Positions 1 to 64,000 of a DNA stretch of 64,000 nucleotides are shown piece by piece. Source of the stretch: Meiothermus luteus (GTDB taxonomy: Bacteria > Deinococcota > Deinococci > Deinococcales > Thermaceae); the NCBI RefSeq assembly GCF_003574085.1, contig NZ_QWKZ01000001.1, positions 1 through 64,000 of the forward strand, read 5' to 3'. The position numbers and the translations under genes were made by a program. A model generated the notes under the pieces. The model had not been told where the DNA came from. It saw only the letters and a program-made list of their open reading frames with translations, and ran no database searches. Every line of letters begins with the position of its first letter. The first letter of the stretch is position 1.

Positions 1-29
1 CAATACAATATTGTCGTCAGGAGGTAAAA

Positions 30-245
30 ATGGAAAAGGTTTTTGTCTGTCCAGATCTGCGCACCGGCGAGAAGCTTGCGGAGTTGCTCTACCTGGGCTT
101 CAAAGCAGGTGGACTCGTCGAATGGGAAGGAGACCAGGGTTGGCTCAAGCCCGCCTATAGGATCACTTTCCGCAGTGAAGCCCTTCAACGGGGTTTTGTG
201 GAGTTTGTGAGGGCTCTCTTCCCTTCGGTCGTCATCCTCGACTAA
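30..245 (+). CDS. Small hypothetical protein (71 aa)
   Basis: I do not recognise this family. The start is set by a strong AGGAGG leader 6-7 bases before the ATG. The protein is a mixed alpha/beta 71 residues without Cys pairs, signal peptide or membrane segment. A 10-bp palindrome, ACAATATTGT at 5-14, lies just ahead and could be an operator. A strong terminator hairpin follows, so the gene probably ends a transcription unit that begins before the window. Confidence 0.6.
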   Translation: MEKVFVCPDLRTGEKLAELLYLGFKAGGLVEWEGDQGWLKPAYRITFRSEALQRGFVEFVRALFPSVVILD

Positions 246-263
246 CCCTTCCGTCCTTCTTTG

Positions 264-304
264 CCTTCCGAGGATAATCCTTTTCCTTGGGAGGTTCTTT
301 TTTT
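264..304 (+). terminator. Rho-independent terminator with an 11-nt loop ending TCCTTTT
   Basis: A 10-bp stem (264-273 with 285-294, two wobble pairs) encloses loop ATAATCCTTTT and is followed by TTC and a run of T. The same architecture recurs at 15419-15458 with compensatory stem changes. Confidence 0.7.
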
Positions 305-318
305 GCACAGAGTGTACC

Positions 319-777
319 CTAGCGCAGCAGGCGCGGATCGAGGAAGAGCGGCTGGGGTTCGCCGGTGCGCACCTCCCTCATCGCGGGGTGGCGGGGGTTG
401 AGCAGCAGGTTGAACTCCACCGGCACCACCGCCGAGGGAACCCGCAGGGCCAGCGAGCGCAGGCTCAGGGCCCACTCGAGACCCAGAGCCTGGGTGGACT
501 CGGGGTAGGGCTCGGGCAACTGCCGCCAGTCGGGGGGCAGTTCGCTCAGCTCCTCGACGTGGGGATCGGGGATCTCCACCTCGATGGCTGCGAACGCGGT
601 CAGGTGAGCCCGGTCGTCCACGTGAACCAGCACCTCCAGGATGCCGGTGGAGAGGTGTTCGGCCAGGTACACCACCGGGACCCCGAGGCGGTTCCAGCGT
701 CCGGGGCTCTTGGCTGCCCCTTCCCCGGTGAAGGCGGTGTGGGCGTAGCTGCGCGAGGCGATGCGCCAGGCCCTCAC
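319..777 (-). CDS. RES-domain toxin (ParT/MbcT type)
   Basis: A 152-residue RES protein. Family members degrade or ADP-ribosylate using NAD+ and act as toxins paired with Xre/ParS antitoxins. Visible hallmarks are the N-terminal 'WRIASRSYAHTAFTGEGA' segment, the conserved 'GRWNRLG..VVYLAEHLSTGILEVLVH' region and the central Glu. The length is normal for the family. Its ATG overlaps the stop of the upstream antitoxin gene (ATGA), indicating translational coupling in one leftward operon. Whether it destroys NAD+ or modifies a protein cannot be told from sequence. Confidence 0.88.
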   Translation of the reverse strand: MRAWRIASRSYAHTAFTGEGAAKSPGRWNRLGVPVVYLAEHLSTGILEVLVHVDDRAHLTAFAAIEVEIPDPHVEELSELPPDWRQLPEPYPESTQALGLEWALSLRSLALRVPSAVVPVEFNLLLNPRHPAMREVRTGEPQPLFLDPRLLR

Positions 778-1172
778 GTCACCAGGCCGTCCTCCAGGCG
801 GCCCAGGAGGTGCTCCACCGCCTGGGAGCCAGGTTCAGTGTCCAGGTACGCGAGGGGGCTCGAGCCGTGCAGGAACACCTTGGGGCTGTTCATCCAGGAG
901 GCCGCCAGCTGGGGCGAGCCGAAGAGCTCCTCGGCACGGCGCAGCAGGTAGATCACCCGGTACAGGCGGTTGGACTGCTCCCGGTTCAGGCGTCCCAGGC
1001 CCTTGTAGCGGTGGAGGCTGCTCCTGGGGATGCCCGCTGCCTCCAGCACCTCCTGCTGATCCAGACCGTAGCGCCGGGCCACCTCGGGGATGAGTTCCAC
1101 CGGCAGCCCCTCCCGGACGCTCGCCACGTCAGTGGGTGAGCCGTCGAAGCGGAGGGGGAGCACTGTTCCCAT
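774..1172 (-). CDS. Xre/ParS/MbcA-type antitoxin
   Basis: A 132-residue antitoxin: an N-terminal HTH-like region ('LDQQEVLEAAGIPRSSLHRYKG') and a C-terminal DUF2384-type toxin-binding region ('AEELFGSPQLAASWMNSPKVFLHGSSPLAYLDTEPG'), as in partners of RES toxins. It lies directly upstream of the RES gene with a 4-base overlap. I chose the ATG at 1172 over the one at 1181 because the promoter -10 ends only 7 bases upstream of 1172, implying a leaderless mRNA starting at this ATG. It probably represses its own promoter. Confidence 0.85.
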   Translation of the reverse strand: MGTVLPLRFDGSPTDVASVREGLPVELIPEVARRYGLDQQEVLEAAGIPRSSLHRYKGLGRLNREQSNRLYRVIYLLRRAEELFGSPQLAASWMNSPKVFLHGSSPLAYLDTEPGSQAVEHLLGRLEDGLVT

Positions 1173-1179
1173 ATGGGAC

Positions 1180-1208
1180 ATTATGGCGTTCCACCTTGAA
1201 CAAGTCAA
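1180..1208 (-). promoter_or_regulatory. Sigma-70-type promoter of the Xre-RES operon, probably leaderless
   Basis: On the minus strand, TTGACT (1208-1203), a 17-base spacer, CATAAT (1185-1180), then 7 bases to the ATG at 1172. The palindrome CCCATATGGG overlaps the start and may be the autorepression site. Confidence 0.75.
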
Positions 1209-1396
1209 CGCTCCAGCCCCAGCCTCCTCGCCGCCCGCAGGGTGCGGGGGGCCTGGGAGAGATCGGCCTCGAGGTAGTCCCGCCCCCGGCGGAAGCGGGC
1301 GTCTTCCCCGTAGCGCTTCGCCAGCACCCGGAAGTAGTCCGCGCTGAAGTGCAGGAAGGCGGTGGCCGCCTCCCCATCGAAAGACAACCAACCCGT
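1205..1396 (-). pseudogene. 3' fragment of an unidentified gene, cut by the iscB element
   Basis: The minus strand encodes about 63 coding-like residues ending '...DYLEADLSQAPRTLRAARRLGLER' with a normal stop. Upstream of about 1396 the protein-like composition ends where the iscB-associated structured region begins. I infer a gene truncated at its 5' end by that insertion. The family is not recognised. Confidence 0.4.
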
Positions 1397-1397
1397 A

Positions 1398-1721
1398 AGT
1401 CCTGACTGCGCGGCGCACAGGCAGGTCGTAGACCCCATGGCTGAAGCCAGGGGCTTGGAGCCCGTCTATGACGAGGCCAAGCGATGGAGCCCATGGACAA
1501 GGCGCTGATGTCGCTACGTTGCGAACAGGTTCAAGACCCACTCCGGGGTGCTTCCCCAGCCCCGGACCCTGGCAGTCCCGGTTGCAGACAAGCTTTGGGG
1601 TGTGCGCGAAACGGATCGGGACGTGCACCGGTTCGCAACATGGCCGAGGGGAGCGGTACGGGAGCGTCCGCCCATATCCGTCACCAGCCCCGTAAGGGGT
1701 CCCGAAAGGGAAGGAGAAAAC
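1398..1721 (+). ncRNA. omega-RNA (HEARO)-like leader of iscB
   Basis: IscB nucleases use a roughly 200-300-nt structured RNA (omega-RNA, known earlier as HEARO) encoded immediately upstream of the ORF. This stretch has no coding potential and is rich in pairings: GCTTGG/CCAAGC (about 1455-1485), a 9-bp long-range pairing GTTGCGAAC (1518-1526) with GTTCGCAAC (1631-1639), and two tight hairpins, CCCCGTAAGGGG and TCCCGAAAGGGA, just before the ribosome-binding site and iscB ATG. The assignment rests on position and structure. A guide, if any, would lie at the 5' end near 1398. Confidence 0.55.
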
Positions 1722-1817
1722 ATGGTTTTCGTGCTGGACAAAAGAAAAAAGCCGCTCATGCCTTGCAGCGAGAAGCGTGCTCGGTTCCTGCTCACCCGAG
1801 GCCGGGCGTTTGTAGTT
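1722..1817 (+). pseudogene. iscB: IscB, truncated after the PLMP domain
   Basis: After the leader GGAG, ATG opens a frame whose first 32 residues are the IscB hallmark PLMP domain ('MVFVLDKRKKPLMP', 'SEKRARFLLTRGRA'). The next expected residues are missing: homology stops at about 1817 and unrelated, AT-richer sequence follows. The RuvC and HNH nuclease domains are absent, so the protein cannot cut DNA. IscB proteins are IS200/IS605-associated RNA-guided nucleases, ancestral to Cas9. This is a relic at the left edge of the cargo cluster. Confidence 0.8.
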
Positions 1818-1861
1818 CTACCTATATTGTTAAGAGTCCCGAGTCATCTAAATTCGAGGCT

Positions 1862-3262
1862 ATGCTGGAAGTTAACCGCCGATGCAACAGCATCGAAGAG
1901 CTCAGGCATGACCCTGAGCTTCTTGATAGTCCAGTCGGTCGTGTTTTTCCGGGCGTGAATCATTCACTCCGGGCGGTTCGCCCCGACCTACCCCCAACTT
2001 CAGCAGATATCGTGATTATTGGAGGCGGGATTATTGGCAGCGGCATAGCCTGCCACCTCTGGCACGTACCCAGCCTGCGGCGCCGGATGATCCTGCTGGA
2101 GAAACACTCCTTCCTCGCTGGGCAGTTCTTCCAGGCCATGAACGCCACCGGGCAAAGGGTCATGCGCAGCCCCTACGAGCACCACATCGCCCCGGACGGC
2201 GACATGCAGATGCTAGACTTCGCTCGTCTTCACCTCGACCAGTTGACGTCGCTCGAGCGCGAGCAGGTCTGGCTGGGCCTCTCGGGCCAGCGCGCCGTAG
2301 TCCCGCTCGACGTGTTCATCGGCCACTCGACCCACATGATCGGGGTACATCAGCTCCGCAAGATCGCCTACCGCGCGCGGGTAATCTCGGTTAGACCTGA
2401 CCCGGGGCGGGACGGATATCTGATCGCTACCGCCGAGGGGCCGGTCATCCGGGCCAAGACAGTCATCCTGGCAGCGGGCAACCGCGAGGCTGTGTGGCCG
2501 CAGGTTTTCTCGGAGGCTGCCCGCCGCTATCCCGCGCAGGTGTGTTCGGTATACGCGAAGCCAGCGCTCAACCCGGGCCAGACGATCGCCGTCGTCGGTA
2601 GTGGGCTCAGCGCGGCCCACACCATCCTCCGGGCGCTCGAGGCCGGAGCACGGCCCGTGTGGATCCTACGCCGCGAGGAGCGTTACCGGTGTGCCGATTT
2701 CGACACGGCTTATTTCCGAACGGAGGGTATTGCGCGGTTCCGGCGGCTGCCTAGCCTGGCCCGGAAGGTCGGTACGTTGCTGGAGGAATCCCGTGGCAGC
2801 ATCATGCTGGAGTTCCTGCCGCGGCTGGGCAGCCTAGAAGAAGCGGGCGTCTTACGGGTTCACCGTCATGCCACGGTGTTGGCTGTCCGAGCATCAGCCA
2901 GCGGCCGCCTCGAACTCAACCTGTCATCGGGCGCCGATGAGCATGTGGACTTGGTGATTTTGGCGACCGGCCTATCCCCTGACACGCAGCTTCTGCCGGA
3001 TGAGGTCGAGCTCCTCGCCGATCGTTACCCGGTCCTGGAGGACGGCACGCTTGAGGTCAGCGGCCACCCAGGCCTCTTCGCAGCCGGGCCACTGGCCTCT
3101 TTGACGCTTGGTCCCGCCGCCAAGAACGTGGATGGGGCTAGGCTGGCCGCACAAGTGATCATCCCGGCACTCATTGAAAAATTCAGTGGCAGCCGTCCAG
3201 CTTCCTTCACGGTTCGGGGGAATTTCGCCGTCAGTTTCCCGCTGAAGGCAGGTGTGCGATGA
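1862..3262 (+). CDS. FAD/NAD(P)-binding oxidoreductase (flavin N-hydroxylase / thioredoxin-reductase-like fold)
   Basis: A 466-residue two-dinucleotide-binding flavoprotein. An FAD Rossmann motif 'IVIIGGGIIGSG' lies near residue 45, a second NAD(P) motif 'IAVVGSGLSAAHT' near 245, and the 'LVILATG' motif near 360. The arrangement resembles lysine/ornithine N-hydroxylases and related monooxygenases, but the substrate is unknown. The frame stays open further 5' into the iscB relic; I use ATG 1862 because family-like sequence begins shortly after it. There is no clear Shine-Dalgarno, so the start is uncertain. First gene of the cargo cluster; the next gene overlaps it by 4 bases. Confidence 0.75.
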   Translation: MLEVNRRCNSIEELRHDPELLDSPVGRVFPGVNHSLRAVRPDLPPTSADIVIIGGGIIGSGIACHLWHVPSLRRRMILLEKHSFLAGQFFQAMNATGQRVMRSPYEHHIAPDGDMQMLDFARLHLDQLTSLEREQVWLGLSGQRAVVPLDVFIGHSTHMIGVHQLRKIAYRARVISVRPDPGRDGYLIATAEGPVIRAKTVILAAGNREAVWPQVFSEAARRYPAQVCSVYAKPALNPGQTIAVVGSGLSAAHTILRALEAGARPVWILRREERYRCADFDTAYFRTEGIARFRRLPSLARKVGTLLEESRGSIMLEFLPRLGSLEEAGVLRVHRHATVLAVRASASGRLELNLSSGADEHVDLVILATGLSPDTQLLPDEVELLADRYPVLEDGTLEVSGHPGLFAAGPLASLTLGPAAKNVDGARLAAQVIIPALIEKFSGSRPASFTVRGNFAVSFPLKAGVR

Positions 3263-3720
3263 CCCAGCACCGGTCAGGCGCTTACTACCTCCCCGAGGAA
3301 GAGTTGGAGCGCGCCATGGTACTCATGCGCTACGGAACGTCCGAGCTCCACGCGGTCTTCGGGCTCTGCCACGTCGCCCAGGATCTGACCGCACAGCTGT
3401 GCTGGATCGAACGCGCAAGCCATAGCGAGCGGGCTGCTGAGCTGTTGGAGGATCTGGAGGCAGAGGGGCAGCGCGAGGCCGACAGCCTGATCCAGCTCTT
3501 GAAGTCCGCAATCTGTGAGGAATGGGGCTACTGCAGGCGCCGTGTGACGGATGGGCTCGGCGATCCCCGCCGCCTGGTTCAAGAGCTTTCCCGCCTCATT
3601 TACAACTACTTATGCTTAGACGAAAAGGGGGTGAGAGCCGTAGATCGATCTTGGGTACTCCTGGCAGCGGTAGTGCTTGCGAGATCAGACTTGGGAAAAC
3701 TCTGCCGCTGTGCGGGTTGA
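3259..3720 (+). CDS. Hypothetical protein in the oxidoreductase/exporter cluster (153 aa)
   Basis: Not recognised. It is predicted mostly helical, with Cys residues scattered (four after residue 50) but no clear metal motif. The ATG overlaps the flavoprotein stop (ATGA), so the two are translationally coupled and may act together. Codon use matches the flanking cluster genes and shows fewer CTCGAG pairs than the plasmid backbone. Confidence 0.6.
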   Translation: MTQHRSGAYYLPEEELERAMVLMRYGTSELHAVFGLCHVAQDLTAQLCWIERASHSERAAELLEDLEAEGQREADSLIQLLKSAICEEWGYCRRRVTDGLGDPRRLVQELSRLIYNYLCLDEKGVRAVDRSWVLLAAVVLARSDLGKLCRCAG

Positions 3721-3766
3721 GAGGAGTTAGGGTCTAGGTTTCCTTGCAGACACGACGGAGGGAAAG

Positions 3767-4423
3767 ATGCTGAGGTCGAAGGACTTGCACATGGCGGCTA
3801 CCATCGACATGGAGAGCCGCACCATCATGGTCTCAGGGGCGATTGATGTCAACCGGGTCACTATCGTCATGCGGGTGCCGATCCCGGAGCCCGGGGAATA
3901 CACGCTGGTCAAGGCGGAGACCAACCTGACCGATGAGCCCTGGCTGTGCTGGCAGATCACCCTCGGAGAAGGGGTTTCGCTCCCGCTGCAAAACCCTACG
4001 AATCTGCTGCTTTCGCGCCAATTCCGCAAGGCCAAGTACCTGGCGGACCGGGGCGCGATCCTTTTCTGGGATGGCGAGGTCCGTCCGGGCGACGCCATCT
4101 TCAAGATGGCGCGGCTGAACATCTCCGGCAACTACATGATCCTGTCGCATAACCGCGGGGGGTTAACCGACGGCATCTTTGACGAAGACGAGGACGAGTC
4201 CGACGATACCGGGCTTGAGCAGGACACCCCGCGGATCGACCTGCCCGGGGCCTTGGACCGCTACTACGAGCACATCACGAGGCACGGCTTCGGTGACGAT
4301 CTGCCCAAGATTGAGGTCGAAACACCGGTAAGGATCGTGCAGCCTGGGGAAATCGACATCCTCTCCTTCACGAACCTCCCCCAAGCCCATTCGGGCGGCA
4401 TCCGGCCGCGGGAGCGAGCCTGA
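3767..4423 (+). CDS. Hypothetical protein with an acidic tract (218 aa)
   Basis: Not recognised. The N-terminal 130 residues look beta-rich, a highly acidic stretch (DEDEDESDD) sits near residue 145, and the C-terminus is short and basic. A GGAGGG leader precedes the ATG; a downstream Met in the same frame (residue 9) is an alternative start. It lies between the flavoprotein pair and the exporter and ends just before a terminator-like hairpin, so it closes the first transcription unit of the cluster. Confidence 0.6.
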   Translation: MLRSKDLHMAATIDMESRTIMVSGAIDVNRVTIVMRVPIPEPGEYTLVKAETNLTDEPWLCWQITLGEGVSLPLQNPTNLLLSRQFRKAKYLADRGAILFWDGEVRPGDAIFKMARLNISGNYMILSHNRGGLTDGIFDEDEDESDDTGLEQDTPRIDLPGALDRYYEHITRHGFGDDLPKIEVETPVRIVQPGEIDILSFTNLPQAHSGGIRPRERA

Positions 4424-4445
4424 AGGAGTGCTGGTGCCGTTCAGA

Positions 4446-4470
4446 GGAGGCCTTATGGCCTCCGCTTTTG
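4446..4470 (+). terminator. Terminator-like hairpin inside the cargo cluster
   Basis: Perfect 7-bp stem GGAGGCC / GGCCTCC with loop TTAT, followed by GCTTTTG. It sits between the acidic protein gene and the ABC ATPase gene and probably limits, rather than abolishes, read-through. Confidence 0.6.
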
Positions 4471-4486
4471 TAGGATCAGCCGGCTT

Positions 4487-5473
4487 ATGATTGTCCTGGA
4501 GGGGGTTTCCAAACGCTACCGGGTGCTCGAGCCCGGGCGTGGCCTCGGGGGCTTCGTGCGGAGCCTGGTGAAGCCGCGTTACCGGGAAATTACCGCCCTG
4601 GACAACATCAGCCTCACCGTCCCGCAGGGGCAGGTGGTCGGCTACATCGGACCCAACGGGGCAGGCAAGTCCACAACCATCAAGATCATCGCGGGGATCG
4701 TCCGCCCCTCGGCGGGTCGGGTTGTTGTGGCGGGCCGAGACCCGTTCCGCCAGCGCACCGCCCACCAGCTGGAACTCGGGGTGGTGATGGGCCACCGCAC
4801 CCGGCTTTTCTGGGACCTGCCGGTGCTGGAGTCGCTCCGCTACCACGCCAAGGTGTATCGCCTCAGCCAGAGTGGATTGGATCAGCGCATCGGTGCCATG
4901 GCCCGGCAATTCGGCATCGAGGGGTTGCTCTCGCAGCCGGTACGCCAGCTGAGCCTTGGACAGCGCGTCCGGTGCGACTTGGCCCTCGCCTTCCTCCACC
5001 ACCCCAGGGTGCTCCTGCTCGATGAGCCTACCATCGGCCTGGACTTCGACAGCAAGGCGTTGCTGCGGTCCGCTATCCGTCAGGTGGCCTCTGATCTACA
5101 GACGACCGTCATCCTGACGTCGCACGACTTGGACGATGTTGAAGCCTTGAGCGATCGTATCGTCCTGCTCGACGAGGGCCGAGTCCTCTACGACGGAACC
5201 CTCCGACAACTCCGAGCCCAGCACGGCGTACTCCCCGAGCTCCGGCTAAGGCTCGAAGCCGGGGCGGATCAGGTGCGCGCTTGGCTTGAGGGGCTGGGCG
5301 GAGTACGGGAGGTCTACACCCACGACGGCTGGGTGTGCGTCGCCCATGAGGGGGGAGGAGCCCCTGCGGCTGTGCTTGCGCGCCTTCTTCCACAAACCCC
5401 GGTCAGGGAGATGACCACCCACGAACCCTCGATCGAGGAGGTACTCCGGCGGGTCTACCGGGGAGCAAGGTAG
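4487..5473 (+). CDS. ABC-2 exporter ATP-binding protein
   Basis: A 328-residue NatA-like ATPase that would power an exporter made with the two following membrane proteins. Walker A GPNGAGKST is at about 59-67, the signature is 'LSLGQR', Walker B is 'RVLLLDEP', and the H-loop is 'ILTSHD'. The C-terminal ~90 residues form the regulatory extension seen in the COG4586-type subgroup. The gene is separated from the first permease gene by 2 bases. Substrate unknown; the context suggests efflux of the product made by the neighbouring oxidoreductases. Confidence 0.9.
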   Translation: MIVLEGVSKRYRVLEPGRGLGGFVRSLVKPRYREITALDNISLTVPQGQVVGYIGPNGAGKSTTIKIIAGIVRPSAGRVVVAGRDPFRQRTAHQLELGVVMGHRTRLFWDLPVLESLRYHAKVYRLSQSGLDQRIGAMARQFGIEGLLSQPVRQLSLGQRVRCDLALAFLHHPRVLLLDEPTIGLDFDSKALLRSAIRQVASDLQTTVILTSHDLDDVEALSDRIVLLDEGRVLYDGTLRQLRAQHGVLPELRLRLEAGADQVRAWLEGLGGVREVYTHDGWVCVAHEGGGAPAAVLARLLPQTPVREMTTHEPSIEEVLRRVYRGAR

Positions 5474-5475
5474 AG

Positions 5476-6267
5476 ATGATCCCTTATACCGCCAACCTCC
5501 GTGTCGGATTTCAGCTGGCCCTCGCATACCGTAGAGCGGCCGCGGTCTGGGTCGTCGGAGAGCTGGCGCTCCTGGTGGCATTTTACTTTTTGTGGCGCGC
5601 GGTTTTCCTTTCCGTACCCGCAGGGTCATTTGCGGATCGGGACTTCGCTGCTTTCTACTTGTACTTATTGACCGCGCGACTCGCAGCGCGATTCACCGGC
5701 GGGCCTGCCTGGGGGTTCTTTGCCCAGCGCGTCCGTGTGGGAACCGTTGTGTACGACTTGGTACAGCCGGTCGAACTGGAGTATGCCCTCCTAGCCCGGT
5801 GGTTAGGGCAGAAGGCCGGACAGTTGGTCATGGCGCTGCCGGCCTACGCCACCGCAGCGTTCGTCTCCGGGGCCTGGAGCGCTGGCGAGTGGCGGTTGGG
5901 GTGGTTCTTCCTGAGCCTGGTGGTGGGTTTTGCCTGTGCCTACTTTTTCGAGTTCTTGATGAGCCTCTCGGCTTTCTACACTAGCGCGCAGCAGGGGATC
6001 AACGAAGCCAAGGCCCTGGTCGTGGCGCTCCTGAGCGGGGCATTTTTCCCCATTGACCTGCTGCCGGATCGCTACGCCCTTCTAGCCAGTCTGCTGCCTT
6101 TCCAGGCCTTTATCTACCTTCCTGCGCGCATGCTGCAGCCGTCCATGCCGGAGAGCGAGATCTTCCGCGGACTGGCGGTGCAGCTGTTCTGGCTCCTGGT
6201 GCTTGCTGCAAGCTCCCGCTTCCTCCTCGGACGAGTACGCCAGCGGTTCAACGTGCAAGGAGGATAA
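5476..6267 (+). CDS. ABC-2 family permease, first subunit
   Basis: A 263-residue membrane protein with about six hydrophobic segments (for example residues 20-45, 100-125, 140-165, 175-200 and 230-250), typical of ABC-2/DUF990 permeases that pair with COG4586-type ATPases. Its start follows the ATPase stop by two bases and its stop TAA abuts the next ATG. It should form the heterodimeric channel with the next gene product. Confidence 0.85.
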   Translation: MIPYTANLRVGFQLALAYRRAAAVWVVGELALLVAFYFLWRAVFLSVPAGSFADRDFAAFYLYLLTARLAARFTGGPAWGFFAQRVRVGTVVYDLVQPVELEYALLARWLGQKAGQLVMALPAYATAAFVSGAWSAGEWRLGWFFLSLVVGFACAYFFEFLMSLSAFYTSAQQGINEAKALVVALLSGAFFPIDLLPDRYALLASLLPFQAFIYLPARMLQPSMPESEIFRGLAVQLFWLLVLAASSRFLLGRVRQRFNVQGG

Positions 6268-7065
6268 ATGACCCACTACCTCGCCCTCGCGCTGGCCGCC
6301 CTGAGGCTGCAATTCGCGACCTGGAAGCAGTACCGGGTGGACTATACCGCTGGCGTGCTCACCGTGCTCCTGGAGCAGGCCCTGACCCTGGTGCTTTTCT
6401 CCGTCATCTTCACACACGTGCCGCAAGTCCGCGGCTGGACCTTCCCCGAGATGCTCGTGCTTTACGGGTTGAACCGAATGGCGCTCGGCCTTGCCGACAC
6501 TCTGGGGGAGAGCCTATGGTGGGTCGGCAGCTACGCCCAGGACGGCAGCCTGCTGCTCTACAAGCTCCGTCCGCTCGGGGTACTCTTCCAGCTCCTCACT
6601 GAGCGGATCCACTTCGAGCGGATTTCAGGATGCCTGACCGGGCTGATCCTGGTCCTCCATGGAGCGTCCGCGGCCGGGGTGGAATGGACTGCCGGTAAGG
6701 TTGCCACGGTCCTCTTATTTGTTCTCCTGGGCGCGTTCATCTATCTCGGGCTCATGATCCTGGGGGCTGCCGTAGCCATGCGGGTCATCGGCAGTTTGGA
6801 CGCCATCACGACCTTGTGGAGCTTAACCGAGTTCGCCAAGTACCCGCTTCCCATCTTCGGTCGAACCGGGGCCTTTCTCCTGACGTTCGTCGTCCCGCTG
6901 GCGCTGACCGGCTATGTTCCTGCCGCTCTCCTGCTCGACGAGCACACACGCACAGCAGGCACCATCGCCCTTGCCGAGGCTTTGGTCGCTGCCGGCGCGT
7001 TCTTCGGCTTGTGCCTGCTGGCGTGGTCGTGGGCCCTCCGCGCTTATGAGGGGACTGGGAACTGA
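6268..7065 (+). CDS. ABC-2 family permease, second subunit
   Basis: A 265-residue membrane protein of the same type, with six likely transmembrane helices and the 'FPEMLVLYGLNRMA' region common in this family. It starts immediately after the preceding permease with a GGAGG leader inside that gene's 3' end. Together with the ATPase it makes a complete three-gene exporter. Confidence 0.85.
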   Translation: MTHYLALALAALRLQFATWKQYRVDYTAGVLTVLLEQALTLVLFSVIFTHVPQVRGWTFPEMLVLYGLNRMALGLADTLGESLWWVGSYAQDGSLLLYKLRPLGVLFQLLTERIHFERISGCLTGLILVLHGASAAGVEWTAGKVATVLLFVLLGAFIYLGLMILGAAVAMRVIGSLDAITTLWSLTEFAKYPLPIFGRTGAFLLTFVVPLALTGYVPAALLLDEHTRTAGTIALAEALVAAGAFFGLCLLAWSWALRAYEGTGN

Positions 7066-7100
7066 GAGCCAACCTGCGGCGATAGCGGTGGGGGTGCTTA

Positions 7101-8075
7101 ATGGGCATGAGGTATCGCAAGGTCGGTAAGTGGGGCCTTCAGGTCTCCGAGATCGCCCTGGGTGCCTGGGCCAGCTTCGGAGATTGCGTGAAGGATGTGG
7201 GCGAGGTCAAGAAGATCGTGTGTCTGGCCTACGAGTCCGGCGTCAACTTCTTCGATAACGCGGACACCTATGCGAACGGATGCGCTGAAGAACTCATGGG
7301 CAGCGTGCTCGCCGAGTACCCACGCAGCACCCTCGTCCTCGCCTCGAAGGCGGGATGGCCTGTGTCCGGGTGTCCCAATAGCCAGGGCCTCTCCCGCAAG
7401 CACCTGCGCGCCTCTCTGCAGGCCAGCCTTCAAAGGCTACGAACGGATTATCTGGATATCTACTTTGCTCACCGCCACGACCCGGATGTACCCCTCGAGG
7501 AGATTGTCACGACCATGAGCGCGTTCGTTGATCAGGGGCTTATCCTCTACTGGGGAACCAGCGAGTGGCCTGTCGCACGGCTGGCGGGTGCATGCGAGTT
7601 TGCCAGGGCGAATGGGCTGCATCCACCTATCTGCGAGCAGGTTGACTACTCGATCCTTTACAGGAAGCGGTGGGAAAACACCCTGGCGCCGGAGGCGGAG
7701 CCGCTCGGATTGGGCTTGATGGCCACGAGCCCGTTGGCGATGGGGGTGCTCACCGGGAAGTACGACGACGGGATCCCCCCCGGTAGCCGGTTGGCCCGGC
7801 ATAAGGTGCTGAAGGAAGCTCTGCTGACGCCTCACAACCTCGCTCGTGTGCGGGAATTGGCGGCGGTCGCTGCCGAGCACGGAATGACCCGGGCTCAGCT
7901 CGCGCTAGCTTGGGTTTTGCGACGCAAGGAGCTTTCATGCGCCATCGTGGGAGCCACCGGGATAGGGCAGCTTCAGGAAAACCTTGGTGCGGCCGGGGTA
8001 GTGCTCGCACCCGAGGCCGTGGCACAGATCGAGCGGATTATAGGTGGCAAAAGCTCAACCGCGAGCACCACTTGA
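7101..8075 (+). CDS. Aldo/keto reductase (KCNAB/YghZ-like)
   Basis: A 324-residue TIM-barrel, NADPH-dependent carbonyl reductase. The catalytic tetrad is visible: Asp and Tyr in 'NFFDNADTYANG' (about 50-60), Lys in 'VLASKAG' and His in 'YFAHRHDPD'. The coenzyme-binding end 'AIVGATGIGQLQENLGA' is intact. Normal length. Two Met codons (7101 and 7107) could start it. It probably reduces a carbonyl in the compound handled by this cluster. Confidence 0.88.
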   Translation: MGMRYRKVGKWGLQVSEIALGAWASFGDCVKDVGEVKKIVCLAYESGVNFFDNADTYANGCAEELMGSVLAEYPRSTLVLASKAGWPVSGCPNSQGLSRKHLRASLQASLQRLRTDYLDIYFAHRHDPDVPLEEIVTTMSAFVDQGLILYWGTSEWPVARLAGACEFARANGLHPPICEQVDYSILYRKRWENTLAPEAEPLGLGLMATSPLAMGVLTGKYDDGIPPGSRLARHKVLKEALLTPHNLARVRELAAVAAEHGMTRAQLALAWVLRRKELSCAIVGATGIGQLQENLGAAGVVLAPEAVAQIERIIGGKSSTASTT

Positions 8076-8108
8076 CCACCTACTGTCCTTATCGGAGTTG
8101 GCGACGGT

Positions 8109-8936
8109 ATGCACGCACGGGACAAACCTCTCCCGATCCTCCGAGCAACTACCCGCCGGGAACGCCTCGAGAGGGCCCGGCACATCGCAGATTGGATCCT
8201 GGGCCATTACTCGGACGCGGTTGTGGCCATCGGAATCTATGGGTCCACCGCACGGGGCTCCGACGAGCCCTACTCCGACCTGGAGATGTCGGTCCTCATG
8301 CGAAGCTCACCCACCCCCGGCAGGGACGAGCGCTACGTGCAAGGGCTCAAAATCAGCGTCGAATTCCACACCGTGGGGTCGGTCTACCGGCGCCTGCAGC
8401 GGGTAGACCTGACCTGGCCCTTGTGCGTAGACCAGTTTGTCTCGGTCTTATCCCTGTACGACCCGGAGGGGCACTGGCCCAAGCTAAAGCTGCTCGTTGA
8501 TCAGCTGCCGTCCGGATCGTTCGTGCAAGCCATTCGCGAGGGGATCGTGGGGGAATTGTTGGAGAACTTCGCCAAGCTGGAGAATGCCCGAAAACGCGAC
8601 GACGCCCCTGCAATGCGATGGATCGCCTGGAACCTCGCGTGGGATGTGGCCATGATCTCCGCCCTCATGAACCGGGCATACTTCACCTCTTGGTCGCGCA
8701 CACCCGACGAGATCCTCCGACTGCCGTCGCTGCTGCCCGCGGTTAAGAGCCTCGTGGAGAAGTTCCGCAACGGCGATCTGCGCAGCGCCAAGGGGCTCCA
8801 TCGTTGTTGCGAAGCCGCAGTGAGGGGGGTTGTGCAACATGTGGCAACCCTTGGCGTCCACGTCCAAGTCGAACCGTCCCTGGCAGGACCTCCCCGGGAG
8901 CAGATCGGGGGAGGTGGGCCCGGATCGAAACGATAA
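8109..8936 (+). CDS. Kanamycin-nucleotidyltransferase-like enzyme
   Basis: A 275-residue protein with the nucleotidyltransferase core 'GIYGSTARGSDEPYSDLEMSVLM' (GS...D.E; residues about 42-60), followed by the helical C-terminal domain of the ANT(4')/KNTase family. Known relatives adenylylate aminoglycoside hydroxyls. In a P450/exporter cluster it may be a tailoring enzyme or a self-protection enzyme rather than clinical-type resistance. The C-terminal tail is Gly-rich. Confidence 0.78.
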   Translation: MHARDKPLPILRATTRRERLERARHIADWILGHYSDAVVAIGIYGSTARGSDEPYSDLEMSVLMRSSPTPGRDERYVQGLKISVEFHTVGSVYRRLQRVDLTWPLCVDQFVSVLSLYDPEGHWPKLKLLVDQLPSGSFVQAIREGIVGELLENFAKLENARKRDDAPAMRWIAWNLAWDVAMISALMNRAYFTSWSRTPDEILRLPSLLPAVKSLVEKFRNGDLRSAKGLHRCCEAAVRGVVQHVATLGVHVQVEPSLAGPPREQIGGGGPGSKR

Positions 8937-8954
8937 GCGTTGTGGAGGAGGAGG

Positions 8955-9449
8955 ATGGCTAATAAGGACACCCGAACACTCGAGGAAAGGATAGAGGAAC
9001 TACAGGCGGTGGTGACGAAGCTCTTCGTCCAAATGGATGCCCAGCGTATTGGAGGTCCGGGGAATGCCGGTGCTGCTGATGGCGGCGAGTTGCCGGACTT
9101 TGGCCCTTGGATGGACACGACATGTTGCTACGCCAGGGTCATCGCCCTTCGGACCGACCTCCAGGGTCGCTTCCAGTTTGCCACACTTAAACTGCTGCAC
9201 GACTGCTCTGATGAGCGCCGACCTGCCTGGAGAGAGGGCGCCATCTTCGACCTGCGCAACCCGGCCTGGGAGGCTGAACTGAAGCGAGCCCAGAACTATG
9301 ACCTGCTGGTTGGTGTAAGGGTTCTTCCGGACGGACGAGTCGTCGGGATCGAACTGGCACGCCCTAACAAGAAACCCCGGGCCTCGACGCCCGGCGTTTC
9401 CCAGTTGCGAGCGGAAAGGGCACCAAAAGTGGACAAGGAGGCTCCGTAA
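8955..9449 (+). CDS. Hypothetical protein with N-terminal coiled coil (164 aa)
   Basis: Not recognised. Start chosen at ATG 8955 after an excellent GGAGGAGGAGG leader. Residues 6-30 form a short coiled coil (heptad Leu/Val), followed by a globular region with a Cys pair 'TTCCYARV' and a basic tail. It lies between the nucleotidyltransferase and the P450 with short gaps, so it is probably co-transcribed. Confidence 0.6.
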   Translation: MANKDTRTLEERIEELQAVVTKLFVQMDAQRIGGPGNAGAADGGELPDFGPWMDTTCCYARVIALRTDLQGRFQFATLKLLHDCSDERRPAWREGAIFDLRNPAWEAELKRAQNYDLLVGVRVLPDGRVVGIELARPNKKPRASTPGVSQLRAERAPKVDKEAP

Positions 9450-9458
9450 CTTTAGAAG

Positions 9459-10700
9459 GTGGTGAAGTCCAGAGCTATGCCCCCAACGGCCCCAGTCCCA
9501 CCCTTTGACCCCCTGTCGCCGGAGGTCCTTGCCGACCCCTATCCAGCGTACGCGCGCCTGCGTATGTCGGACCCTGTGCACTGGGGGATTCCCCACACGC
9601 GCGCCGGAGCGTGGTATGTATTCCGCCACGCCGACATCGCGAGCCTCCTCAGGGATCCGCGGTTGTCGCGACGACGACCGGCTACTGGGAGGGGAGTCCC
9701 CTCTGGAAGACCCATTTCCGAGCCATACCGTGGCTTTTTGCGGATGATGGCTCAACAGGTGGGATTTCAGAATACTGTTGGTCACGCTCGTCTGCGGGCG
9801 GTGATGGGGCCGCTTTTGTCTCCGCGTGCAGTCGCTGGTGTAGTCCCGCGAGTCGAGTGGGTCGCCCGCAAGCTGCTACAGGACATCGAGGACCAGCATT
9901 CCATGGATGTACTCAACGAGTATGCTCTTCCGCTGGTACTCAGGGTGTTGGCGGAATTGCAGGGCGTTCCGGAGAGTTCGTTCGAGGAGTTGCGCGCCTG
10001 GATCGGGGTGATCTCCAGTGTGAGCTCTTCCTCTCCCAAGGAAGAGCTTCTAAGAGCCAACCGGGCGGTGGCCGAGTATGGCCAGCTGGTAGAAGGACTC
10101 GCGGGGGAGGCTGGGGGGAGCCCCCAGGGAACCGTGCTGGCTGGCATGTTAGCTGCGCGGGAATTAGGACAGGTCAGCCAAACAGAATTCGTCGCGAACC
10201 TGCTGGCCTTGCTCGACGCTGGTACCCAGACCACCGCTGACTTCATTACGAACAGCGTGTTGGTACTCTTGAGCCACCAGGACCAGCTCAAGCTTCTCAG
10301 GGAGGACCCGCAGTTGCTGGGCTACGCAGTCCAGGAACTCTTGCGCTTCGAAAGCCCAGTGCAGATCGTTGGCCGCTGGGCAACTGAGAGCTTCGTTTTT
10401 CAGGGTAAAGGGATCGAGCGGGGCCAAGTCGTGTACCTAGTCCTGGGCTCGGCTAACCGTGATCCCAGCTGGGTGAGCGATCCGGACCGGCTTGACTTAA
10501 AAAGGAAGCTGGACCGTACAGCAGCCTTTGGCGGAGGAACCCACTATTGCCTAGGTGCCCCGCTAGCCCGCCTGATAGGGGGAAAAGCTCTAGAGATTCT
10601 TCTACAGTGGAAAGGCAGCTTGTCTTTGCAGACCAGCAGGCTTATATGGCGGCCCGCGTTCGGGTTTCGTGGGCTTACTGAGCTGAGGGTATCATGGTAA
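9459..10700 (+). CDS. Cytochrome P450
   Basis: A 413-residue bacterial class I P450. The heme ligand loop 'FGGGTHYCLGAPLA' (Cys near 360), the K-helix ExxR 'ELLR', and the I-helix 'LDAGTQTTAD' are present. The usual acidic residue before the catalytic Thr is Gln here. No ferredoxin or reductase gene is adjacent, so electrons must come from elsewhere. Starts GTG 9459/9462 or ATG 9477 are possible. It ends the cargo cluster, 70 bases before a transposon end. Confidence 0.9.
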   Translation: MVKSRAMPPTAPVPPFDPLSPEVLADPYPAYARLRMSDPVHWGIPHTRAGAWYVFRHADIASLLRDPRLSRRRPATGRGVPSGRPISEPYRGFLRMMAQQVGFQNTVGHARLRAVMGPLLSPRAVAGVVPRVEWVARKLLQDIEDQHSMDVLNEYALPLVLRVLAELQGVPESSFEELRAWIGVISSVSSSSPKEELLRANRAVAEYGQLVEGLAGEAGGSPQGTVLAGMLAARELGQVSQTEFVANLLALLDAGTQTTADFITNSVLVLLSHQDQLKLLREDPQLLGYAVQELLRFESPVQIVGRWATESFVFQGKGIERGQVVYLVLGSANRDPSWVSDPDRLDLKRKLDRTAAFGGGTHYCLGAPLARLIGGKALEILLQWKGSLSLQTSRLIWRPAFGFRGLTELRVSW

Positions 10701-10825
10701 TGGCAGCATGCGTATTTCAGAAGATTCGAGCCACACTTTTCGTCGGAAGCCGAGCCGGTGATTCAGTAACTCACCTTACGCGGCAAAGCTGAGAGACTGT
10801 CGTAAAAGTCCGCTATACTTGAAGG

Positions 10826-11879
10826 GTGGCTTCTACACGGAGATCTTACCCCAGCGACCTGTCGGACGCGGAGTGGGCCATCCTGGAGCCGTTGATCCCC
10901 GCCCCCAAGCCCGGTGGCCGACCCGCAAAGGTGCCGAGGAGGGAGATCGTCAGCGCCATACTTTACGTCCTGGAAAACGGCATCAAGTGGCGGGCCATGC
11001 CCCATGACTTACCCCACTGGTCTACGGTCTACCACTACTTCCGCAAGTGGCAGAAGGAGGGGGTCTGGGAGCGGGTGGCCCAGGCCCTGGTCCGGTGGGA
11101 TCGGGAGCGAGAAGGAAGGCAGGCTTGCCCCAGCGCTCTTGTCATGGATAGTCAGTCCGTCAAGACCACGGAAAAAGGGGGCCCCGGGGACACGACGGGG
11201 CGAAGAAGGTCAAAGGGAGAAAGCGGCAGAACACGGGGGGCCGTCTCTTGAACGGAAGGGGTGTGGGGCGGCAGTCCCCGACCAGACCGCAGTTCGGTTG
11301 GTCGGGGAAGGATAGCCCCGCCAGGACAAAGTCCTGTATACTGTTTTTGTAGGTCGTCCCCGGAACGGGGATGCGCGTAAAGGGAGCCGCAGGCGAGTGT
11401 CCTACACACGTTTGAGCCTGTGAGGATGGTCGCGCGAAACTCCAACCAAAGTTGGTTGCGAGTAGTTCATGGCCTTTGTCCACCCGGCCAATGAGCACGA
11501 CAAGTGGGGTGGGCAGGCGTTGCTTTTGGGGATGGACCTCTCCTTGTGGCCCCGGGTGCGCAAGCTCTTTGTGGACTGGGGCTACCGGGGTTTGCGGGAG
11601 GTGGCTAGGGGGCTGGGACTGGAGCTGGAGGTGGTGGCCCGTCCTTACGCGGGGGTGCGGGGGGTCTGGGTGCGGGAGGGGGAGGAGGTGCCGGAGATCC
11701 CGCGGGAGGGTGGGTTCAAGCCCCTGCCCAAGCGGTGGGTGGTGGAGCGGACCTTTGCCTGGATGGGGCGAAACCGACGGCTGGGGAAAGATTACGAGTA
11801 CCCCCCTGAGGTAACGGAAGCCTGGATGTATTTAGGCATGATACGCTTGCTGGTGAAGCGGCTGGCCAGGGCCGCTTAA
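10826..11879 (+). pseudogene. IS5-family transposase OrfA/OrfB, interrupted
   Basis: OrfA (10826-11251) has the N-terminal 'LSDAEWAILEPLIP' domain and first Asp 'VMDSQSVKT'. At the slippery run GAAAAAGGGGGCC (about 11170-11182) a -1 shift gives the expected 'GHDGAKKVKGRKR' and continues to 'TGGRLL', where the 218-bp insertion begins. OrfB resumes at 11469 with 'MAFVHPANEHDKWG' and runs to 11879 with 'RWVVERTFAWMGRNRRLGKDYE'. Removing the insert restores a continuous OrfB. As it stands the transposase is inactive. Confidence 0.85.
11252..11469 (+). mobile_element. 218-bp palindrome-rich element, probably IS200/IS605-derived
   Basis: The insert sits between TTGA and TGGCC of the IS5 transposase gene, with no target duplication; excision rejoins 'RLL' to 'MAFVHP'. 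It contains a 9-bp stem TCCCCGACC/GGTCGGGGA, CAGGACAAAGTCCTG followed by TATACTGTTTTT, CCCCGGAACGGGG, and a right-end hairpin CAACCAAAGTTGGTTG. No ORF. Insertion next to TTGA and subterminal hairpins fit a non-autonomous IS605-type element; its TnpA is not in the window. Confidence 0.6.
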
Positions 11880-11931
11880 GCTGGAGGAGGGGACTTTTAC
11901 AACAGTTTCTGAAATGGCATAGATTGAAAAG

Positions 11932-13033
11932 GTGAATCCCCAGCCCCTGGATTTGTACACCGATTACTTGTTGAGCAGCTTTGGAGCGGCGACGGCCACA
12001 GGATTGTCGCGGATGGTGGATGGAGCCATAAGCCACGACCAGATCACCCGCATGCTGGGGGGAGATTGACAAGGCTCGGTGCAGTTGTGGCGCAAGGTCA
12101 AAGCCACGGTGCGAAAGATACAGCGTGAGGAAGGGGTGCTGATTCTGGATGATAGCATTTTGGAGAAACCCTACACGGACGAGAACGATATAGTGGCCTG
12201 GCAATAGCAAAGAGCGGATGGTCAAGGGGATCAACTTTGTGAGCCTGTTGTATCACAGCCAGGGGCTGACCTTGCCGGTAGGCTACGTGCTGGTGGAGAA
12301 GACGGAAGTCTATGTAGATCAGAAAAGTGGCCAGCGCAAACGCCGCAGCCAGGTGAGCAAGAATGAACACGCCCGCTACCTGCTGCAAACCGCAGTGCAT
12401 AACCAGATTCCCTTCCAGCACGTGCTCAACGACGTCTGGCTTGCCTCGGCGGCGAACATGCGATTTATCGTGCTGGACATGAAGAAGCACTTTGTGATGC
12501 CGCTCAAAAGCAATCGCAAGGTAGCGCCAGGTTATCGGCACCGCCGGTATGCGCTGTGCGCACCCCCTATGAGCCAAGAACAACAGCAAAGGGGTCAATG
12601 GACAGGAGTGGAGGGTCTGGACTACCAAGACCCCACCCCCCGGCAGGTATATCTGGAAGGGGTTCCCTTCCCCCTGCTGCGGGTTCGGCAAGTCTTCACC
12701 CACGAAGATGGGAGCCAGGGGGTGTTGTATTTGTGTAGCAGCGATACCACCCTGGACTTTGAACGGATGATCGAGCTCTATCAAAAACGATGGGAGATCG
12801 AGCGCTTTCATCAATCCATCCGACAAAACGCTGCCCTGGCCAAGTCGCCTACCAAGACCCTGACCACCCAGGCCAACCATTTCTTTGCGGCTATGTGGGC
12901 CTTTGTCAAGCTGGAACTCCTCTCCCACCAGACCCAAATCAACTACTTCGCCCTCAAGGCCAAGCTCTATCTGGTTGCCAGTCGGGCTGCTTTTCAGGAA
13001 CTACAGCAGATCAAAGCTCAACTGACCGCGTAA
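11932..13033 (+). pseudogene. DDE transposase, IS701/IS4-like, decayed
   Basis: The reconstructed protein begins at GTG 11932 ('VNPQPLDLYTDYLLSSFGAA'), reaches an in-frame TGA at 12067, continues through 'VLILDDSILEKPYTDEND', reaches a second stop near 12205, then shifts frame. The long C-terminal part (from 12218) is intact and holds 'MVKGINFVSLLYHSQG', the second Asp region and 'YQKRWEIERFHQSIRQN' with the catalytic Glu. Two stops plus a frameshift make it non-functional. Confidence 0.8.
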
Positions 13034-13044
13034 GGTATACCTTC

Positions 13045-13350
13045 GTTTGCTACCGCATAGCCCCACCCCAGCCATTCTGAGGAGGACATGACTGCGAACC
13101 AGATTGTGGGCTAGGATGAGGAGGTTTATCCGGGCTACGAGGCCCCCGAAGCTCTTGCTCTCTACTTGGCGAAGCCGGAAAGACCTGACCAGGACGCCAA
13201 AGCGCACCTCTATCCAGTTTCTCCCCATCCACTCCCTCCACCTAGCGGAACCCCCGGTCCCCCAGGACCGGGCCCAAGCCCGAATCTTCCACCCGGCCCC
13301 GGGCCCAGATCTCCCCGGTGTTGCCCGGCAGGACGCCCCAGCGCACGGGG
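13045..13350 (-). pseudogene. Transposase C-terminal relic (IS982/IS5-like)
   Basis: On the minus strand, 'VLPGNTGEIWARGRVEDSGLGPVLGDRGF' is followed, after a stop and a frame change, by 'FGVLVRSFRLRQVESKSFGGLVARINLLILAHNL', resembling the last third of IS982-type transposases. Only the C-terminus remains. The relic ends at the right end of the IS701-like element. Confidence 0.5.
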
Positions 13351-13351
13351 T

Positions 13352-13879
13352 ATGAAAACCTATGCTGGGGTAGGAAGCAGGCGTGCGCCCGAGGATGTGC
13401 TAAAGCTGATGGGGAAGATTGCCCGGCGGCTGGCGGAGCGGGGCTGGGCGCTGCGAACGGGTGGGGCAGAAGGGGCTGACCGGGCGTTTGAGCGGGGGGC
13501 CCGTGCGGGCGGTGGAGCAGTTGAGGTGTTTCTGCCGTGGCCGGGATACAACGGCTACCGGGAAGGGGCGCTGAAAGCCCCGAGCCCGGAGGCGGTGCGG
13601 CTGGCGGCAGCATTGCATCCGGCCTGGGGGCGTCTGTCACCGGCGGTACAGCGGTTGATGGCCCGGAACTCCCACCAGATCTTGGGGCTCGACCTGAACG
13701 ACCCGGTGGCCTTCGTCCTCTGCTGGACACCGGACGGGGCCGAGTCGGAGCAAGAATGCGGGCCGGAAACTGGTGGCACGGGGCAGGCGATCCGGCTGGC
13801 CTCGAGGTGGGGCGTGCCCGTGGTCAACCTCAAAAGAGAGGACGCGTTGGAGAAGATAGCTCGGCTGGTCAAGGGTTGA
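13352..13879 (+). CDS. SLOG-fold (DprA/LOG-like) protein
   Basis: A 175-residue Rossmann-like SLOG protein. The 'YAGVGSRRAPEDVL' start, 'RTGGAEGADRAFERGA' loop and 'GTGQAIRLASRWGVPVVNL' end are the nucleotide-binding features. Phage and plasmid members are annotated as DprA-like or YspA-type; they bind a nucleotide ligand of unknown identity. Start ATG 13352 is where family similarity begins. First gene of the hairpin-punctuated series, with copy 1 right after its stop. Confidence 0.72.
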   Translation: MKTYAGVGSRRAPEDVLKLMGKIARRLAERGWALRTGGAEGADRAFERGARAGGGAVEVFLPWPGYNGYREGALKAPSPEAVRLAAALHPAWGRLSPAVQRLMARNSHQILGLDLNDPVAFVLCWTPDGAESEQECGPETGGTGQAIRLASRWGVPVVNLKREDALEKIARLVKG

Positions 13880-13906
13880 ACCAGGGGGCGGCAGGAGCCG
13901 CCCCCC
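13879..13906 (+). repeat. Intercistronic hairpin, copy 1 of 12
   Basis: AACCA followed by a perfect 9-bp stem GGGGGCGGC/GCCGCCCCC with loop AGGA, directly overlapping the stop of the SLOG gene and leading into the next small gene. Confidence 0.85.
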
Positions 13907-13916
13907 TCCGGTGGGC

Positions 13917-14132
13917 ATGAAAACGCTAGCGATCACCATCGGGGTCTTCAGGAATCAGGTCTATGCCTACCGGCTGCGCCAGGCCGAGGAGCGGGTGCGC
14001 CTCGAGCTCGGTCTCAAGGGGAGTGGGGGGTGGGACTGGCGGCCCTGGAAGGAAGGGGCGCTGGAAGAGATGCGGATGCTCTACCAGACGCTTCAAAGCT
14101 ACGACCGGGGGCGGTGGCTGAAGACGGAGTAG
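13917..14132 (+). CDS. Small hypothetical protein (71 aa)
   Basis: Not recognised. A basic, mostly helical 71-residue protein beginning 10 bases after hairpin copy 1; there is no clear Shine-Dalgarno, so expression may depend on coupling to the upstream gene. It is followed by the 13-bp inverted repeat at 14133-14183. Confidence 0.5.
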   Translation: MKTLAITIGVFRNQVYAYRLRQAEERVRLELGLKGSGGWDWRPWKEGALEEMRMLYQTLQSYDRGRWLKTE

Positions 14133-14183
14133 GGTTCTTGCCCCCCTTGTTGCTTTTGAGTGGGTAGCGAGGGGGCAAGAACC
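14133..14183. repeat. Inverted repeat GGTTCTTGCCCCC-N25-GGGGGCAAGAACC
   Basis: 13-bp perfect arms with a 25-base loop, no trailing T-run. The same CTTGCCCC/GGGGCAAG design, also with a 25-base loop, recurs at 18680-18726, and in weaker form inside the repeats at 45483 and 52753. A protein-binding or recombination site is as likely as a terminator. Confidence 0.65.
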
Positions 14184-14228
14184 ACACTGTATTGCTCTGC
14201 CGTGGTATCCTGTTACCAGGAGGTAACT

Positions 14229-15401
14229 ATGATCAGCACGGCAGTTTGGGCAAACCGTATACAGGCAGCTCTGGGGCGTGAGCCTCGGAGCGTTCAGGAG
14301 GCCCTCGAGGGTTTGAGGGTGGTTCTCAAGGAGGACGGGGTGAAGCGGGAGTTCTACCAGGCTGCGCGGGAAAATCAGCGCTTCGAGCGTTTCTCCCGTG
14401 ACGACAGGGTTGCCCTCATTGTCTGGGCAGCCTTGAAGGAGGCTTTGGAGAAGACCCGACGCCTCGGCCAGAAGACCCCCTCCACGCTGGTCGTTCGTAA
14501 GGACGACTCGGTAAAGGAGGAGGTCAAAGGGGTCGTCAAGGCCATCGGCACCTGGAAAGGCCCGGACAAGGTGTACGAGGTGTTCCCGTGGGACACTAAA
14601 GTAACCTTGCGGAAGGGGGCGGAGATCAACCACCCCCAGTACGGTAAGGGCTATGTCCAGGAGGTGAGCGACCGCCACGCCCTGGTGCGCTTCAAAGCGG
14701 GCCCCAAGAAGCTCGCGTTGAAGGCCGCCAAAGGGATGCTGGTGGACAGGTACGCCCAGGCCCCCGACCGCCGGGTAGCCGACGCGAAGGGCTGGCTCGA
14801 GCGGTTCCTCTCTTCCGGGGAGGAGATTCGCAGCTTGAGCCGCCTGGAGCGGGAGGAGGAACTCGGGGGAAACCCCCACTTCTCCGAAGGCCTCATCTCG
14901 CAAGAGGTGGTGGAGCGGCTGGAACGCGCAGGCTACCGCATAGACCCCTACAGCCTTGAGGGAGTAGATTCCCTGGTGGACTCCCTCCCCGCCAGGGAAG
15001 AGAAGTTCAAGGAGGGTGTCCTGGGGATCACTATCCTCAGAACCCGTGACGGCAAGGCTATCGGCTTCCGCAAGCCCGGCTTGTGGGAGACGAAAGTCGC
15101 TCCTGACGCAGGGCAGGAGAGCTTTGCAGCGCTCGTCGAAGCGCAGATGGCCTACACGGCTCTGACGGAGATGCTCCAGGGAGAAGAGGGCTGGTCGGTG
15201 AGCGAGGTGCGTCCGCACCTGAGCAAGCTGGCTAAAGCCCTTCAAAAGGCAGATGCCCGGCGGCTCTTTGATCTCTTGCAAGAGGTCGCCGCCCTCCGCT
15301 TGCTCAAGGCGGAACTGCATCGCGCCGGATTTGCCCCCGTTAGAGCCGTCGCTTACCGCGACTCGAGCGGGGAAGTTGTGTACACCGCTCCGGTGTACTA
15401 A
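14229..15401 (+). CDS. Hypothetical protein (390 aa)
   Basis: Not recognised. Start set by AGGAGG 5 bases before ATG 14229. The N-terminal ~90 residues are helical; residues about 125-180 resemble a small beta-barrel ('GAEINHPQYGKGYVQEVSDRHALVRF', KOW/SH3-like); the rest is helical with many Glu/Arg. No membrane segment or catalytic motif. It is the largest unknown in the small-gene series and has its own promoter-proximal inverted repeat. Confidence 0.65.
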   Translation: MISTAVWANRIQAALGREPRSVQEALEGLRVVLKEDGVKREFYQAARENQRFERFSRDDRVALIVWAALKEALEKTRRLGQKTPSTLVVRKDDSVKEEVKGVVKAIGTWKGPDKVYEVFPWDTKVTLRKGAEINHPQYGKGYVQEVSDRHALVRFKAGPKKLALKAAKGMLVDRYAQAPDRRVADAKGWLERFLSSGEEIRSLSRLEREEELGGNPHFSEGLISQEVVERLERAGYRIDPYSLEGVDSLVDSLPAREEKFKEGVLGITILRTRDGKAIGFRKPGLWETKVAPDAGQESFAALVEAQMAYTALTEMLQGEEGWSVSEVRPHLSKLAKALQKADARRLFDLLQEVAALRLLKAELHRAGFAPVRAVAYRDSSGEVVYTAPVY

Positions 15402-15418
15402 GGTAAGCGTCCTTTTTG

Positions 15419-15458
15419 CCTCTCAGGGAAAGTCCTTTTCTCTGAGGGGTTCCTTTTT
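15419..15458 (+). terminator. Terminator with conserved TCCTTTT loop
   Basis: 10-bp stem (15419-15428 with 15440-15449), loop AAAGTCCTTTT, then TTCCTTTTT. Relative to 264-304, stem pairs 5 and 8 change C-G to T-A and A-T to G-C, which conserves pairing. It also directly precedes the ribosome-binding site of the next gene. Confidence 0.7.
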
Positions 15459-15467
15459 GGAGGGAAT

Positions 15468-15902
15468 ATGAAGGTAGTCTGGCGTCGCAGGTTTCCCTGG
15501 CACGAGCAGGCCTGGTGTGATGTGGATGTGTACCGGCTGGGGTTGCACGTCCTGGTGGTTCTGCGGGATCAGAACGATCACGAGGGTACCAGCGTGACCA
15601 ACGCCCTCGAGATCGTGGCCCGGCGGGTGCGCGAGCAGATACTGGCCCCCGAGGGGCTGGAGGGCCTCGAGGTGCACTGGGTGGAGTGGAGCCGCACCGA
15701 CGGGGTAGCCAGCGTAGTCTCGTTCGCGGATGAGGAGTGCTTCGAGGGCCCCCAGTGGCAGTACCTCCACCCGGCAGAGTTCCAGAAGATCCTGGCCGCC
15801 TTCGAGGCCCCGGACCAGCTCGAGGCGTGGATCCGGGAGGGGGCGCTTGACCTGAAAGGGTGGGAGGAGTCCAGAGGAGAGCCCCGCAGCCGGGGCAACT
15901 GA
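15468..15902 (+). CDS. Hypothetical protein (144 aa)
   Basis: Not recognised. An acidic alpha/beta protein with a GGAGG leader 7 bases upstream. It contains many Trp and Glu residues and no Cys cluster beyond two isolated Cys. It lies between the conserved-loop terminator and hairpin copy 2. Confidence 0.6.
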   Translation: MKVVWRRRFPWHEQAWCDVDVYRLGLHVLVVLRDQNDHEGTSVTNALEIVARRVREQILAPEGLEGLEVHWVEWSRTDGVASVVSFADEECFEGPQWQYLHPAEFQKILAAFEAPDQLEAWIREGALDLKGWEESRGEPRSRGN

Positions 15903-15929
15903 GGCGTTTGTTCCGCTGTGAAGGGGCGA

Positions 15930-15960
15930 ACCAGGGGGCGGCCAAAGCCGCCCCTTTTCT
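15930..15960 (+). repeat. Intercistronic hairpin, copy 2 of 12
   Basis: ACCAG, 8-bp stem GGGGCGGC/GCCGCCCC, loop CAAA, then TTTTCT; 15 bases later comes the leader GAGGAGG of the ArdC-like gene. Confidence 0.88.
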
Positions 15961-15978
15961 TTGAGCGAGGAGGTAGCT

Positions 15979-16779
15979 ATGAAAGCCGACGCGCTTATGG
16001 AAAGCATCAAGGGCTGGGTGGAGCAGCTCGCCGCTGAACTCCAGGAGGGGCAGACCCAGGGGTTCCTGGCCTTCCTGGAAAAAGCGGGCCGCTTCCACCG
16101 CTACAGCGCGAGAAACGTCCTGCTCATCCACCAGCAGCGCCCGGAGGCCACCCTGGTGGCGGGAATGAAGCGCTGGAACGAACTGGGGCGGCGCGTGAGG
16201 AAGGGCGAGCGGGGCATCGCCATCCTCGCGCCGAGCCTGAAGCGGGTGGAGGTGGTGGACGAGGAAACCCAGGAGGTGCGGGAAGAGCGGAAGCTAGTGG
16301 GCTTCCACACCACCTACGTCTTCGACATCGCGCAAACCGAAGGCGAGCCGCTAAAGCCCCAGACAGAGGAGATCCCCCAGGGGCCCGCGCTGTACGCCCG
16401 GCTCAAGGTGGTCTGCCCGGTGGGGGTGCAGGAGGGATTGCTCCCCGGCGGGGCGCTGGGCAAGACCAACGGGAAGCGGATCGTGCTGGCGGCGGATCAG
16501 GGCTACACCAGCAAGGCCGAAACACTCCTGCACGAGTGGGCCCACACCCTGCTGCACTTTGGGGGAATGAACCTGCCCCGGGAGGTGGAAGAACTCGAGG
16601 CCGAGGCGGTGGCCTACGCCGTGGGGCGGGAGCTCGGGCTGCCGATGAGCACCAGCCGGGACTACATCCTGCACTGGCGAGGAACAGTTGAGGCGCTCGA
16701 GGCCTCCCTCGAGCGCCTCCAGGAGGTTGCTCGTCAGATTCTCTCTGCTATAAAGAGCAGACTAGAAGCAGCCGCCTAA
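15979..16779 (+). CDS. ArdC-like antirestriction protein with zinc metallopeptidase domain
   Basis: A 266-residue protein with the ArdC N-terminal ssDNA-binding domain ('RYSARNVLLIHQQRPEATLVAGMKRWNELGRRVRKGERGI', residues about 40-80) and a C-terminal metallopeptidase-like domain with zinc site 'HEWAHTLLH' and a downstream Glu. ArdC proteins protect incoming plasmids from host restriction during conjugation. Start ATG 15979 follows GAGGAGG. Its presence argues that this element moves between cells and faces restriction, such as the type III system farther along. Confidence 0.88.
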   Translation: MKADALMESIKGWVEQLAAELQEGQTQGFLAFLEKAGRFHRYSARNVLLIHQQRPEATLVAGMKRWNELGRRVRKGERGIAILAPSLKRVEVVDEETQEVREERKLVGFHTTYVFDIAQTEGEPLKPQTEEIPQGPALYARLKVVCPVGVQEGLLPGGALGKTNGKRIVLAADQGYTSKAETLLHEWAHTLLHFGGMNLPREVEELEAEAVAYAVGRELGLPMSTSRDYILHWRGTVEALEASLERLQEVARQILSAIKSRLEAAA

Positions 16780-16785
16780 AACCAG

Positions 16786-16826
16786 AACCAGGGGGCCTCC
16801 CGCCGCCGGAGGCGGCGGTGCCCCCT
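16786..16826 (+). repeat. Intercistronic hairpin, copy 3 of 12
   Basis: ACCA followed by outer stem GGGGGC/GCCCCC enclosing a second stem CCGCCGCC/GGCGGCGG, then TTCCTTCTTC; a two-storey version like copy 6. Confidence 0.85.
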
Positions 16827-16848
16827 TCCTTCTTCTGAGGAGATAGTT

Positions 16849-17067
16849 ATGAAAGAGATCGTTCTGTTGCTGTTGACCCGAAAAGGTCTAGCCCGCTGCA
16901 AAGTTGTGCTTGCGGAGGGGAAGACCATTATCCTGTCCACTCCAGCAGGCAGGGTGGGGTTCCCCCGCTGGGCGCTCATCCCGGAAGGGGCCCATTACCG
17001 GGTCTCGTGCCGCTATGAGATCGATCCCCAACAGGAAAGCCGCCTTGAGTCGGCTCTAGGACTATAA
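16849..17067 (+). CDS. Small hypothetical protein (72 aa)
   Basis: Not recognised. Beta-rich, basic 72-residue protein with leader GAGGAG 8 bases upstream. It follows hairpin copy 3 and precedes a degenerate gene. Confidence 0.55.
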   Translation: MKEIVLLLLTRKGLARCKVVLAEGKTIILSTPAGRVGFPRWALIPEGAHYRVSCRYEIDPQQESRLESALGL

Positions 17068-17072
17068 GCATG

Positions 17073-17333
17073 ATGCCGACATTGAGCCTCGAGCGGTGGG
17101 CCCGGTTGGAGGGCCGGGTCTGCTGGGCCGAGGTGAGCGGGGTGATTCATAGAGGTCTGCGGAGCATTACCGGCAGGAAGCCCTCACCACTGAGCGGGAG
17201 TGCCGGGCCCTGGTGCAGATGGGGCTGATCAGGGAGCCCGGTGAGCCCAGCCTCGAGGATCGCCCAGGGTCACCCCGACAATGGGTCGGTGCAGGCGGCC
17301 CGGCGGGTGCTGGAAAAGCGCAGCCAAAGGATG
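17073..17333 (+). pseudogene. Degenerate small gene
   Basis: Coding-like segments occur in three frames: 'LSLERWARLEGRVCWAEV' from the ATG at 17073, then 'HYRQEALTTERECRALVQM' and then 'DNGSVQAARRVLEKRSQR'. They look like one ~85-residue gene broken by two frameshifts. It ends at hairpin copy 4, as intact members of the series do. Family unknown; the reconstruction is tentative. Confidence 0.35.
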
Positions 17334-17357
17334 AACCAGGGGGCGGTACCGCCCCCT
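17334..17357 (+). repeat. Intercistronic hairpin, copy 4 of 12
   Basis: AACCA plus the perfect 18-bp palindrome GGGGGCGGTACCGCCCCC, followed by TTCCTTG and then AAAGGAGG of the next gene. Confidence 0.88.
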
Positions 17358-17380
17358 TCCTTGTTTGTAAAGGAGGACAT

Positions 17381-17785
17381 ATGAACTGGGTAGCTTCAGC
17401 AACGGTACTGATAGGCAAAAGAGGGCTTGAACTGCTTAAGCAGCGGTCGGAGGCCCTGAACAAACTGGTGGGCTGGGAAGCCCAGGGTGAGGTGGTGCCC
17501 GGTGGCTACGTGCGGCTGCACCTGCCGGGCTGCCCGGAGGGGTCTGTGTGGTGGATCGCAGAGCTGCTCGAGGCCTTCGTGATGGAAGTGGGGCCGGACT
17601 CGGGCGGGCCCGGAGTGGGAGGGGCCTTCCTGGATGGATGGTATACCTACGAGGTGATGCCGTTCAACTTCACGCGGCTGGCCGAGGTCTATGACCGCTG
17701 GAAGGCCCAGCACCCGGCTTTCGACGACCCGGAAGAGGGCCTCGAGGCGGTAGAGGCGATTCTCGAGCAAGCCCAGCGGGACTAA
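17381..17785 (+). CDS. Hypothetical protein (134 aa)
   Basis: Not recognised. Start ATG 17381 follows AAAGGAGG. The protein is acidic and mixed alpha/beta, with a Gly-rich mid-section ('GPDSGGPGVGG') and a helical C-terminus. It lies between hairpin copies 4 and 5. Confidence 0.6.
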   Translation: MNWVASATVLIGKRGLELLKQRSEALNKLVGWEAQGEVVPGGYVRLHLPGCPEGSVWWIAELLEAFVMEVGPDSGGPGVGGAFLDGWYTYEVMPFNFTRLAEVYDRWKAQHPAFDDPEEGLEAVEAILEQAQRD

Positions 17786-17794
17786 ACAGGCGGA

Positions 17795-17827
17795 GAACCA
17801 GGGGGCGGCTTCTGCCGCCCCTTTTTG
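17795..17827 (+). repeat. Intercistronic hairpin, copy 5 of 12
   Basis: AACCAG, 8-bp stem GGGGCGGC/GCCGCCCC with loop TTCT, then TTTTT: a textbook terminator shape. Confidence 0.88.
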
Positions 17828-17846
17828 CATGGGCGAGGTGATTGCA

Positions 17847-17990
17847 ATGGGCAAACACAAGGCTTTGAAGCATCTAGCGCGGGGCCATGAGTTGGGCATG
17901 GGGCGCAGCACCCAAACCCACGGCGATAAGCGGCAGAAGCGTTTACGCACCCGTTCGGCTCGTCTGCGGGCGGCCTTACGGGACGAGTAA
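17847..17990 (+). CDS. Very small basic protein (47 aa)
   Basis: ATG 17847 has a GAGGTG leader 6-7 bases upstream. The product is strongly basic (many Arg, Lys and His; 'GHELGMGRSTQTHGDKRQKR') and could bind nucleic acid. Position between copies 5 and 6, with the same hairpin-RBS-ATG spacing as its neighbours, is the main evidence that it is real. Confidence 0.5.
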   Translation: MGKHKALKHLARGHELGMGRSTQTHGDKRQKRLRTRSARLRAALRDE

Positions 17991-17992
17991 GA

Positions 17993-18044
17993 GCCAGGGG
18001 GCGGCCTCCCGCCGCCGGAGGCGGCGGCGCCGCCCCGCTTCTTT
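17993..18044 (+). repeat. Intercistronic hairpin, copy 6 of 12
   Basis: GCCAG, outer stem GGGGCGGC/GCCGCCCC and inner stem CCGCCGCC/GGCGGCGG, then GCTTCTTT and GATGAGGTG before the next ATG. Confidence 0.85.
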
Positions 18045-18057
18045 GGATGAGGTGATT

Positions 18058-18237
18058 ATGCAGATCGAACTCAGCGAAAAAGAAGTCAAGGCCTTGCTGG
18101 AACTCCTCAAAGAGCACCTGCACTACGGATGGATAGAGCAGGACGGTGAGTTTGAGGTGATCTCGAGCGGGCAAGTCTCGGCCACGCTCAGGGAGCTTTA
18201 CCGGCGCCTCAAAGGGGGTCAGGCCAAAGCGGCCTAG
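18058..18237 (+). CDS. Small hypothetical protein (59 aa)
   Basis: Not recognised. Helical, with 'LSEKEVKALLELLKEHLHYG' at the N-terminus (an amphipathic helix). GAGGTG leader before ATG 18058. Bracketed by hairpin copies 6 and 7. Confidence 0.55.
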   Translation: MQIELSEKEVKALLELLKEHLHYGWIEQDGEFEVISSGQVSATLRELYRRLKGGQAKAA

Positions 18238-18264
18238 CACCAGGGGGCCATCCGGCCCCTTCCT
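18238..18264 (+). repeat. Intercistronic hairpin, copy 7 of 12
   Basis: CACCAG, stem GGGGCC/GGCCCC with loop ATCC, then TTCCTTCTTCTGAGGAGG. Copies 7 and 9 share the loop. Confidence 0.85.
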
Positions 18265-18282
18265 TCTTCTGAGGAGGGCTTT

Positions 18283-18678
18283 ATGCCGATTGACTTAGAG
18301 GGCGAACGCAAGCGGGCGGTGCGGGCGCTGGACAACCTGCTGTGGCGCATCCAGGAGGCGGAGCGCGACCTCGAGCGGGCCCAGGCGCGGGTGGAAGGCC
18401 TCTTCCCCATGCGAGTAGTGTGGAAGAAGAAAACCTGTGGGAAGAACGGTTGCCGCTGCACTCGAGGGGCGCTACACGGGCCGTACCCGTACCTGATCGA
18501 GCACCGCGATGGAAAGAAGGTGGAGCACTACCTGGGCAAGGGGTGGAGCCCACCCGAGGGGATGATCGCCCCTGAGCGCTACCACGCCCTGATGCGGGAG
18601 TTCAGGGAAAAGCGGGAGCGGGCGGAGCGGCTGATGGATCGGCTGTATCGGGTGGTGGAGATGATGCGGGGCTGGTAG
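18283..18678 (+). CDS. DUF6788-like protein with CxxxxCxC motif (131 aa)
   Basis: Two coiled-coil-forming helical ends flank a small metal-binding-like core 'TCGKNGCRCTRGALHGPYPYL' (about residues 51-70), the signature of DUF6788-type proteins often found near transposons and phages. Function unknown. ATG 18283 follows GAGGAGG. It ends one base before the inverted repeat at 18680. Confidence 0.68.
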   Translation: MPIDLEGERKRAVRALDNLLWRIQEAERDLERAQARVEGLFPMRVVWKKKTCGKNGCRCTRGALHGPYPYLIEHRDGKKVEHYLGKGWSPPEGMIAPERYHALMREFREKRERAERLMDRLYRVVEMMRGW

Positions 18679-18679
18679 C

Positions 18680-18726
18680 TTTCTTGCCCCCTTGTGCAGT
18701 ATCCAGGTGTGTCGAGGGGCAAGAAA
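18680..18726. repeat. Inverted repeat TTTCTTGCCCC-N25-GGGGCAAGAAA
   Basis: 11-bp perfect arms, 25-base loop beginning CTTGT and ending CGA like the copy at 14133-14183. It marks the end of a run of rightward genes. Confidence 0.65.
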
Positions 18727-18855
18727 CCTCCCTTCTGAAATCCGATAAGGTGAGTTATAGCAAGCATGGGTTGCCTAGAAAGCAGCGGAGCGTACCCACG
18801 CTAGCGTATCTGACCGCTGGCGTAGTTACCGCGAGGATAGAGAAGGGAGCTCTGC

Positions 18856-19248
18856 TCAGGGCTGCCTTACACGCTCAAAACGCTTGTCCAGTTCTTTGAA
18901 AACGAATTCGATCAGGTCAGTGTAACTACCGCTGCCGGTCACGTAAGTCACCCCTCCGGCGCTATACAGGGTGAACACGGCACGAAAGACAACCCGCCCG
19001 AATAAAAACGTGGAACCTACGTTCTGCGCGTTGTCAAGTTGATAGACGACCTCTCCAGGTCTGACAGAGAGAAGCCGCAGGACTGCCAGGTCGCGGTTAT
19101 AAGGGTGATTGGGGGCGACCTCTAAAATCGCTCGCTGAACCTCGTCCTGTGCCGCCTTGTAGACAACCGGTTTACCAGCATCGGAAGGAGCAGGAGCACA
19201 AGCCGATAAGATCGCTACCAGGAAAACAATAAAAAAAGCCTTTTGCAT
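18856..19248 (-). CDS. Lipoprotein (130 aa)
   Basis: N-terminal signal peptide of about 15 residues ending in a lipobox 'ILSAC', so the Cys should be lipidated and the protein membrane-anchored outside the cytoplasm. The mature part is beta-rich and unrecognised. GAGGTAGACT leader precedes the ATG. It is the only leftward gene in this stretch and breaks the hairpin-linked series; AT content is higher than its neighbours. Confidence 0.72.
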   Translation of the reverse strand: MQKAFFIVFLVAILSACAPAPSDAGKPVVYKAAQDEVQRAILEVAPNHPYNRDLAVLRLLSVRPGEVVYQLDNAQNVGSTFLFGRVVFRAVFTLYSAGGVTYVTGSGSYTDLIEFVFKELDKRFERVRQP

Positions 19249-19433
19249 AGTCTACCTCTACCCTGTTATCTTTCTATTATATCGGCAGCGAACGCAATAG
19301 AAAAAACCTGCCTGTTCTAACTGCCGAACACCCCACACCCCTACTGCCACACCGAGAGACAAAAACGGGGGTTCCAGGAGAACTACCCCCCTCCATAAGG
19401 GCTACCGACCCTGAACCGATCCTCATTCCGATA

Positions 19434-19454
19434 AAGGGCCATCCGGCCTTTTTG
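19434..19454 (+). terminator. Hairpin related to copies 7 and 9 but lacking the ACCAGGGG lead
   Basis: AAAGGGCC, loop ATCC, GGCCTTTTT: the same inner stem-loop as copies 7 and 9 with a different outer stem, then a GGAG leader and ATG 19488. Confidence 0.6.
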
Positions 19455-19487
19455 CTGCTGTAAGAACCTGATAGGAAAGGAGAAAAC

Positions 19488-19850
19488 ATGCTGTTGGTAA
19501 AGGTGCAAGTAGATGAGCCGCAGTACGTGCTGGTACAGCATGGTCGGGTGGTTGCAAGCTGGTTTGCCTTCACCATGTGGGGCAGCATGGTGAAGCGGCT
19601 GCTCGAGCAACTCGACTTCCGGGTGGAAGAGGTGGATGCCACAGCGATGGTAAGGTCTTTTGGTGAGTTGGGGGACGAGTACAACCCCGAGTGGGAAATC
19701 CCCGCGCTGATACAGAAAGTCCTGGAAGAGTTTGGCGTAGAAGCCCTTAGACGACCGCTCGAGCGCGACCAGGCCATGCACTTGTGGGAGAAGGCCAGGG
19801 TTCTGGGCGGGCTGTTTCTCCCTAAAAACGTACACCTAATCCCGGAATGA
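19488..19850 (+). CDS. Hypothetical protein (120 aa)
   Basis: Not recognised. Starts after AAAGGAG; alpha/beta with a beta-rich N-terminus ('MLLVKVQVDEPQYVLVQHGRV') and a helical C-terminus. No motif. Preceded by a copy-7-like hairpin and followed by two strong terminator hairpins. Confidence 0.6.
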   Translation: MLLVKVQVDEPQYVLVQHGRVVASWFAFTMWGSMVKRLLEQLDFRVEEVDATAMVRSFGELGDEYNPEWEIPALIQKVLEEFGVEALRRPLERDQAMHLWEKARVLGGLFLPKNVHLIPE

Positions 19851-19888
19851 GAGAGTTCTGAAAAAACGTCCCACTTACCCCCTCCTGA

Positions 19889-19956
19889 CCCTCGGGAGGG
19901 GGCGGTTTGTTGTTCAAGAAAAATGCGTACTTACCCTTCTAAGTGCGCTTTTTGGA
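19889..19956 (+). terminator. Two successive terminator hairpins
   Basis: First CCCCCTCC...GGGAGGGGG with a T-rich tail (about 19889-19920), then a 12-bp imperfect stem AAATGCGTACTTA/TAAGTGCGCTTT ending in TTTTT (about 19921-19953). The second overlaps the leader of the next gene (GGAGGTG). Confidence 0.65.
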
Positions 19957-19963
19957 GGTGAAC

Positions 19964-20233
19964 ATGCGTAGAATCAACGATCCCCTGGTACTCAGAGACT
20001 ACCTCTCGCGGCTGTCCAGCGAGCCCATGACCCCGGCTCAGGCCCGGCTGCTGCTGGCCTCGAGGGGCGTTCGGGCTCAGCAGAAAGCGCTTGAGGCGGC
20101 TTTGCGGATGATGGCGGCCCCTGCTGTAGCGCCGGTAAAAACCCGGCGGGTACGGCTCAAGCCGCTGGACGACCTGCCTTTGACCCCGGAGGAGCGGGCG
20201 ATCATGGAGCGGTTGAGGAGGGAGCGGGCCTGA
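19964..20233 (+). CDS. Small helical hypothetical protein (89 aa)
   Basis: Not recognised. A basic all-helical protein; residues 15-55 could form an HTH-like pair. TTGGAGGTG leader before ATG 19964. It ends 24 bases before hairpin copy 8. Confidence 0.55.
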   Translation: MRRINDPLVLRDYLSRLSSEPMTPAQARLLLASRGVRAQQKALEAALRMMAAPAVAPVKTRRVRLKPLDDLPLTPEERAIMERLRRERA

Positions 20234-20256
20234 TCGGGGTGCTGTGGGGAGGGCAG

Positions 20257-20286
20257 AACCAGGGGGCGCCGCCTGGCGGCGCCCCA
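20257..20286 (+). repeat. Intercistronic hairpin, copy 8 of 12
   Basis: AACCAG followed by GGGGCGCCGCC and GGCGGCGCCCC (up to 11 bp), then ACTTATTTGGATGAGGTG. Confidence 0.85.
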
Positions 20287-20309
20287 CTTATTTGGATGAG
20301 GTGACTGAA

Positions 20310-20489
20310 ATGCGTGAGGAACTCTGTCCTGAGTGCCAGGGGGATGGTTACGTGACGGTGGCCTGCGACTACTACAGCGCGAGCTACGGCTACTACCTGC
20401 AAGACGAGCGGCCCGTGCCCTGCCGGATGTGCGGCGGGAGCGGGTACGTGGAGGTGATGGAGGCGGAAGTAGCGGAGGAAGCGGCCTAG
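20310..20489 (+). CDS. Small DnaJ-type zinc-finger protein (59 aa)
   Basis: Two CxxC pairs ('CPECQGDGYV' and 'CRMCGGSGYV') with the CxxCxGxG spacing of the DnaJ Cys-rich domain predict one zinc ion. GAGGTG leader before ATG 20310. Such mini-fingers often act in replication or transcription complexes; here it precedes the clamp gene by 13 bases and may be co-translated. Confidence 0.68.
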   Translation: MREELCPECQGDGYVTVACDYYSASYGYYLQDERPVPCRMCGGSGYVEVMEAEVAEEAA

Positions 20490-20502
20490 ACAAGGGGGAG
20501 AT

Positions 20503-21510
20503 ATGGAAAAGCTAAAGCACTTTCTAACCCTGTTCGATAGACGCTCGACCCTGATGGTGCAGGCCGATGGACACCGCTACGCCCTGATGGGCGAGCGGGA
20601 GTTAGACAAAGGTCGCCTGCTCTACGCCCGCTGGAAGGCCGGAGAGGCCCAGGGGCCGGTGGTGGCGGTGGACGCTTCGCTTTTCAAAGCGGCCATCCAG
20701 CGCAGCGCCCAGGTCTCTCTGAACGGGAAGGTCTGGGTGGGCGAGGTGGGCCTCGAGTACCGCGAGGTGGAGTTTGCCATGCCCACCATTGAGCCCCAGG
20801 TCTGGGTCAGCCGCAAGGAGTTGCTGGCGAGCCTCGAGGCGGTCTACGAAGCCACCAGCACCGACCCCACGCGGGCCGTCTTTCAAGGGGCCCAGTTCGA
20901 GTTCAGCCCCACCCGCCTGAAGCTGGTAGCGAGCGACGGCTACGTGCTGGCCGAGCGCACCATCCCAGCGCGGGGGGTCTTAGAGGGCAGGGCGGTGATC
21001 CACCGCGAGGGGCTGGCATTGATGATGAAGGCTTTGAAGGGGGTGGAGGAGTTCGAGGTGGGCCTGGGCTTGAAGGAGGGCGAGCTGGGACTCAAAGCAG
21101 GGGGGCTCGAGATGAGCTTCACCCGCATAGAGGGCGAGTACCCCGATTACGAGCGGGTGATTCCCAAGCCCGAGGAGTGGCAGAGCACCATCGAGGTCTA
21201 CGTACCGGCCCTGGTAGAGGCGCTGGAGGCGCTGCGCCCGCTGTTTTCGCGTTCAAGCAACCAGCGGGTGGACGTGCAAGCGGAAGAAGGGGTGATCCAC
21301 CTCGAGGTGGACAACGAGCACGGCCAGGCGCACCGAAGGGTACCCTGTGTGGTACAGGGGGTGATGAGCTTCGCCATCAACGGGCAGTTGTTCCTCGAGC
21401 GCATCCAGCCCGTGAAGGGAACCGGAAAGCTACACTTCGTTGACCCTAAAAAGCCCGTGCTCATCGAGGGTGGAAGCTACCGGGGGGTCGTCGTGCCCTT
21501 GCGGGTATAG
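20503..21510 (+). CDS. dnaN: DNA polymerase III beta sliding clamp homologue
   Basis: A 335-residue clamp-like protein. Three repeated beta-alpha-beta units are visible; the central 'EFSPTRLKLVASDGYVLAERT' and 'ISFTRIEGEYPDYERVIP'-like segment are the DnaN hallmarks. It is about 30 residues shorter than usual chromosomal clamps, mainly at the N-terminus. The clamp tethers polymerase to DNA. A plasmid-borne copy next to an initiator and a helicase loader suggests the element supplies its own replisome parts. GGGGGAG leader. Confidence 0.85.
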   Translation: MEKLKHFLTLFDRRSTLMVQADGHRYALMGERELDKGRLLYARWKAGEAQGPVVAVDASLFKAAIQRSAQVSLNGKVWVGEVGLEYREVEFAMPTIEPQVWVSRKELLASLEAVYEATSTDPTRAVFQGAQFEFSPTRLKLVASDGYVLAERTIPARGVLEGRAVIHREGLALMMKALKGVEEFEVGLGLKEGELGLKAGGLEMSFTRIEGEYPDYERVIPKPEEWQSTIEVYVPALVEALEALRPLFSRSSNQRVDVQAEEGVIHLEVDNEHGQAHRRVPCVVQGVMSFAINGQLFLERIQPVKGTGKLHFVDPKKPVLIEGGSYRGVVVPLRV

Positions 21511-21539
21511 CACCAGGGGGCCATCCGGCCCCCTTTTTG
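21511..21539 (+). repeat. Intercistronic hairpin, copy 9 of 12
   Basis: CACCA, 7-bp stem GGGGGCC/GGCCCCC with loop ATCC, then TTTTT: begins at the stop of the clamp gene. Confidence 0.88.
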
Positions 21540-21555
21540 ACTGTGGGAGGTCTAT

Positions 21556-21783
21556 ATGAAAAAAACCCTGAAGTTTCCCCGCATAGAGCTTTCCTACCTG
21601 GACAAGGCCCCCGACCACGGGCAACCGGAGCTTGCGGTGGTTTTTCCCCAGCGCAAAAGGAACCGCATCGTCCCTGTAGCGGTAGGGGAACAGGCCACCC
21701 AGCTTTGGAAGCACCCCCTGAGCGAAGAGGAGTTCCTGGCCCTGGTGGATCATGCCACGGAAGAGAAGCTGGTATCGGCTTGA
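21556..21783 (+). CDS. Small hypothetical protein (75 aa)
   Basis: Not recognised. Leader GGGAGG 6-7 bases before ATG 21556. Its 3' end overlaps the start of the candidate initiator gene by 32 bases in another frame, implying translational coupling to replication genes. Confidence 0.58.
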   Translation: MKKTLKFPRIELSYLDKAPDHGQPELAVVFPQRKRNRIVPVAVGEQATQLWKHPLSEEEFLALVDHATEEKLVSA

Positions 21784-22438
21784 AGCCCATCGGTTGCGGG
21801 AGGTGCTCGAGCGGCTCTCGCTGAAAGACGGGCTTTTGCTCTGGGAGGCCCTGGGGGAAGACCCTGGGGCCTTTCCTTTAGGGAACCCCGAGGCCCGGCG
21901 GCAGGCGATGCACCGGATAAAGCGTGACAGAGTGTCACAGGGAATCGCAGGAAACCCCGTGACAAAATGTCACACGCCTTTGCGTGCTGGAGAGAGAAAA
22001 CCCCTTGCGAAAAGAGAGAAACCACGTGACAAAGTGTCACAGGAAAACAAGCGAAACAAAGCAGGCTCTCGCTACCCCGACCCTGCCGGGTCGCTGGCCC
22101 AGGAGCTAGGGGGCTGGCGGGCGGGGCTTTTGTACCGGGCCCGCAAGGAGCAGAACGCGCTGATCCAGCGGTTAGCCCAGCAGCACAAGGAGAGCCTGCT
22201 GGAGCTGCTGAACCTGGTGGAGTCCCTGCCACTAGCCAAGCGCGTCCCCACCACCCTGGCCTGGTTGGAGGAGTTCGCCAGCGAGATCGAGCGGTTAGGG
22301 GACGAGGCCGTGCGGCAGGTGCTGCTCGAGGTGAGGAAGAAGGCCCCCGACCAGCCGCTCTTGTACGCCCGGCGGGTGCTGGCGGGGCGGGGAAAGAAGG
22401 AGGAGAAGACATGGACAGCGACCGGCGAGCAGTTCTGA
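21752..22438 (+). CDS. Candidate replication initiator containing internal palindromic repeats
   Basis: A 228-residue basic protein, not recognised by family. The N-terminal ~55 residues could be an HTH ('YRLEAHRLREVLERLSLKDGLLLWEAL'), followed by a low-complexity Lys/Arg linker that encodes three GTGACA-N3-TGTCAC palindromes, then a helical C-terminus. A gene carrying its own repeats and followed by a helicase loader is the layout of lambda O-P, so I infer an origin-binding initiator. It overlaps the loader gene by 28 bases. Start ATG 21752 lies inside the previous gene. Confidence 0.5.
   Translation: MPRKRSWYRLEAHRLREVLERLSLKDGLLLWEALGEDPGAFPLGNPEARRQAMHRIKRDRVSQGIAGNPVTKCHTPLRAGERKPLAKREKPRDKVSQENKRNKAGSRYPDPAGSLAQELGGWRAGLLYRARKEQNALIQRLAQQHKESLLELLNLVESLPLAKRVPTTLAWLEEFASEIERLGDEAVRQVLLEVRKKAPDQPLLYARRVLAGRGKKEEKTWTATGEQF
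21924..22040. other. Candidate replication origin: three GTGACA-N3-TGTCAC palindromes
   Basis: Exact copies at 21924-21938 (spacer GAG), 21959-21973 (AAA) and 22026-22040 (AAG). Spacings of 35 and 67 bases put copies 1 and 2 in different reading frames, so the conservation is not for protein sequence. The intervening DNA is A-rich against a GC-rich background, suitable for unwinding. Confidence 0.6.
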
Positions 22439-23202
22439 ACCTTGCCCCTGTGCTCGAGGCCCTACGCTCCAAAGGGGGGCAAGAAGTGGCCCACGACCCC
22501 AGCCTACCCCCCTGCCCTTTGTGCGGCGCGGCGGCCCTGGCCGGGTACACCTTCGAGCGGCCCAGCCAGATCGAGCACGACTGCGACTGTGGCTACCTCG
22601 AGCCCGCCCAGTACCAGACCGCCTTGCTCGCCTCATGGCGGCTGTGGAAGGCCCCGCAGTTTTTGCGGGCTGATCTTGCGGGCTACCCCCGCTACCGGGA
22701 GTATCTGGAGCGCCCCCTGGAGGCCCACAGCGGCAACAAGGCCGCCATCGAAGCGGCCCGGCGCTACCAGGGGGGCTTGCTGTACCTCTACGGCCCGCCG
22801 GGGGTGGGCAAAACCCATCTGGCCCTCAGAATCGCGGCCCGGCTGGTGGCCGAAGGACGGTTCGTGCGTTTCAGGAGCGAACTCGACTTCCTGGCCGAGG
22901 AGCGGCTGGCAGCGGCGGGAGAGGGAACCTTGCCCCAGTATGAGCGCCTGGTGCTCGACGACGGGGGCAAGACAAGGCTCACCCCCTTCACCTTAGAACG
23001 CCTCTACGCCCTGGTGGAGCGCTCGAGCGCGGGCGGGTGCGACCTCATCATCACCTCCAACCTGTCCCCCGAAGCCTACGCCGCCCGGTTAGGCGAGGTG
23101 GGTGAGGCGGTGCTGTCGCGCATCCAGGGCGGGGTGGTGGTGGAAGTGCAGGGGCCAGACAGAAGGGCCAGGGGGCCTTCGGCCCCACCTGGTGGGGTAT
23201 GA
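22411..23202 (+). CDS. DnaC-like helicase loader ATPase
   Basis: A 263-residue AAA+ protein with an N-terminal Cys cluster ('CPLCG...CDCGY', about 30-62), Walker A GPPGVGKT (about 128-135), Walker B 'LVLDDGG' and sensor 'LIITSNL'. DnaC/DnaI/lambda-P-type loaders place the replicative helicase at an origin. GGAGGAG leader inside the initiator gene. The last codons encode hairpin copy 10, and the stop overlaps the next ATG (ATGA). Confidence 0.85.
   Translation: MDSDRRAVLNLAPVLEALRSKGGQEVAHDPSLPPCPLCGAAALAGYTFERPSQIEHDCDCGYLEPAQYQTALLASWRLWKAPQFLRADLAGYPRYREYLERPLEAHSGNKAAIEAARRYQGGLLYLYGPPGVGKTHLALRIAARLVAEGRFVRFRSELDFLAEERLAAAGEGTLPQYERLVLDDGGKTRLTPFTLERLYALVERSSAGGCDLIITSNLSPEAYAARLGEVGEAVLSRIQGGVVVEVQGPDRRARGPSAPPGGV
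23166..23190 (+). repeat. Intercistronic hairpin, copy 10 of 12, inside a coding end
   Basis: GCCAG, stem GGGGCC/GGCCCC with loop TTC, then ACCTGG. It lies within the last 13 codons of the helicase loader, so the motif is kept even where it must be translated. Confidence 0.75.
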
Positions 23203-23315
23203 ATCTACAAGAAGTGGTCGCGTTGACGGCGGGCGGGGTCTTTATCATCTTTGGCGGCTTCGCCCTGCTGGTGGCGCTGGTGGAGGAGGTGATTTTTCGA
23301 TGGAAGAGAAAGTGA
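23199..23315 (+). CDS. Small single-pass membrane protein (38 aa)
   Basis: ATG overlaps the loader stop (ATGA). Residues 7-28 ('VALTAGGVFIIFGGFALLVALV') form one transmembrane helix, followed by a basic cytoplasmic end 'FRWKRK'. The stop overlaps the next gene start. No family recognised; tight coupling on both sides supports it. Confidence 0.5.
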   Translation: MNLQEVVALTAGGVFIIFGGFALLVALVEEVIFRWKRK

Positions 23316-23824
23316 ACATCCTGCAAAAAGCCCAGGAACGGGTCAGCCCGGAAGCCGCCCGGCTGCTAGAGGAGCGGGCGCGGAAGGGCCTCGAGACCTA
23401 CGGCATGACCCTGGACGAAAATCAGGCCCCTCTGGAGGAACGCCTGCAGCACGCGCTGGAAGAAGCCCTCGATCTACTCCAGTACCTGGAGTGGGCCAGG
23501 GAGGTCGCGCCGGAGGGGTTGGAGGCGCAGCTGGACGAGCTATGTGTGTTCGCCGCTGAGATAGCCAACGTCCTGGCCCGGATCAACGCGGATGAACCGC
23601 CCGACGACCCCGGCGAGTGGGTGGAGTGGCGCGACCTGGAGGGCCCGACCTGCCCACAGAGTTCTAGGCACCAGGGGGCGTCGCCGCCCCCTTTTCTTCT
23701 TCTGAGGAGGAACGCTATGAAAAACATCCGCGAACGGATCGAGGGTTTTCTGAGCCGCCTCGAGCGGGCTGAGGCCATCCTGTTAGACGGCCGGCTACAC
23801 CGGGTGGAGGATCACAACAGTTGA
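23300..23824 (+). CDS. MazG-like nucleotide pyrophosphohydrolase, frame open into the next gene
   Basis: Start ATG 23300 follows GGAGGAGGTG. Residues about 20-75 carry the all-alpha NTP-pyrophosphatase pattern ('RKGLETYGMTLDENQAPLEERLQHALEEALDLLQYL', with ExxE). Such enzymes hydrolyse (d)NTPs and occur in phages. The frame has no stop before hairpin copy 11 and continues through it into the SWIM-gene frame. A one-base shift near 23640 would end the protein at TAG 23663-23665, just before the hairpin as in all other members, so the true C-terminus is probably there. Confidence 0.65.
   Translation: MEEKVNILQKAQERVSPEAARLLEERARKGLETYGMTLDENQAPLEERLQHALEEALDLLQYLEWAREVAPEGLEAQLDELCVFAAEIANVLARINADEPPDDPGEWVEWRDLEGPTCPQSSRHQGASPPPFLLLRRNAMKNIRERIEGFLSRLERAEAILLDGRLHRVEDHNS
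23669..23696 (+). repeat. Intercistronic hairpin, copy 11 of 12
   Basis: CACCA, 7-bp stem GGGGGCG/CGCCCCC with loop TCGC, then TTTTCTTCTTCTGAGGAGG. Tail identical in style to copies 3 and 7. Confidence 0.88.
23717..23824 (+). pseudogene. 5' part of a SWIM zinc-finger gene split by IS607
   Basis: After GAGGAGG, ATG 23717 opens 'MKNIRERIEGFLSRLERAEA...GRLHRVEDHN', the usual lead-in of SWIM proteins, then meets a stop two codons later at the IS607 left junction. The matching second half, starting 'HTYVVRGSQNYLVDLEKETC', lies at 25983-26189 past the element. Confidence 0.7.
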
Positions 23825-23859
23825 CGTTTAGCGTACATTACTTTACATTATAGCCTATT

Positions 23860-24468
23860 ATGGATTTGCTTCTCCTCACCGCCCAGCAGGTGGGAGAGCG
23901 CTATGGCCTCCACCGCAACACCCTGTACGCCTGGGAGCAGCAGGGGCTCCTGCATCCCGTCCGCACCCCCGGGGGTCGCAGGCGGTACCGCAGGGACGAG
24001 ATCGAGCGGCTTCTCACCCTGGAGTCCCTGCCGGTCCAGGCCGAGTCCAGGCCCCGCACCGTGCTGTACGCCCGGGTGAGCACCCGGAAACAGGAACCCT
24101 TCCTCCAGGCCCAGGTAGCCCGTCTGGAGGCCTTCGCCAGGGAGCAAGGCTGGGACTGCGAGGTGGTGGCCGAGGTGGCCAGCGGGGTCAACGAGAACCG
24201 CCGGGGACTTCTCAAGGTGCTGAACCGGGCCAGGAGGGGTGAGCTGGACCGGGTGGTGGTGGAGTACGAGGACCGCCTGGCCCGTTTCGGGCTCGGGTAC
24301 CTGCGCGCTTTCCTGCAAGCTTTTGGCGTGGAGCTGGTAGTCCTCAACGGCAAAGAGAGGAAGGAGCTCGGAGAGGAGCTGGCCGAGGACCTGGTGGCTA
24401 TCGTGGCCAGCTTCGCCGCCCGGATCTACGGGAAGGGGGATTCTGGTGAGGAGACGGGGCAAGGCTGA
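23860..24468 (+). CDS. tnpA: IS607 transposase TnpA (serine recombinase)
   Basis: A 202-residue protein with an N-terminal MerR-like HTH ('TAQQVGERYGLHRNTLYAWEQQGLL') and a C-terminal resolvase domain with catalytic Ser in 'YARVSTRKQ' and Arg-rich 'EYEDRLARFGLGYL'. It makes and rejoins the breaks that move IS607. Length and domain order are normal, so it is probably active. Its 3' end overlaps tnpB by 23 bases. Confidence 0.93.
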   Translation: MDLLLLTAQQVGERYGLHRNTLYAWEQQGLLHPVRTPGGRRRYRRDEIERLLTLESLPVQAESRPRTVLYARVSTRKQEPFLQAQVARLEAFAREQGWDCEVVAEVASGVNENRRGLLKVLNRARRGELDRVVVEYEDRLARFGLGYLRAFLQAFGVELVVLNGKERKELGEELAEDLVAIVASFAARIYGKGDSGEETGQG

Positions 24469-25999
24469 GGGTTACCAGGGCGTCCAGGCCCGGCTGGTCT
24501 TCCCTGAGCGGGAGGACGAGAAGGCGGTTCTGGATCTGATGCGCCGCTTCTCTGCGGCGAAGCGGTTCGCCTACAACCGGCTTTTAGAGGGCAGGACCCG
24601 GGAGGAGCTCAAGCGTCAGGACGGGCCCCTCTGCCCCCGCTTCCGCCTCAACACCCGCTACGCCGACGAGGCGATTGAGAAGGCCCAGGGCGTGCTGGAC
24701 TCCGCCCGGGAGCTCGGAAAAGACCCCTGCAAGGTGGTCTTCGGAGGGAGGAAGCTTTTTGAGCAGCTAAAGCGCCAGCACCTCTCAGGCAAAGATTGGA
24801 AGCGCCTGAAAAGGGAGTGGAAGGAGAAGCGCCAGGGCCTGCTCTATGCCCGGGGCGACGGGAGCAAGGGGGGCAACCTCAACCTCCGGCTGCTGGTGAG
24901 GGCAGGAGCCCTCTGGCTCCGGGTGAACCTGGGGGACGGAACTTACGCCCAGGCCCTGGTGAGGACGGGCCACCCTAACTTGGATAAGCTCCTGGAGCGG
25001 GTTCACGTGGGGCTTCCCTACAACGTGGGGCTCTCCCTGAGGGAGGGACAGGTCCAGGCCCACTTCACCTGGCCCGAGGAGCTTCCCCCTCCCACCCACA
25101 CCAAGGAGAACGGGATGCTGGGGATAGACGTGAACGCCGACCCCTACCACCTCGCTCTCGCCGTGGTCTCTCCTGAGGGGAACCTCGCCCGCTACCTGAC
25201 CCTTCCCCTGGAAGAGGTGGACTTCGCCCCCAACAAGGGAGCTAAGGAACTCCTCCTCTGGAAGGTCGCCCACCAGGTGGTGGCCCTGGCGGAGGAGCAC
25301 GGGGTAGCCGTCGCCACCGAGCGGCTCAAACACCTCCGCAAGACCCATAGGGGGGACGGCTCAGGCCGGGCCTTCCGCCGCAGGCAGCACCGCTTCGCTT
25401 ACCGCTCCCTCTTGCAGAAGATTCACGCCCTGGCCCGAAAGCGGGGTGTAGAAGTCTTAGAGGTCAATCCGCAGGACACCTCCAGCATCGGGATGCTGAA
25501 GTACGCCCCCTTGCTCTCCCTCTCCAAAGACATCGCGGCGGCCTATGTGATCGGCCGGAGAGCCCTGGGCTTCACCGAAAAGCTCCCCAAGGGCTACGGG
25601 GCCCTTCTCCGGGACGAGGGCTTCCTCGCCCAGGCCGAGGGGTTCCACCAGACCCGCCTCCGGGAGCTCCAGAAGCTCAAAGAAACTGAGAGGAACCCCT
25701 ACCTCAAGCGCAAGCTTTCCCGGGAGATGGGAAAAGCCAGGCGCTCCCTGAACCTCGTCCAAAGCCTTCGGGGCTCGCCAGGGAGCCGGAGTGGGTCAAC
25801 CGAGGGAAGGAACCCTTCCGGCATCAATCCCTGGCGGGTCCTGAGGGTAGGCCTTTTCCTTCCGTTCCTCGGGCGCGAGGTGCCGCGAGACCTCTCGCCC
25901 CTCAAGCCCTTCCTCCATGGACTGTGGGAGCGGTGGAAAACGAGCCCAGGTCCTCATCCTGGTGGGGGGCCGGAGTGCGCTAATGTGCACTTTTGCTGA
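24446..25999 (+). CDS. tnpB: TnpB-type RNA-guided nuclease of IS607, without the zinc ribbon
   Basis: A 517-residue RuvC-fold protein: first Asp 'MLGIDVNADP' (about 228), Glu 'VATERLKHL' (about 292), last Asp 'LSLSKDIAAAYVIGRR' (about 355). The CxxC...CxxC ribbon expected between the last two is absent, as in the 'TnpB-related' subgroup. TnpB proteins cut DNA guided by an omega-RNA from the element's 3' end, which here would overlap the last ~130 codons. Starts at GTG 24446. All three acidic residues are present, so cutting is plausible. Confidence 0.85.
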   Translation: MRRRGKAEGYQGVQARLVFPEREDEKAVLDLMRRFSAAKRFAYNRLLEGRTREELKRQDGPLCPRFRLNTRYADEAIEKAQGVLDSARELGKDPCKVVFGGRKLFEQLKRQHLSGKDWKRLKREWKEKRQGLLYARGDGSKGGNLNLRLLVRAGALWLRVNLGDGTYAQALVRTGHPNLDKLLERVHVGLPYNVGLSLREGQVQAHFTWPEELPPPTHTKENGMLGIDVNADPYHLALAVVSPEGNLARYLTLPLEEVDFAPNKGAKELLLWKVAHQVVALAEEHGVAVATERLKHLRKTHRGDGSGRAFRRRQHRFAYRSLLQKIHALARKRGVEVLEVNPQDTSSIGMLKYAPLLSLSKDIAAAYVIGRRALGFTEKLPKGYGALLRDEGFLAQAEGFHQTRLRELQKLKETERNPYLKRKLSREMGKARRSLNLVQSLRGSPGSRSGSTEGRNPSGINPWRVLRVGLFLPFLGREVPRDLSPLKPFLHGLWERWKTSPGPHPGGGPECANVHFC

Positions 26000-26189
26000 C
26001 CAGGGGATGCCGCACACCTACGTGGTGCGGGGAAGCCAGAACTACCTGGTGGATTTGGAGAAGGAGACCTGCACCTGCCCCGACCACGCCAGGGGGCACA
26101 CCTGCAAGCACCTGCTGGCGGCGGTGCTGCTGGAGCGGGGGGAGAAGAAGGCAGTTCAGAGAATGAATGAAGCCGTCAAAGCCGCGTGA
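25983..26189 (+). pseudogene. 3' part of a SWIM zinc-finger gene split by IS607
   Basis: Contains the SWIM motif CxCxnCxH ('CTCPDHARGHTCKHLLAAVLL') that binds zinc and DNA or protein. A Met contributed by the transposon end (25983) could allow translation of a 68-residue product. Joining 23717-23820 to this segment gives a normal ~100-residue SWIM protein. Confidence 0.72.
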
Positions 26190-26202
26190 GTATACTGGAG
26201 AC

Positions 26203-26514
26203 ATGGTACTGACCGAGCGGGTGCCCCTGGCCGAGAACGAGGCGGGCGACCTCTACGTAGAGGGTAGCCGGGTCTTCCTGGAAGACTTGGTAGACCTCTA
26301 CCGCCAGGGGTACTCCCCGGAGGAGATGGCCCTGGCCTACCCGGGCCTGGCCCTGGCTGACCTCTACGCGGTGCTGGCTTACGTCCTGCGCCACCCGGCG
26401 GAGGTGGAAGCGTACCTAAAGCGGCAGGGGGTGCGGGCCAGGGAAGCGGAAGAGAAGACCCGGAGTTACCGCTCCAGCGACCTGCGTAAGCGCCTGGAGG
26501 AACGCAGGGAATGA
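26203..26514 (+). CDS. DUF433-type antitoxin
   Basis: A 103-residue protein with the DUF433 HTH ('VFLEDLVDLYRQGYSPEEMALAYPGLALADLYAVLAYVLRHPAEVEAYL'). It typically precedes a DUF5615 PIN-like toxin and neutralises it. TATACT lies 6 bases before the ATG, with GGAG between, so the mRNA may be nearly leaderless. Overlaps the toxin start by 4 bases. Confidence 0.83.
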   Translation: MVLTERVPLAENEAGDLYVEGSRVFLEDLVDLYRQGYSPEEMALAYPGLALADLYAVLAYVLRHPAEVEAYLKRQGVRAREAEEKTRSYRSSDLRKRLEERRE

Positions 26515-26858
26515 AGCTCCTGCTGGACGAGAATCTGGAGGCCGCCATCCTGCGCGGCCTCCTTCGTCTCTCTCCTGGCCTCGACGTGGTGCGGGTGGTG
26601 GATGTGGGTCTTGCGGGCGCACCCGATCAGGCGGTGCTGGCCTGGGCCGCCGAGCAGGGTCGGGTGGTGGTCTCCAGGGACAGGGCCACCATGAGCCTGG
26701 AAGCGGCCCGGCGGATAGAGTCCGGGGAGCCCATGCCCGGACTGCTGCTCATCCGGCGCAGGGCGAGCGTTGGAGAAGTCCTTCGCGCGTTGGAGTTGAT
26801 CCTGGCGTGTGCTCAGGAGGGCGAGCTCGAGGGGGTCATCGAATACATCCCCTTCTGA
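26511..26858 (+). CDS. DUF5615 PIN-like toxin
   Basis: A 115-residue PIN-fold protein ('MKLLLDENLEAAILRGL', then 'VVVSRDRATMSLEA') with the conserved Asp/Glu positions of the Mut7-C/DUF5615 family, presumed RNases. ATGA overlap with the DUF433 gene gives the standard antitoxin-toxin order. Hairpin copy 12 follows. Confidence 0.83.
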   Translation: MKLLLDENLEAAILRGLLRLSPGLDVVRVVDVGLAGAPDQAVLAWAAEQGRVVVSRDRATMSLEAARRIESGEPMPGLLLIRRRASVGEVLRALELILACAQEGELEGVIEYIPF

Positions 26859-26870
26859 GAAGGGAAAAGA

Positions 26871-26909
26871 GCACCAGGGGGTGGCTTCGGCCACCCCCTC
26901 ACTTTTTTT
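26871..26909 (+). repeat. Intercistronic hairpin, copy 12 of 12
   Basis: CACCA, perfect 9-bp stem GGGGGTGGC/GCCACCCCC with tetraloop TTCG, then TCACTTTTTTT and AAAGGAGG of the next gene. The stem base change (T-A pair in place of C-G) keeps pairing. Confidence 0.9.
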
Positions 26910-26923
26910 GAAAGGAGGCAAAT

Positions 26924-27457
26924 ATGCCAGATCATGTTACAAAGTTAGACCCTTTAGCCATCCTAACCAAACCCCTTACTGCTGACGAGATCGAGTGGAA
27001 GATCACCTCTCGCAAGGACGGGCAAACCAGTTTGGCTCCGTATACCGACGCTAGAGCAGTAATGACACGCCTTGATCTAGCCTTCGGGCCTTTTGGCTGG
27101 CAGGTGCGCTATACCCCGGCCCAGGTGGGCAACGAGTACGGGGTTATCGCTGCTATTGCAATCAAGCACCCCGAGACCGGCGAGTGGGTGGAGAAGCAAG
27201 ATGGCGCGGGACCGACGGATATAGAGCCTTTCAAGGGAGGGGTTTCGGGTGCGCTCAAGAGGGCCGCTACCGTTTGGGGTATTGGCAGAGAGCTCTACGC
27301 CTACCCCCGGGTGGTTGTGGAGGGCGAGCACAAGTACATCCCCTTCAAAGTTTTGAATCGCCTTAAGGGGTTGCCTAAAGCCATCGCGGAGGGCAAGCCG
27401 CTGCCCGAGGTCATCCGACTCAACGCGGAGGGGGAGAGCGTGCGGAAGGGGGGATAG
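26924..27457 (+). CDS. Rad52/DdrA-like single-strand annealing protein
   Basis: A 177-residue protein with the Rad52/22 core ('VMTRLDLAFGPFGWQVRYTP', 'DIEPFKGGVSGALKRAATVWGIGRELY'). These proteins bind ssDNA ends and promote annealing, and are common in phages and in Deinococcota. AAAGGAGG leader after hairpin copy 12. It is the last gene of the hairpin-punctuated series and fits its replication/recombination theme. Confidence 0.82.
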   Translation: MPDHVTKLDPLAILTKPLTADEIEWKITSRKDGQTSLAPYTDARAVMTRLDLAFGPFGWQVRYTPAQVGNEYGVIAAIAIKHPETGEWVEKQDGAGPTDIEPFKGGVSGALKRAATVWGIGRELYAYPRVVVEGEHKYIPFKVLNRLKGLPKAIAEGKPLPEVIRLNAEGESVRKGG

Positions 27458-27512
27458 TCATCCTCCAGGCACCCGTGGTTAACATTTAAGGTCTAATTTT
27501 TAGTAAAAATTA

Positions 27513-27541
27513 TTGACATAAATTAACATCCATCGTATCCT
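27513..27541 (+). promoter_or_regulatory. Sigma-70-type promoter with adjacent AT-rich palindrome
   Basis: TTGACA (27513-27518), 17-base spacer, TATCCT (27536-27541), 20 bases before the next ATG. Just upstream the inverted repeat AATTTTTAGTAAAAATT (about 27495-27511) may be an operator. Confidence 0.72.
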
Positions 27542-27561
27542 TTGAAAAGAGGTGAAGACCT

Positions 27562-27795
27562 ATGGCAGGTAAGCGCACCAGCCCTTCAATGGCGACTAAG
27601 GCCGCAAAGGCATTGGATGATGGGCGGACTGGTCGGGTGACTAAATCTCTGGCCGCAAGCGTTCTGGCGCAAACTGGTGACAACAGCAAGACCAGCGCTA
27701 AGATCGCCTCCCTGGCCTCGGAGGTGCTAAGCAACCCGAAGTCCAGCGAAATCGCCAAGAGTCTGGCCGCATCGGCATTGTCCCAGTCCGAGTGA
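27562..27795 (+). CDS. Small Ala/Ser-rich hypothetical protein (77 aa)
   Basis: Family not identified by name; I have the impression that similar short Lys/Ala/Ser-rich proteins occur elsewhere in bacteria. It is helical, with a repeated 'KSLAAS' motif at residues 28-33 and 65-70. GAGGTG leader. It has its own strong promoter and heads the group with the Xre-ImmA and PIN genes, so it may be part of that module. Confidence 0.6.
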   Translation: MAGKRTSPSMATKAAKALDDGRTGRVTKSLAASVLAQTGDNSKTSAKIASLASEVLSNPKSSEIAKSLAASALSQSE

Positions 27796-27829
27796 GACCC
27801 CCGCACGCCCTGCATCCTTACTGCGAGTA

Positions 27830-27847
27830 GGTCGGTGACTACCGACC
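27830..27847. promoter_or_regulatory. Perfect 7-bp inverted repeat upstream of the Xre-ImmA gene
   Basis: GGTCGGT-GACT-ACCGACC, 28 bases before the ATG. No T-run, so an operator for the Xre domain is more likely than a terminator. Confidence 0.5.
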
Positions 27848-27874
27848 GTCTCTTGGCGTTAGTAGGGGCAGGTC

Positions 27875-28990
27875 ATGTCTATGGTGAACGTCAGCTACAT
27901 TCAGCCACTCCGCGAACAGCAGGGGCTTAGCCAGACCGATCTGGGTAACAGGGTCGGGGTGACCCGGCAGACCATCGCGGTCTGGGAGAAGGGGGAGCGC
28001 ATGCCTTCCATTGGGCAGTTGGCTGCCATCGCCCAGGCCCTGGGCGTGCCGCTCGAGGTTTTCTTTGAACAAAACGTGGAGGAGCCGAACCTGTTGTTCA
28101 GGGCCGATCAAGCAGGAGTTCTTACCCCCGCCATCCGGGCCCTGGTGCTCAAGCGGGCGCTGGCTTATGCCGAGATCGAGCGGGCGCTCGGTGAGGTAGC
28201 CGTGTCGCCACCCCAGATGCCGGTAGAGGTTTACGATCCGCATGCGGTGGAGCGCTACGCGGGTGAGGTGCGGGACTTCCTCGGGGTGGAACACGCCCCC
28301 TTGGGGGACGTGATCGCCCGGCTCGAGGATCGCGGGCTGAAGGTCCTCCTCACCCCACTGCCAGCCCACGTGAGCGGGTTCTCGGCCTACACCGAGTCGC
28401 TGGGGGCGGTCATCGTCATCAACGAAAAGCACCCGGTCGAGCGGCAGTTCTTCACCGCTCTGCACGAGTTAGCCCACCTCATCTGCCATCGCCAAGACTT
28501 CCTGCACCCCGAGAAGACGGTGGCTTCAGGACTGAGGGAGAAACTCGCTAACCACCTGGCCGGGGCGGTGCTGCTGCCGCGTGAGGTGATTGAGCGAGAA
28601 CTCCACGCCTTCCGGAACCACTGGATTCCCGAGGCCATGCTGCTTGACCTCAAGCTGCGCTACAGCGTTAGCATGCGAACCGTCCTGATTCGTGCCGAAC
28701 AGGTCGGCATCATTTCCCGTAAGCAATCTGGTCAACAAATTGGTATATTGAACAGGAGATTTGGAAAGGACAAGGAGCCGCTCGAACTACGGCGCGAGTT
28801 CTATAACCCAGACTGGAAGGATGAACAGAGCCAGGGGCTGCCCAAGTCCCGGCTCGAGCGGTTGGTGTTCCAGGCTCTAAGCCTCGGTGTCGTGAGCGCC
28901 TCTCGGGCTGCGGAAGTGCTGGGGGTTCCGATTGAATATATCCGCAAGCGGGCCGCCCTCTGGTCGTCGAACGGCGGAAGTGCCCTCTAG
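27875..28990 (+). CDS. Xre-family regulator fused to ImmA/IrrE zinc metallopeptidase
   Basis: A 371-residue protein: HTH at about 8-62 ('LSQTDLGNRVGVTRQTIAVWEKGERMPSI'), then an M78 peptidase with 'HELAHLICH' (about 194) and a downstream Glu. Such proteins act as regulators that cleave a partner repressor, or as antitoxins. A helical C-terminal extension of ~100 residues ends in a second HTH-like piece ('SASRAAEVLGVPIEYIRKR'). The PIN gene follows 8 bases later, suggesting a toxin-antitoxin pair. Confidence 0.85.
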   Translation: MSMVNVSYIQPLREQQGLSQTDLGNRVGVTRQTIAVWEKGERMPSIGQLAAIAQALGVPLEVFFEQNVEEPNLLFRADQAGVLTPAIRALVLKRALAYAEIERALGEVAVSPPQMPVEVYDPHAVERYAGEVRDFLGVEHAPLGDVIARLEDRGLKVLLTPLPAHVSGFSAYTESLGAVIVINEKHPVERQFFTALHELAHLICHRQDFLHPEKTVASGLREKLANHLAGAVLLPREVIERELHAFRNHWIPEAMLLDLKLRYSVSMRTVLIRAEQVGIISRKQSGQQIGILNRRFGKDKEPLELRREFYNPDWKDEQSQGLPKSRLERLVFQALSLGVVSASRAAEVLGVPIEYIRKRAALWSSNGGSAL

Positions 28991-28998
28991 CAGCTCCG

Positions 28999-29487
28999 AT
29001 GATCCTGCTCTCCGACGCCAACATCCTCATTGATTTCGCCAAGGTTGGAGGTCTGAACGCCTTGGTGAAGCTGGGAACCCTCGAGGTGCTTGATGTCGTG
29101 CTGGCCGAGGTAAATGACCTGTCTGAGCTCCAGGTAAGTGCGTTGGGCGTGCGGGTTGTACAGGTTCAGGAGACATGGCTTCCGGCGGCGAAGGCCCTGA
29201 AGAAGGCAGGGTTGTCGCTGGCCGATGCCCTGTGCCTCCATTACTCCCTCACCAACGGCCATACGCTCCTCTCCAACGATGGGCGGTTGCGCAGGGCTTG
29301 TGCGGAGAACCAAGTTGCCGTTCACGGCAGCCTCTGGGCGGTGCTCGAGCTCCATCGCCGAGCGATTTGCCCGCCTGATGTGCTGTGCGGCTGGCTGTCT
29401 CGCTGGGAGAATGAACTGGAAGCCCGCCTACCTGCCGGCGAACTGGCACGGGTGCGTCAGGATTTGGGGTGTACTGGGCTATGGTGA
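28999..29487 (+). CDS. PIN-domain protein, probable toxin
   Basis: A 162-residue PIN nuclease-like protein. Conserved acidic residues occur in 'LLSDANILIDF', 'SLADALCLHYS' and 'LLSNDGRLRRAC'. These coordinate the metal for RNA cleavage in VapC-type toxins. It follows the Xre-ImmA gene closely; the usual partner of that regulator type is just such a PIN protein. Confidence 0.82.
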   Translation: MILLSDANILIDFAKVGGLNALVKLGTLEVLDVVLAEVNDLSELQVSALGVRVVQVQETWLPAAKALKKAGLSLADALCLHYSLTNGHTLLSNDGRLRRACAENQVAVHGSLWAVLELHRRAICPPDVLCGWLSRWENELEARLPAGELARVRQDLGCTGLW

Positions 29488-29681
29488 TCCGCTTAGCCCC
29501 AAAGAGAGAGGAATTCCTCGATAGGCAGGAACCCCAAGCCTGCAGTGATGTTCTCGCCACCTGCACGGACTTGACTACATAAAAGGAGGCAAGAAATCCC
29601 GAAGAAGCGTCCAGGATTGCTGCTCTGCCAAATTCAGCTGCAGCAACCGTGGTCTTTTGCTCGTTATGATTGATGTGACAT

Positions 29682-32600
29682 ATGGCACATCCTTTGGAAC
29701 ACCTCGAGGGCTATCAGAAGTTCCGCGTGTTGCTGAGCGAGCTATTCCAGCTTGACCTGGCCGACCTTGATTTTGGCCTCTACCGGCTGCTGAAACAGCG
29801 CCGTAGAGCTATCGAGGACTACTTTGCCAAAGAACTACCTGAGCGCTTGTATAACCACATCCACGCCTTGAGCCAGCAGGCCAAAGCTGATCTCGAGGCT
29901 GAGCTCAAAGCAGCGACGGATAAGCTCAGGCAACTGACACCCAATGCCATCGAGCCTGACGGTACCCTGACCCCCATTGCCGATACCCTGGCCCAGGCCG
30001 GTGGGCAGATTGGTAACCTGATTGATCGGATTCGCCAGATTCGTAGCATCCTAGGCGAACAGGTACTCGCAGAGAACCAGGTCAACGACGTGCTCCTGCT
30101 CGTTCATGATTTTTTTCGCCGCTACTACGACGAGGGTGACTTCATCCCCCAGCCGCGCTTTTCTTACGGTGAGGGTTATGCCATTGAGTCATACGGGGAT
30201 CGCGGCTTAGCGCCGCTACCCCAGGACTTCCCCGGTGCGGTCTACCGTGGTGAGGATGTGTACTTCCACTGGCCTACCCGTGGGATGCACTATGCCAAGA
30301 GCGACACCTACCTGAAAAACTACAGCTTCAGGGTAGAAACCCAGGGCCTCGAGCCCCAAACCTTTACGGTGCAGTTCGTCCTGGCCCATGTAGAAGCCGT
30401 CAGGGATAACAACCGGGCTTCCCGCTACTTCTTCCCCAAGCCTGAGGTAAAGCTCGAGGGCCATACCCTGACCATCCCCTTTGACTACCGAAGCAAGAGG
30501 GAAGGCGACCCCGCCAATCAGGAGAAGATCCTCGAGGCCGCCCTACCCGCCGTGCTGGCCACCATCCCCGATCCCGACCTTCGGGCGGCCTTGGAGAACA
30601 CCGGCGACAACGGCAGGAACCTGCTTTACCGCCGGGCCCGCCACTATAGTGCCCTGGGCAGCAAGGACTTCTTCATCCACCCCCACCTCGAGGACTTCCT
30701 TCAGGCCGAGCTGGACTACTTTACCAAATCGCAGGCCCTGCGCCAGGCCGAGTTGGACGACGACCATGTGCTGCGTCGCCGCCTGGCCACCCTCAAAGCC
30801 TTCAGGGGGATCACCCAGGATCTGATCCGCTTCCTGGGCCAGCTCGAGCGCATCCAGACCCAGCTTTTCGAGAAAAAGCGTCTGGTCTACCGCACGGACT
30901 ACATCGTGCCTATTCGCCACATCCCCCAGAGCCTGTGGCCGGAGATTCTGGCAAACGAGGCGCAAATCCGGTACTGGCGGGACGAGATGGGCCTCGCCGA
31001 GATCAACCAGCAAATCCTTGAGACCCACCCCTCCCTGCCGGTCTTTACCGGCAACTTCAACCCCGGCTTTGCCCGGAAGCTGCTGGCGGCCCTGAGCGAG
31101 CACTGGGATCTGGACGAGGCTACTGACGGGGTCCTGGTACACGCGGAAAACTATGGCGCCCTCCGCACCCTGGAAGCCCGCTGGCGTGAGCAGGTCAAGG
31201 TGGTCTACATTGATCCCCCTTACAATACGAAGTCCTCGGAAATCCCCTATAAGAATGGCTTCAAGCACGCCACCTTCGCTACTCTCATCGAAGGACGAGT
31301 GCGCCCCGCTCGCGACTTCCTGAGAAAAGACGGGGTGATGCTGGTAAGCATTGACCTCGAGGAGCGCACTGTCTTAGAGCACGTGCTACAGGACACCTTT
31401 GGTCGTTGGAACCAGGTGGAAGAACTCATCTGGGCAATGAACACTACCAACAGCCAGGTACCCACTTACTCCACCAACCACGAGTACATTCTGGTCTGGG
31501 CGAAGCATTTGCCCACTGTGGCCGCTGATCCTAAGATGTTCCGCGAGCCCAAGCCCGGCTACGAGGAGGTAATGGCCCTCATCGAGGAACTCAACCCCAG
31601 CTATCCATCCCTGACTGAGGTGGAAAGGGCCCTGAAAGAGCTTTATGAGCAACATAAGGCCGAGTACCGCAGGCAGGTGGAAGCCCAGGGCCTCTCCTGG
31701 AAGGAGGAGAAGAAAAACGACCCCTGGAAGGGGATATACCCCTATAACCGGGCCGAGTACCGGGACGCCCAAGGCCGCCTGGTTCCCGAGGCGGAGGCAA
31801 AGGCTCGGGGGGCTAAGTTGTGGGTGTGGCGGGAGGATAATATTTCCATGCCTGCAGGAAAACAGTCTCCCAACACAAGGGATCCCAACAGTCCTAACTA
31901 CCGCTTCTACCAACCCCCTCATCCCATAACGGGCAAGCCCGTGCCCCACCCCAAGAGCGGCTGGAAATTCCCCTACGAGGCCAGGGATGAGGAGGAGGGC
32001 CGCTCCTTCAAAGAGCTGGACGCAGATGGGCGCATCGTCTGGGGCGAGGACGAGCGCAAGGTGCCCCAGATCAAGCGCTTTCTCCACGAGGTGGAGACCA
32101 ACGTGGGCAAGAGCGTCATCGTGGACTACAGCGACGGCGAGAAGGAGACCTCGGCCCTCTTCGGGCGCTCAGGGGTCTTCTTCGCCCCCAAGCCCACCAG
32201 CCTGATGGTGCGCCTGCTCCAGCAGACCACCTGGGGGAGGGACTGGGTGCTGGACTACTTCGGAGGCTCCGGCACCACCGCCCACGCGGTCATCCGGCTC
32301 AACCGGGAGGACGGAGGCCGACGCAGGTTCATCCTGGTAGAGATGGGCGACCACTTCGACAGCGTGGTGCTGCGGCGGGTGCAGAAGGTGATGTACGCGC
32401 CGGTATGGAAGGACGGCAAACCCAAACCGGAGCCCGTGGTGGGCGGCAAACTCCACCAGCCGAGTTTGGAGAGCGAGGGTGGGATGAGCCCCCTACCCCA
32501 GTGGATGGAACGCTCACCCCGCCTGGTCAAGGTGCTGCGCTTGGAGAGCTACGAGGACGCCCTGTTCAACCTACAAACCGAGCCTTCCCCGCGCGAGACA

Positions 32601-33107
32601 GCCTATGCCGAAAACCTGAGCGCGGTGGAGCGGCCCCACGAGTTCTTGACCCGTGAGAATGCCTATCTCCTCTCCTACTTTGCCGAGGTCGTACAAGACG
32701 GGAATCCCACGCTGCTACGACCCATGCTGAATGGAGAGGCGCTTACCGAATGGCACTATCCTGCAGCCATCCGGATCAAGCGGCCCGAAAAGGGAGGCTA
32801 CCGGGAAGAGGAAGTGGATTGGCTGGAAACAGCCGCGCTTTGGCTGGGGCTCAGAATCCGCAAGTATGCGGAGATGGAAGCGAACGGGCATCTCTACAGG
32901 GTCATGTACGCTACCTCGCTCGATGAGGCACAACCGGTTGCTCTGATCTTGCGCGAGCGCAAGCCCGACCTTGACTTACATGCGGAGCGGGTCTGGCTGG
33001 AACAGACTTTTCCCGGCCACCGGGTGATCCTCAATGCACCCCCGATAGCTGCCTTTGAAGCGCTAGAGGAGGTACTTCTGGACGCCATGATGGAGGGGTC
33101 GAAGTGA
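29682..33107 (+). CDS. mod: Type III restriction-modification methyltransferase (Mod)
   Basis: A 1141-residue beta-class DNA methyltransferase. Catalytic 'VVYIDPPYNTKSS' (about 510) and, downstream, AdoMet-binding 'VLDYFGGSGTTAHAVI' (about 868) occur in the order of Mod proteins. The large N-terminus and the central region presumably recognise the target. It modifies adenine in host DNA and works with Res. Longer than many Mod proteins, as in the subgroup with ~1000-residue Res partners. Its stop overlaps the Res start. Confidence 0.9.
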   Translation: MAHPLEHLEGYQKFRVLLSELFQLDLADLDFGLYRLLKQRRRAIEDYFAKELPERLYNHIHALSQQAKADLEAELKAATDKLRQLTPNAIEPDGTLTPIADTLAQAGGQIGNLIDRIRQIRSILGEQVLAENQVNDVLLLVHDFFRRYYDEGDFIPQPRFSYGEGYAIESYGDRGLAPLPQDFPGAVYRGEDVYFHWPTRGMHYAKSDTYLKNYSFRVETQGLEPQTFTVQFVLAHVEAVRDNNRASRYFFPKPEVKLEGHTLTIPFDYRSKREGDPANQEKILEAALPAVLATIPDPDLRAALENTGDNGRNLLYRRARHYSALGSKDFFIHPHLEDFLQAELDYFTKSQALRQAELDDDHVLRRRLATLKAFRGITQDLIRFLGQLERIQTQLFEKKRLVYRTDYIVPIRHIPQSLWPEILANEAQIRYWRDEMGLAEINQQILETHPSLPVFTGNFNPGFARKLLAALSEHWDLDEATDGVLVHAENYGALRTLEARWREQVKVVYIDPPYNTKSSEIPYKNGFKHATFATLIEGRVRPARDFLRKDGVMLVSIDLEERTVLEHVLQDTFGRWNQVEELIWAMNTTNSQVPTYSTNHEYILVWAKHLPTVAADPKMFREPKPGYEEVMALIEELNPSYPSLTEVERALKELYEQHKAEYRRQVEAQGLSWKEEKKNDPWKGIYPYNRAEYRDAQGRLVPEAEAKARGAKLWVWREDNISMPAGKQSPNTRDPNSPNYRFYQPPHPITGKPVPHPKSGWKFPYEARDEEEGRSFKELDADGRIVWGEDERKVPQIKRFLHEVETNVGKSVIVDYSDGEKETSALFGRSGVFFAPKPTSLMVRLLQQTTWGRDWVLDYFGGSGTTAHAVIRLNREDGGRRRFILVEMGDHFDSVVLRRVQKVMYAPVWKDGKPKPEPVVGGKLHQPSLESEGGMSPLPQWMERSPRLVKVLRLESYEDALFNLQTEPSPRETAYAENLSAVERPHEFLTRENAYLLSYFAEVVQDGNPTLLRPMLNGEALTEWHYPAAIRIKRPEKGGYREEEVDWLETAALWLGLRIRKYAEMEANGHLYRVMYATSLDEAQPVALILRERKPDLDLHAERVWLEQTFPGHRVILNAPPIAAFEALEEVLLDAMMEGSK

Positions 33108-36100
33108 GCCTGGATGCTCATCTGGTGCTGGCTCGCTTTTTCCTGAGCAAGTTGCGGGTCAGCAACATCAACCAATTGCGGAGCTGGCAGGCCCTGGAGG
33201 ACACCCAGGCCACCGGGGCGCAAACGGTGTTCTTCAACGCGGCCTTGGGCATGGCCACCCCGGATTTGGCCCAGCGGCTCCCCCTCTATGACGCCAACCT
33301 GCGCGAGTACGAGAGTCGCCTGGCCCGCCGTCGTAAAGAGTTCGCGGGGTTTAAGTATTTCCAGTACATTGCTCTTCTAGCCTCGGAGTACCACCTGGAT
33401 CAGCTGACGGGCGATCCTGAGAAATACGTGGATGAGCTCAATGAATTTCAGGCTGCGGATCTACACCGCGCCCAGTTCACACTGCCCGACCTGCGCCGCC
33501 TGGCCTTTTACCTGGCCACAGGTGCAGGTAAAACCCTGCTCCTTCATGTGCATTACTGGCAGCTGTTGCACTACTTTAAAGCCGGAAGCAAAAAAGAGGC
33601 CCTGACCCCTGAGGCTGGGTTTGGGAACATCCTCTTGCTAACTCCTAACGCGGGTTTGGCCGAACAACACCGCCAAGACCTTGAAAGAAGCGGCATCCCG
33701 GCTCGCTACCTGACCGAGGTCAAGCACAACCCCAGCAGCGTGTTACCCGGTACGGTGCTGGTGGTGGATATGCCCAAGCTCCGCGACAAACGCGCTAAGG
33801 ACGAGACAGAGACTGAAGGGCTCTACTACCCCATCCTGGGACAGGCCAACCTGGTCTTTGCCGATGAGGGTCATAAGGGCACCGCCTCCCTGGACAAGGG
33901 CTGGCGTCAAATCCGTGAGTGGTTGAGCGAAAAGGGAATGCTCCTGGAGTACAGCGCTACCTTTGCCCAGGTCTTGAAGAGTGGAGAGATGTTAAGGGAG
34001 TACGGCAAGCGGATTCTTGCCGACTACCAGTACCGCTACTTCTACCAGGATCAGTATGGCAAGGATTTTCAGTCTATAGAAGCCAACCCTGGTGACCTCA
34101 ACCCCACCGCTGAGGAGGAAGCCGCGTTAATGGGGGGCTTGCTCCTCTACTACGTGCAGCTACGGCATTACCTGAGCCTGGGGAACCGGGCCCGCGAGTA
34201 CAACTTGGAAAAGCCGCTTTGGACGTTCGTGGGCCACACCGTCATCAAGAGCAGCAAGGGCAAGGAGGGCGAGTTAGAGGAAGACGCCGAGACCTTAGCC
34301 GACGTGGCCAAGGTGGTGCGCTTCCTCAAGCGCTTGACGGACGATCCTCAGTGGGCCCAGGGCTTGATGGCGGGTGCAGTGACCAGCGTAGAGTTCATCG
34401 GCAACTCCAACCCTTTTGCAGCCCATCTGACCGAGCTACAAACGCAGGCTCCGCGCCAGCTCTACTACGAGGTGCTGGAGACGGTGATGCTAGGGCGCGG
34501 AGCCCTGGAGCTTCACCTGATGCCCGCTCAGGGCGAGATTGGCCTGAAGACCTCAGGAGCCAGAGAGTACTTCGGGGTCATCAACATCGGGGACACCGCG
34601 GGTTTCAAGAAGCAGCTTGAGCAGAATCTGAAGCTGGCCGTAGGGGAAAACCCGCTTTATGGTTACAGCCTCTTTCAGCAGATCAACCAGCCCAACAGCC
34701 CCATTCAAGTGCTCATAGGCTCCAGAAAGTTCGTAGAGGGCTGGAGTAGCTGGCGGGTCTCTACCATGACCCTGCTCAACATCGGGAAGAACCAGGGGCC
34801 CCTCATTATTCAGCTCTTTGGCCGGGGGGTGCGGCTGTTGGGGCAGAACCACTCGCTCAAGCGCTCAGGGAAGCATGAGGTTAAACGACTGGAGACCCTG
34901 TACGTGCTGGGTCTCAACGCCAATTACATAAAGCGTTTTCTGGAAACCATCCAATCTGAGGACATCAACCTGGAGCGGATACAGTTAGAACTCCAAATCA
35001 ACCAATCGGCACTCGCCAAACCCCTACCCCTGCCCCGGCTGCCTGAGAATTTCGTCTTTGAGTCGCGCACCCTGGTTTTTGAACCTGATAACATCACTAA
35101 GCCCAGCGTCACTTTGGCAGCCAGGATCAGCGTGCTGGAAAACCAGGAGCTGGTAAGCCAGACCGCAGGCCAGCGCCAACCCTTGGAGCCCAAGCATTTA
35201 GCCATGCTGGACTGGGTGAGTTTGCGGCAGAAACTGCTGATCTACGCCAGGGCCGAGCGCATTGGCAATCTGAGCTTTTCCACTAAAAAGTTACAGCAGG
35301 TCTTGCAGCAGGGCTGGTACAGCCTGGTTGCTTCCGAGAGTGACTTAGCGAGTCCCAAGGCCCTCGAACAAGCCGTGCTGGCCATCCTTCGCAAATACCT
35401 GAGCGAATACTATAGGCGCGAGCTCAACGATGCCCAGGCCAGAGAAATTCTGCCTGGCAAACTACAACAGGAGGACCTCGAGACTCACTACGAGGTAACG
35501 GTCCCCGCAAGCTCGCCCATCATACTGGCCGAGATCAAAGCTCTGGCTGATAATCTGAAGCTTTGGCAGAGTGAGCAGGTCGCGCCTATACCGCGCCTGT
35601 ATATTGACCCAAACATAAAGCTCGAGGCAGTGTATCAGCCGCTAGTCTACGAGACGAAAAATACCTCTTTGCCCAAAGGTGTGCAGGTCAAACCGGCCCC
35701 TCTGGAAGAAAGCGAACACAACTTTATTCAGTCCCTGCAACGCTTCTGGCAAGTCCACTATGCTGAGGCCGAGTTTGCATCACTCAAGCTCTACCTAATG
35801 CGAAATGCTTCAAAAAAGGGTTTGGGCTTCCACAATAAAACTGGCTTCTACCCTGACTTTATCCTCTGGATTGAGCATGAGCAGACTGGCGGCTGGCGTG
35901 TAGTGTTTGTAGAGCCCCACGGCATGGAGCGAGAGGACATCGAAAATCACCCCAAGCTCGAGGTATTTACCCGACTGCTGCCCCAGCTCAGCGCGCGGCG
36001 TGAGTTCCAAGAGGCCAGGATTAAGCTGGACGGTTATATGCTTACTCCGACCCCAGCTTCCAGAATACCTGGCAATGAAAGCTACAACCCCGATTGGGAT

Positions 36101-36190
36101 CGCATGGCGAAGGAAACCCACTTATTGGTGGGAGAACGCGGGGATGAGGCCAATATTCGAACAATCATCCTTGGAAAGCGACAGAACTAA
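33104..36190 (+). CDS. res: Type III restriction endonuclease (Res)
   Basis: A 1028-residue SF2 helicase-nuclease. Walker A 'LATGAGKTLLLHVHYW' (about 140), DExH-like 'LVFADEGHKGTAS' (about 250), helicase motif VI region 'IIQLFGRGVRLLG', and a C-terminal PD-(D/E)xK core 'FYPDFILWIE...VVFVEPHG' (about 910-945). It cuts unmodified DNA after ATP-driven translocation. GTG start overlaps Mod (GTGA). Its 3' end overlaps the convergent integrase gene by 4 bases. Confidence 0.9.
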   Translation: MSLDAHLVLARFFLSKLRVSNINQLRSWQALEDTQATGAQTVFFNAALGMATPDLAQRLPLYDANLREYESRLARRRKEFAGFKYFQYIALLASEYHLDQLTGDPEKYVDELNEFQAADLHRAQFTLPDLRRLAFYLATGAGKTLLLHVHYWQLLHYFKAGSKKEALTPEAGFGNILLLTPNAGLAEQHRQDLERSGIPARYLTEVKHNPSSVLPGTVLVVDMPKLRDKRAKDETETEGLYYPILGQANLVFADEGHKGTASLDKGWRQIREWLSEKGMLLEYSATFAQVLKSGEMLREYGKRILADYQYRYFYQDQYGKDFQSIEANPGDLNPTAEEEAALMGGLLLYYVQLRHYLSLGNRAREYNLEKPLWTFVGHTVIKSSKGKEGELEEDAETLADVAKVVRFLKRLTDDPQWAQGLMAGAVTSVEFIGNSNPFAAHLTELQTQAPRQLYYEVLETVMLGRGALELHLMPAQGEIGLKTSGAREYFGVINIGDTAGFKKQLEQNLKLAVGENPLYGYSLFQQINQPNSPIQVLIGSRKFVEGWSSWRVSTMTLLNIGKNQGPLIIQLFGRGVRLLGQNHSLKRSGKHEVKRLETLYVLGLNANYIKRFLETIQSEDINLERIQLELQINQSALAKPLPLPRLPENFVFESRTLVFEPDNITKPSVTLAARISVLENQELVSQTAGQRQPLEPKHLAMLDWVSLRQKLLIYARAERIGNLSFSTKKLQQVLQQGWYSLVASESDLASPKALEQAVLAILRKYLSEYYRRELNDAQAREILPGKLQQEDLETHYEVTVPASSPIILAEIKALADNLKLWQSEQVAPIPRLYIDPNIKLEAVYQPLVYETKNTSLPKGVQVKPAPLEESEHNFIQSLQRFWQVHYAEAEFASLKLYLMRNASKKGLGFHNKTGFYPDFILWIEHEQTGGWRVVFVEPHGMEREDIENHPKLEVFTRLLPQLSARREFQEARIKLDGYMLTPTPASRIPGNESYNPDWDRMAKETHLLVGERGDEANIRTIILGKRQN

Positions 36191-36936
36191 TCCCCTCTGA
36201 ACACCCGTCGGTAGCTTTCTCCCACCTGCTCCAGCGAACTCTCGGCGTAGATCTGGGTGGTCTTGAGGTCCCGGTGCCCCAAAAACTTCTGCAGCTGCTC
36301 CAGGGGCATCCCCCGGTCGAGGAGAATCTGCGCCACCGAGTGCCTGAGCAGGTGGGGGTAGACCCGCTTCTCGATGCCCGCCTCCTGCGCGGCCCGCCGG
36401 ATGAGCTTCTGGATGGCCCGGGGGGAGTAGCGCTCATGGCGGTTGGACTCGAAGAGGTAGCCCCGGGTGCGCCCCGCCAGGTGAACCCGCAGCTCCTGGG
36501 CCAGGGCGGGCAGGATCGGGACATACCGCACCGAGTCCTTCTTGGCCTTGTGGACGTAGAGGTGGGGGGCCTCCCCGTCGAGGTGGACATCCTGGGCCCG
36601 CAAAAAGACGAACTCCGAGACCCGGACTCCGGTGTAGAAGAGGGTCTTGAGCATCAGGCCGTAGACCGGCTTCCTGGGGTGGAGGCGGTAGGCGGCCTCG
36701 AGCAGGCGCTCGACCTCCTCGCGGCTGAGCCGCTCCACCACCCGACGCCGGGCAGGGGGCGGCTCGAGCGCCAGCAGCCGGCGCACCCGCTCGACCACGT
36801 ACCTGCTCTGGTCATAGCTCAGGTGGGCCTTGCGCCAGAGCCAGGCGGTCTCACGGATAACCCCCTCGAGTTCAGAGTTCGCTTTCGTTTTCTTACCGCG
36901 CACTTCGACCAGCTTGAGGGGGGTTGCGCTCTCCAT
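36187..36936 (-). CDS. Tyrosine recombinase/integrase
   Basis: A 249-residue XerC/D-like integrase. Catalytic residues: Arg in 'TGVRVSEFV', Lys in 'HKAKKDSVRYVP', 'HLLRHS' (H-x-x-R), His in 'LGHRDLKTT' and nucleophile Tyr in 'TQIYAES'. It could integrate the element or resolve dimers. Convergent with the restriction genes, so it may have brought them. A GCGAAATCTTGC motif shared with the repeats at 45483 and 52753 lies just upstream at about 36980. Confidence 0.9.
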   Translation of the reverse strand: MESATPLKLVEVRGKKTKANSELEGVIRETAWLWRKAHLSYDQSRYVVERVRRLLALEPPPARRRVVERLSREEVERLLEAAYRLHPRKPVYGLMLKTLFYTGVRVSEFVFLRAQDVHLDGEAPHLYVHKAKKDSVRYVPILPALAQELRVHLAGRTRGYLFESNRHERYSPRAIQKLIRRAAQEAGIEKRVYPHLLRHSVAQILLDRGMPLEQLQKFLGHRDLKTTQIYAESSLEQVGESYRRVFRGD

Positions 36937-37138
36937 GACCCCCTCAGTCTAGCCGGAAAAGTTCGCTGTATGAGTATTGTGCGAAATCTTGCTCGCTCGC
37001 CGATCTTGAAAAAGGCACATCTGGGTACAAGCTTTTGCTAGGCAGAGTTGCAGGATCACATCAGCGAGATTCAGCAAAGATTGGTCTAGCCACCACCCTT
37101 GACCCCAGGTGGTTCTTGCACGTATTCTCAGAGAAAAT

Positions 37139-37156
37139 ACTTGTAACCTTACAGGT
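37139..37156. promoter_or_regulatory. Probable LexA operator
   Basis: ACTTGTAA-CC-TTACAGGT, an 18-bp palindrome with 7 of 8 arm positions matched, 11 bases before the lexA-like ATG. Predicts autoregulation and DNA-damage induction of the cassette that follows. Confidence 0.7.
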
Positions 37157-37167
37157 ATAGGGATGCC

Positions 37168-37809
37168 ATGCAACTCTCCAGGGGCCAACAGAAGGTAGTC
37201 CAGCAGATGTCCGCGCTGAAGCGGAAACTCGGGCGCATGCCCAGTGTGCCCGAGCTCAGTGCCGCGCTGGGCTACTCCTACCAGGCCTTGCGGCAGCACC
37301 TAACTGCGCTGGAGCGCAAGGGGCTGCTGGAGGTCATCTCGCGCGGCCAGGGTCGCACTTCCGAGATCATCCTCACCCCGCAAGGAAAGTTGCTTTTGGG
37401 TCAGGGCATCCCTGTTCTGGGCTACATCGCAGCAGGGCCGATGGCCCCGGCTGTGCAGCAGCAACTGGGCCTGCTGGAGCTGCCGGGCAGCCCCGACACC
37501 TTCGCCCTGGTGGTGGATGGCGATTCGATGGCTGACTTCTTTCTGGCTGGGGATGTGGTGGTGGTGCACAGGGTGGCCCGCCCCCCCCGCCGCCGGGAGA
37601 TCTGCGCGGTCATCGACAGCGAGACCGGCCGGGCCAGCCTCAAGTATGTAACCCTTCAGGGGGATATAGCTTTGCTCGAGCCCCACAACCCCGACTATCC
37701 CAGCCTGGAGCTACCGGCCCGCGAGCTACGCCTCCTGGGCGTGTTTGAATACATGTTGCGTGGCAAAAGCCCCGAGCAACTGCTCTCTACCCTGGGGGTG
37801 GTTATGTAA
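37168..37809 (+). CDS. lexA: LexA-like SOS repressor
   Basis: A 213-residue protein with an N-terminal winged helix (residues 1-70, 'LSAALGYSYQALRQHLTALERKGLLEV') and an S24 peptidase domain: cleavage site Ala-Gly in 'GYIAAGPMAP', catalytic Ser in 'VDGDSMADF', Lys in 'ASLKYVT'. Self-cleavage with RecA-ssDNA would derepress its targets. It heads the imuB-dnaE2 set. The C-terminus is ~10 residues longer than typical LexA. Confidence 0.87.
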   Translation: MQLSRGQQKVVQQMSALKRKLGRMPSVPELSAALGYSYQALRQHLTALERKGLLEVISRGQGRTSEIILTPQGKLLLGQGIPVLGYIAAGPMAPAVQQQLGLLELPGSPDTFALVVDGDSMADFFLAGDVVVVHRVARPPRRREICAVIDSETGRASLKYVTLQGDIALLEPHNPDYPSLELPARELRLLGVFEYMLRGKSPEQLLSTLGVVM

Positions 37810-37937
37810 CCCTTTCCTAGCCCACGACTCGAGGGCGCGTTCAGCCTGCCAGCCATTTCGCGCCCTCCCCCATAGCATCCAGGGCAATGCTCCGGAGCGG
37901 TCTTCTATTGGTCTTGTCAGTATAGCAGAAATCCCCC

Positions 37938-39122
37938 ATGCCCCAAAGCCGTTCTCATCGTCCAGAGCTCGATCATCACCCCTATACCGAAGGGGTCGCG
38001 GCCCTGCTGTTCGACCCCTGGCCGCTGTATGTGGCCCGCTGCCTGAACCCTGGGCTGCCCGAAGAACCCGTAGCGGTCACACTAGGGGATCGGGTGGTTG
38101 CGGCCACCCCCGCGGTGCGCAAAGCGGGGGTAAACCTGGGGATGCGGGGTTCGGTCGCTTTGGCCAGGCTGGCCGGGCTACGCCTGATTCGACTGGAAAC
38201 CCCAATGCTGCACGCTACCTGGGAGGTGCTGCTGGAGGAGATGCCAGCCTTCAGTCCCTGGGTCGAGCTCCTCAGTCCTGGACGGTTGCTGTTGCGGGTA
38301 GACATGGCAGCGGCCCGGGTGCTGGCAGAAGTGTACAGGGTAAGGGTTGGTTTCGCCCGGTACCGCGAGGTCGCCCTGCTGGCCGCACTGTCCGCCCGCC
38401 CAGGCCGGGTTCGGACAGTCCCACCGGGCGAAGAGAAAAGCCGGACGGATCGGCTGCCGCTCTACCTGCTCAAGGGGCTGGGCCTGGGGGCGCGCTCCCT
38501 GGAATGGCTCGCGCAGCTGGGGCAGCACACCCTGGGCGACCTGCGGCAATGGAGCAAAGCGCAGCTGGAGCGCACGCTGCCGGAGTACGGGGCCCTCGAG
38601 CGCTACCTGTTGGGCCCCTGGAGTTCCCAGGTAAACCGTGCCCGGCTTCCTGAAACCATGCGGGTAGAACACCCCTTTGCCGAGGCCGCCCTCGAGCCCA
38701 GGGAGTTCGAGCCGGTACTGAAGCACCTGGCCGCGCAGCTATCCCGTGCGCTCCAGGGCAAAGGCAAAGCTGCTTTCCGGCTAAAGGTGCTCGCAACGGC
38801 CTGCGGCAATCTGCATTCTGCGGCCCGCCAGAGCAAAGTTCCACTCCAGCAGGCCGACCCCATCTACCGCCTGGCCCGCCTGACCCTGGAAGACACCGGC
38901 GCCCTGGGGCTACCCCTCGAGCAGATCTCCCTCGAGCTCTCGAGCCTGCGCCGCCCTGGGGTTCAGGGGGCCCTGTGGGAAAGCCGCCCGCAAAGCCTGG
39001 CTATCCAGGCGGTGGCCGAGCAGTTCCCCTGGACGCTGGTACAGGCGCGGGAGCTCGACCCCTACGCCCTGGCCGCCGATCAGCGCGCGGTCTGGATTCG
39101 GCTGCTGGAAGGGGATCCCTGA
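37938..39122 (+). CDS. imuB: ImuB-like Y-family polymerase homologue
   Basis: A 394-residue Y-family fold protein. The N-terminal palm segment 'ALLFDPWPLYVARCLNPGLPEEPVAVT' and little-finger region are recognisable, but the paired catalytic acids of active polymerases are missing, as in ImuB. ImuB bridges the beta clamp and DnaE2 in the mutasome. It is followed with a 1-base overlap (TGATG) by the DUF6504-type gene. Confidence 0.83.
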   Translation: MPQSRSHRPELDHHPYTEGVAALLFDPWPLYVARCLNPGLPEEPVAVTLGDRVVAATPAVRKAGVNLGMRGSVALARLAGLRLIRLETPMLHATWEVLLEEMPAFSPWVELLSPGRLLLRVDMAAARVLAEVYRVRVGFARYREVALLAALSARPGRVRTVPPGEEKSRTDRLPLYLLKGLGLGARSLEWLAQLGQHTLGDLRQWSKAQLERTLPEYGALERYLLGPWSSQVNRARLPETMRVEHPFAEAALEPREFEPVLKHLAAQLSRALQGKGKAAFRLKVLATACGNLHSAARQSKVPLQQADPIYRLARLTLEDTGALGLPLEQISLELSSLRRPGVQGALWESRPQSLAIQAVAEQFPWTLVQARELDPYALAADQRAVWIRLLEGDP

Positions 39123-39364
39123 TGCGCCGGGTAGGTCTTGCGGTTACGGTGGAGGCCCACCCCGACGGGCGGCCAGGGGCGGTGGTCTACCGCTACCGGC
39201 GGCTAGTGCTGCGCTGGTTGAAGCGCTGGCGCAGCAAGGGACGCTGGTTTCTAGGAGAGGGGCCCCGCGCCTACTGGTGGGTCGAGGTCGAGGGCGGTCT
39301 GACCCTGGAGGTCTACCACCAGGAGGGAAGCGGTCTATGGGTGCTCACGCGGATTCTCGACTGA
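39122..39364 (+). CDS. DUF6504-type small protein of the mutagenesis cassette
   Basis: An 80-residue basic protein with 'WWVEVEGGLTLEVYHQEGSGLWVLTRILD' at the C-terminus, the pattern of DUF6504, commonly attached to or beside imuB and dnaE2. Overlaps both neighbours. Function unknown; likely a mutasome accessory. Confidence 0.68.
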   Translation: MRRVGLAVTVEAHPDGRPGAVVYRYRRLVLRWLKRWRSKGRWFLGEGPRAYWWVEVEGGLTLEVYHQEGSGLWVLTRILD

Positions 39365-42300
39365 AGCCCGCGGCCCTGCACGTACACTCCTACTTTTCCG
39401 AGGGGGGTGGGGTGAGCAGCCCAGCCCGGCTAGCCCGACAGGCCGCCGAACTCGGATACGGGGCGCTGGCCCTGACCGACTGGCTTTCGCTGGCGAGCGT
39501 GGTGGAGCTGCACCAGGCCTGCCACAGCCTGGGCCTGCAGGCCCTCACCGGGGCCACCGTGCCGCTCCGGGTACATTCGCAGATCTATCCGGTGGTGCTG
39601 CTGGCGGCCTCGCGGCGGGGCTACGGCCACCTCGGCGAACTCATTACCCGAGCCCGGCAGCGGGACACCCCGTGTGTTGAACTCGAGGAACTGCTCGCCC
39701 ACGCCGAGGACCTGCACCTGCTCAGCGGGGGTCGGGCCGGGCCGGTCAGCCGTCTGCTGGCTGCACGCAAATCGGAGGTTCTGCACCGCCTGCTTTCCAC
39801 CCTGCGCTCGGCGTTCCCAGACCGGCTATGGGTTCAGCTTTTCCACGAGTTCTACCCCGAGGACGACCGGCGGGTGCGGGCCTTGTGGGCCTTCGCCCGT
39901 GAATGCTCCTTACCGGTGGTCGCGGCCCCCGAGGTGCGCTACGCGGTCCAGTCCCTCTACCCGCTGCACGAAGCCCTCACCGCAGCCCGTCTGGGCATCA
40001 GCGTCCACACCCCGCACCCCCAGGCAGTCAGAAACGATGCCCAGTACCTGCCCTCCCTGGCCGAGCTGCGCGACCGCTTTCCCTTTCCCGAGGCCCTGGC
40101 CAACACCGCCCGGCTGGCCCAGGCCTGTGCCTTCGAACTGCTGCCCGAGCGCCTGGAGACCGCAGTGCCCCTGCTACCGCCCGGGCTCTCGGCCCCGGCC
40201 TACCTGCGTCAGCGGTGCTATACCGGCCTGGAGCGGCTATATCCCTCGAGCACGCGGGAGGCTGCGAGGGCCCGACTGGAGTACGAGCTGGGAGTGGTGG
40301 AGGAGATGGAGATGGCGGGGTTTTTCCTCCTCGAGGCCGAGATCATGGATTACTGCCGCTCCCACGGCATCCTGGCGGCTGGTCGGGGCAGCGCCGCGGG
40401 CAGCCTGGTCTGCTACACCCTGGGCATCTCCCAGGTAGACCCCCTCCAGCACAACCTCCTTTTCGAGCGCTTCCTGCACGCCGGGCGGCGCTCCACCCCC
40501 GACGTGGACATTGACCTGGCCTCTCACCGCCGTGACGAGGTGCTGGCCTGGGTCGAGCAGCGCTTCGCTGGGGGGGAGCGCCGCGAGGCCATGACCGCCA
40601 ACTACATCACCTACCGGTTGCCCTCTGCCTTGCAGGATCTGGGCCGGGCCCTGGATCTGCCCATGCACCAGCGCACCCTGCTCAGCAAACTGCTGGGCCG
40701 CGACCACCGCCACCGGCGGCCCCACCAGGCCCGTCGGGCCCAGGCCATCTTCGACGAGGTTCTGGGAAACAGCCCGCTGAAGGAGGTGCTGCTTTGGCTT
40801 TTAGAGCAGATCGAGCCGGGCCACGTGCGCCACCTGGCCCCCCATAGCGGCGGGGTGGTGCTCTCTGCCCATCCCCTGACCTATTACTCCCCACTGCAAC
40901 GAAGCAGCGGGGGGATTTTGCACCTGCAACTCGATAAGGAAGGGGTCGAGCAGATGGGCCTGATCAAATGCGACCTGCTGGGTCTGCGGATGCTGGGCGT
41001 GCTGGAACGGGCCCGGGAGGAGGTATATCGCACCGAGGGGGTATGGCTTGATCTGGGTCGTCTGCCCGACGAGGCAGCAGTCTGGGATGCGCTGGAAGCG
41101 GGCGATACGCTGATGCTCTTTCAGCTCGAGAGCCCGGCCCAGATGCAGACTTCCCTGCGGGTAAAGCCCCGCAGCCGGGCCGAGCTGGCCCACCAGATTG
41201 CCCTCATCCGCCCCGGCCCCATCCAGTTGGGCACCGTGCATCCCTACCTGCGGCGGGCCCAGGGCCTCGAGGCCGAGACGGTGGTGCACCCGGCCTTAGC
41301 CCCCATCCTGGGGCCGACCCGGGGGGTTCTGCTGTACCAGGATCAGCAGCTTCGCATCCTGCACGACTGCGCTGGCTATAGCTGGCCCGAGGCCGAGCGA
41401 CTGCGCAAGAAAATCGCCCGCGCCGAGGGGGAAGAAGAGCTTGAAGAAGAGGCTACCCGATTTGTTCAGGCCGTTGAGCGTACCCTGGGCGCTACCCGCG
41501 AACAGGCCCAGGCCATCTGGCAGATGGTGGCCGACTTCCGCGGCTACGGCTTTTGCGCCTCTCACGCCCACGCCTTTGCCCAGCACGCCTACGCCAGCGC
41601 CTGGTTGCGGCTGCATTTCCCGGCGGAATACTGGGCCGCCTTCATGACCGAGCGGCCCGGCTTCTGGCCTGCCGATACCCTGCGCCAGATGGCCCACAAG
41701 CTGGGGGTGGTGGTGCTGCCCCTGGACATCAACCAGAGCGGCAGGCACTATCGCTGTGAGAAGACCCCCCAGGGTAAAGGGGTGCGCCTCCCCCTCACTG
41801 CCGTCCACGGCCTGTCGGAAACCCTGGCGGAAGCGATTCTGTTGGAGCGGCTGGAGCGCCCCTTCGCCTCCCTCGAGGACTTCTATGCCCGGGTGGCCCT
41901 GGCGCGCGACGTGTTTATGAACCTGATACGGGCCGGGGCCTTCGAGGCCCTGCTGGATCGGCGCTCTGCGCTGTACCAGGCCCAGGTTCTGTTGCAGACC
42001 CACCCAGGAGGGGCACGGCCCTTGCTGGAAGCTCCCCTGCCCCCCACCCCAGCCCTGCCCCCCCTGGAACTCCCCGAGCGCATGGCCTGGGACTACCAGA
42101 CCAAGGGTTTCTCCGAACTGGCCCTGCACCCGCTGGATCTGATGCGCTCGAGGCTGCTCGAGCTGGGCTGCAAGCCCCTGGTTTCGCTGCAACGCCTGGA
42201 AGGAGCCCAGGTGCGCACCGCTGGCCTCTTCAAGTTCTTGCAAAAACCTGAGTCGGCTCGAGGTTTTGCTTTCGTGGTTGTGGAGGACGGGACACAACTG

Positions 42301-42507
42301 GCCCAGCTCATCGTGACTCCCCAGCTCTGGGAGCGCTGCGGTCGAACGGTGCAAACCGCACAGGTGCTGGTGGTGGAGGGAGTGGTAGAGCGGGCCGGTA
42401 CTTTGCTGGCCCTCAAGGTAGAGCGGCTCTGGGGCCTTCCCCTGGAGACTACCCCCGCCCCTATCCAGCAAGCCGCGCCCCTGCCTACACTGGAAGTAGG
42501 CTCCTGA
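39337..42507 (+). CDS. dnaE2: Error-prone DNA polymerase DnaE2 (ImuC)
   Basis: A 1056-residue C-family polymerase. PHP domain at the N-terminus ('LHVHSYFSEGGGVSSP'), catalytic core 'GRGSAAGSLVCYTLGISQVDP' and 'STPDVDIDL' (Asp pair), 'LIRPGPIQLGTVHPYL', and a C-terminal OB region. It lacks the long C-terminal tail of the replicative DnaE1. ATG 39337 has AGGAGGGAAG upstream, inside the DUF6504 gene. Together with ImuB it performs translesion synthesis after DNA damage. Confidence 0.9.
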   Translation: MGAHADSRLKPAALHVHSYFSEGGGVSSPARLARQAAELGYGALALTDWLSLASVVELHQACHSLGLQALTGATVPLRVHSQIYPVVLLAASRRGYGHLGELITRARQRDTPCVELEELLAHAEDLHLLSGGRAGPVSRLLAARKSEVLHRLLSTLRSAFPDRLWVQLFHEFYPEDDRRVRALWAFARECSLPVVAAPEVRYAVQSLYPLHEALTAARLGISVHTPHPQAVRNDAQYLPSLAELRDRFPFPEALANTARLAQACAFELLPERLETAVPLLPPGLSAPAYLRQRCYTGLERLYPSSTREAARARLEYELGVVEEMEMAGFFLLEAEIMDYCRSHGILAAGRGSAAGSLVCYTLGISQVDPLQHNLLFERFLHAGRRSTPDVDIDLASHRRDEVLAWVEQRFAGGERREAMTANYITYRLPSALQDLGRALDLPMHQRTLLSKLLGRDHRHRRPHQARRAQAIFDEVLGNSPLKEVLLWLLEQIEPGHVRHLAPHSGGVVLSAHPLTYYSPLQRSSGGILHLQLDKEGVEQMGLIKCDLLGLRMLGVLERAREEVYRTEGVWLDLGRLPDEAAVWDALEAGDTLMLFQLESPAQMQTSLRVKPRSRAELAHQIALIRPGPIQLGTVHPYLRRAQGLEAETVVHPALAPILGPTRGVLLYQDQQLRILHDCAGYSWPEAERLRKKIARAEGEEELEEEATRFVQAVERTLGATREQAQAIWQMVADFRGYGFCASHAHAFAQHAYASAWLRLHFPAEYWAAFMTERPGFWPADTLRQMAHKLGVVVLPLDINQSGRHYRCEKTPQGKGVRLPLTAVHGLSETLAEAILLERLERPFASLEDFYARVALARDVFMNLIRAGAFEALLDRRSALYQAQVLLQTHPGGARPLLEAPLPPTPALPPLELPERMAWDYQTKGFSELALHPLDLMRSRLLELGCKPLVSLQRLEGAQVRTAGLFKFLQKPESARGFAFVVVEDGTQLAQLIVTPQLWERCGRTVQTAQVLVVEGVVERAGTLLALKVERLWGLPLETTPAPIQQAAPLPTLEVGS

Positions 42508-42525
42508 GCACGGCAGGTATCCTGT

Positions 42526-43113
42526 ATGAGCAAACCCTCCCTTCCTGCTACCTGGCGCTACGTTGAGCGCATCTCCCAGCCGGTGAGCCGGTCGCGTAAC
42601 CCCTTCTGGCGCACGCTAGGCCCCCACGTCTATTGCCCTATTTGCGAAGAGCGTCTGCGAGCCGAATATGAACGTTTGGTAGAAACGCGAGGTGTCTACA
42701 TTGACTACCTAACCCCGCTCGTACCAATGCGTCGGGCACCTGTAGAAGCACCGCCCCACTCGGATGAGCATGTGGAGGTGTGGATCGGGGCCTGCTCGTC
42801 CTGTGGCCAGGTTGTCTGGTCAGACTGTCCTCCCCTGACCCGAGCCGAGATCGCCGCAGCACGCGAGGAGGAGAGACAGGCACAGCTAGCGCGCCGTGAG
42901 GCGGATCGCCTCGAGCGTGCGGAGCAGCGCGCGGCACGCGCACGGGCCAAGGTCTGCAAACGTGAAGGCCACCGGCTGGGTTCACCTGTAATTCTCAGCT
43001 TTGCGGTTATGGGCGTTGAGCATGGCCCCGTGCGAGCCTGTGAGCGCTGCGGTCAAATGGTTGCTGCTTCCGAGTTGAGGGCTATCGATGTGCTGCTGGA
43101 GGAGCACGAGTAG
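42526..43113 (+). CDS. Hypothetical Cys-rich protein (195 aa)
   Basis: Not recognised. Three CxxC pairs ('CPICEERL', 'CSSCGQVV', 'CERCGQMV') suggest two or three zinc sites; the centre (about 105-150) is a charged coiled coil. It starts 19 bases after dnaE2, so it might be part of the damage-inducible unit. GGTATCC-like upstream sequence, no strong leader. Confidence 0.6.
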   Translation: MSKPSLPATWRYVERISQPVSRSRNPFWRTLGPHVYCPICEERLRAEYERLVETRGVYIDYLTPLVPMRRAPVEAPPHSDEHVEVWIGACSSCGQVVWSDCPPLTRAEIAAAREEERQAQLARREADRLERAEQRAARARAKVCKREGHRLGSPVILSFAVMGVEHGPVRACERCGQMVAASELRAIDVLLEEHE

Positions 43114-43273
43114 TGTGGTACACTTGGCGCATAAACAACCGCGGTGGGCTTGGGTTCCCAATACCGCACGCGACTCCCTTGCGTCCAAGCGCAGAGGGAT
43201 CCCTCTTTAAGCGAATCACTGCATCACCAGGGGAGCCCTCGAGTTCTTAGAACTGCATGTTGGGGGGTTAAGT

Positions 43274-43858
43274 ATGTGCGGCAGGCTGGTCAACACGCTC
43301 ACGCGGGATGACTACCGCACCTATTTCGACCTCGAGGCCCCCGATTTCGAGTCCACCTACAACGCAGCCCCCACCCACCAACTGCCGGTGGTGCGTATGC
43401 GGCAGGCGCAGCGCGAACTGGTTCTGATGCGCTGGGGATTTCCCGGTCGGGAGGCTGCGGTGCTGTTCAATGCACGCAGTGAAACGGTGGCGCAGAAGCC
43501 CAGCTTCCGGGCCGCCTGGCGCTCTCGGCGGGCTCTTCTGCCGGTGAGCGGCTGGTACGAGTGGAAGGACAAACAGCCCTATTTCATCCGCCGCTCGGAT
43601 GGCCGACCTGTTGTACTGGCGGCACTATGGGAAGGGGAGGCCTTCACGGTACTGACCTGTGCAGCGGGGGAGGATCTGGCCTGGCTTCACCACCGGGTGC
43701 CGGTGGTACTCGAGCGCAAAAACTGGGATGCCTGGCTGGCTGGTGCACCAGCCGAAGCCTGGATGCGTCCCTTCCCACCTGGCCCACTGGTAGCGCAAAA
43801 GGCCAGCTTACGGGTGGGTAATGTGCGAAACAACGACCCATCCTTGCTTATGGGTTGA
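43274..43858 (+). CDS. SRAP-domain protein (YedK/HMCES)
   Basis: A 194-residue protein beginning 'MCGRL': after Met removal Cys2 forms a thiazolidine crosslink with abasic sites in ssDNA. The conserved Asn ('TYNAAPTHQLPVV'), 'GWYEWK' Glu and 'HHRVPVVLE' His are present. It shields abasic sites from error-prone repair. Its presence next to the mutasome reinforces the DNA-damage theme. The ~160-base gap upstream contains palindromes AGAGGGATCCCTCT and GTTCTTAGAAC. Confidence 0.88.
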   Translation: MCGRLVNTLTRDDYRTYFDLEAPDFESTYNAAPTHQLPVVRMRQAQRELVLMRWGFPGREAAVLFNARSETVAQKPSFRAAWRSRRALLPVSGWYEWKDKQPYFIRRSDGRPVVLAALWEGEAFTVLTCAAGEDLAWLHHRVPVVLERKNWDAWLAGAPAEAWMRPFPPGPLVAQKASLRVGNVRNNDPSLLMG

Positions 43859-43979
43859 GTTCAGCGCCGGCTAAAGTGTATATCTCTGGACACATTAGGG
43901 AGAAACTCGAGAGATCCTCGGAAACAATGGCACACTCCCCATCGAGAAAAAGACCTTTTCTGGCGCTAAAATATGCTTG

Positions 43980-44657
43980 ATGACTGGCTACACCGGCTTT
44001 GCCTCCACTGATGGCTTCACCCTGTATTTCGACAACGGGCTGGTCTGCACGGTCTCGGAGCGAGGCGTGCAGATAAGGGAGCGGAAGCGGGGCCTCCACC
44101 CCCTTTTGATCTTGGTGCTCAGCATTTCCCTGGCGGGCGGGCTGGCGACCCCCTTGCAGGGGGTTCTGCCCAGGATGTGGACGCTCAGCCCAGGCCTCTT
44201 GGTCGGGGTGGTAATTCTCCTGGCCCTGCTCTTGCTGTGGACACCCCCCGGGAGTCGGCTCCGCCGCTGGCACGGGGCTGAGCACCAGACCGCAAACGCC
44301 CTGGAACAGATGTTGAGCAACCCAGAGATCAGCCCCGAGGAGGCTTTTGACCGCTCCTCGTGGCTGCACCCCTACTGCGGGACGACGGCAACCGGGATGG
44401 CCCTGCCCCTGCTGCCCCTGGCCTTCCTCTGGCCCCCCCTGGCCTTCGTGGTCATAGCCCTGGTCGCCTACCTGCACACCCAGCTTCCACCCGACCACGC
44501 CCTGCGCGCCCCGGGGCTGCTGTTCCAGCGGCTGCTGGCCGCCCCTGTGGGGGTGCGTGAGCGGGCGGCCTCACTCGAGGCCCTCCGGGCGCTGAAGGAG
44601 CGGGGCCTCCTGGCCACACAGGGGCACCCGGCAATGGCGGAGGATGAGAGCCGCTGA
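43980..44657 (+). CDS. Membrane protein, DUF6391-like (225 aa)
   Basis: About four hydrophobic segments (residues 38-60, 70-90, 145-170) around a conserved soluble motif 'RRWHGAEHQTANALE...YCGTT', typical of DUF6391/DUF1385 proteins. Function unknown. Start at ATG 43980, or TTG 43977 one codon earlier; no strong leader seen. Confidence 0.65.
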   Translation: MTGYTGFASTDGFTLYFDNGLVCTVSERGVQIRERKRGLHPLLILVLSISLAGGLATPLQGVLPRMWTLSPGLLVGVVILLALLLLWTPPGSRLRRWHGAEHQTANALEQMLSNPEISPEEAFDRSSWLHPYCGTTATGMALPLLPLAFLWPPLAFVVIALVAYLHTQLPPDHALRAPGLLFQRLLAAPVGVRERAASLEALRALKERGLLATQGHPAMAEDESR

Positions 44658-44713
44658 TCGCACAGGCAGAAGGGGCGCTGTAATCGGCGATATAACCTAC
44701 AGAGGAGAGAATC

Positions 44714-44980
44714 TTGCGCAAGCTCTACATTCCCAGACTGACCATCCAGTTGGAGGGTAAAGCAGACAAGGAGAGGTTGCAGGAGAGCGAGGAGCTGTAC
44801 GAGGAGTACGCCCGGGAGGCCGGGTATCAGATCGTCTGGTGTACCACCAGTGAGGCCGTGACCATTACCCTTTTCGAGGCTCGAGAGGGGGAGGGCTACG
44901 AGTTGGCCCAGCAGGCCTTTATGGATGGGCTGGCCCGCTACATGGAGGCCCGGGGAATCCCCCCAGTCCGGTTGCGCTAG
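44714..44980 (+). CDS. Hypothetical protein (88 aa), TTG start
   Basis: Not recognised. The leader AGAGGAGAG 6 bases before TTG 44714 decides the start. Acidic and helical with a beta C-terminus. GATATAACC, 25 bases upstream, may be the -10 element. Followed 22 bases later by another small gene. Confidence 0.55.
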   Translation: MRKLYIPRLTIQLEGKADKERLQESEELYEEYAREAGYQIVWCTTSEAVTITLFEAREGEGYELAQQAFMDGLARYMEARGIPPVRLR

Positions 44981-45002
44981 ACCCCTACCGGAGACGCCCT
45001 TT

Positions 45003-45374
45003 ATGGACATCGATAAACAAGATCAGGCCGATCACCTGCAGGCTAAAAAGGCCCTGCGCTTTCGGGACGCCCTCAAGCGGGAGACCCTCCAGGCCATCAG
45101 CCAGAAGCTCTGGAAATACAAGCCCCACCTGGCAGGGCAGGAGGTGCTGGCGGTGCTCATCCTGATCCCCCCCGACCACCCCGCCTGGCCCCGGATGGAG
45201 CGGGAGATAAAGGAGGAGGCGGCCTTCTGGGAGGTCGACTTTATGGCGCTTTACGCCCGGGCCTTGGAGGAGGCGAAACCTGGAATCGAGGCCATTTCGG
45301 TCTTCTTTTTTCTGGAGACGGGCGACTACAGCATCCTGCACTTTGCTCCTGACGACAAAATGCCGAAAGCCTGA
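45003..45374 (+). CDS. Hypothetical protein (123 aa)
   Basis: Not recognised. A charged alpha/beta protein with a hydrophobic strand-rich middle ('GQEVLAVLILIPPDHP'). GGAG leader 11-14 bases upstream of ATG 45003. It probably shares a transcript with the preceding gene. A 215-base gap with the 45483 repeat follows. Confidence 0.55.
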   Translation: MDIDKQDQADHLQAKKALRFRDALKRETLQAISQKLWKYKPHLAGQEVLAVLILIPPDHPAWPRMEREIKEEAAFWEVDFMALYARALEEAKPGIEAISVFFFLETGDYSILHFAPDDKMPKA

Positions 45375-45482
45375 GCCGCCTCACCCGGCGCCTCCAAAAG
45401 GCGTACCGCCCCCACCTTGCGGCTGAAGGTAAAGGTGCGGTGCTGGCCGTGGTAGTGCATGGCAGATGGAACCCGCCCTCAG

Positions 45483-45607
45483 ATAAGGGAGATTATGCGA
45501 AATCTTGCCCCCGGTTGTTACCTTTGACCATTCAGTGTAGGGCAAGAAGCGACCGGAAACCCCTATAACTTCCTCGGAAAAGGAAGGATTTGTTGGGACT
45601 GTTGGGA
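45483..45607 (+). repeat. 125-bp repeat, copy A (partner at 52753-52877)
   Basis: About 93% identical to the copy at 52753-52877. It contains TCTTGCCC-N29-GGGCAAGA and ends in two 9-bp GTTGGGA units (45592-45598, 45601-45607). Both copies lie directly upstream of a rightward gene. Confidence 0.85.
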
Positions 45608-45877
45608 GTTTTAGGCGACGAGCTGACCCAGGTCACACGCGGGTTATACGGAAAGCGCAAGAACCTGCTGGCCTGGGCCTCCCTAACCGCTTTGAAGGAA
45701 GGGTTGGAGCGGGCAGTGCTGGAAGCCACGAACGAGGAGGCGGGCGACCGGAGGCTATACGCGACGGCCCGCGGCTTTGCCGACGAGCTTCTGCTAGAGA
45801 GGCCTAGCCGCCCGGAGGAACTGCTCCGGCTGCAGAGGGCGCTGGACAAAGCGATTGCGCGGGCTATGCGCCCCTGA
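45590..45877 (+). CDS. Small helical protein (95 aa), start within GTTGGGA repeats
   Basis: Not recognised. The frame opens at TTG codons inside the repeat, with AAGGAAGG just before; translation may start at 45590, 45593 or later. The product is all-helical with Leu/Arg/Glu bias. It is cut short of any operon by the IS982 element that starts 17 bases after its stop. Confidence 0.5.
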   Translation: MLGLLGVLGDELTQVTRGLYGKRKNLLAWASLTALKEGLERAVLEATNEEAGDRRLYATARGFADELLLERPSRPEELLRLQRALDKAIARAMRP

Positions 45878-45893
45878 AGCGCTTTTGGTAATA

Positions 45894-46768
45894 TAACTCA
45901 AGTTGCCACCTAGACATTCCGAGCTAGAAAGCAAAAACTAAGGCCACTATGAACTGGACTGTTCTAGTGGCCTTCTGCATTATAGACGATCTGCTCAAGA
46001 CCCTCGGACACAAGGACGACCCCCAGAGCAAGACCCCCGCCAGCGTCGTCCTCACCATCTGGATACTGGCCGCCCTCTTCTTCTCCGGCAAGCACAAACA
46101 CGCCCTGGCCTATGCCAAAGAGCAGGGTCTCTTTAGCTTCATCCCCTCCCGCAGCCGCTTCTGCCGCCGACTGCACAGCTTGTCTGACTGGATACCGTTG
46201 CTGTTGCCCCTGTGCAAGACCTTATGGGAGCAACTGTCCTCGGTGGAGCACTACGTTCTGGATACCTTCCCCCTGCCAGTCTGTGAAAACGTCCGCGCAC
46301 CCCGCTGCCGCCTGGCCCCCGGCCTCACCTACCGGGGTTACATTCCCAGTAAGCGGGCCTACTTCCACGGCCTGAAGCTGCACCTGGTCTGCAACAACCA
46401 CCAGTTCATCACCGAGGTGCTGTGCACCCCGGGGTCTGTTGCCGCTGTGCAGGGGCTGTACCTGTTGCCGCTGGACTTGGCGCAAGGAAGTGAGCTGTAC
46501 GTGGATCGAGGGTATACCGACTACCTGGCAGAGGACGACCTGGCGATGGCCGAGGGCATCCGGCTGCGAGCTATTCGCAAGGGGAACTCCAAGCGCTACC
46601 ACCAACCCAGTCAGTTCATCGCCTCCTTGGGCAGGAAAATCATCGAGTCGGTGGGTTCCGCCCTGACCGAACTATTCCCCCAGGGCTTTGTGCTCAAGGT
46701 ATGGGGCTTCATCTTTGTCCACAACTTCAGGCGGCTGGCCAGCGTTTTGTAGGTAGTAACTTGGGTTA
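45894..46768 (+). mobile_element. IS982-family element
   Basis: Inverted ends TAACTCAAGTTGCCACC (45894-45910) and, on the other strand, TAACCCAAGTTACTACC (46768-46752), 14 of 17 matching, flank a single intact transposase gene whose stop overlaps the right end. Apparently complete. Confidence 0.85.
45949..46752 (+). CDS. IS982-family transposase
   Basis: A 267-residue DDE transposase. First Asp in 'YVLDTFPLPVC', second in 'ELYVDRGYTDY', Glu in 'KIIESVGSAL'. Normal length for IS982, no stop or shift. Probably active. Confidence 0.9.
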   Translation: MNWTVLVAFCIIDDLLKTLGHKDDPQSKTPASVVLTIWILAALFFSGKHKHALAYAKEQGLFSFIPSRSRFCRRLHSLSDWIPLLLPLCKTLWEQLSSVEHYVLDTFPLPVCENVRAPRCRLAPGLTYRGYIPSKRAYFHGLKLHLVCNNHQFITEVLCTPGSVAAVQGLYLLPLDLAQGSELYVDRGYTDYLAEDDLAMAEGIRLRAIRKGNSKRYHQPSQFIASLGRKIIESVGSALTELFPQGFVLKVWGFIFVHNFRRLASVL

Positions 46769-46883
46769 GAGCTTAAGCGCATGGGTTTTGATGAGGTGGA
46801 CGCCAACATCCCGGAACAGGTGTCTTACCCCCGCGCCTGTTGTCTGGTGTCCATGGAGGGGGCAAGAAGGGGCCGGTTCCCGC

Positions 46884-47063
46884 TCAAAAACCGCTCCCCA
46901 GCGGCCTGCGGGCCCCGATGTAGCGCGCGCGGTAGGCCGCGATGGGCTCGACCACCACCCGCCCGGCGCGGTAGCTGGCGTGGGCCATCAGCCCGTTCCA
47001 CAGCACCAGCCCCACGTGATCCACGGCCCTCCCCGGCGCGGTGAAGAAGACCAGATCGCCAAG
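46884..47063 (-). pseudogene. NlpC/P60 peptidase, C-terminal fragment
   Basis: On the minus strand, 'SRLGDLVFFTAPGRAVDHVGLVLWNGLMAHASYRAGRVVV' is the His-containing half of an NlpC/P60 cell-wall hydrolase. The catalytic Cys region upstream is missing and the frame is broken near 47063. The remainder of 46769-47108 holds only degenerate sequence. A relic, possibly left by the insertion of the IS next door. Confidence 0.65.
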
Positions 47064-47108
47064 CCGGGAAACACAGCCCGGGCTCCCTCAAGCTGGTGGG
47101 GATAGGTA

Positions 47109-47657
47109 CTAATCGACCTTGCTCAAAACGTCCAGGTGGTACTTTTTCTCCAGTACCGGGAAACGACTAAGGATCAGCTCGTACATCTCGAGGATCCTCT
47201 CCTGGTTGCCGCTTCGGTATTTATCCCAGATGGCTCGAGCCAGCAAAGCCTTATAAAAGGGGCTCATATGGGCCAGGGTGGTGACCTTCAAGAACAGCGG
47301 GGTATAGGTGGTACCCGTAACGCTGAGGTTCGCCATGGCTTCAGCGCGCAGCGTCTCCAGTATGCCCTGCATCACCGCCCAGCCCTGTGGGGGTGGGCGT
47401 AGGGGCGGGCGGTGCAAGGGCTGGGCCAGCACCAGGGTCTTGGCGGTGTTGGCGGACTCGGTAAATCCCAGCTGCTCGATCTGCCCCTCGATGATTTTGA
47501 GTTCCTCCAGTTTCAGTAAAGCAGCCGCCCACATCATGAAGAAGGCCGGTTCGTGGGTCTTCTCGTTGAGGGTCAGGTAGTCTGCGGTTAGCTGGGCCAG
47601 CTTCTTACGTAGAGCGTTGCGCTCCTCTTTCATCTGTCGTTTTTCCTCGAGTGTCAT
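47109..47657 (-). CDS. Hypothetical helical protein (182 aa)
   Basis: Not recognised. Start ATG 47657 follows GGAGGAGAG. The first 55 residues are a charged coiled coil ('LEEKRQMKEERNALRKKLAQLTADYLTLNEK' region); the rest is helical. It diverges from the next gene over a 31-base gap with AATAATAATAA, likely a shared promoter. Confidence 0.6.
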   Translation of the reverse strand: MTLEEKRQMKEERNALRKKLAQLTADYLTLNEKTHEPAFFMMWAAALLKLEELKIIEGQIEQLGFTESANTAKTLVLAQPLHRPPLRPPPQGWAVMQGILETLRAEAMANLSVTGTTYTPLFLKVTTLAHMSPFYKALLARAIWDKYRSGNQERILEMYELILSRFPVLEKKYHLDVLSKVD

Positions 47658-47688
47658 CTCTCCTCCTAAAGCCAATAATAATAAGGCT

Positions 47689-47949
47689 ATGTACGGAACC
47701 CTCTGGACCCGACTGCCCCAGACCCTGGGACCTCTGCTACCGCTGGACGAGGCGGCCTGGGAGGCCGTGGCCCACCTGCCCCCGCAAGAGCAGCTGGTGC
47801 GGCTGGGCCTGGCCGAGCTGGTGATGGAGGTGCGGGACGCTCGAGGCCGGGTGCTCGGAATCGGGCCGCTCATACTGTCGCTGGTGCTCCTGGGCCACCT
47901 CGAGGAGGAGCGGGCCTACTTCCGCCACCCCGAGGCCCTGAGCGGGTAG
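47689..47949 (+). CDS. Hypothetical protein (86 aa)
   Basis: Not recognised. ATG 47689 lies 5-6 bases after AATAATAA, which could be a -10 element giving a leaderless mRNA. Amphipathic helices with a hydrophobic stretch 'LGIGPLILSLVLLGHL'. Divergent from the 182-residue gene. Confidence 0.5.
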   Translation: MYGTLWTRLPQTLGPLLPLDEAAWEAVAHLPPQEQLVRLGLAELVMEVRDARGRVLGIGPLILSLVLLGHLEEERAYFRHPEALSG

Positions 47950-47960
47950 AGCCGCCATCC

Positions 47961-48167
47961 GTGAGCGGAGGGTTGGTGCTGGCCTGGGCGGCGCTGGTGG
48001 GCCCGCTGGCCGTATGGGTGTACGCCTGGTGCTGGGGAACCTGTTTCGGGGGCATGGCGACTTTCGCGGCAGATGCCGCGCCTCAGCGTGGTTCTGCGCC
48101 TCGGTGGGGCAGCATCATGCCTGTGTGGGGCCTGCCTCAGCCGGGGTATTGGAATTTGGTACACTGA
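47961..48167 (+). CDS. Possible small membrane protein (68 aa), GTG start
   Basis: Residues 3-27 form one hydrophobic helix ('GLVLAWAALVGPLAVWVYAWCWG'). No homology recognised and the leader is weak. It fills the gap before the OLD-type nuclease gene; the evidence is only the hydrophobic profile. Confidence 0.3.
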   Translation: MSGGLVLAWAALVGPLAVWVYAWCWGTCFGGMATFAADAAPQRGSAPRWGSIMPVWGLPQPGYWNLVH

Positions 48168-48173
48168 CGGCAT

Positions 48174-50276
48174 ATGGCGTTGCTCCAATTTCGCGTGCGG
48201 CAGTTTCGCTCGATAGAGGACAGCGGCTGGATCACCTGCGACGACGTGACCACCCTGGTGGGGGTGAACGAGGCGGGCAAGTCCAATCTGCTGCTGGCGC
48301 TGTGGAAGCTCAACCCGGCCAAGGGCGGCGAAATCAACCTGCTGGCTGACCTGCCTCGCCGTCTGTACTCCACCGCACGCAGCGACCCAGGGGAGATCAC
48401 CTTCATCGAGGCCGACTTCGAGCTCTCCGAGGAGGCCACCGAGGCGGTGGCCGAAAAATGTTTGATCGCGACCAACCAGCCTCTGCGGGTCAGGCTGTCG
48501 AAAACCTTCGCGGGCGACGTGGACGTCGAGTTCCTGAATGCTACGCCAGCCGATAAGATCATCTCGAAAAATTTCCACAAGGTGGTGACCGACAATTTGG
48601 CCAGGGTACGGGCTGAGTCCGCCGCCACCCCGGAGCTCGAGGAGGCCAAGGCGGCAGTGGAGGAAAGATTCGAGCAGATCCTCGAGAAGTATCCCACGCC
48701 CGAGACCTCCTTCTCGAGGGAGCAGCTGGCCGAGTTTCACACCCTCATGACCTTGAGCCTGCCCAAGCCGTCCGCCTTCCAGGCTGCGTTGGAGGCGGTG
48801 CAGTCTGAGATCAAGCGCCTGGAGCGCTACCTCGTCGCACCCCATCGGGTCCCAGGCGTGAAGGAGGTCGTGCTCAAGGCGATCCCCAAGTTCGTGTATT
48901 ACTCCAACTACGGCAACCTCGACTCCGAGATCTACCTCCCCCACGCCGTGGAGAACATGCAGCGTACCGACCTCACCGGTGTCGCTGAGGCCAAGGCCCG
49001 CACATTGCGGGTGCTTTTCAAGTACGTGGGCCTTGACCCGAAGGAGATCATGGAGATGGGGAAGGAGCCTGTCCAAGTGGTTAACCAATACGGTTACGGT
49101 CAGGTGGTCCCGCAGGTCAGCGAGGAGCAGATCGCCGAGGCCGCCAGGAAGAAGACTGAGCGGCAGGCCCTGCTCCACTCGGCCCAGAGCCGACTCTCGC
49201 GCGAGTTCCGCGAGTGGTGGAAGCAGGGCGAGTACATCTTCGACTTCCGGGCCGACGGCAACTACTTCCGCATCTTTGCCTCCGAGCCCTCCCGCCCCGA
49301 GCCCATCGAGCTGGAGAACCGCAGCGCCGGGTTGCAGTGGTTCCTGAGCTTCTACCTGGTGTTCCTGGTGGAGAGCGAGGAGGCCCATGCGGGTGCTATC
49401 CTGCTCCTTGACGAGGCTGGGCACTCCCTCCACCCCCTCGCCCAGCGCGACCTAGCTCAGTTCTTCGCCAACCTCTCCAAGACCAACCAGGTCATCCACA
49501 CCACCCAGTCCCCCTTCCTGGTGGACACCAACCATATCGACCGGGTTAGGGTGGTCTACGTGGACGATAACGGATTCACCGTGGCCTCAGAAAACCTGCG
49601 TGTTGCAGAGAGCCCGGGTAGCCACCAACGCTCAGTCTACGCCGTCCACGCCGCGCTCGGTCTCAGCGTCTCCGATACCCTGTTGCAGGGCTGTCTGCCG
49701 GTGATCGTCGAGGGGGTCTCCGACCAGATCTACCTTAACGCCATCAAAAACTGGCTGATCCGGGAGAAGCAGATCGCCCCCCCGCTGGAAATCGTCTTCG
49801 TCCCCTCGGGGGGGACCAAGGGGGTAAAGCCGCTCTCGAGCTTGCTGACCGGCCGCGAAGGGGAGCTGCCGCCGGTGGTGCTCGACAGCGACGACGCAGG
49901 CCGGGCCATGCAGGCCAGCCTCGCCGCCGAGCTGTACAAGCCCAGCCCCGGGCGGCTGATCGCAGTGGGCGACTTCGCCCAGGTGCAGGACGCCGAGCTG
50001 GAGGATCTGATCCCCTTCAGCGTGCTTGAGCCGCTGCTGGACAAGCTGTTCCGCGAAGTCGACGAGGTGTTCGCCGACCACTACGATCCAGGCCTTCCAC
50101 TGGTCGCTCAGGTCCAGGGCTTGGCCGGGCGCAAGGGGATCGCGCTCGACCCCGGCTGGAAGGTCACCCTGGCCAAAGGATTTAAGAACCGGCTGCTTGC
50201 CCGGAACCCACCCTCCATCGACAAGTCCGTGCTCGCCAACTGGAAGAAGCTGTTCTCCCGCATCCTGAAAGGGTAG
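48174..50276 (+). CDS. OLD-family ATPase/TOPRIM nuclease
   Basis: A 700-residue protein. ABC-type ATPase half: Walker A 'GVNEAGKSNLLLAL' (about 30), Walker B 'AILLLDEAGHSLHP' (about 413), H-loop region 'VIHTTQSPFLVD'. TOPRIM half: 'VIVEGVSDQIYL' (about 510) and 'VVLDSDDAG' (about 567). OLD nucleases cut DNA and serve in phage defence, alone or with a UvrD-like partner. No GajB-type gene is adjacent; a UvrD-like helicase lies 3.5 kb away on the other strand. TACACT 8 bases before the ATG suggests a short or absent leader. Confidence 0.87.
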   Translation: MALLQFRVRQFRSIEDSGWITCDDVTTLVGVNEAGKSNLLLALWKLNPAKGGEINLLADLPRRLYSTARSDPGEITFIEADFELSEEATEAVAEKCLIATNQPLRVRLSKTFAGDVDVEFLNATPADKIISKNFHKVVTDNLARVRAESAATPELEEAKAAVEERFEQILEKYPTPETSFSREQLAEFHTLMTLSLPKPSAFQAALEAVQSEIKRLERYLVAPHRVPGVKEVVLKAIPKFVYYSNYGNLDSEIYLPHAVENMQRTDLTGVAEAKARTLRVLFKYVGLDPKEIMEMGKEPVQVVNQYGYGQVVPQVSEEQIAEAARKKTERQALLHSAQSRLSREFREWWKQGEYIFDFRADGNYFRIFASEPSRPEPIELENRSAGLQWFLSFYLVFLVESEEAHAGAILLLDEAGHSLHPLAQRDLAQFFANLSKTNQVIHTTQSPFLVDTNHIDRVRVVYVDDNGFTVASENLRVAESPGSHQRSVYAVHAALGLSVSDTLLQGCLPVIVEGVSDQIYLNAIKNWLIREKQIAPPLEIVFVPSGGTKGVKPLSSLLTGREGELPPVVLDSDDAGRAMQASLAAELYKPSPGRLIAVGDFAQVQDAELEDLIPFSVLEPLLDKLFREVDEVFADHYDPGLPLVAQVQGLAGRKGIALDPGWKVTLAKGFKNRLLARNPPSIDKSVLANWKKLFSRILKG

Positions 50277-50421
50277 CGTTCGCGGCTGGGCGGCACCTGA
50301 CGGGGCACTTCCTGGCCGCCCCATCCACCGCGCCAGGGGATGCTCATGGGCACGCGCAAGGGGTAGGGGAAGGCGGGGTGGGCGATCTCCTTCACGGTGG
50401 CCTCAGCGTAGCACTTCATCT

Positions 50422-50439
50422 GTGAAAGAAACCTTTCAC
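50422..50439. promoter_or_regulatory. Inverted repeat GTGAAAG-AAAC-CTTTCAC
   Basis: Perfect 7-bp arms directly upstream of a minus-strand frame (ATG 50419, 'MKCYAEATVKEIAHPAFPYP') that looks like the start of a lost gene. Probably an operator. The rest of 50277-50531 has no clear gene. Confidence 0.45.
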
Positions 50440-50531
50440 GGATGAAGGCCGCCGCCCCTCCCCCGGCCTGCGGGGAGGCCCCTGCGCGGCTTGTTGCAAT
50501 CTACTACTGAGTGGAATAGATTGATGTAGAC

Positions 50532-50831
50532 ATGCAAAGCGCACGCCGTGAAAGAGGTTCGATGAGCCAATCCAGAGCCAGCCGCCAGGGGCAGCGCAAT
50601 CTGCCCTGGCACGACCACAGCTGGCTGCGGCGCGAGCTGCGGCGGCTGGGCACGGTGAAGGCGGTGGCCCGGCTCCACGACGTGCCCGAGAGCACGCTGT
50701 ACAACTACATGTCCCGGCACGGGATCCGGGCCCCCCACCGACCCGCCGAGTTTGGCCGACCGCTGCGCAATCCGGCTTGTCCCAGCCGCGTCACGCTGTG
50801 GCGGCGAAGGAAGCGCACCGGGAAACCCTAG
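50532..50831 (+). CDS. Small HTH protein (99 aa)
   Basis: A basic protein with a clear helix-turn-helix at about 32-66 ('WLRRELRRLGTVKAVARLHDVPESTLYNYMSRHGI'), so likely a DNA-binding regulator or recombination accessory. Translation may begin at 50532 or at ATG 50562 ('MSQSRASRQG'). Converges with the next gene, overlapping by 4 bases. Confidence 0.6.
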   Translation: MQSARRERGSMSQSRASRQGQRNLPWHDHSWLRRELRRLGTVKAVARLHDVPESTLYNYMSRHGIRAPHRPAEFGRPLRNPACPSRVTLWRRRKRTGKP

Positions 50832-51247
50832 GCCTCCACCCCCGGCTTCGGCTGCAAGCAGGCCAGGACTTCGGCGGCGAGGAGGTTCTCGCCGTTTTGC
50901 AAAACCGCCAGCAACAAATCCGCTACCGGCTCGACCTCTTCCCGGGGGGCTCCTTGGGCCAGCAGCCGGTCTCCCTCCCGGCGCAACCGCACCCCCCGGT
51001 AGGGCCAGCGCACCGCCGCCGCTACGATGGTCTCGCTGACCTGAAAATCCCCCCAGGGGGGCTCGGCCTCCCCCAGGTAGTCCAGGTGCGCGAGCCACAC
51101 CCGGGCCTCCCCCGGGCTTTTCTCCAGCATCCGCGCGATCTCTTCCAGGTCGCGCTGGAGTTCTCCCATGTCCTTTGCCCTACGTGCTCCCCGGCGGGTG
51201 ACGAAGACCCGCCGGGCCCGAAGCTCCGCGTGGATGGTCGTTTCCAT
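50828..51247 (-). CDS. Hypothetical protein (139 aa)
   Basis: Not recognised. Leader GAGGAGAG before ATG 51247. A beta N-terminus is followed by helices; the C-terminus is Leu-rich. Part of a leftward run that begins with the Csx16-like gene, so it may be co-expressed with it. Confidence 0.55.
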   Translation of the reverse strand: METTIHAELRARRVFVTRRGARRAKDMGELQRDLEEIARMLEKSPGEARVWLAHLDYLGEAEPPWGDFQVSETIVAAAVRWPYRGVRLRREGDRLLAQGAPREEVEPVADLLLAVLQNGENLLAAEVLACLQPKPGVEA

Positions 51248-51296
51248 CGCTCTCTCCTCGCTGTGCAGGCGGGGCGCCCCACCCTCTGTGCAATCC

Positions 51297-51558
51297 TCAA
51301 GCGGCCCCCACCAGGGCCATCCCCCCGCTCACCCGGTGCCCCAGCCGCCGCAGGGCCCGGAAGCTCTCCGAGTCCATGCGCCCCTTGAGGGGCCGCCGGG
51401 TGAGCCCCTCCACCACCGCCAGGGCGATGGGGTAGGCCGCCAGCAGCCGCCCCCACCACCTCCACCACCCGGGCCGGTTGGCCCGGCGTGACGATGGCCA
51501 GGTAGCTTTTGTACAGCCCCAGATCCACCCCGAGGGTATGCGTGTGGCCGTGGTTCAT
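51297..51558 (-). pseudogene. Small gene with a one-base frameshift (about 85 aa when repaired)
   Basis: Reads 'MNHGHTHTLGVDLGLYKSYLAIVTPGQPARVVEVV' then, after a G5 run where one G is surplus (near 51467), 'GRLLAAYPIALAVVEGLTRRPLKGRMDSESFRALRRLGHRV' to a stop at 51297. It could be a real gene with a sequencing or natural frameshift. Family not recognised. It starts at the base adjoining the stop of the Csx16-like gene. Confidence 0.4.
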
Positions 51559-52347
51559 CTACCGCCCCCGCTCGAGTTCGTACCCCTCTACCGCCTGGGA
51601 GCGCCCGTAGTCCCGTTCCGGGCCGCCCTTTTCCATGAAGCGCTGCACCTCTTCGCGGCTCACCCCAGCCTGCTCGGCCACCCGATCCAAAGCCCGCTCG
51701 AGCTGCTGCTCGGAGAAGACCCGGAAGGTCTCCACGCTGGGCTGACGTTCCATCATCATCTCGTAGTTGAGGCGCACCTTGGCAGCGCGCTCCTCCTCGG
51801 TCAGGTTGAACTGCACGCTCTGCACCCGCTCGGCCTCCGCGGCCAGGTAGAGCGGTACGGTACCGATGACTTCTTTGCCGCGCACGTCCTCGATGCGGGC
51901 CTGCTCCACCACCACCGCGTCCTGCGGTGCGTAACCGGCGTCCTTGAGATAGCGGGCGGTGTCCGGCTGGTTGGTCACCACCACCGGTTCGCCCTCACCC
52001 TTGCTGAAGTAACGCTCCGGCAGCGCCACCCCTAGGTCGCGCTCGATGCGTTCCATGCGGGCCTGGAAGTCCTCCTCCCGGTATACCCGGTAGACCTCCG
52101 TGCTGATCACCCGCTCACGCACCTCCTCCAGTGAGAGTTCGCGGCCAAAGTCCTCGCGGGAGAGGCGCAGGTTGACCGTGGTGACCGAGTTCGCTTCGGC
52201 GGCCAGATGGGGGGGGAGTACCCCCACCACGTCCCGCCCCTGAATCTCCTCGACGGAATGCACGTGCTTTTTTACCTCGTCCACCGCATATCCCTGCTCG
52301 CGCAGGTATTCCACCAGTCCTTGATGCTGAGTTACCACGGTAGCCAT
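51559..52347 (-). CDS. Protein with two Csx16-like domains (262 aa)
   Basis: Residues 1-90 ('VVTQHQGLVEYLREQGYAVD...HVHSVEEIQGRDVVGVLPPHLAAEA...FGRELS') and about 120-215 ('VVVTNQPDTARYLKDAGY...IEDVRGKEVIGTVPLYLAAEA') are two copies of the Csx16 (VVA1548) fold. Csx16 is found with type III CRISPR systems and is linked to cyclic-oligoadenylate degradation (ring nuclease). No CRISPR array or cas gene is in the window, so a role as an anti-CRISPR or standalone signalling enzyme is inference. A helical C-terminus follows. Start ATG 52347 begins domain 1. Confidence 0.62.
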   Translation of the reverse strand: MATVVTQHQGLVEYLREQGYAVDEVKKHVHSVEEIQGRDVVGVLPPHLAAEANSVTTVNLRLSREDFGRELSLEEVRERVISTEVYRVYREEDFQARMERIERDLGVALPERYFSKGEGEPVVVTNQPDTARYLKDAGYAPQDAVVVEQARIEDVRGKEVIGTVPLYLAAEAERVQSVQFNLTEEERAAKVRLNYEMMMERQPSVETFRVFSEQQLERALDRVAEQAGVSREEVQRFMEKGGPERDYGRSQAVEGYELERGR

Positions 52348-52353
52348 AGTTAT

Positions 52354-52735
52354 TTGACGCTCCCACGAATAAAGCCGGTGGGATTCTTGGTTCAACGAGG
52401 ACTGCCCACAGTGCGTAGGTTTTACACCCTCTCCCCAAGCGTGACTTCCCGTGTGCCCCACGGTAGTTTGGACGTTGATGCACGGCTTGGTTTTCGCCGC
52501 ACACGTCCGAGGTCTACGCTACAGGTTTTACCCGCCCAGCGCTTCGTGGACGGAACCCCATACCCCCGCCCCGCCAAGGCGGGGCGGCAAGAACCCCGGA
52601 AACTTTTGTTTCCAGGCGCAATTTTAGCACATCTGCCGCTCACCATGCTATGTGCCCCTGTGGGGCACCTAGGAGAGTCCTCGCCTCGCCACGGCGAGGC
52701 GACCATCCCCGAAGGGGATGGGTTTTATAGCTCCC
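52354..52735 (-). mobile_element. IS200/IS605-derived element without tnpA or tnpB (omega-RNA-like)
   Basis: On the minus strand: a left-end hairpin CCATCCCC-TTC-GGGGATGG (52721-52703), CGCCTCGCC/GGCGAGGCG (about 52701-52682), further GC hairpins, then a TnpB-C-terminus-like stretch ('GVKPTHCGQSSLNQESH') and right-end hairpin TCCCAC/GTGGGA (52383-52361) ending in GTCAA. This is the layout of the 3' omega-RNA end of an IS605 element with the genes deleted. It lies 7 bases upstream of the Csx16-like start. Confidence 0.55.
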
Positions 52736-52752
52736 CCACGCCCCTCTTTTCC

Positions 52753-52877
52753 ATAAGGGAGATGGTGCGAAATCTTGCCCCCGTTTGTCACCTTTGGTTA
52801 TTCAGTGTAGGGCAAGAAGCGACCGGAAACCCCTATAACTTCCTCGGAAAAGGAAGGGTTTGTTGGGAATGTTGGGA
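52753..52877 (+). repeat. 125-bp repeat, copy B (partner at 45483-45607)
   Basis: Contains TCTTGCCC-N29-GGGCAAGA and ends in two GTTGGGA units. About nine differences from copy A, clustered in the loop. Both carry the motif GCGAAATCTTGC, also found near 36980 beside the integrase. Confidence 0.85.
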
Positions 52878-52960
52878 ATTAAGTTCAGCAAAAAATAAGA
52901 ATTCCCAACAGGTTTATTGCGTCCTGGACAGCGCTGTTGGGACTGTTGGGACTGTTGGGA
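52862..52960. repeat. Six 9-bp GTTGGGA units upstream of the membrane-HTH gene
   Basis: Direct copies at 52862 and 52871, one inverted at 52903, and three direct at 52936, 52945 and 52954, always 9 bases apart within a run (unit GTTGGGAMT). The block from 52936 to about 52980 reappears inverted at about 63310-63346. Confidence 0.82.
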
Positions 52961-53024
52961 GTTTTAGCAATAGGCCCCTTGTGAGTTTCGGAAAGGCGTG
53001 AAAACGATAACGTGTTCCTCTTGC

Positions 53025-53039
53025 CATGTAATATGTTGC
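53025..53039. promoter_or_regulatory. CATGTAATATGTTGC box, shared with the CI/Cro-like switch
   Basis: 14 of 15 bases match 59602-59616 in the divergent repressor promoter. Immediately precedes ATG 53041. It may be an operator for the repressor, or simply a common extended -10 (TGTAATAT). Confidence 0.55.
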
Positions 53040-53040
53040 T

Positions 53041-53859
53041 ATGCGTTGGAACACAGTTCTGCTCTCCCTAATCGCGGCGCTGGCCCTGCCGGTGGTTGGA
53101 CTTGTTACGGGCCGGGTGGTGGGGGATTTCTTCCTCCGTGGAGATTTGATCGGTGTGGTGGGTGCTGGCTTCGGAGTTCTGGTGTACGCCCTGGCCCTGG
53201 CCTCCTCGTACTCGCACCTGCGCCACTACTACCAGGGCTATGAGGCCCGGGGGGTGCGGGCCTCGTGGGCGCTGGCCCTTGCGGTAGAGGTTGCGACCTT
53301 TTATATGAGCTTTGCCAATGTGGTCATTCACTCCCCCTGGGCTTTTTGGGGCAGCTTGATCGGGGCCTTCGTAGTCTTCTGGGGCAACTTCTCCAGCATG
53401 TATGAGGCCCGGACTGGGCGGCTTAGTGGAGAAACCACCGCACAGCCTGTTCGTGCGGAAGCAGCCCTGCACGGCGCATTCCCCGAGCAAACGCTGGCGT
53501 TTGTTTCCGCCGAGGCTGTGGAGACCCGGATTAGCCAGGTGAGGCAGGAAGTTCGGGCGGTGTCGAAACAGAGCTCTGGTGAGCCCTTACCGAGACAGAC
53601 CGTTTACGAGGAACACCCTGAGGTCAGGCCGGTGACCTTACCCACCCAGGAAGGGCACGAGGCTACCTCAGGGCAGGATTTCCCCCTATCCGCGGTTGAC
53701 CAGGAGGTGCTGCGCCTGGCGGCAGCAGGGCCGGTGGGCCCTTCGAGCGTCAGCCGGGCGCTTGGAATCGCCAAGAGTTCCGCCAGCGACAGGCTCCGGC
53801 GGCTGGAGCGGCTGGGGTTGCTGGTGAAGCAGGGCTCGAGTTATTTAGCCACCAAATAG
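53041..53859 (+). CDS. Membrane-anchored winged-helix protein (272 aa)
   Basis: Four transmembrane segments in residues 5-115, a flexible ~90-residue linker, then a winged helix at about 205-270 ('VDQEVLRLAAAGPVGPSSVSRALGIAKSSASDRLRRLERLGLLV', MarR/ArsR-like). It resembles DUF2637/Spd-type membrane proteins fused to an HTH and could regulate transfer or maintenance genes from the membrane. TAATAT sits 6 bases before the ATG, so the mRNA may be leaderless. The last 15 bases overlap the convergent helicase gene. Confidence 0.65.
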   Translation: MRWNTVLLSLIAALALPVVGLVTGRVVGDFFLRGDLIGVVGAGFGVLVYALALASSYSHLRHYYQGYEARGVRASWALALAVEVATFYMSFANVVIHSPWAFWGSLIGAFVVFWGNFSSMYEARTGRLSGETTAQPVRAEAALHGAFPEQTLAFVSAEAVETRISQVRQEVRAVSKQSSGEPLPRQTVYEEHPEVRPVTLPTQEGHEATSGQDFPLSAVDQEVLRLAAAGPVGPSSVSRALGIAKSSASDRLRRLERLGLLVKQGSSYLATK

Positions 53860-55428
53860 CCTCTTCCAGAATCGACCCAAAAGACCTGGGGTACGTGGAT
53901 CGGTCTTGCGCGCTTGCGCCTCAATCTCTGGTGTACAGAGCTGACGCTTGCCAGCTTTGAGCTCCCTGGCGAGATCTTTTTGTCGTTCAAGGGCCTCTGC
54001 GAAGGCCCCCTTGACCAGGGTATCGCGGGCGCGTGTGAAGGCCACATAGGTCAGGTTGGCCTCCTCTGGGTACAGCTTCACACACCGATGTGTGGGGTTC
54101 TCCTGGGCTAAGGTCACCCCCGTGAAGTCTTCTGCCAGAGTCACCCGATCCCACTCGCGGCCCTTGGAGCGGTGAGCGGTGGAGACCACCACCTCAGCAT
54201 GTTCCTCGTCCACCAAACTGTTGCGCAAGGTACGGCACACCTTGGGAATGCTGTCTTTGTACTCCTCGACAAGGCGCTCGTAGGGCCGGTACTGTGCGGC
54301 AATGGTGGGAAAGCGCTCAATGAGGTGCTTCAGTTGTTTCCAGCTGCTAAAGAGCGAGAACTCAGGGTGGCGGGGTTTCTGCCCCTGGTAAAGGCGGTAG
54401 GCGGCTTCCAGGGCATCGGTGAGCTCCTCAATCTTGTTCACCAGAGCTACTTTTTTGCCCTGCTCCAGCAGCGCCAGCACCTCCCGGAGCGCCCCGGCGT
54501 TGGTGCGGCTGAGGATGGCAGTAGATCCGTCCTGTTTCGGCTTGGGGTTGCCGCGCACCTGGCGCTCCTCCCCTTTGAAGAGGCGGAGCAGTTCGCTGGC
54601 CTCATCTGCAATGTGTTCCTTGAAGCGAAAAGACTGGGAGAGGAGGAGCTCCTGCCCGTCGAGGCGTTCCATGGCGTTCACCGCACCGCGCCAGGCGTAG
54701 ATCTGCTGGTGGGGGTCACCTACGAAGATGCGCTGTGCGGCCTGGGGCAGCAGGATGCCAAGCATCGCGGGGTTGGCATCCTGGGCCTCATCGAAGAGGA
54801 TCACGTCGTAGGGGAGCTGGGGGCGGGTGAGCTGGTAGAGCTTGAGGTAGACATCGTGGCTGACCGGATAGCTGGCCTCTGTGTCTGATAAAAGCTCCCA
54901 CGCCCGCTGGGCCAGGGGCACCAGGCAGGCCGCAAAGTCATCAAATCTCTTGCCTGCTGCCTCGATCTCCAGGCGTAGGATGTCAGGGATGTGTTCCGCT
55001 TTGACAGTTTCAGCCTCCGACTGGGTAAAGCGGTTCACGGTCTCAAGCACCGGGAACAGGGCCTCTTCCCGGTCGCGGAAGCCCCACTCCCGAAGGTCAT
55101 CGAGGCCGGGCATGTCCTCAGCCAGCAGGCGGCGGGCCTGGAAGAGACTTCCCCTCAAGCGATTCTTCTCATCAAACGGCTTGCCCGTCTTCTGGTAGGC
55201 TAGGGCGTGGTTGGTCATCGCGTCGGCCAGGTCGCCGAACTTCTCCTTAGCCTCTTCTGCCAGAGCCTTGCTAAACGTCAGGTAGAGGATGCGCTTGCCT
55301 GCCAGCGCTTTGGCGACTTCTACCAGGGTGAAAGTCTTGCCCGCCCCGGCGAAGGCCACCACCTTGAGATGATTACCAGTCTTTGCGGCTTCCACGACCG
55401 CTTTTTGTTCATCCGTTAGCGTTGCCAT
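53845..55428 (-). CDS. UvrD/Rep-like SF1 helicase
   Basis: A 527-residue helicase. Walker A 'AFAGAGKTFTLVEVA' (about 28), DEAQD box 'VILFDEAQDANPAM' (about 215), motif III 'GDPHQQIYAWRGA', motif IV 'SQSFRF', motif V 'VSTAHRSKGREWDRV' and motif VI 'YVAFTRARDTL' are intact. Shorter than UvrD, with reduced 1B/2B domains, like F-box-helicase or phage-type SF1 enzymes. It may aid plasmid replication or repair. Start ATG 55428 is set back-to-back with the nuclease gene. Confidence 0.87.
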   Translation of the reverse strand: MATLTDEQKAVVEAAKTGNHLKVVAFAGAGKTFTLVEVAKALAGKRILYLTFSKALAEEAKEKFGDLADAMTNHALAYQKTGKPFDEKNRLRGSLFQARRLLAEDMPGLDDLREWGFRDREEALFPVLETVNRFTQSEAETVKAEHIPDILRLEIEAAGKRFDDFAACLVPLAQRAWELLSDTEASYPVSHDVYLKLYQLTRPQLPYDVILFDEAQDANPAMLGILLPQAAQRIFVGDPHQQIYAWRGAVNAMERLDGQELLLSQSFRFKEHIADEASELLRLFKGEERQVRGNPKPKQDGSTAILSRTNAGALREVLALLEQGKKVALVNKIEELTDALEAAYRLYQGQKPRHPEFSLFSSWKQLKHLIERFPTIAAQYRPYERLVEEYKDSIPKVCRTLRNSLVDEEHAEVVVSTAHRSKGREWDRVTLAEDFTGVTLAQENPTHRCVKLYPEEANLTYVAFTRARDTLVKGAFAEALERQKDLARELKAGKRQLCTPEIEAQARKTDPRTPGLLGRFWKRLFGG

Positions 55429-55446
55429 TGATTAGGATTATCTATC

Positions 55447-56085
55447 ATGTTACGACTTTTTGTTGCTCTTTTGACCCTGCTGAGCCTGGCCCAGGCTCAG
55501 CAGACCCTAACAGGTCGTGCCAGCGTGATAGACGGGGACACCCTGGAGGTGCAGGGTGTTCGCATCCGGCTGTGGGGCATAGACGCGGTGGAGTCCTCAC
55601 AAACCTGCCTGGACGCTTCGGGGAAGGCCTGGCCGTGTGGACGCCGCGCCGCTTTCGCCCTGGCGGATTTCCTAGGGCAGCGCACCGTGCGTTGCGAGCG
55701 GCGGGACACCGACCGCTACGGACGGATGGTGGCGGTGTGCTACGTGGGTGGAATAGAGATCAACCGCTGGCTGGTGGAACAGGGCTGGGCCCTCGCTTAC
55801 GTCAGGTACGGAGGGAGTGTCTACCTTGACGCCCAGCGCCAGGCCCAGGCTCTGAAACGGGGCATCTGGCAAGGGCGTTTCACACCGCCCTGGGAGTACC
55901 GCCGCAACCCGGCTAACCCGCCCAGCGCCGGAGCGCCAAGAAGTCCAGCTACCCCACCAAGCAGCGTTTACTATCGCAGCTGCGCCGAGGCCCGAGCTGC
56001 CGGAGCCGCGCCCCTCTACCGGGGCCAGCCGGGGTACCGCCCAGGACTGGATCGGGATGGGGACGGGGTGGCCTGTGAGCGCTGA
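55447..56085 (+). CDS. Secreted thermonuclease (SNase) with Excalibur domain
   Basis: A 212-residue protein: signal peptide of about 17 residues ('LLTLLSLAQA'), SNase domain with 'VIDGDTLEVQGVRIRLWGIDAVE' and 'TDRYGRMVAVCYVGG' (catalytic Arg/Glu/Arg set), and a C-terminal Excalibur calcium-binding motif 'DRDGDGVACE'. It would degrade extracellular DNA or RNA. Divergent from the helicase gene with only 18 bases between starts. Confidence 0.9.
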   Translation: MLRLFVALLTLLSLAQAQQTLTGRASVIDGDTLEVQGVRIRLWGIDAVESSQTCLDASGKAWPCGRRAAFALADFLGQRTVRCERRDTDRYGRMVAVCYVGGIEINRWLVEQGWALAYVRYGGSVYLDAQRQAQALKRGIWQGRFTPPWEYRRNPANPPSAGAPRSPATPPSSVYYRSCAEARAAGAAPLYRGQPGYRPGLDRDGDGVACER

Positions 56086-56101
56086 GGCGCGGCCCCCGGC
56101 G

Positions 56102-56854
56102 TCAGAGGGCAACCCGGCAGTGCCGCACCAGCTCCCGCCGCAGCCTACCCACCAAGACCCCCAGCTCCCGCAGGGCTTCGAGCAACTCCTCGCGGGTGTC
56201 GGCTTCTGTCCAGTCCGTGCGCCAGCCCATTGCCTCGAGTTCCTCTTCCGAGGTTTCCAGCTGTACCCTCAGGTAGAACAGCCTTGAAAGTACCCTCTGG
56301 GTGCAGCGGGCGATGTCCTCGCTCACCGTAGCCGGCCACTCCCCCCGGCTGCTTTCCAGGAAGGTGCTCAGCGTCCCTAGCCACCTGGCTGCCTCGTCCA
56401 ACTGCGCCGAGCCACCCCGAAGAAAGCGGTGGCACTCCCGCAGACGGTCTCTGGCTTCGATCAGCTGCTGGGCTATCTTCTGCCAGCGTCCGCTAAGGCG
56501 CTCCTCCAGGCTTTCCAGCAGGCTGGATGTTGGCGACAGACCGAAATCAAGTTCCTCCAGGGCTTCGTTGCGCAGGCTGGCCAGGACGGCTTTGGCATAG
56601 GCGGCCTCGAAGAGCTCGGGCGGGCGGTATCCAGCCCGGCTTAGCCCGGCCAACTCGGCCAGGCTGAAGCAGGCGTACAGGAACCACCGCAGCCCCTTCC
56701 AGGCCTCCAGCTGGGCTCCAGTGACAAGCTGGGGGTCGGCCTGCGGCCATCGCTTGACCAGCTCCAGGGAAACCCGCTCTACCGGCTCCCTCAGCAGCTC
56801 GGCAGCCTCGCTCAGGGTGAAGCGCTGTGCGCGCCTGGCCTCCAGCAGTTCCAT
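56102..56854 (-). CDS. Hypothetical helical protein (250 aa)
   Basis: Not recognised. Start ATG 56854; an HTH-like N-terminus ('FTLSEAAELLREPVERVSLELV', about 12-33) and a long helical remainder with Leu/Glu/Arg bias. It lies 26 bases downstream of the recombinase gene and probably belongs to the same leftward operon as the repressor and recombinase. Confidence 0.55.
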   Translation of the reverse strand: MELLEARRAQRFTLSEAAELLREPVERVSLELVKRWPQADPQLVTGAQLEAWKGLRWFLYACFSLAELAGLSRAGYRPPELFEAAYAKAVLASLRNEALEELDFGLSPTSSLLESLEERLSGRWQKIAQQLIEARDRLRECHRFLRGGSAQLDEAARWLGTLSTFLESSRGEWPATVSEDIARCTQRVLSRLFYLRVQLETSEEELEAMGWRTDWTEADTREELLEALRELGVLVGRLRRELVRHCRVAL

Positions 56855-56880
56855 AGATAAGCTCCTCGCACGTACCAAGG

Positions 56881-58884
56881 CTAGCAGGCTCCTGGACTGG
56901 AATCCAGCTCGCCTGCCGAAACCAGCGCCTCCACCTCCGCCCACACCCCCTGGCTGACCCAGTTCTGATAGTGCCAGTAGACCATCTTCCCCGGCGGGTA
57001 GCTGGACGGCAGGCTCTTCCAGGGCCGCCCCTCCCGCAGCACCAGGAAGATGGCCTCCACGAGGGAGCGCCTGGCGTAGCGGGGTGGGGCTCCTCTGGCT
57101 TGGGGTTCAAACAGCGGCTCCAACCGCTGCCACAGCGCATCGGGGAGGGGATACGGGTAGCGGGGGTCAGGCTCCCGTTTCGGACGAACACGCTTCCCAT
57201 ACACCCACCTCCAGGCTGTCCCGTTGCTCACCCCATACTTCCGGGCCAGGCTGCGGGCGCTGGCCCCTGTCCGGCGGTGCTCCTCAATCAGGGCAACCCG
57301 AACTTCTCCTTTCCCCGACGGCCCCGGCTTCTTGCGAGGAAGAAAGTAGGTCAAGTTACCTTGAATACCCCGATTGCCCTGCACACGCCTGCCCGTGTGA
57401 GGTGCAATCTGCCCAAACCTGTAACGCACCTCTATCTCAACCTCTCCCTCACCTGGCCTTACCGTCACCTTCTCCACCAGTTCCCTTGCTACCGCCTGCT
57501 TCTCTTCCGGGGTAAGGCGATCTATCCGGTCGCGTAGTCGGGCCGAGAGACTCTCCAGGGAGTGGAGGGCTTCCTTACGCTGACGCTCGGCGATGGAGCG
57601 CTCCCGCGCTGCCTCCAAGCTCGCCTGCACTTCTTGTATACGGGCTTCCAGATCCTCGATGCGGGCGTAGTAGGTCTGTTTATCTATACCTCCTTCAAGG
57701 AAGAGGTCTAGCAGACGTGCGCGGGCTTCGATGAGGGCCTGCAGGCGTTTTTCCAGCAAGGAGACCTCATTCCTTTCCGGGGATTCCTCATTCACAAAAG
57801 CCTGCAAAGCCTCACCAGGGTTCAGAAGGAAGGTGCGGATGTCCTGCCAGATGCTCTCCTCAAGCTCTGCCCGGCGCACATGAGGAGCGGTACAGCGCAT
57901 GGAGGGGATGGGAGAAGCCTGGCGGTTCACACGCCCCACACAGGCGTAATAGTCGCTTGAGCCCACATATGCCCGCCCGCAGACTCCGCAGCGTATGAGC
58001 CCTTTGAGCAGGTACACGCTGCGGGCGTTACGCGCGGCGAACAGGGCGTTTCGGGCTAGCTGCTCCTGGGCAGCCTGGAAAAGCGCGGGTTCTACCAGGG
58101 GCGGTACCGCTACCGGCACCAGATCGGGCTGAGGCTTGCGGGTGCGCTTGCCGTAGGTGTACTCCCCGATATACGTGCGGTTCTTGAGGATGCGCAGCAC
58201 CCCGCCTCCCCGCCAGACCCCGGCGGTGCGTCTGCCCCGCACCCCGCGCCCCTCACGCCGGTACTTGGGAGGTACGCCCAGGCGGTTGAGCTCCTGGGCA
58301 ACCCGCTCGGTGCTCCAGCCCCGTTCAGCAACCCAGGTAAATATCTGCCGCACCACCGCTCCCTCCTCGGGCTGGGGCGTCAGGCGACCGTCCTCAACGG
58401 TGTAGCCGTAGGGCACGATACCTCCCAGATACCGACCGCTCTGTGCGGCTTTGCGAAGGCCCAGTCGGCTGCGTTCGGCGAAGGTGTCCCGCTCCCACTC
58501 GGCGAAGACCGCCATGATTCCCAGCACCGCCTTACCGATGGAGGTGGTGGTGTTGATATTCGGCTCGGAGTAGCTCATGAGGCCCACGCCACACTGCTCC
58601 AACCGCTCGATGAGGTCGTAGGCTAGACGCACCTTGCGGGCCAGCCGATCCAGCCGGTAGACCAGCACCACCGCAAAACGTCCCTCCTGTGCGTCCGCGA
58701 GCAGGCGGGTCAGGGCAGGGCGATCCTCCTGGGCTCCTGAGTAGCCAGGGTCGGTGTAGGTGGCCGCTACCTCATACCCCAGTACCTCAGCCCAGCGCGT
58801 GAGCACCTCCTTCTGAGCCTCGAGGGAGTAGCGCTCAACCTGCTCCTCGGTGGATACCCGGGTATATATAGCGCACTGCCTCAT
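56881..58884 (-). CDS. Large serine recombinase fused to an IS5 OrfA-like (DUF4096) domain
   Basis: A 667-residue protein. Resolvase domain 1-150 (catalytic Ser in 'YTRVSTEEQ', 'YRLDRLARK'), recombinase domain to about 270, zinc ribbon 'CGVCGRAYVGSSDYYAC' (about 305), coiled coil 365-445. Beyond the usual end at ~510 residues are an HTH ('TGASARSLARKYGVSNGTAWRWV') and about 95 residues matching the IS5-type OrfA N-terminus ('YPLPDALWQRLEPLFEP', 'RRSLVEAIFLVLREGRPWKSLP'). The fusion is unusual. Start overlaps the repressor stop (ATGA). Confidence 0.85.
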   Translation of the reverse strand: MRQCAIYTRVSTEEQVERYSLEAQKEVLTRWAEVLGYEVAATYTDPGYSGAQEDRPALTRLLADAQEGRFAVVLVYRLDRLARKVRLAYDLIERLEQCGVGLMSYSEPNINTTTSIGKAVLGIMAVFAEWERDTFAERSRLGLRKAAQSGRYLGGIVPYGYTVEDGRLTPQPEEGAVVRQIFTWVAERGWSTERVAQELNRLGVPPKYRREGRGVRGRRTAGVWRGGGVLRILKNRTYIGEYTYGKRTRKPQPDLVPVAVPPLVEPALFQAAQEQLARNALFAARNARSVYLLKGLIRCGVCGRAYVGSSDYYACVGRVNRQASPIPSMRCTAPHVRRAELEESIWQDIRTFLLNPGEALQAFVNEESPERNEVSLLEKRLQALIEARARLLDLFLEGGIDKQTYYARIEDLEARIQEVQASLEAARERSIAERQRKEALHSLESLSARLRDRIDRLTPEEKQAVARELVEKVTVRPGEGEVEIEVRYRFGQIAPHTGRRVQGNRGIQGNLTYFLPRKKPGPSGKGEVRVALIEEHRRTGASARSLARKYGVSNGTAWRWVYGKRVRPKREPDPRYPYPLPDALWQRLEPLFEPQARGAPPRYARRSLVEAIFLVLREGRPWKSLPSSYPPGKMVYWHYQNWVSQGVWAEVEALVSAGELDSSPGAC

Positions 58885-59585
58885 GGCCGGCGGAACTCCC
58901 CATGAACGATGCCCACCGGAACATACGCGGCCTTCCGGCCCGCAGGTGTCTGGAGTGAGCCGTCGGGCAGAAGCCAGAAGGTTGCCCCGGTGCCCCCGAC
59001 CGGACGTACCAGACTGGCCTCGGAGGGGAGGCGGAAAATCAGGGGGCGGCGGATTTCCTCGACAAAGCCGAGCAGGGTAACGCCCCGTTCCAGAGCCGCT
59101 CTGCGTTCGACCACCAGTACAGAGCCCTCGCTAAGCTGCAACTCCTCTGAGCGCAGCGCCTCCCGCTCCAGCAAGGCCAGAAAGAAGCTGGTGTAGCCCG
59201 GGCGGGTTGGAAGCAGGCGGGTGTCCAGGTAGCTTCTGCTGGGCGCTTCCTCCCCCACGCAAGCGGGGGCCAGGGCAGGGTAGTAGGGTATGGCGACAAC
59301 GCCAGGGGCAGAGGGTGCAAACTCTTCTGCTGCGCCCTCGCCGAGCAGCACTTCAATCGAGGGCAGGTGCAGGGTGCGCAGCAGAGCCTGTAAACGCCCC
59401 ACGCTCATGTCGCGAATGTCGTGGGCTCCTCGCTCGAGCTTGGCAACAAGGGAAGGGGAAACTCCGGCGGCCAGGGCCAGGCCTTCGCGGGAATAACCCA
59501 GTTTCTCACGCCGGGCCTGCAGAAGTCGGGCCCACTGGGGTGTGTGGATTTCTGTGGGGGCTGTACGGAAACTTTTCTTAGGCAT
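58881..59585 (-). CDS. CI-like Xre repressor (234 aa)
   Basis: N-terminal HTH at about 18-62 ('LQARREKLGYSREGLALAAGVSPSLVAKLERG') and a C-terminal S24-like beta domain in which the catalytic Ser/Lys pair is not obvious. It is divergent from a Cro-like gene across 62 bases of AT-rich palindromic DNA and precedes the recombinase gene with an ATGA overlap, so it probably controls excision or transfer. Confidence 0.78.
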   Translation of the reverse strand: MPKKSFRTAPTEIHTPQWARLLQARREKLGYSREGLALAAGVSPSLVAKLERGAHDIRDMSVGRLQALLRTLHLPSIEVLLGEGAAEEFAPSAPGVVAIPYYPALAPACVGEEAPSRSYLDTRLLPTRPGYTSFFLALLEREALRSEELQLSEGSVLVVERRAALERGVTLLGFVEEIRRPLIFRLPSEASLVRPVGGTGATFWLLPDGSLQTPAGRKAAYVPVGIVHGEFRRP

Positions 59586-59596
59586 ATACAGTAGTT

Positions 59597-59638
59597 TATT
59601 ACATGTAATATATTGCTAGCAGGTTAGTAATATGTTAC
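59597..59638. promoter_or_regulatory. Operator region of the divergent CI/Cro-like pair
   Basis: Perfect palindrome TATTACATGTAATA (59597-59610) and near-palindrome GTAATATGTTAC (59627-59638) in the AT-rich gap. TAATAT at 59628 could be the -10 of the rightward gene. Confidence 0.65.
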
Positions 59639-59647
59639 CATGCTGGC

Positions 59648-59902
59648 ATGGGCCAACCCAACATCATCCGTCGGCTGCGGCTGCGTGCTGGTTTGAGCCA
59701 GGAGTCGCTGGCAATGGGAGCTGGTATTACGTTGTCGCTACTGACCAAGTACGAGCAAGGCAGGATACGGCGGCCCTCGCTGGTTTGCAGTCACAAGCTG
59801 GCGAGGGTGCTGGCGTCGCGGCTGGGCGTTAGCGAGGAGAGGCTGCTGTTACAGATCGCGGAGGGGTTCGAGTGCCACCTAGACCACGACGTGTCCGATT
59901 AG
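59648..59902 (+). CDS. Cro-like Xre regulator (84 aa)
   Basis: Single HTH domain ('IIRRLRLRAGLSQESLAMGAGITLSLLTKYEQGRIRRPSL', residues 5-45). First gene of the rightward primase-helicase operon; expected to oppose the CI-like repressor. Starts about 20 bases after TAATAT, with essentially no Shine-Dalgarno. Confidence 0.78.
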   Translation: MGQPNIIRRLRLRAGLSQESLAMGAGITLSLLTKYEQGRIRRPSLVCSHKLARVLASRLGVSEERLLLQIAEGFECHLDHDVSD

Positions 59903-59977
59903 TGCGTCAGTACAGCGAAAACGAAGATTTCTCATCATTCGTCCGGCGAGCGCTGGAAATCGTGCTAGCGTCAGTAG

Positions 59978-60424
59978 ATGACCAGGGTGCGCAGGGCGCA
60001 CCACGACTTGATGCAAATGGAGAGAGATTTGTTCTTGCTGACACCCCGCCACAAGCGCCTGGCGGTGAGCCTCCCGGCGGGCAGAATCGCAGAGCTGCTG
60101 CGCTCTGCCCAGGAGATGCGGACGTTACTGCCGAACACGAAGCCCCTGCCGGAGATCGCCTTCGATCTGGAAGGGATGGGGATCACGGTACACCCGCTGT
60201 CCCTGCTCCCTGATGCACTCCAGGAAGTGCTGGAGATGGCCGGCAGGGCCCGCTTTGCCTGTCAGGCTTTGGGCATGGAAATGGGCGGGCGGCTCCTGGT
60301 GTCTGTGGGGCTGGCCTGGCTCGAGGTGCAGGTCTGGCGCGGAGAAAGCCTGGAGGTGCTCGTCCACGAGCTGGAGGAGGTGGAAGATGAGGGACATCCT
60401 GACGTGCTCTATCGAAAAGATTGA
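59978..60424 (+). CDS. Hypothetical protein (148 aa)
   Basis: Not recognised. Helical N-terminus and mixed C-terminus rich in Glu/Leu/Val; 'LEEVEDEGHPDVLYRKD' tail. It overlaps the primase gene by 38 bases, so it is probably co-translated with it and may be a replication accessory. Confidence 0.55.
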   Translation: MTRVRRAHHDLMQMERDLFLLTPRHKRLAVSLPAGRIAELLRSAQEMRTLLPNTKPLPEIAFDLEGMGITVHPLSLLPDALQEVLEMAGRARFACQALGMEMGGRLLVSVGLAWLEVQVWRGESLEVLVHELEEVEDEGHPDVLYRKD

Positions 60425-61328
60425 CCTGCCTGCACTGGTGTGCGAACTCTGGCCGGAGGCCGGGGCCAGGCCGGGGCGAGCCGGGGTATGCCGGGCGGTG
60501 TGGCGAGGGGATACCCACCCCTCGCTTTCTTTGTTCAGGGCTCGTGGTATCTGGTTCTGGAAGGACCACGCCACCGGGGAGGGCGGCAACGCCTTCCACC
60601 TGTTGCTCCGGGCTGGAATGAGCAAGGAGGCGGCAGCAGAAATCATCAAAAGCAGGGCCGAAGTGTCCCCGCCAGAGGCTCGATATTTCCGCCAGCGAAG
60701 CATATCCACAGCGCCTTCCCCTTCCGTGGGCCTGACCCCGTGTGAGCAGCGGGCCCTGGCAGCAGCCCAGCAGCGTCTTGACGAGGCGGCCATAGCGGGG
60801 CGGGGGATCACCCTCGAGCAGGCCCGGCGGGTGGGGTTGGGGAAGAGCCGCCAGGGTGACCTGGTGATTCCCATTTTGGGGCCCACGGGCGAGGTGCAGG
60901 CCATCAAGGCCCGGCTCAAAAATCCCCAGGACTTCCGCTACCGCTACCTCACCCCAGGCCGGGGTGCACCGGCCTGGTTCTCTCCTGGTTTCGCCCGGTG
61001 GCCTGAGCGGCCTGTCATTGTCATGGAGGGCGAACTCAACGCCATCACGAGCTGGTTTGCCCTCAAAGGACAGGCCGACCTGGTGGGGCTGCCCGGGGTG
61101 GAGGGGGCCGTACCCTGGAACTACCTCAAAGGGCGGCGGGTCTACCTCTACGCCGATGAGGATGAGGGTGGACGCAACGCTGTGCGGCGCTGGTGTGAGG
61201 AGGGCGGGGGTGAGAAAGTTGCGATTTTTGTCTTAGCGTCGCTTGGAGGTGGTATGGACGCTTGCGAGTACGCCGCACGGTGGGGGCAGCCTGCCCTGGC
61301 CGAGCGGCTGATGGAGTTGACGGGCTAA
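60387..61328 (+). CDS. TOPRIM primase-like protein
   Basis: A 313-residue protein. ATG 60387 has GGAGGAGGTGG upstream. The N-terminus resembles the CHC2/DnaG entry region ('RGDTHPSLSLF...DHATGEGGNAFHLL') with reduced Cys; the TOPRIM has 'VIVMEGELNAITSWF' and 'VYLYADEDEGGRNAVRRW' (Glu, DxD). It would lay down primers at the element's origin for the helicase that follows. Confidence 0.8.
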   Translation: MRDILTCSIEKIDLPALVCELWPEAGARPGRAGVCRAVWRGDTHPSLSLFRARGIWFWKDHATGEGGNAFHLLLRAGMSKEAAAEIIKSRAEVSPPEARYFRQRSISTAPSPSVGLTPCEQRALAAAQQRLDEAAIAGRGITLEQARRVGLGKSRQGDLVIPILGPTGEVQAIKARLKNPQDFRYRYLTPGRGAPAWFSPGFARWPERPVIVMEGELNAITSWFALKGQADLVGLPGVEGAVPWNYLKGRRVYLYADEDEGGRNAVRRWCEEGGGEKVAIFVLASLGGGMDACEYAARWGQPALAERLMELTG

Positions 61329-61364
61329 AAAAATCACCCCACCTGGCGGGGTGGGATGAAAAAA
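61327..61364. terminator. Bidirectional terminator between primase and helicase
   Basis: A-rich run, CACCCC-ACCTGGC-GGGGTG stem (61335-61353), then GGGATG and a run of seven A; works as a T-tailed hairpin on the minus strand. It overlaps the ATG at 61356, which is one reason to prefer the TTG start at 61377. Confidence 0.55.
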
Positions 61365-61376
61365 AGGAGGTTCTCC

Positions 61377-63305
61377 TTGCAACAAACAATATATCAAGAA
61401 CTGACCAGTGAGGAAATCCTACCGGGCTACCCCCGCTACCGCGTGCATCAGGGCCGTATCGAGATGGCGCGGCTGGAGGGCCGGGGGGAGCACCAGACCG
61501 TCAGGTACGTGCCGCTGTCTAATTTCGCCTGCCTCATCCGCCGCGAGGTGCGGCGCACGGACGGGGTGCAGGACGAGCTGCTGTTTGAGATTGAGGGCCA
61601 GGGCGCAGACGGCCCCCTCCCACGGGTGCGGGTGCGCTCGAGTGAGTTTGCGGCCATGAACTGGCCCATCCGGGAGTGGGGAGCCCGAGCTATCGTGGCC
61701 CCCGGCCAGAGCAACCGCGACCACCTGCGGGCGGCCATCCAGCACTTGAGCGATCCAGAGCAGACCACGGTCTACGCCCATACCGGCTGGATACGGAGGG
61801 GGACGGAGTGGGTCTATCTGCACGCCGGTGGCGGGATAGGGCCGGGCGGGAGCGTGGGGGGCCTCGAGGTTGACCTGCCCCCGGAGCTCGCGGGCTTTGC
61901 CCTGCCCCAGCCCCCTGAGGGGAAGGCGGAGCTTGCGGCCCTGCAAACCCTGGTGGGTCTGCTCGAGGTGGCCCCCCGTCGGGTTACCTGGCCGCTGCTG
62001 CTGTATGCCCTGGGTGCGGTGATTGAGCACCCGATGGGTAGCCTCTACCTGGCCGGACACACCGGGGCCCGGAAGACTAGCGTCTCCATGCTGGTGCAGG
62101 CCTTGTGGGGGCACACCCAGCCCCACCCGCCCACCAACTGGGAGGGGACGGCCAACGCGCTGGAAGCCTTGGCGTTTGCAGCCAAGGACGCGCTCTTGCT
62201 GGTGGACGACTACGCCCCTACCGGGCATGAGGGCAAGCAGAAAGAGTTGCAGGCCAAGGCCTCGCGAATCCTCCGCAACCAGGGCAACGGGGTGGGGCGG
62301 GCCCGGATGCGCTCCGATGGCACCATGCAGCCGGAGCGGGCCCCCAGGGGCAGCCTGCTCATCACCGGGGAGGATTTACCCCCAGGCCACAGCGTCAGGG
62401 CACGCTGTTTGGTGCTGGAACTGATCCCCGGAGAAGTAAATCTTGAGGCGCTCAGCCGGATGCAGCGGGAGGTGCATCGCCTGTCCCTGGCCTTGAGCGC
62501 CTGGGTGCGCTGGCTGGCGGGGCGGCTGGAGGGGGTACGCAAACAGGTGCGGCTACGCGCTGCCGAGCGTCGTTCCGCTTACCCTGCCGAGCACGGGCGC
62601 ACCACCGATGCGGTGGCCCGGCTTCATGCGGTGTGGGAGGTGGTGCGGGCGTACTGGACGGAGATCGGTCTCATAGATGAGGCCCAGGCTGCCGCCCTGG
62701 AGAGCGAGATAACCGGGGTGTTGCAGGCCGTGGCCGGGATGCAGGCGGGCTACCAGCAGGACGCTGACCCGACCCAGCGGTTCATCCCGCTGTTGTTGGG
62801 GCTGTTCAGCAGCCGCCGGGCCCACCTGGGCAACCGGCTATACGCCGAGGAGCCCCCACTGGACGCCGAGCGGTGGGGCTGGTTGTGGCAGCCCACCGCA
62901 AACGTGTGGGCTCCACAAGGGCCGCAGGTGGGATGGGTGGACGAGCAGGGGATTTACCTCGAGCCCACCACCGCCTACGCCGCCCTCAACCGCCTAGCGA
63001 TGGAGAGCGGGGAGCCCCTGCCCACGCCCCGCACCCTGTGGAAGCGATTGGGCGAGCGCGGCCTGATCCGCTCGCAGGAGCGGGGTGGCCGGGTGCGCTA
63101 TGGGGTGGGGGTGCGGATACAGGGCGTGACCCGCGACGTGTTGCACATCCCAGGGGGTATCCTCGCTAACAGTCCCAACAGTCCCAACACGGCGAATAAC
63201 AACGTCCCTGACGAGGAAAAACCCGTTGGGAAAAATCAGCCTGTTGGGAGTAATTTTTCTCCCAACAGTCCCTCGGAAGAAGCGGGCTATGAGGTACAGG
63301 TCTGA
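61377..63305 (+). CDS. DUF927-type replicative helicase/ATPase
   Basis: A 642-residue protein with a central ATPase: Walker A 'GHTGARKTSVSMLV' (about 226) and Walker B 'DALLLVDDYAP', the DUF927 pattern seen in phage and plasmid primase-helicase sets. TTG 61377 is 7 bases after AAGGAGG; ATG 61356 is possible but lies in the terminator. The last ~45 residues ('SPNSPNTANNN', 'PVGKNQPVGSNFSPNSPSE') are low-complexity because the DNA carries 9-bp GTTGGGA units. Confidence 0.78.
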   Translation: MQQTIYQELTSEEILPGYPRYRVHQGRIEMARLEGRGEHQTVRYVPLSNFACLIRREVRRTDGVQDELLFEIEGQGADGPLPRVRVRSSEFAAMNWPIREWGARAIVAPGQSNRDHLRAAIQHLSDPEQTTVYAHTGWIRRGTEWVYLHAGGGIGPGGSVGGLEVDLPPELAGFALPQPPEGKAELAALQTLVGLLEVAPRRVTWPLLLYALGAVIEHPMGSLYLAGHTGARKTSVSMLVQALWGHTQPHPPTNWEGTANALEALAFAAKDALLLVDDYAPTGHEGKQKELQAKASRILRNQGNGVGRARMRSDGTMQPERAPRGSLLITGEDLPPGHSVRARCLVLELIPGEVNLEALSRMQREVHRLSLALSAWVRWLAGRLEGVRKQVRLRAAERRSAYPAEHGRTTDAVARLHAVWEVVRAYWTEIGLIDEAQAAALESEITGVLQAVAGMQAGYQQDADPTQRFIPLLLGLFSSRRAHLGNRLYAEEPPLDAERWGWLWQPTANVWAPQGPQVGWVDEQGIYLEPTTAYAALNRLAMESGEPLPTPRTLWKRLGERGLIRSQERGGRVRYGVGVRIQGVTRDVLHIPGGILANSPNSPNTANNNVPDEEKPVGKNQPVGSNFSPNSPSEEAGYEVQV

Positions 63306-63577
63306 TATATGAGCCCCCTATTGCTAGGACTCCCAACAGTCCCAACAAATTGCGTTTCTTGTGTGCAGGACAGCACAATAAGCGTTGGGAAAAGCGGCTT
63401 TTGGAGGGGTCAAAACGGCAATTTTGTCCCAACGGGCAGAAATGCCGTTCAAAACGAGGCAAACTGCTTTTGCTGTGATTCCCTTCACAAGTGTTGGGAG
63501 TTTGGGGGGATAATGAAAACGTGTGTCCAGGACGGGAAAGATGAGGTTAGGGAACCCGGCTGTTGGGAATGTTGGGA
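63173..63577. repeat. Eleven GTTGGGA units: candidate iteron region
   Basis: Units at 63173, 63182, 63260, 63331 and 63340 (inverted) and 63225, 63243, 63384, 63493, 63562 and 63571 (direct). Pairs are exactly 9 bases apart. Units 63243/63260 form a hairpin. The stretch continues from the helicase 3' end through the 289-base gap 63306-63594, which has no gene. Confidence 0.8.
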
Positions 63578-63594
63578 CTAATTTGGGGGTAGGT

Positions 63595-63942
63595 ATGGGG
63601 AGTCCTTGGGGTGCGTTATTAGGAGCGGTGCCCGCCATTGCCAGGAAGGTGCAGCGGTTGGGATGCCGGAGGCTACGGCTGATCGTGGATGGGGAGGTGG
63701 TGTACTGGGCGCTGCTGGTGCCGAGCGAGGCTGAACTGGAAGCCCATGCGCGGTTTCCTGGGATGCCAAGATGGACGCTTGAGAGCTGGTTGAGGGGGTT
63801 GCTGGAGCGGTTTGAGGCGGGCTGGCCCCAGGCGAGGACGGTGGAGCTGCTCGGGGTGTGGCCCGACCGGGTGGAGCCGGTGGCTCGAGCCTTCCCCAAA
63901 GCGCCAGAGGGTTATTCCTCTTCCGAGGAAACTTTATGCTGA
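63595..63942 (+). CDS. Hypothetical protein (115 aa)
   Basis: Not recognised. Start ATG 63595 directly after the GTTGGGA region (GGGGGTAGGT leader). Alpha/beta, basic N-terminus ('ARKVQRLGCRRLRLIVDGEVVYWALLV'). Overlaps the next gene by 7 bases, suggesting an operon running past the window end. Confidence 0.58.
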   Translation: MGSPWGALLGAVPAIARKVQRLGCRRLRLIVDGEVVYWALLVPSEAELEAHARFPGMPRWTLESWLRGLLERFEAGWPQARTVELLGVWPDRVEPVARAFPKAPEGYSSSEETLC

Positions 63943-64000
63943 TCCGGCCTCGAGCTAAGATCGTGCCTCTCTCGTTACGGATGCCGCCGGGAGCCATTGT
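63936..64000 (+). CDS. Start of a gene running off the window
   Basis: ATG 63936 with CGAGGAAAC upstream; 21 codons ('MLIRPRAKIVPLSLRMPPGA') before the window ends. The overlap with the preceding stop supports it. Family cannot be told. Confidence 0.45.
   Translation, partial: MLIRPRAKIVPLSLRMPPGAI

Follow-up and report, generated by a model that had tools for sequence, protein, structure and literature searches.

What protein is encoded where a large serine recombinase gene continues, in one unbroken reading frame, into a segment of the kind that begins IS5-type transposases? The frame in question occupies positions 56881-58884 of the minus strand (read from 58884 to 56881; 667 codons) in the window, that is, the whole 64,000-nucleotide stretch of Meiothermus luteus DNA analysed here. 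The first-pass annotation, which named no strand, had described a serine recombinase joined in frame to a helix-turn-helix (HTH) and an IS5 OrfA-like segment, and Pfam confirmed both the order and the lengths. The recombinase part (residues 1 to ~497) contains a Resolvase domain at residues 5-152 (2.2e-39), followed, as in serine integrases, by a Recombinase domain at 172-279 (1.6e-18) and a zinc ribbon at 292-350 (2.1e-11). After it come HTH_23 at 529-561 (1e-4, slightly below the curated cut-off) and DUF4096 at 580-651 (1.6e-20; 73.5 bits versus a cut-off of 34.3). Residues 577-655 also align to the first 81 of the 258 positions (2-81) of the NCBIfam IS5 transposase model, a match that is itself below the cut-off.

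The recombinase module (codons 1-498, positions 57391-58884, minus strand) consists of catalytic, recombinase, zinc-ribbon and coiled-coil parts, as delimited by Pfam, by relatives of 77-87% identity and by PDB matches to the TP901-1 and A118 integrases, which reach residue 475. A plasmid-borne relative from outside the group, Deinococcus gobiensis WP_014686872, has 497 amino acids and no tail, so the earlier estimate of a normal end near residue 510 was close. Phage and plasmid records yielded only distant recombinases, the best with 43.5% identity over 72% of the protein. Immediately upstream, and overlapping the gene, lies an XRE-type regulator (58881-59585, minus strand), which is the neighbour of the recombinase in genomes G007, G016, G022 and G023 as well.

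In a protein search of 198 genomes, residues 1 to ~500 were found at 77-87% identity in five (G007, G016, G020, G022 and G023), all of the same genus or family as the window's genome. Residues 491-667, or parts of them, were separate matches at a distance of about 76-172 kb, with the strand unchanged, and in four of the five (all except G020) recombinase and tail stood at opposite ends of an integrated element. When the DNA was compared, recombinase copies matched to the left of one point only and tail copies to the right only, with an overlap of 13 bp. This breakpoint, CACACGGGC to the left and AGGCGTGTG to the right, lies between codons 498 and 499 and is common to all recombinase and tail matches.

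Four half-sites meet at the breakpoint: recombinase end, tail, comM 5' half and comM 3' half. The comM gene (YifB/Mg-chelatase-like) is cut at its AMNPCPCGW codons, on the antisense strand. When 51 genomes were scanned for the site patterns, attB turned up as intact comM in relatives lacking the element, attR together with attL in G007, G013, G016, G022 and G023, and attP in the window's genome only; the reversed pattern, used as a control, was mostly absent. The comparison of occupied with empty sites, advised by the first-pass annotation, solved the case: in four genomes the outer flanks of attL and attR could be joined to give a ComM protein of 496-497 amino acids that aligned without gaps to intact copies. 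Since the breakpoint is shared and the flanks are two comM halves that join to a whole ComM, the window holds attP. The arrangement has the features of a serine-integrase attachment system: a short attP and attB, unlike each other except for a common core, attP beside the gene, and both attL and attR. The recombinase would be the catalyst of the attP x attB exchange.

The attP site (57372-57409, minus strand), delimited by the shared breakpoint, the site types and the symmetry and invariance of its arms, consists of the arms GATTGCACCTCACACGGG and GGCGTGTGCAGGGCAATC around a CA dinucleotide at 57391-57390. The arms form an imperfect inverted repeat (13 of 18 pairs, P 3e-5). The 24 bases to the left of the crossover are identical in eight recombinase genes, and codons further out vary. 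On account of the arm symmetry CA is the putative exact point of exchange; the core GGGCAGG also permits neighbouring dinucleotides.

Neither attB nor attR was assembled in the window's own genome, where the 5' half of comM is missing. A true loss of this half was considered and rejected: contig C5 ends inside the adjoining ROK gene, so the absence is an assembly gap. G020 is an exception among the relatives: beyond its recombinase end comes DNA from upstream of a coaD-like gene in place of comM (L055 2905-3024), and a tail (L056 2724) lies beside cargo DNA, which may mean a rearranged or a secondary site. As a secondary site G020 might have fixed the crossover base, but none of seven genomes yielded the intact joined empty site; the left flank resembles cargo of the element and the right flank lies upstream of the coaD-like start, and G020 was therefore left aside for this purpose. 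In G066, which has no recombinase match, an attR-like match is probably plain comM codon usage (TGC CCG TGT). Viral contigs contained neither att arm.

These results bear on the two explanations offered by the first-pass annotation. A stable domain fusion that gives the recombinase a new target specificity would account for the single open frame and for the intact state of both parts. In all integrated relatives, however, the parts are separate, at opposite element ends in G007, G016, G022 and G023, and they meet exactly at the attachment core; the joined site occurs in no other genome of the 51. We regard such a fusion as very improbable. The annotation had named homologues that all stop near residue 510, together with flanking IS ends unique to this sequence, as what would refute its observation. 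Half of this applies: the chromosomal homologues do stop at 501-512 amino acids, but they are short because integration has replaced their tail.

The other explanation, an old IS5 insertion that is read through, draws on the fact that IS5-type transposases begin with DUF4096, and is extremely improbable in our judgement. It is at the att core that the segment joins the recombinase, an HTH precedes DUF4096, and the reading frame ends after DUF4096 with no DDE catalytic domain downstream. The same HTH-DUF4096 arrangement is common to six tails from six genomes, and in 13 genomes the tails of more than 20 junctions all begin at the same core. No intact IS with the segment was found, and the best candidates for a nearby intact IS5 as the source of DUF4096 (M. 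hypogaeus L045 and G023:C2 L144) resemble decayed tails beside comM remnants rather than IS elements. Given the origin of DUF4096, long tails may nevertheless have captured a piece of this type behind their HTH.

The window (positions 1-64000) is part of contig C1 (94,983 bp), whose identical 127-bp ends close it to a circle of 94,856 bp; an overlap of this length fits a circular contig from an assembly with k=127, k being deduced from three such overlaps. The gene order of C1 (recombinase, XRE regulator, DUF927 protein, VirB4-, VirD4- and VirB11-like proteins, contig end, cargo at 1.5-13.9 kb, tail) is that of the integrated elements, circularly permuted, which identifies the junction at 57.4 kb as the closed form of their open ends. 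From attR to the nearest attL the integrated elements measure about 78 kb (G023), 92 kb (G016), 100 kb (G007) and 131 kb (G022). C1 encodes a type IV secretion ATPase (VirB4/TraC-like) and a coupling protein (VirD4-like), as expected of an integrative conjugative element (ICE), and no relaxase was detected among the C1 proteins scanned, which covered part of its ORFs. Circular and site-specifically integrated forms, likewise expected of an ICE, are both represented, the closed contig fitting tandem copies equally well. In this strain the recombinase-tail junction could thus derive from head-to-tail chromosomal copies instead of a free circle. Such copies would yield an identical closed contig on assembly, and two other contigs of the genome, C186 and C162, show tandem or looping cassettes (see below), whereas the integrated relatives have single copies; on balance we consider a head-to-tail origin unlikely, and it leaves the identification of the junction as attP unchanged.

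The reading that we prefer, and hold to be very probably correct, is that the ORF crosses the attP site of a circular, ICE-like element of Thermaceae (Meiothermus group) that integrates in comM. It is built on sequence data of several kinds: the crossover point, the four site types, the empty and occupied targets, the closed contig and the in-frame, constrained tails. Recombination of attP with the attB in comM, with crossover at or beside the CA dinucleotide, would bring about integration. While the element is circular, the frame of the recombinase gene would continue past attP into sequence from the far end, and the product would be the 667-residue protein, HTH and DUF4096 included; once the element is in the chromosome, the frame would run into antisense comM and yield 501-512 residues without a tail. 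Integration would thereby swap a tail of 169 residues for up to 14 antisense-comM residues, and excision would restore a tail. The tail ORF of the integrated element, which stays next to the comM 3' half at the other boundary, could have a product of its own, started at a GTG (codon 501). With attP inside it, the recombinase gene is predicted to yield one of two proteins, depending on whether the element is free or integrated, and probably both forms are made.

In the attR form the recombinase has 512 amino acids in G007, G016 and G022 and about 501 in G023, and its C-terminus is RGSWPQSAKTAQDR or similar, with up to 14 residues from antisense comM. Here, as in integration switches of the BPs type, attP lies within a coding gene and integration alters the C-terminus of the product (667 versus 501-512 amino acids). 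A second recombinase copy in G007 (L059 1534-4211) is 99% identical to that of the window over residues 1-375, is broken at residue 375 by other DNA, whose opposite strand carries a transposase-like ORF, and again ends at the comM 5' half.

The tail (codons 499-667 and the stop, 56881-57390, minus strand) comes from the opposite end of the element and forms a separate ORF in integrated relatives, where it adjoins the comM 3' half and has a possible start of its own, the GTG at codon 501. It contains an HTH (residues ~525-564; 57193-57312, minus strand), recognized by HTH_23, by a three-helix model and by invariant residues, and, in long tails only, the DUF4096 segment (residues 580-651; 56932-57147, minus strand), supported by the Pfam match and by alignment. 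Short tails of 68-74 codons carry the HTH alone, and long ones of 160-182 codons carry HTH and DUF4096. AlphaFold predicted three helices for the HTH (pLDDT about 88), a second helical region over DUF4096, and disorder in the first 22 tail residues, which are largely encoded by the att arm. Searches of the PDB by sequence and by fold gave no significant match to the tail.

All tails start at the att core and are open in the recombinase frame from there into or through the HTH region, with no stop between core and HTH. Their first 27 bases are strongly conserved (22 of 27 invariant among 16 alleles). Beyond these bases the variation is coding-like, with a pN/pS of 0.41 over the HTH in the recombinase frame versus 0.89 and 1.18 in the other two frames. 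The tail may matter for recombination. One could go further and propose that the recombinase rewrites its own C-terminal DNA-binding domain: it would be tailed when the element is free and tail-less when integrated, cassettes would supply alternative tails, and the state would feed back on the direction of recombination or the choice of partner. We put this forward tentatively, as a possibility that we doubt somewhat more than we believe it.

Against it stands the view that the tail is a passenger: attP lies at the 3' end of the gene, the next stop codon is far beyond, and the HTH (with or without DUF4096) is selected only as a separate small regulator at the other element end. The constraint on tail codons would be equally expected if the tail were translated alone from the GTG at codon 501, since this start lies in the frame of the read-through. 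At 497 amino acids the tail-less relative is complete, and some tails have decayed (that of cassette X, described below, and those of L063 and L045, in which DUF4096 is frame-shifted). A passenger explains less well why the recombinase frame is kept from the core on in every tail, as an internal start would free the first codons; the shared att arm is in part responsible for this conservation. We give the passenger view about an even chance of being right.

In several genomes, units bounded by sites of the comM 3' half/tail type adjoin comM without a recombinase, and each ends in a comM 3' half. G002 has intact comM and two attL sites, but no recombinase, and extra attL sites also occur in G022 and G023. 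Arrays such as that of G002, with recombinase-less units bounded by att sites at one target, have the make-up of accretion arrays. The distal comM half of G023 is 91% identical to the comM of another genus versus 76% to that of its own neighbour, so comM halves appear to travel with the cassettes.

Two contigs of the window's genome contain such cassettes. At its start, C186 joins the recombinase end of the window to a different tail; its interior has cassette X twice, in identical 7.65-kb copies, and its end joins a comM 3' half to the tail of the window. C162 leads from chromosomal genes through a comM 3' half into a 5.6-kb cassette and then loops back onto this cassette. Assembly overlaps connect the cassettes with the attP of the window and with themselves; most simply read, these overlaps suggest that several consecutive attL sites would permit composite circles and single-cassette loops. 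The exact 7.65-kb tandem pair (L057 1-15545) and the self-overlapping 5.6-kb cassette (L058 3769-9480), both with comM-type sites, are overlap-joined to the attP of the window and may be taken as a sign of recent or ongoing cassette movement. The cassette cargo includes a SagB-type peptide dehydrogenase, a class III lanthionine synthetase fragment and ABC exporters; in L058 the lanthionine synthetase fragment and the SagB-type dehydrogenase (TIGR04511), at 1465-2421 and 4364-5584, lie beside or inside comM cassettes.

The serine integrases of phages A118 and U153 insert in comK, a competence gene (PMC3556126). The system described here likewise combines a large serine recombinase, an attB in a competence gene, unlike attP and attB sites and a very short core, but it belongs to a conjugation-type element, targets comM and has its attP inside a recombinase ORF that continues for 169 codons beyond. 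In the integration-dependent immunity of phage BPs and its relatives, attP lies in the repressor gene, the integrase is a tyrosine recombinase and the target is a tRNA gene (PMC9262239). There, too, attP is in a coding gene, and integration removes the 3' end and changes the protein; the gene cut is that of a repressor, whereas in the present system a DNA-binding tail is lost from the recombinase itself. Archaeal SSV-type integrases are tyrosine recombinases with the attachment site within the gene, whose body is split by integration. The location of the site within the integrase gene is shared with them, but in our case the exchange is confined to the tail and leaves the catalytic part intact. 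Serine integrases are one-way tools, the direction normally being set by a separate factor. In engineered integrase-RDF fusions a small protein on the C-terminus of a serine integrase changes the direction (PMC5737554); unlike these man-made proteins, the tail found here is natural and predicted to bind DNA, and a directionality factor would be one possible role for it.

Further parallels are the tandem serine-recombinase islands at ssrA of Dehalococcoides, and cis-mobilizable elements and accretion (PMC3146451). The comM arrays resemble them in consisting of units at one target, some without a recombinase, bounded by att repeats; they differ in their target and in that each unit brings a recombinase tail and a foreign comM 3' half able to complete the gene. 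From the same bacterial family an ICE of about 15 kb, ICETh1, is known at a tRNA-Ile gene of Thermus thermophilus (PMC7767461); by its att site it is unrelated. In the open-access literature we found neither a serine integrase ORF that runs through attP into a conserved DNA-binding tail nor a serine-integrase element in comM of Thermaceae.

If the self-rewriting proposal is true, an enzyme whose own reaction alters its gene would act as an intrinsic sensor of whether the element is free or integrated. The attP, attB and core sequences, given to the base and from a thermophile, are useful for genome engineering. The comM arrays offer a route by which clusters for peptide biosynthesis and export may spread among Thermaceae, and through its comM 3' half each cassette can complete a competence gene that was interrupted. 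A more general caution is that an unusual domain fusion, when found in a circular contig, calls for a check for an attachment site before it is taken for a new enzyme.

Other parts of the window also deserve mention. The cargo cluster at 1484-13879 encodes an FAD oxidoreductase, an ABC transporter, an aldo/keto reductase-like protein, a P450 and IS-like ORFs; the predicted products recur at 99-100% identity in three other species belonging to two genera, which indicates very recent transfer. Adjacent genes for LexA-like, ImuB-like and DnaE-type polymerase proteins (37168-42507) form a mutasome-like set on the mobile element, which also encodes a beta clamp (20503-21510) and a Rad52-like protein (26924-27457). 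At 23860-25999 a small serine resolvase gene followed by a TnpB-like ORF looks, by eye, like an IS607-type pair.
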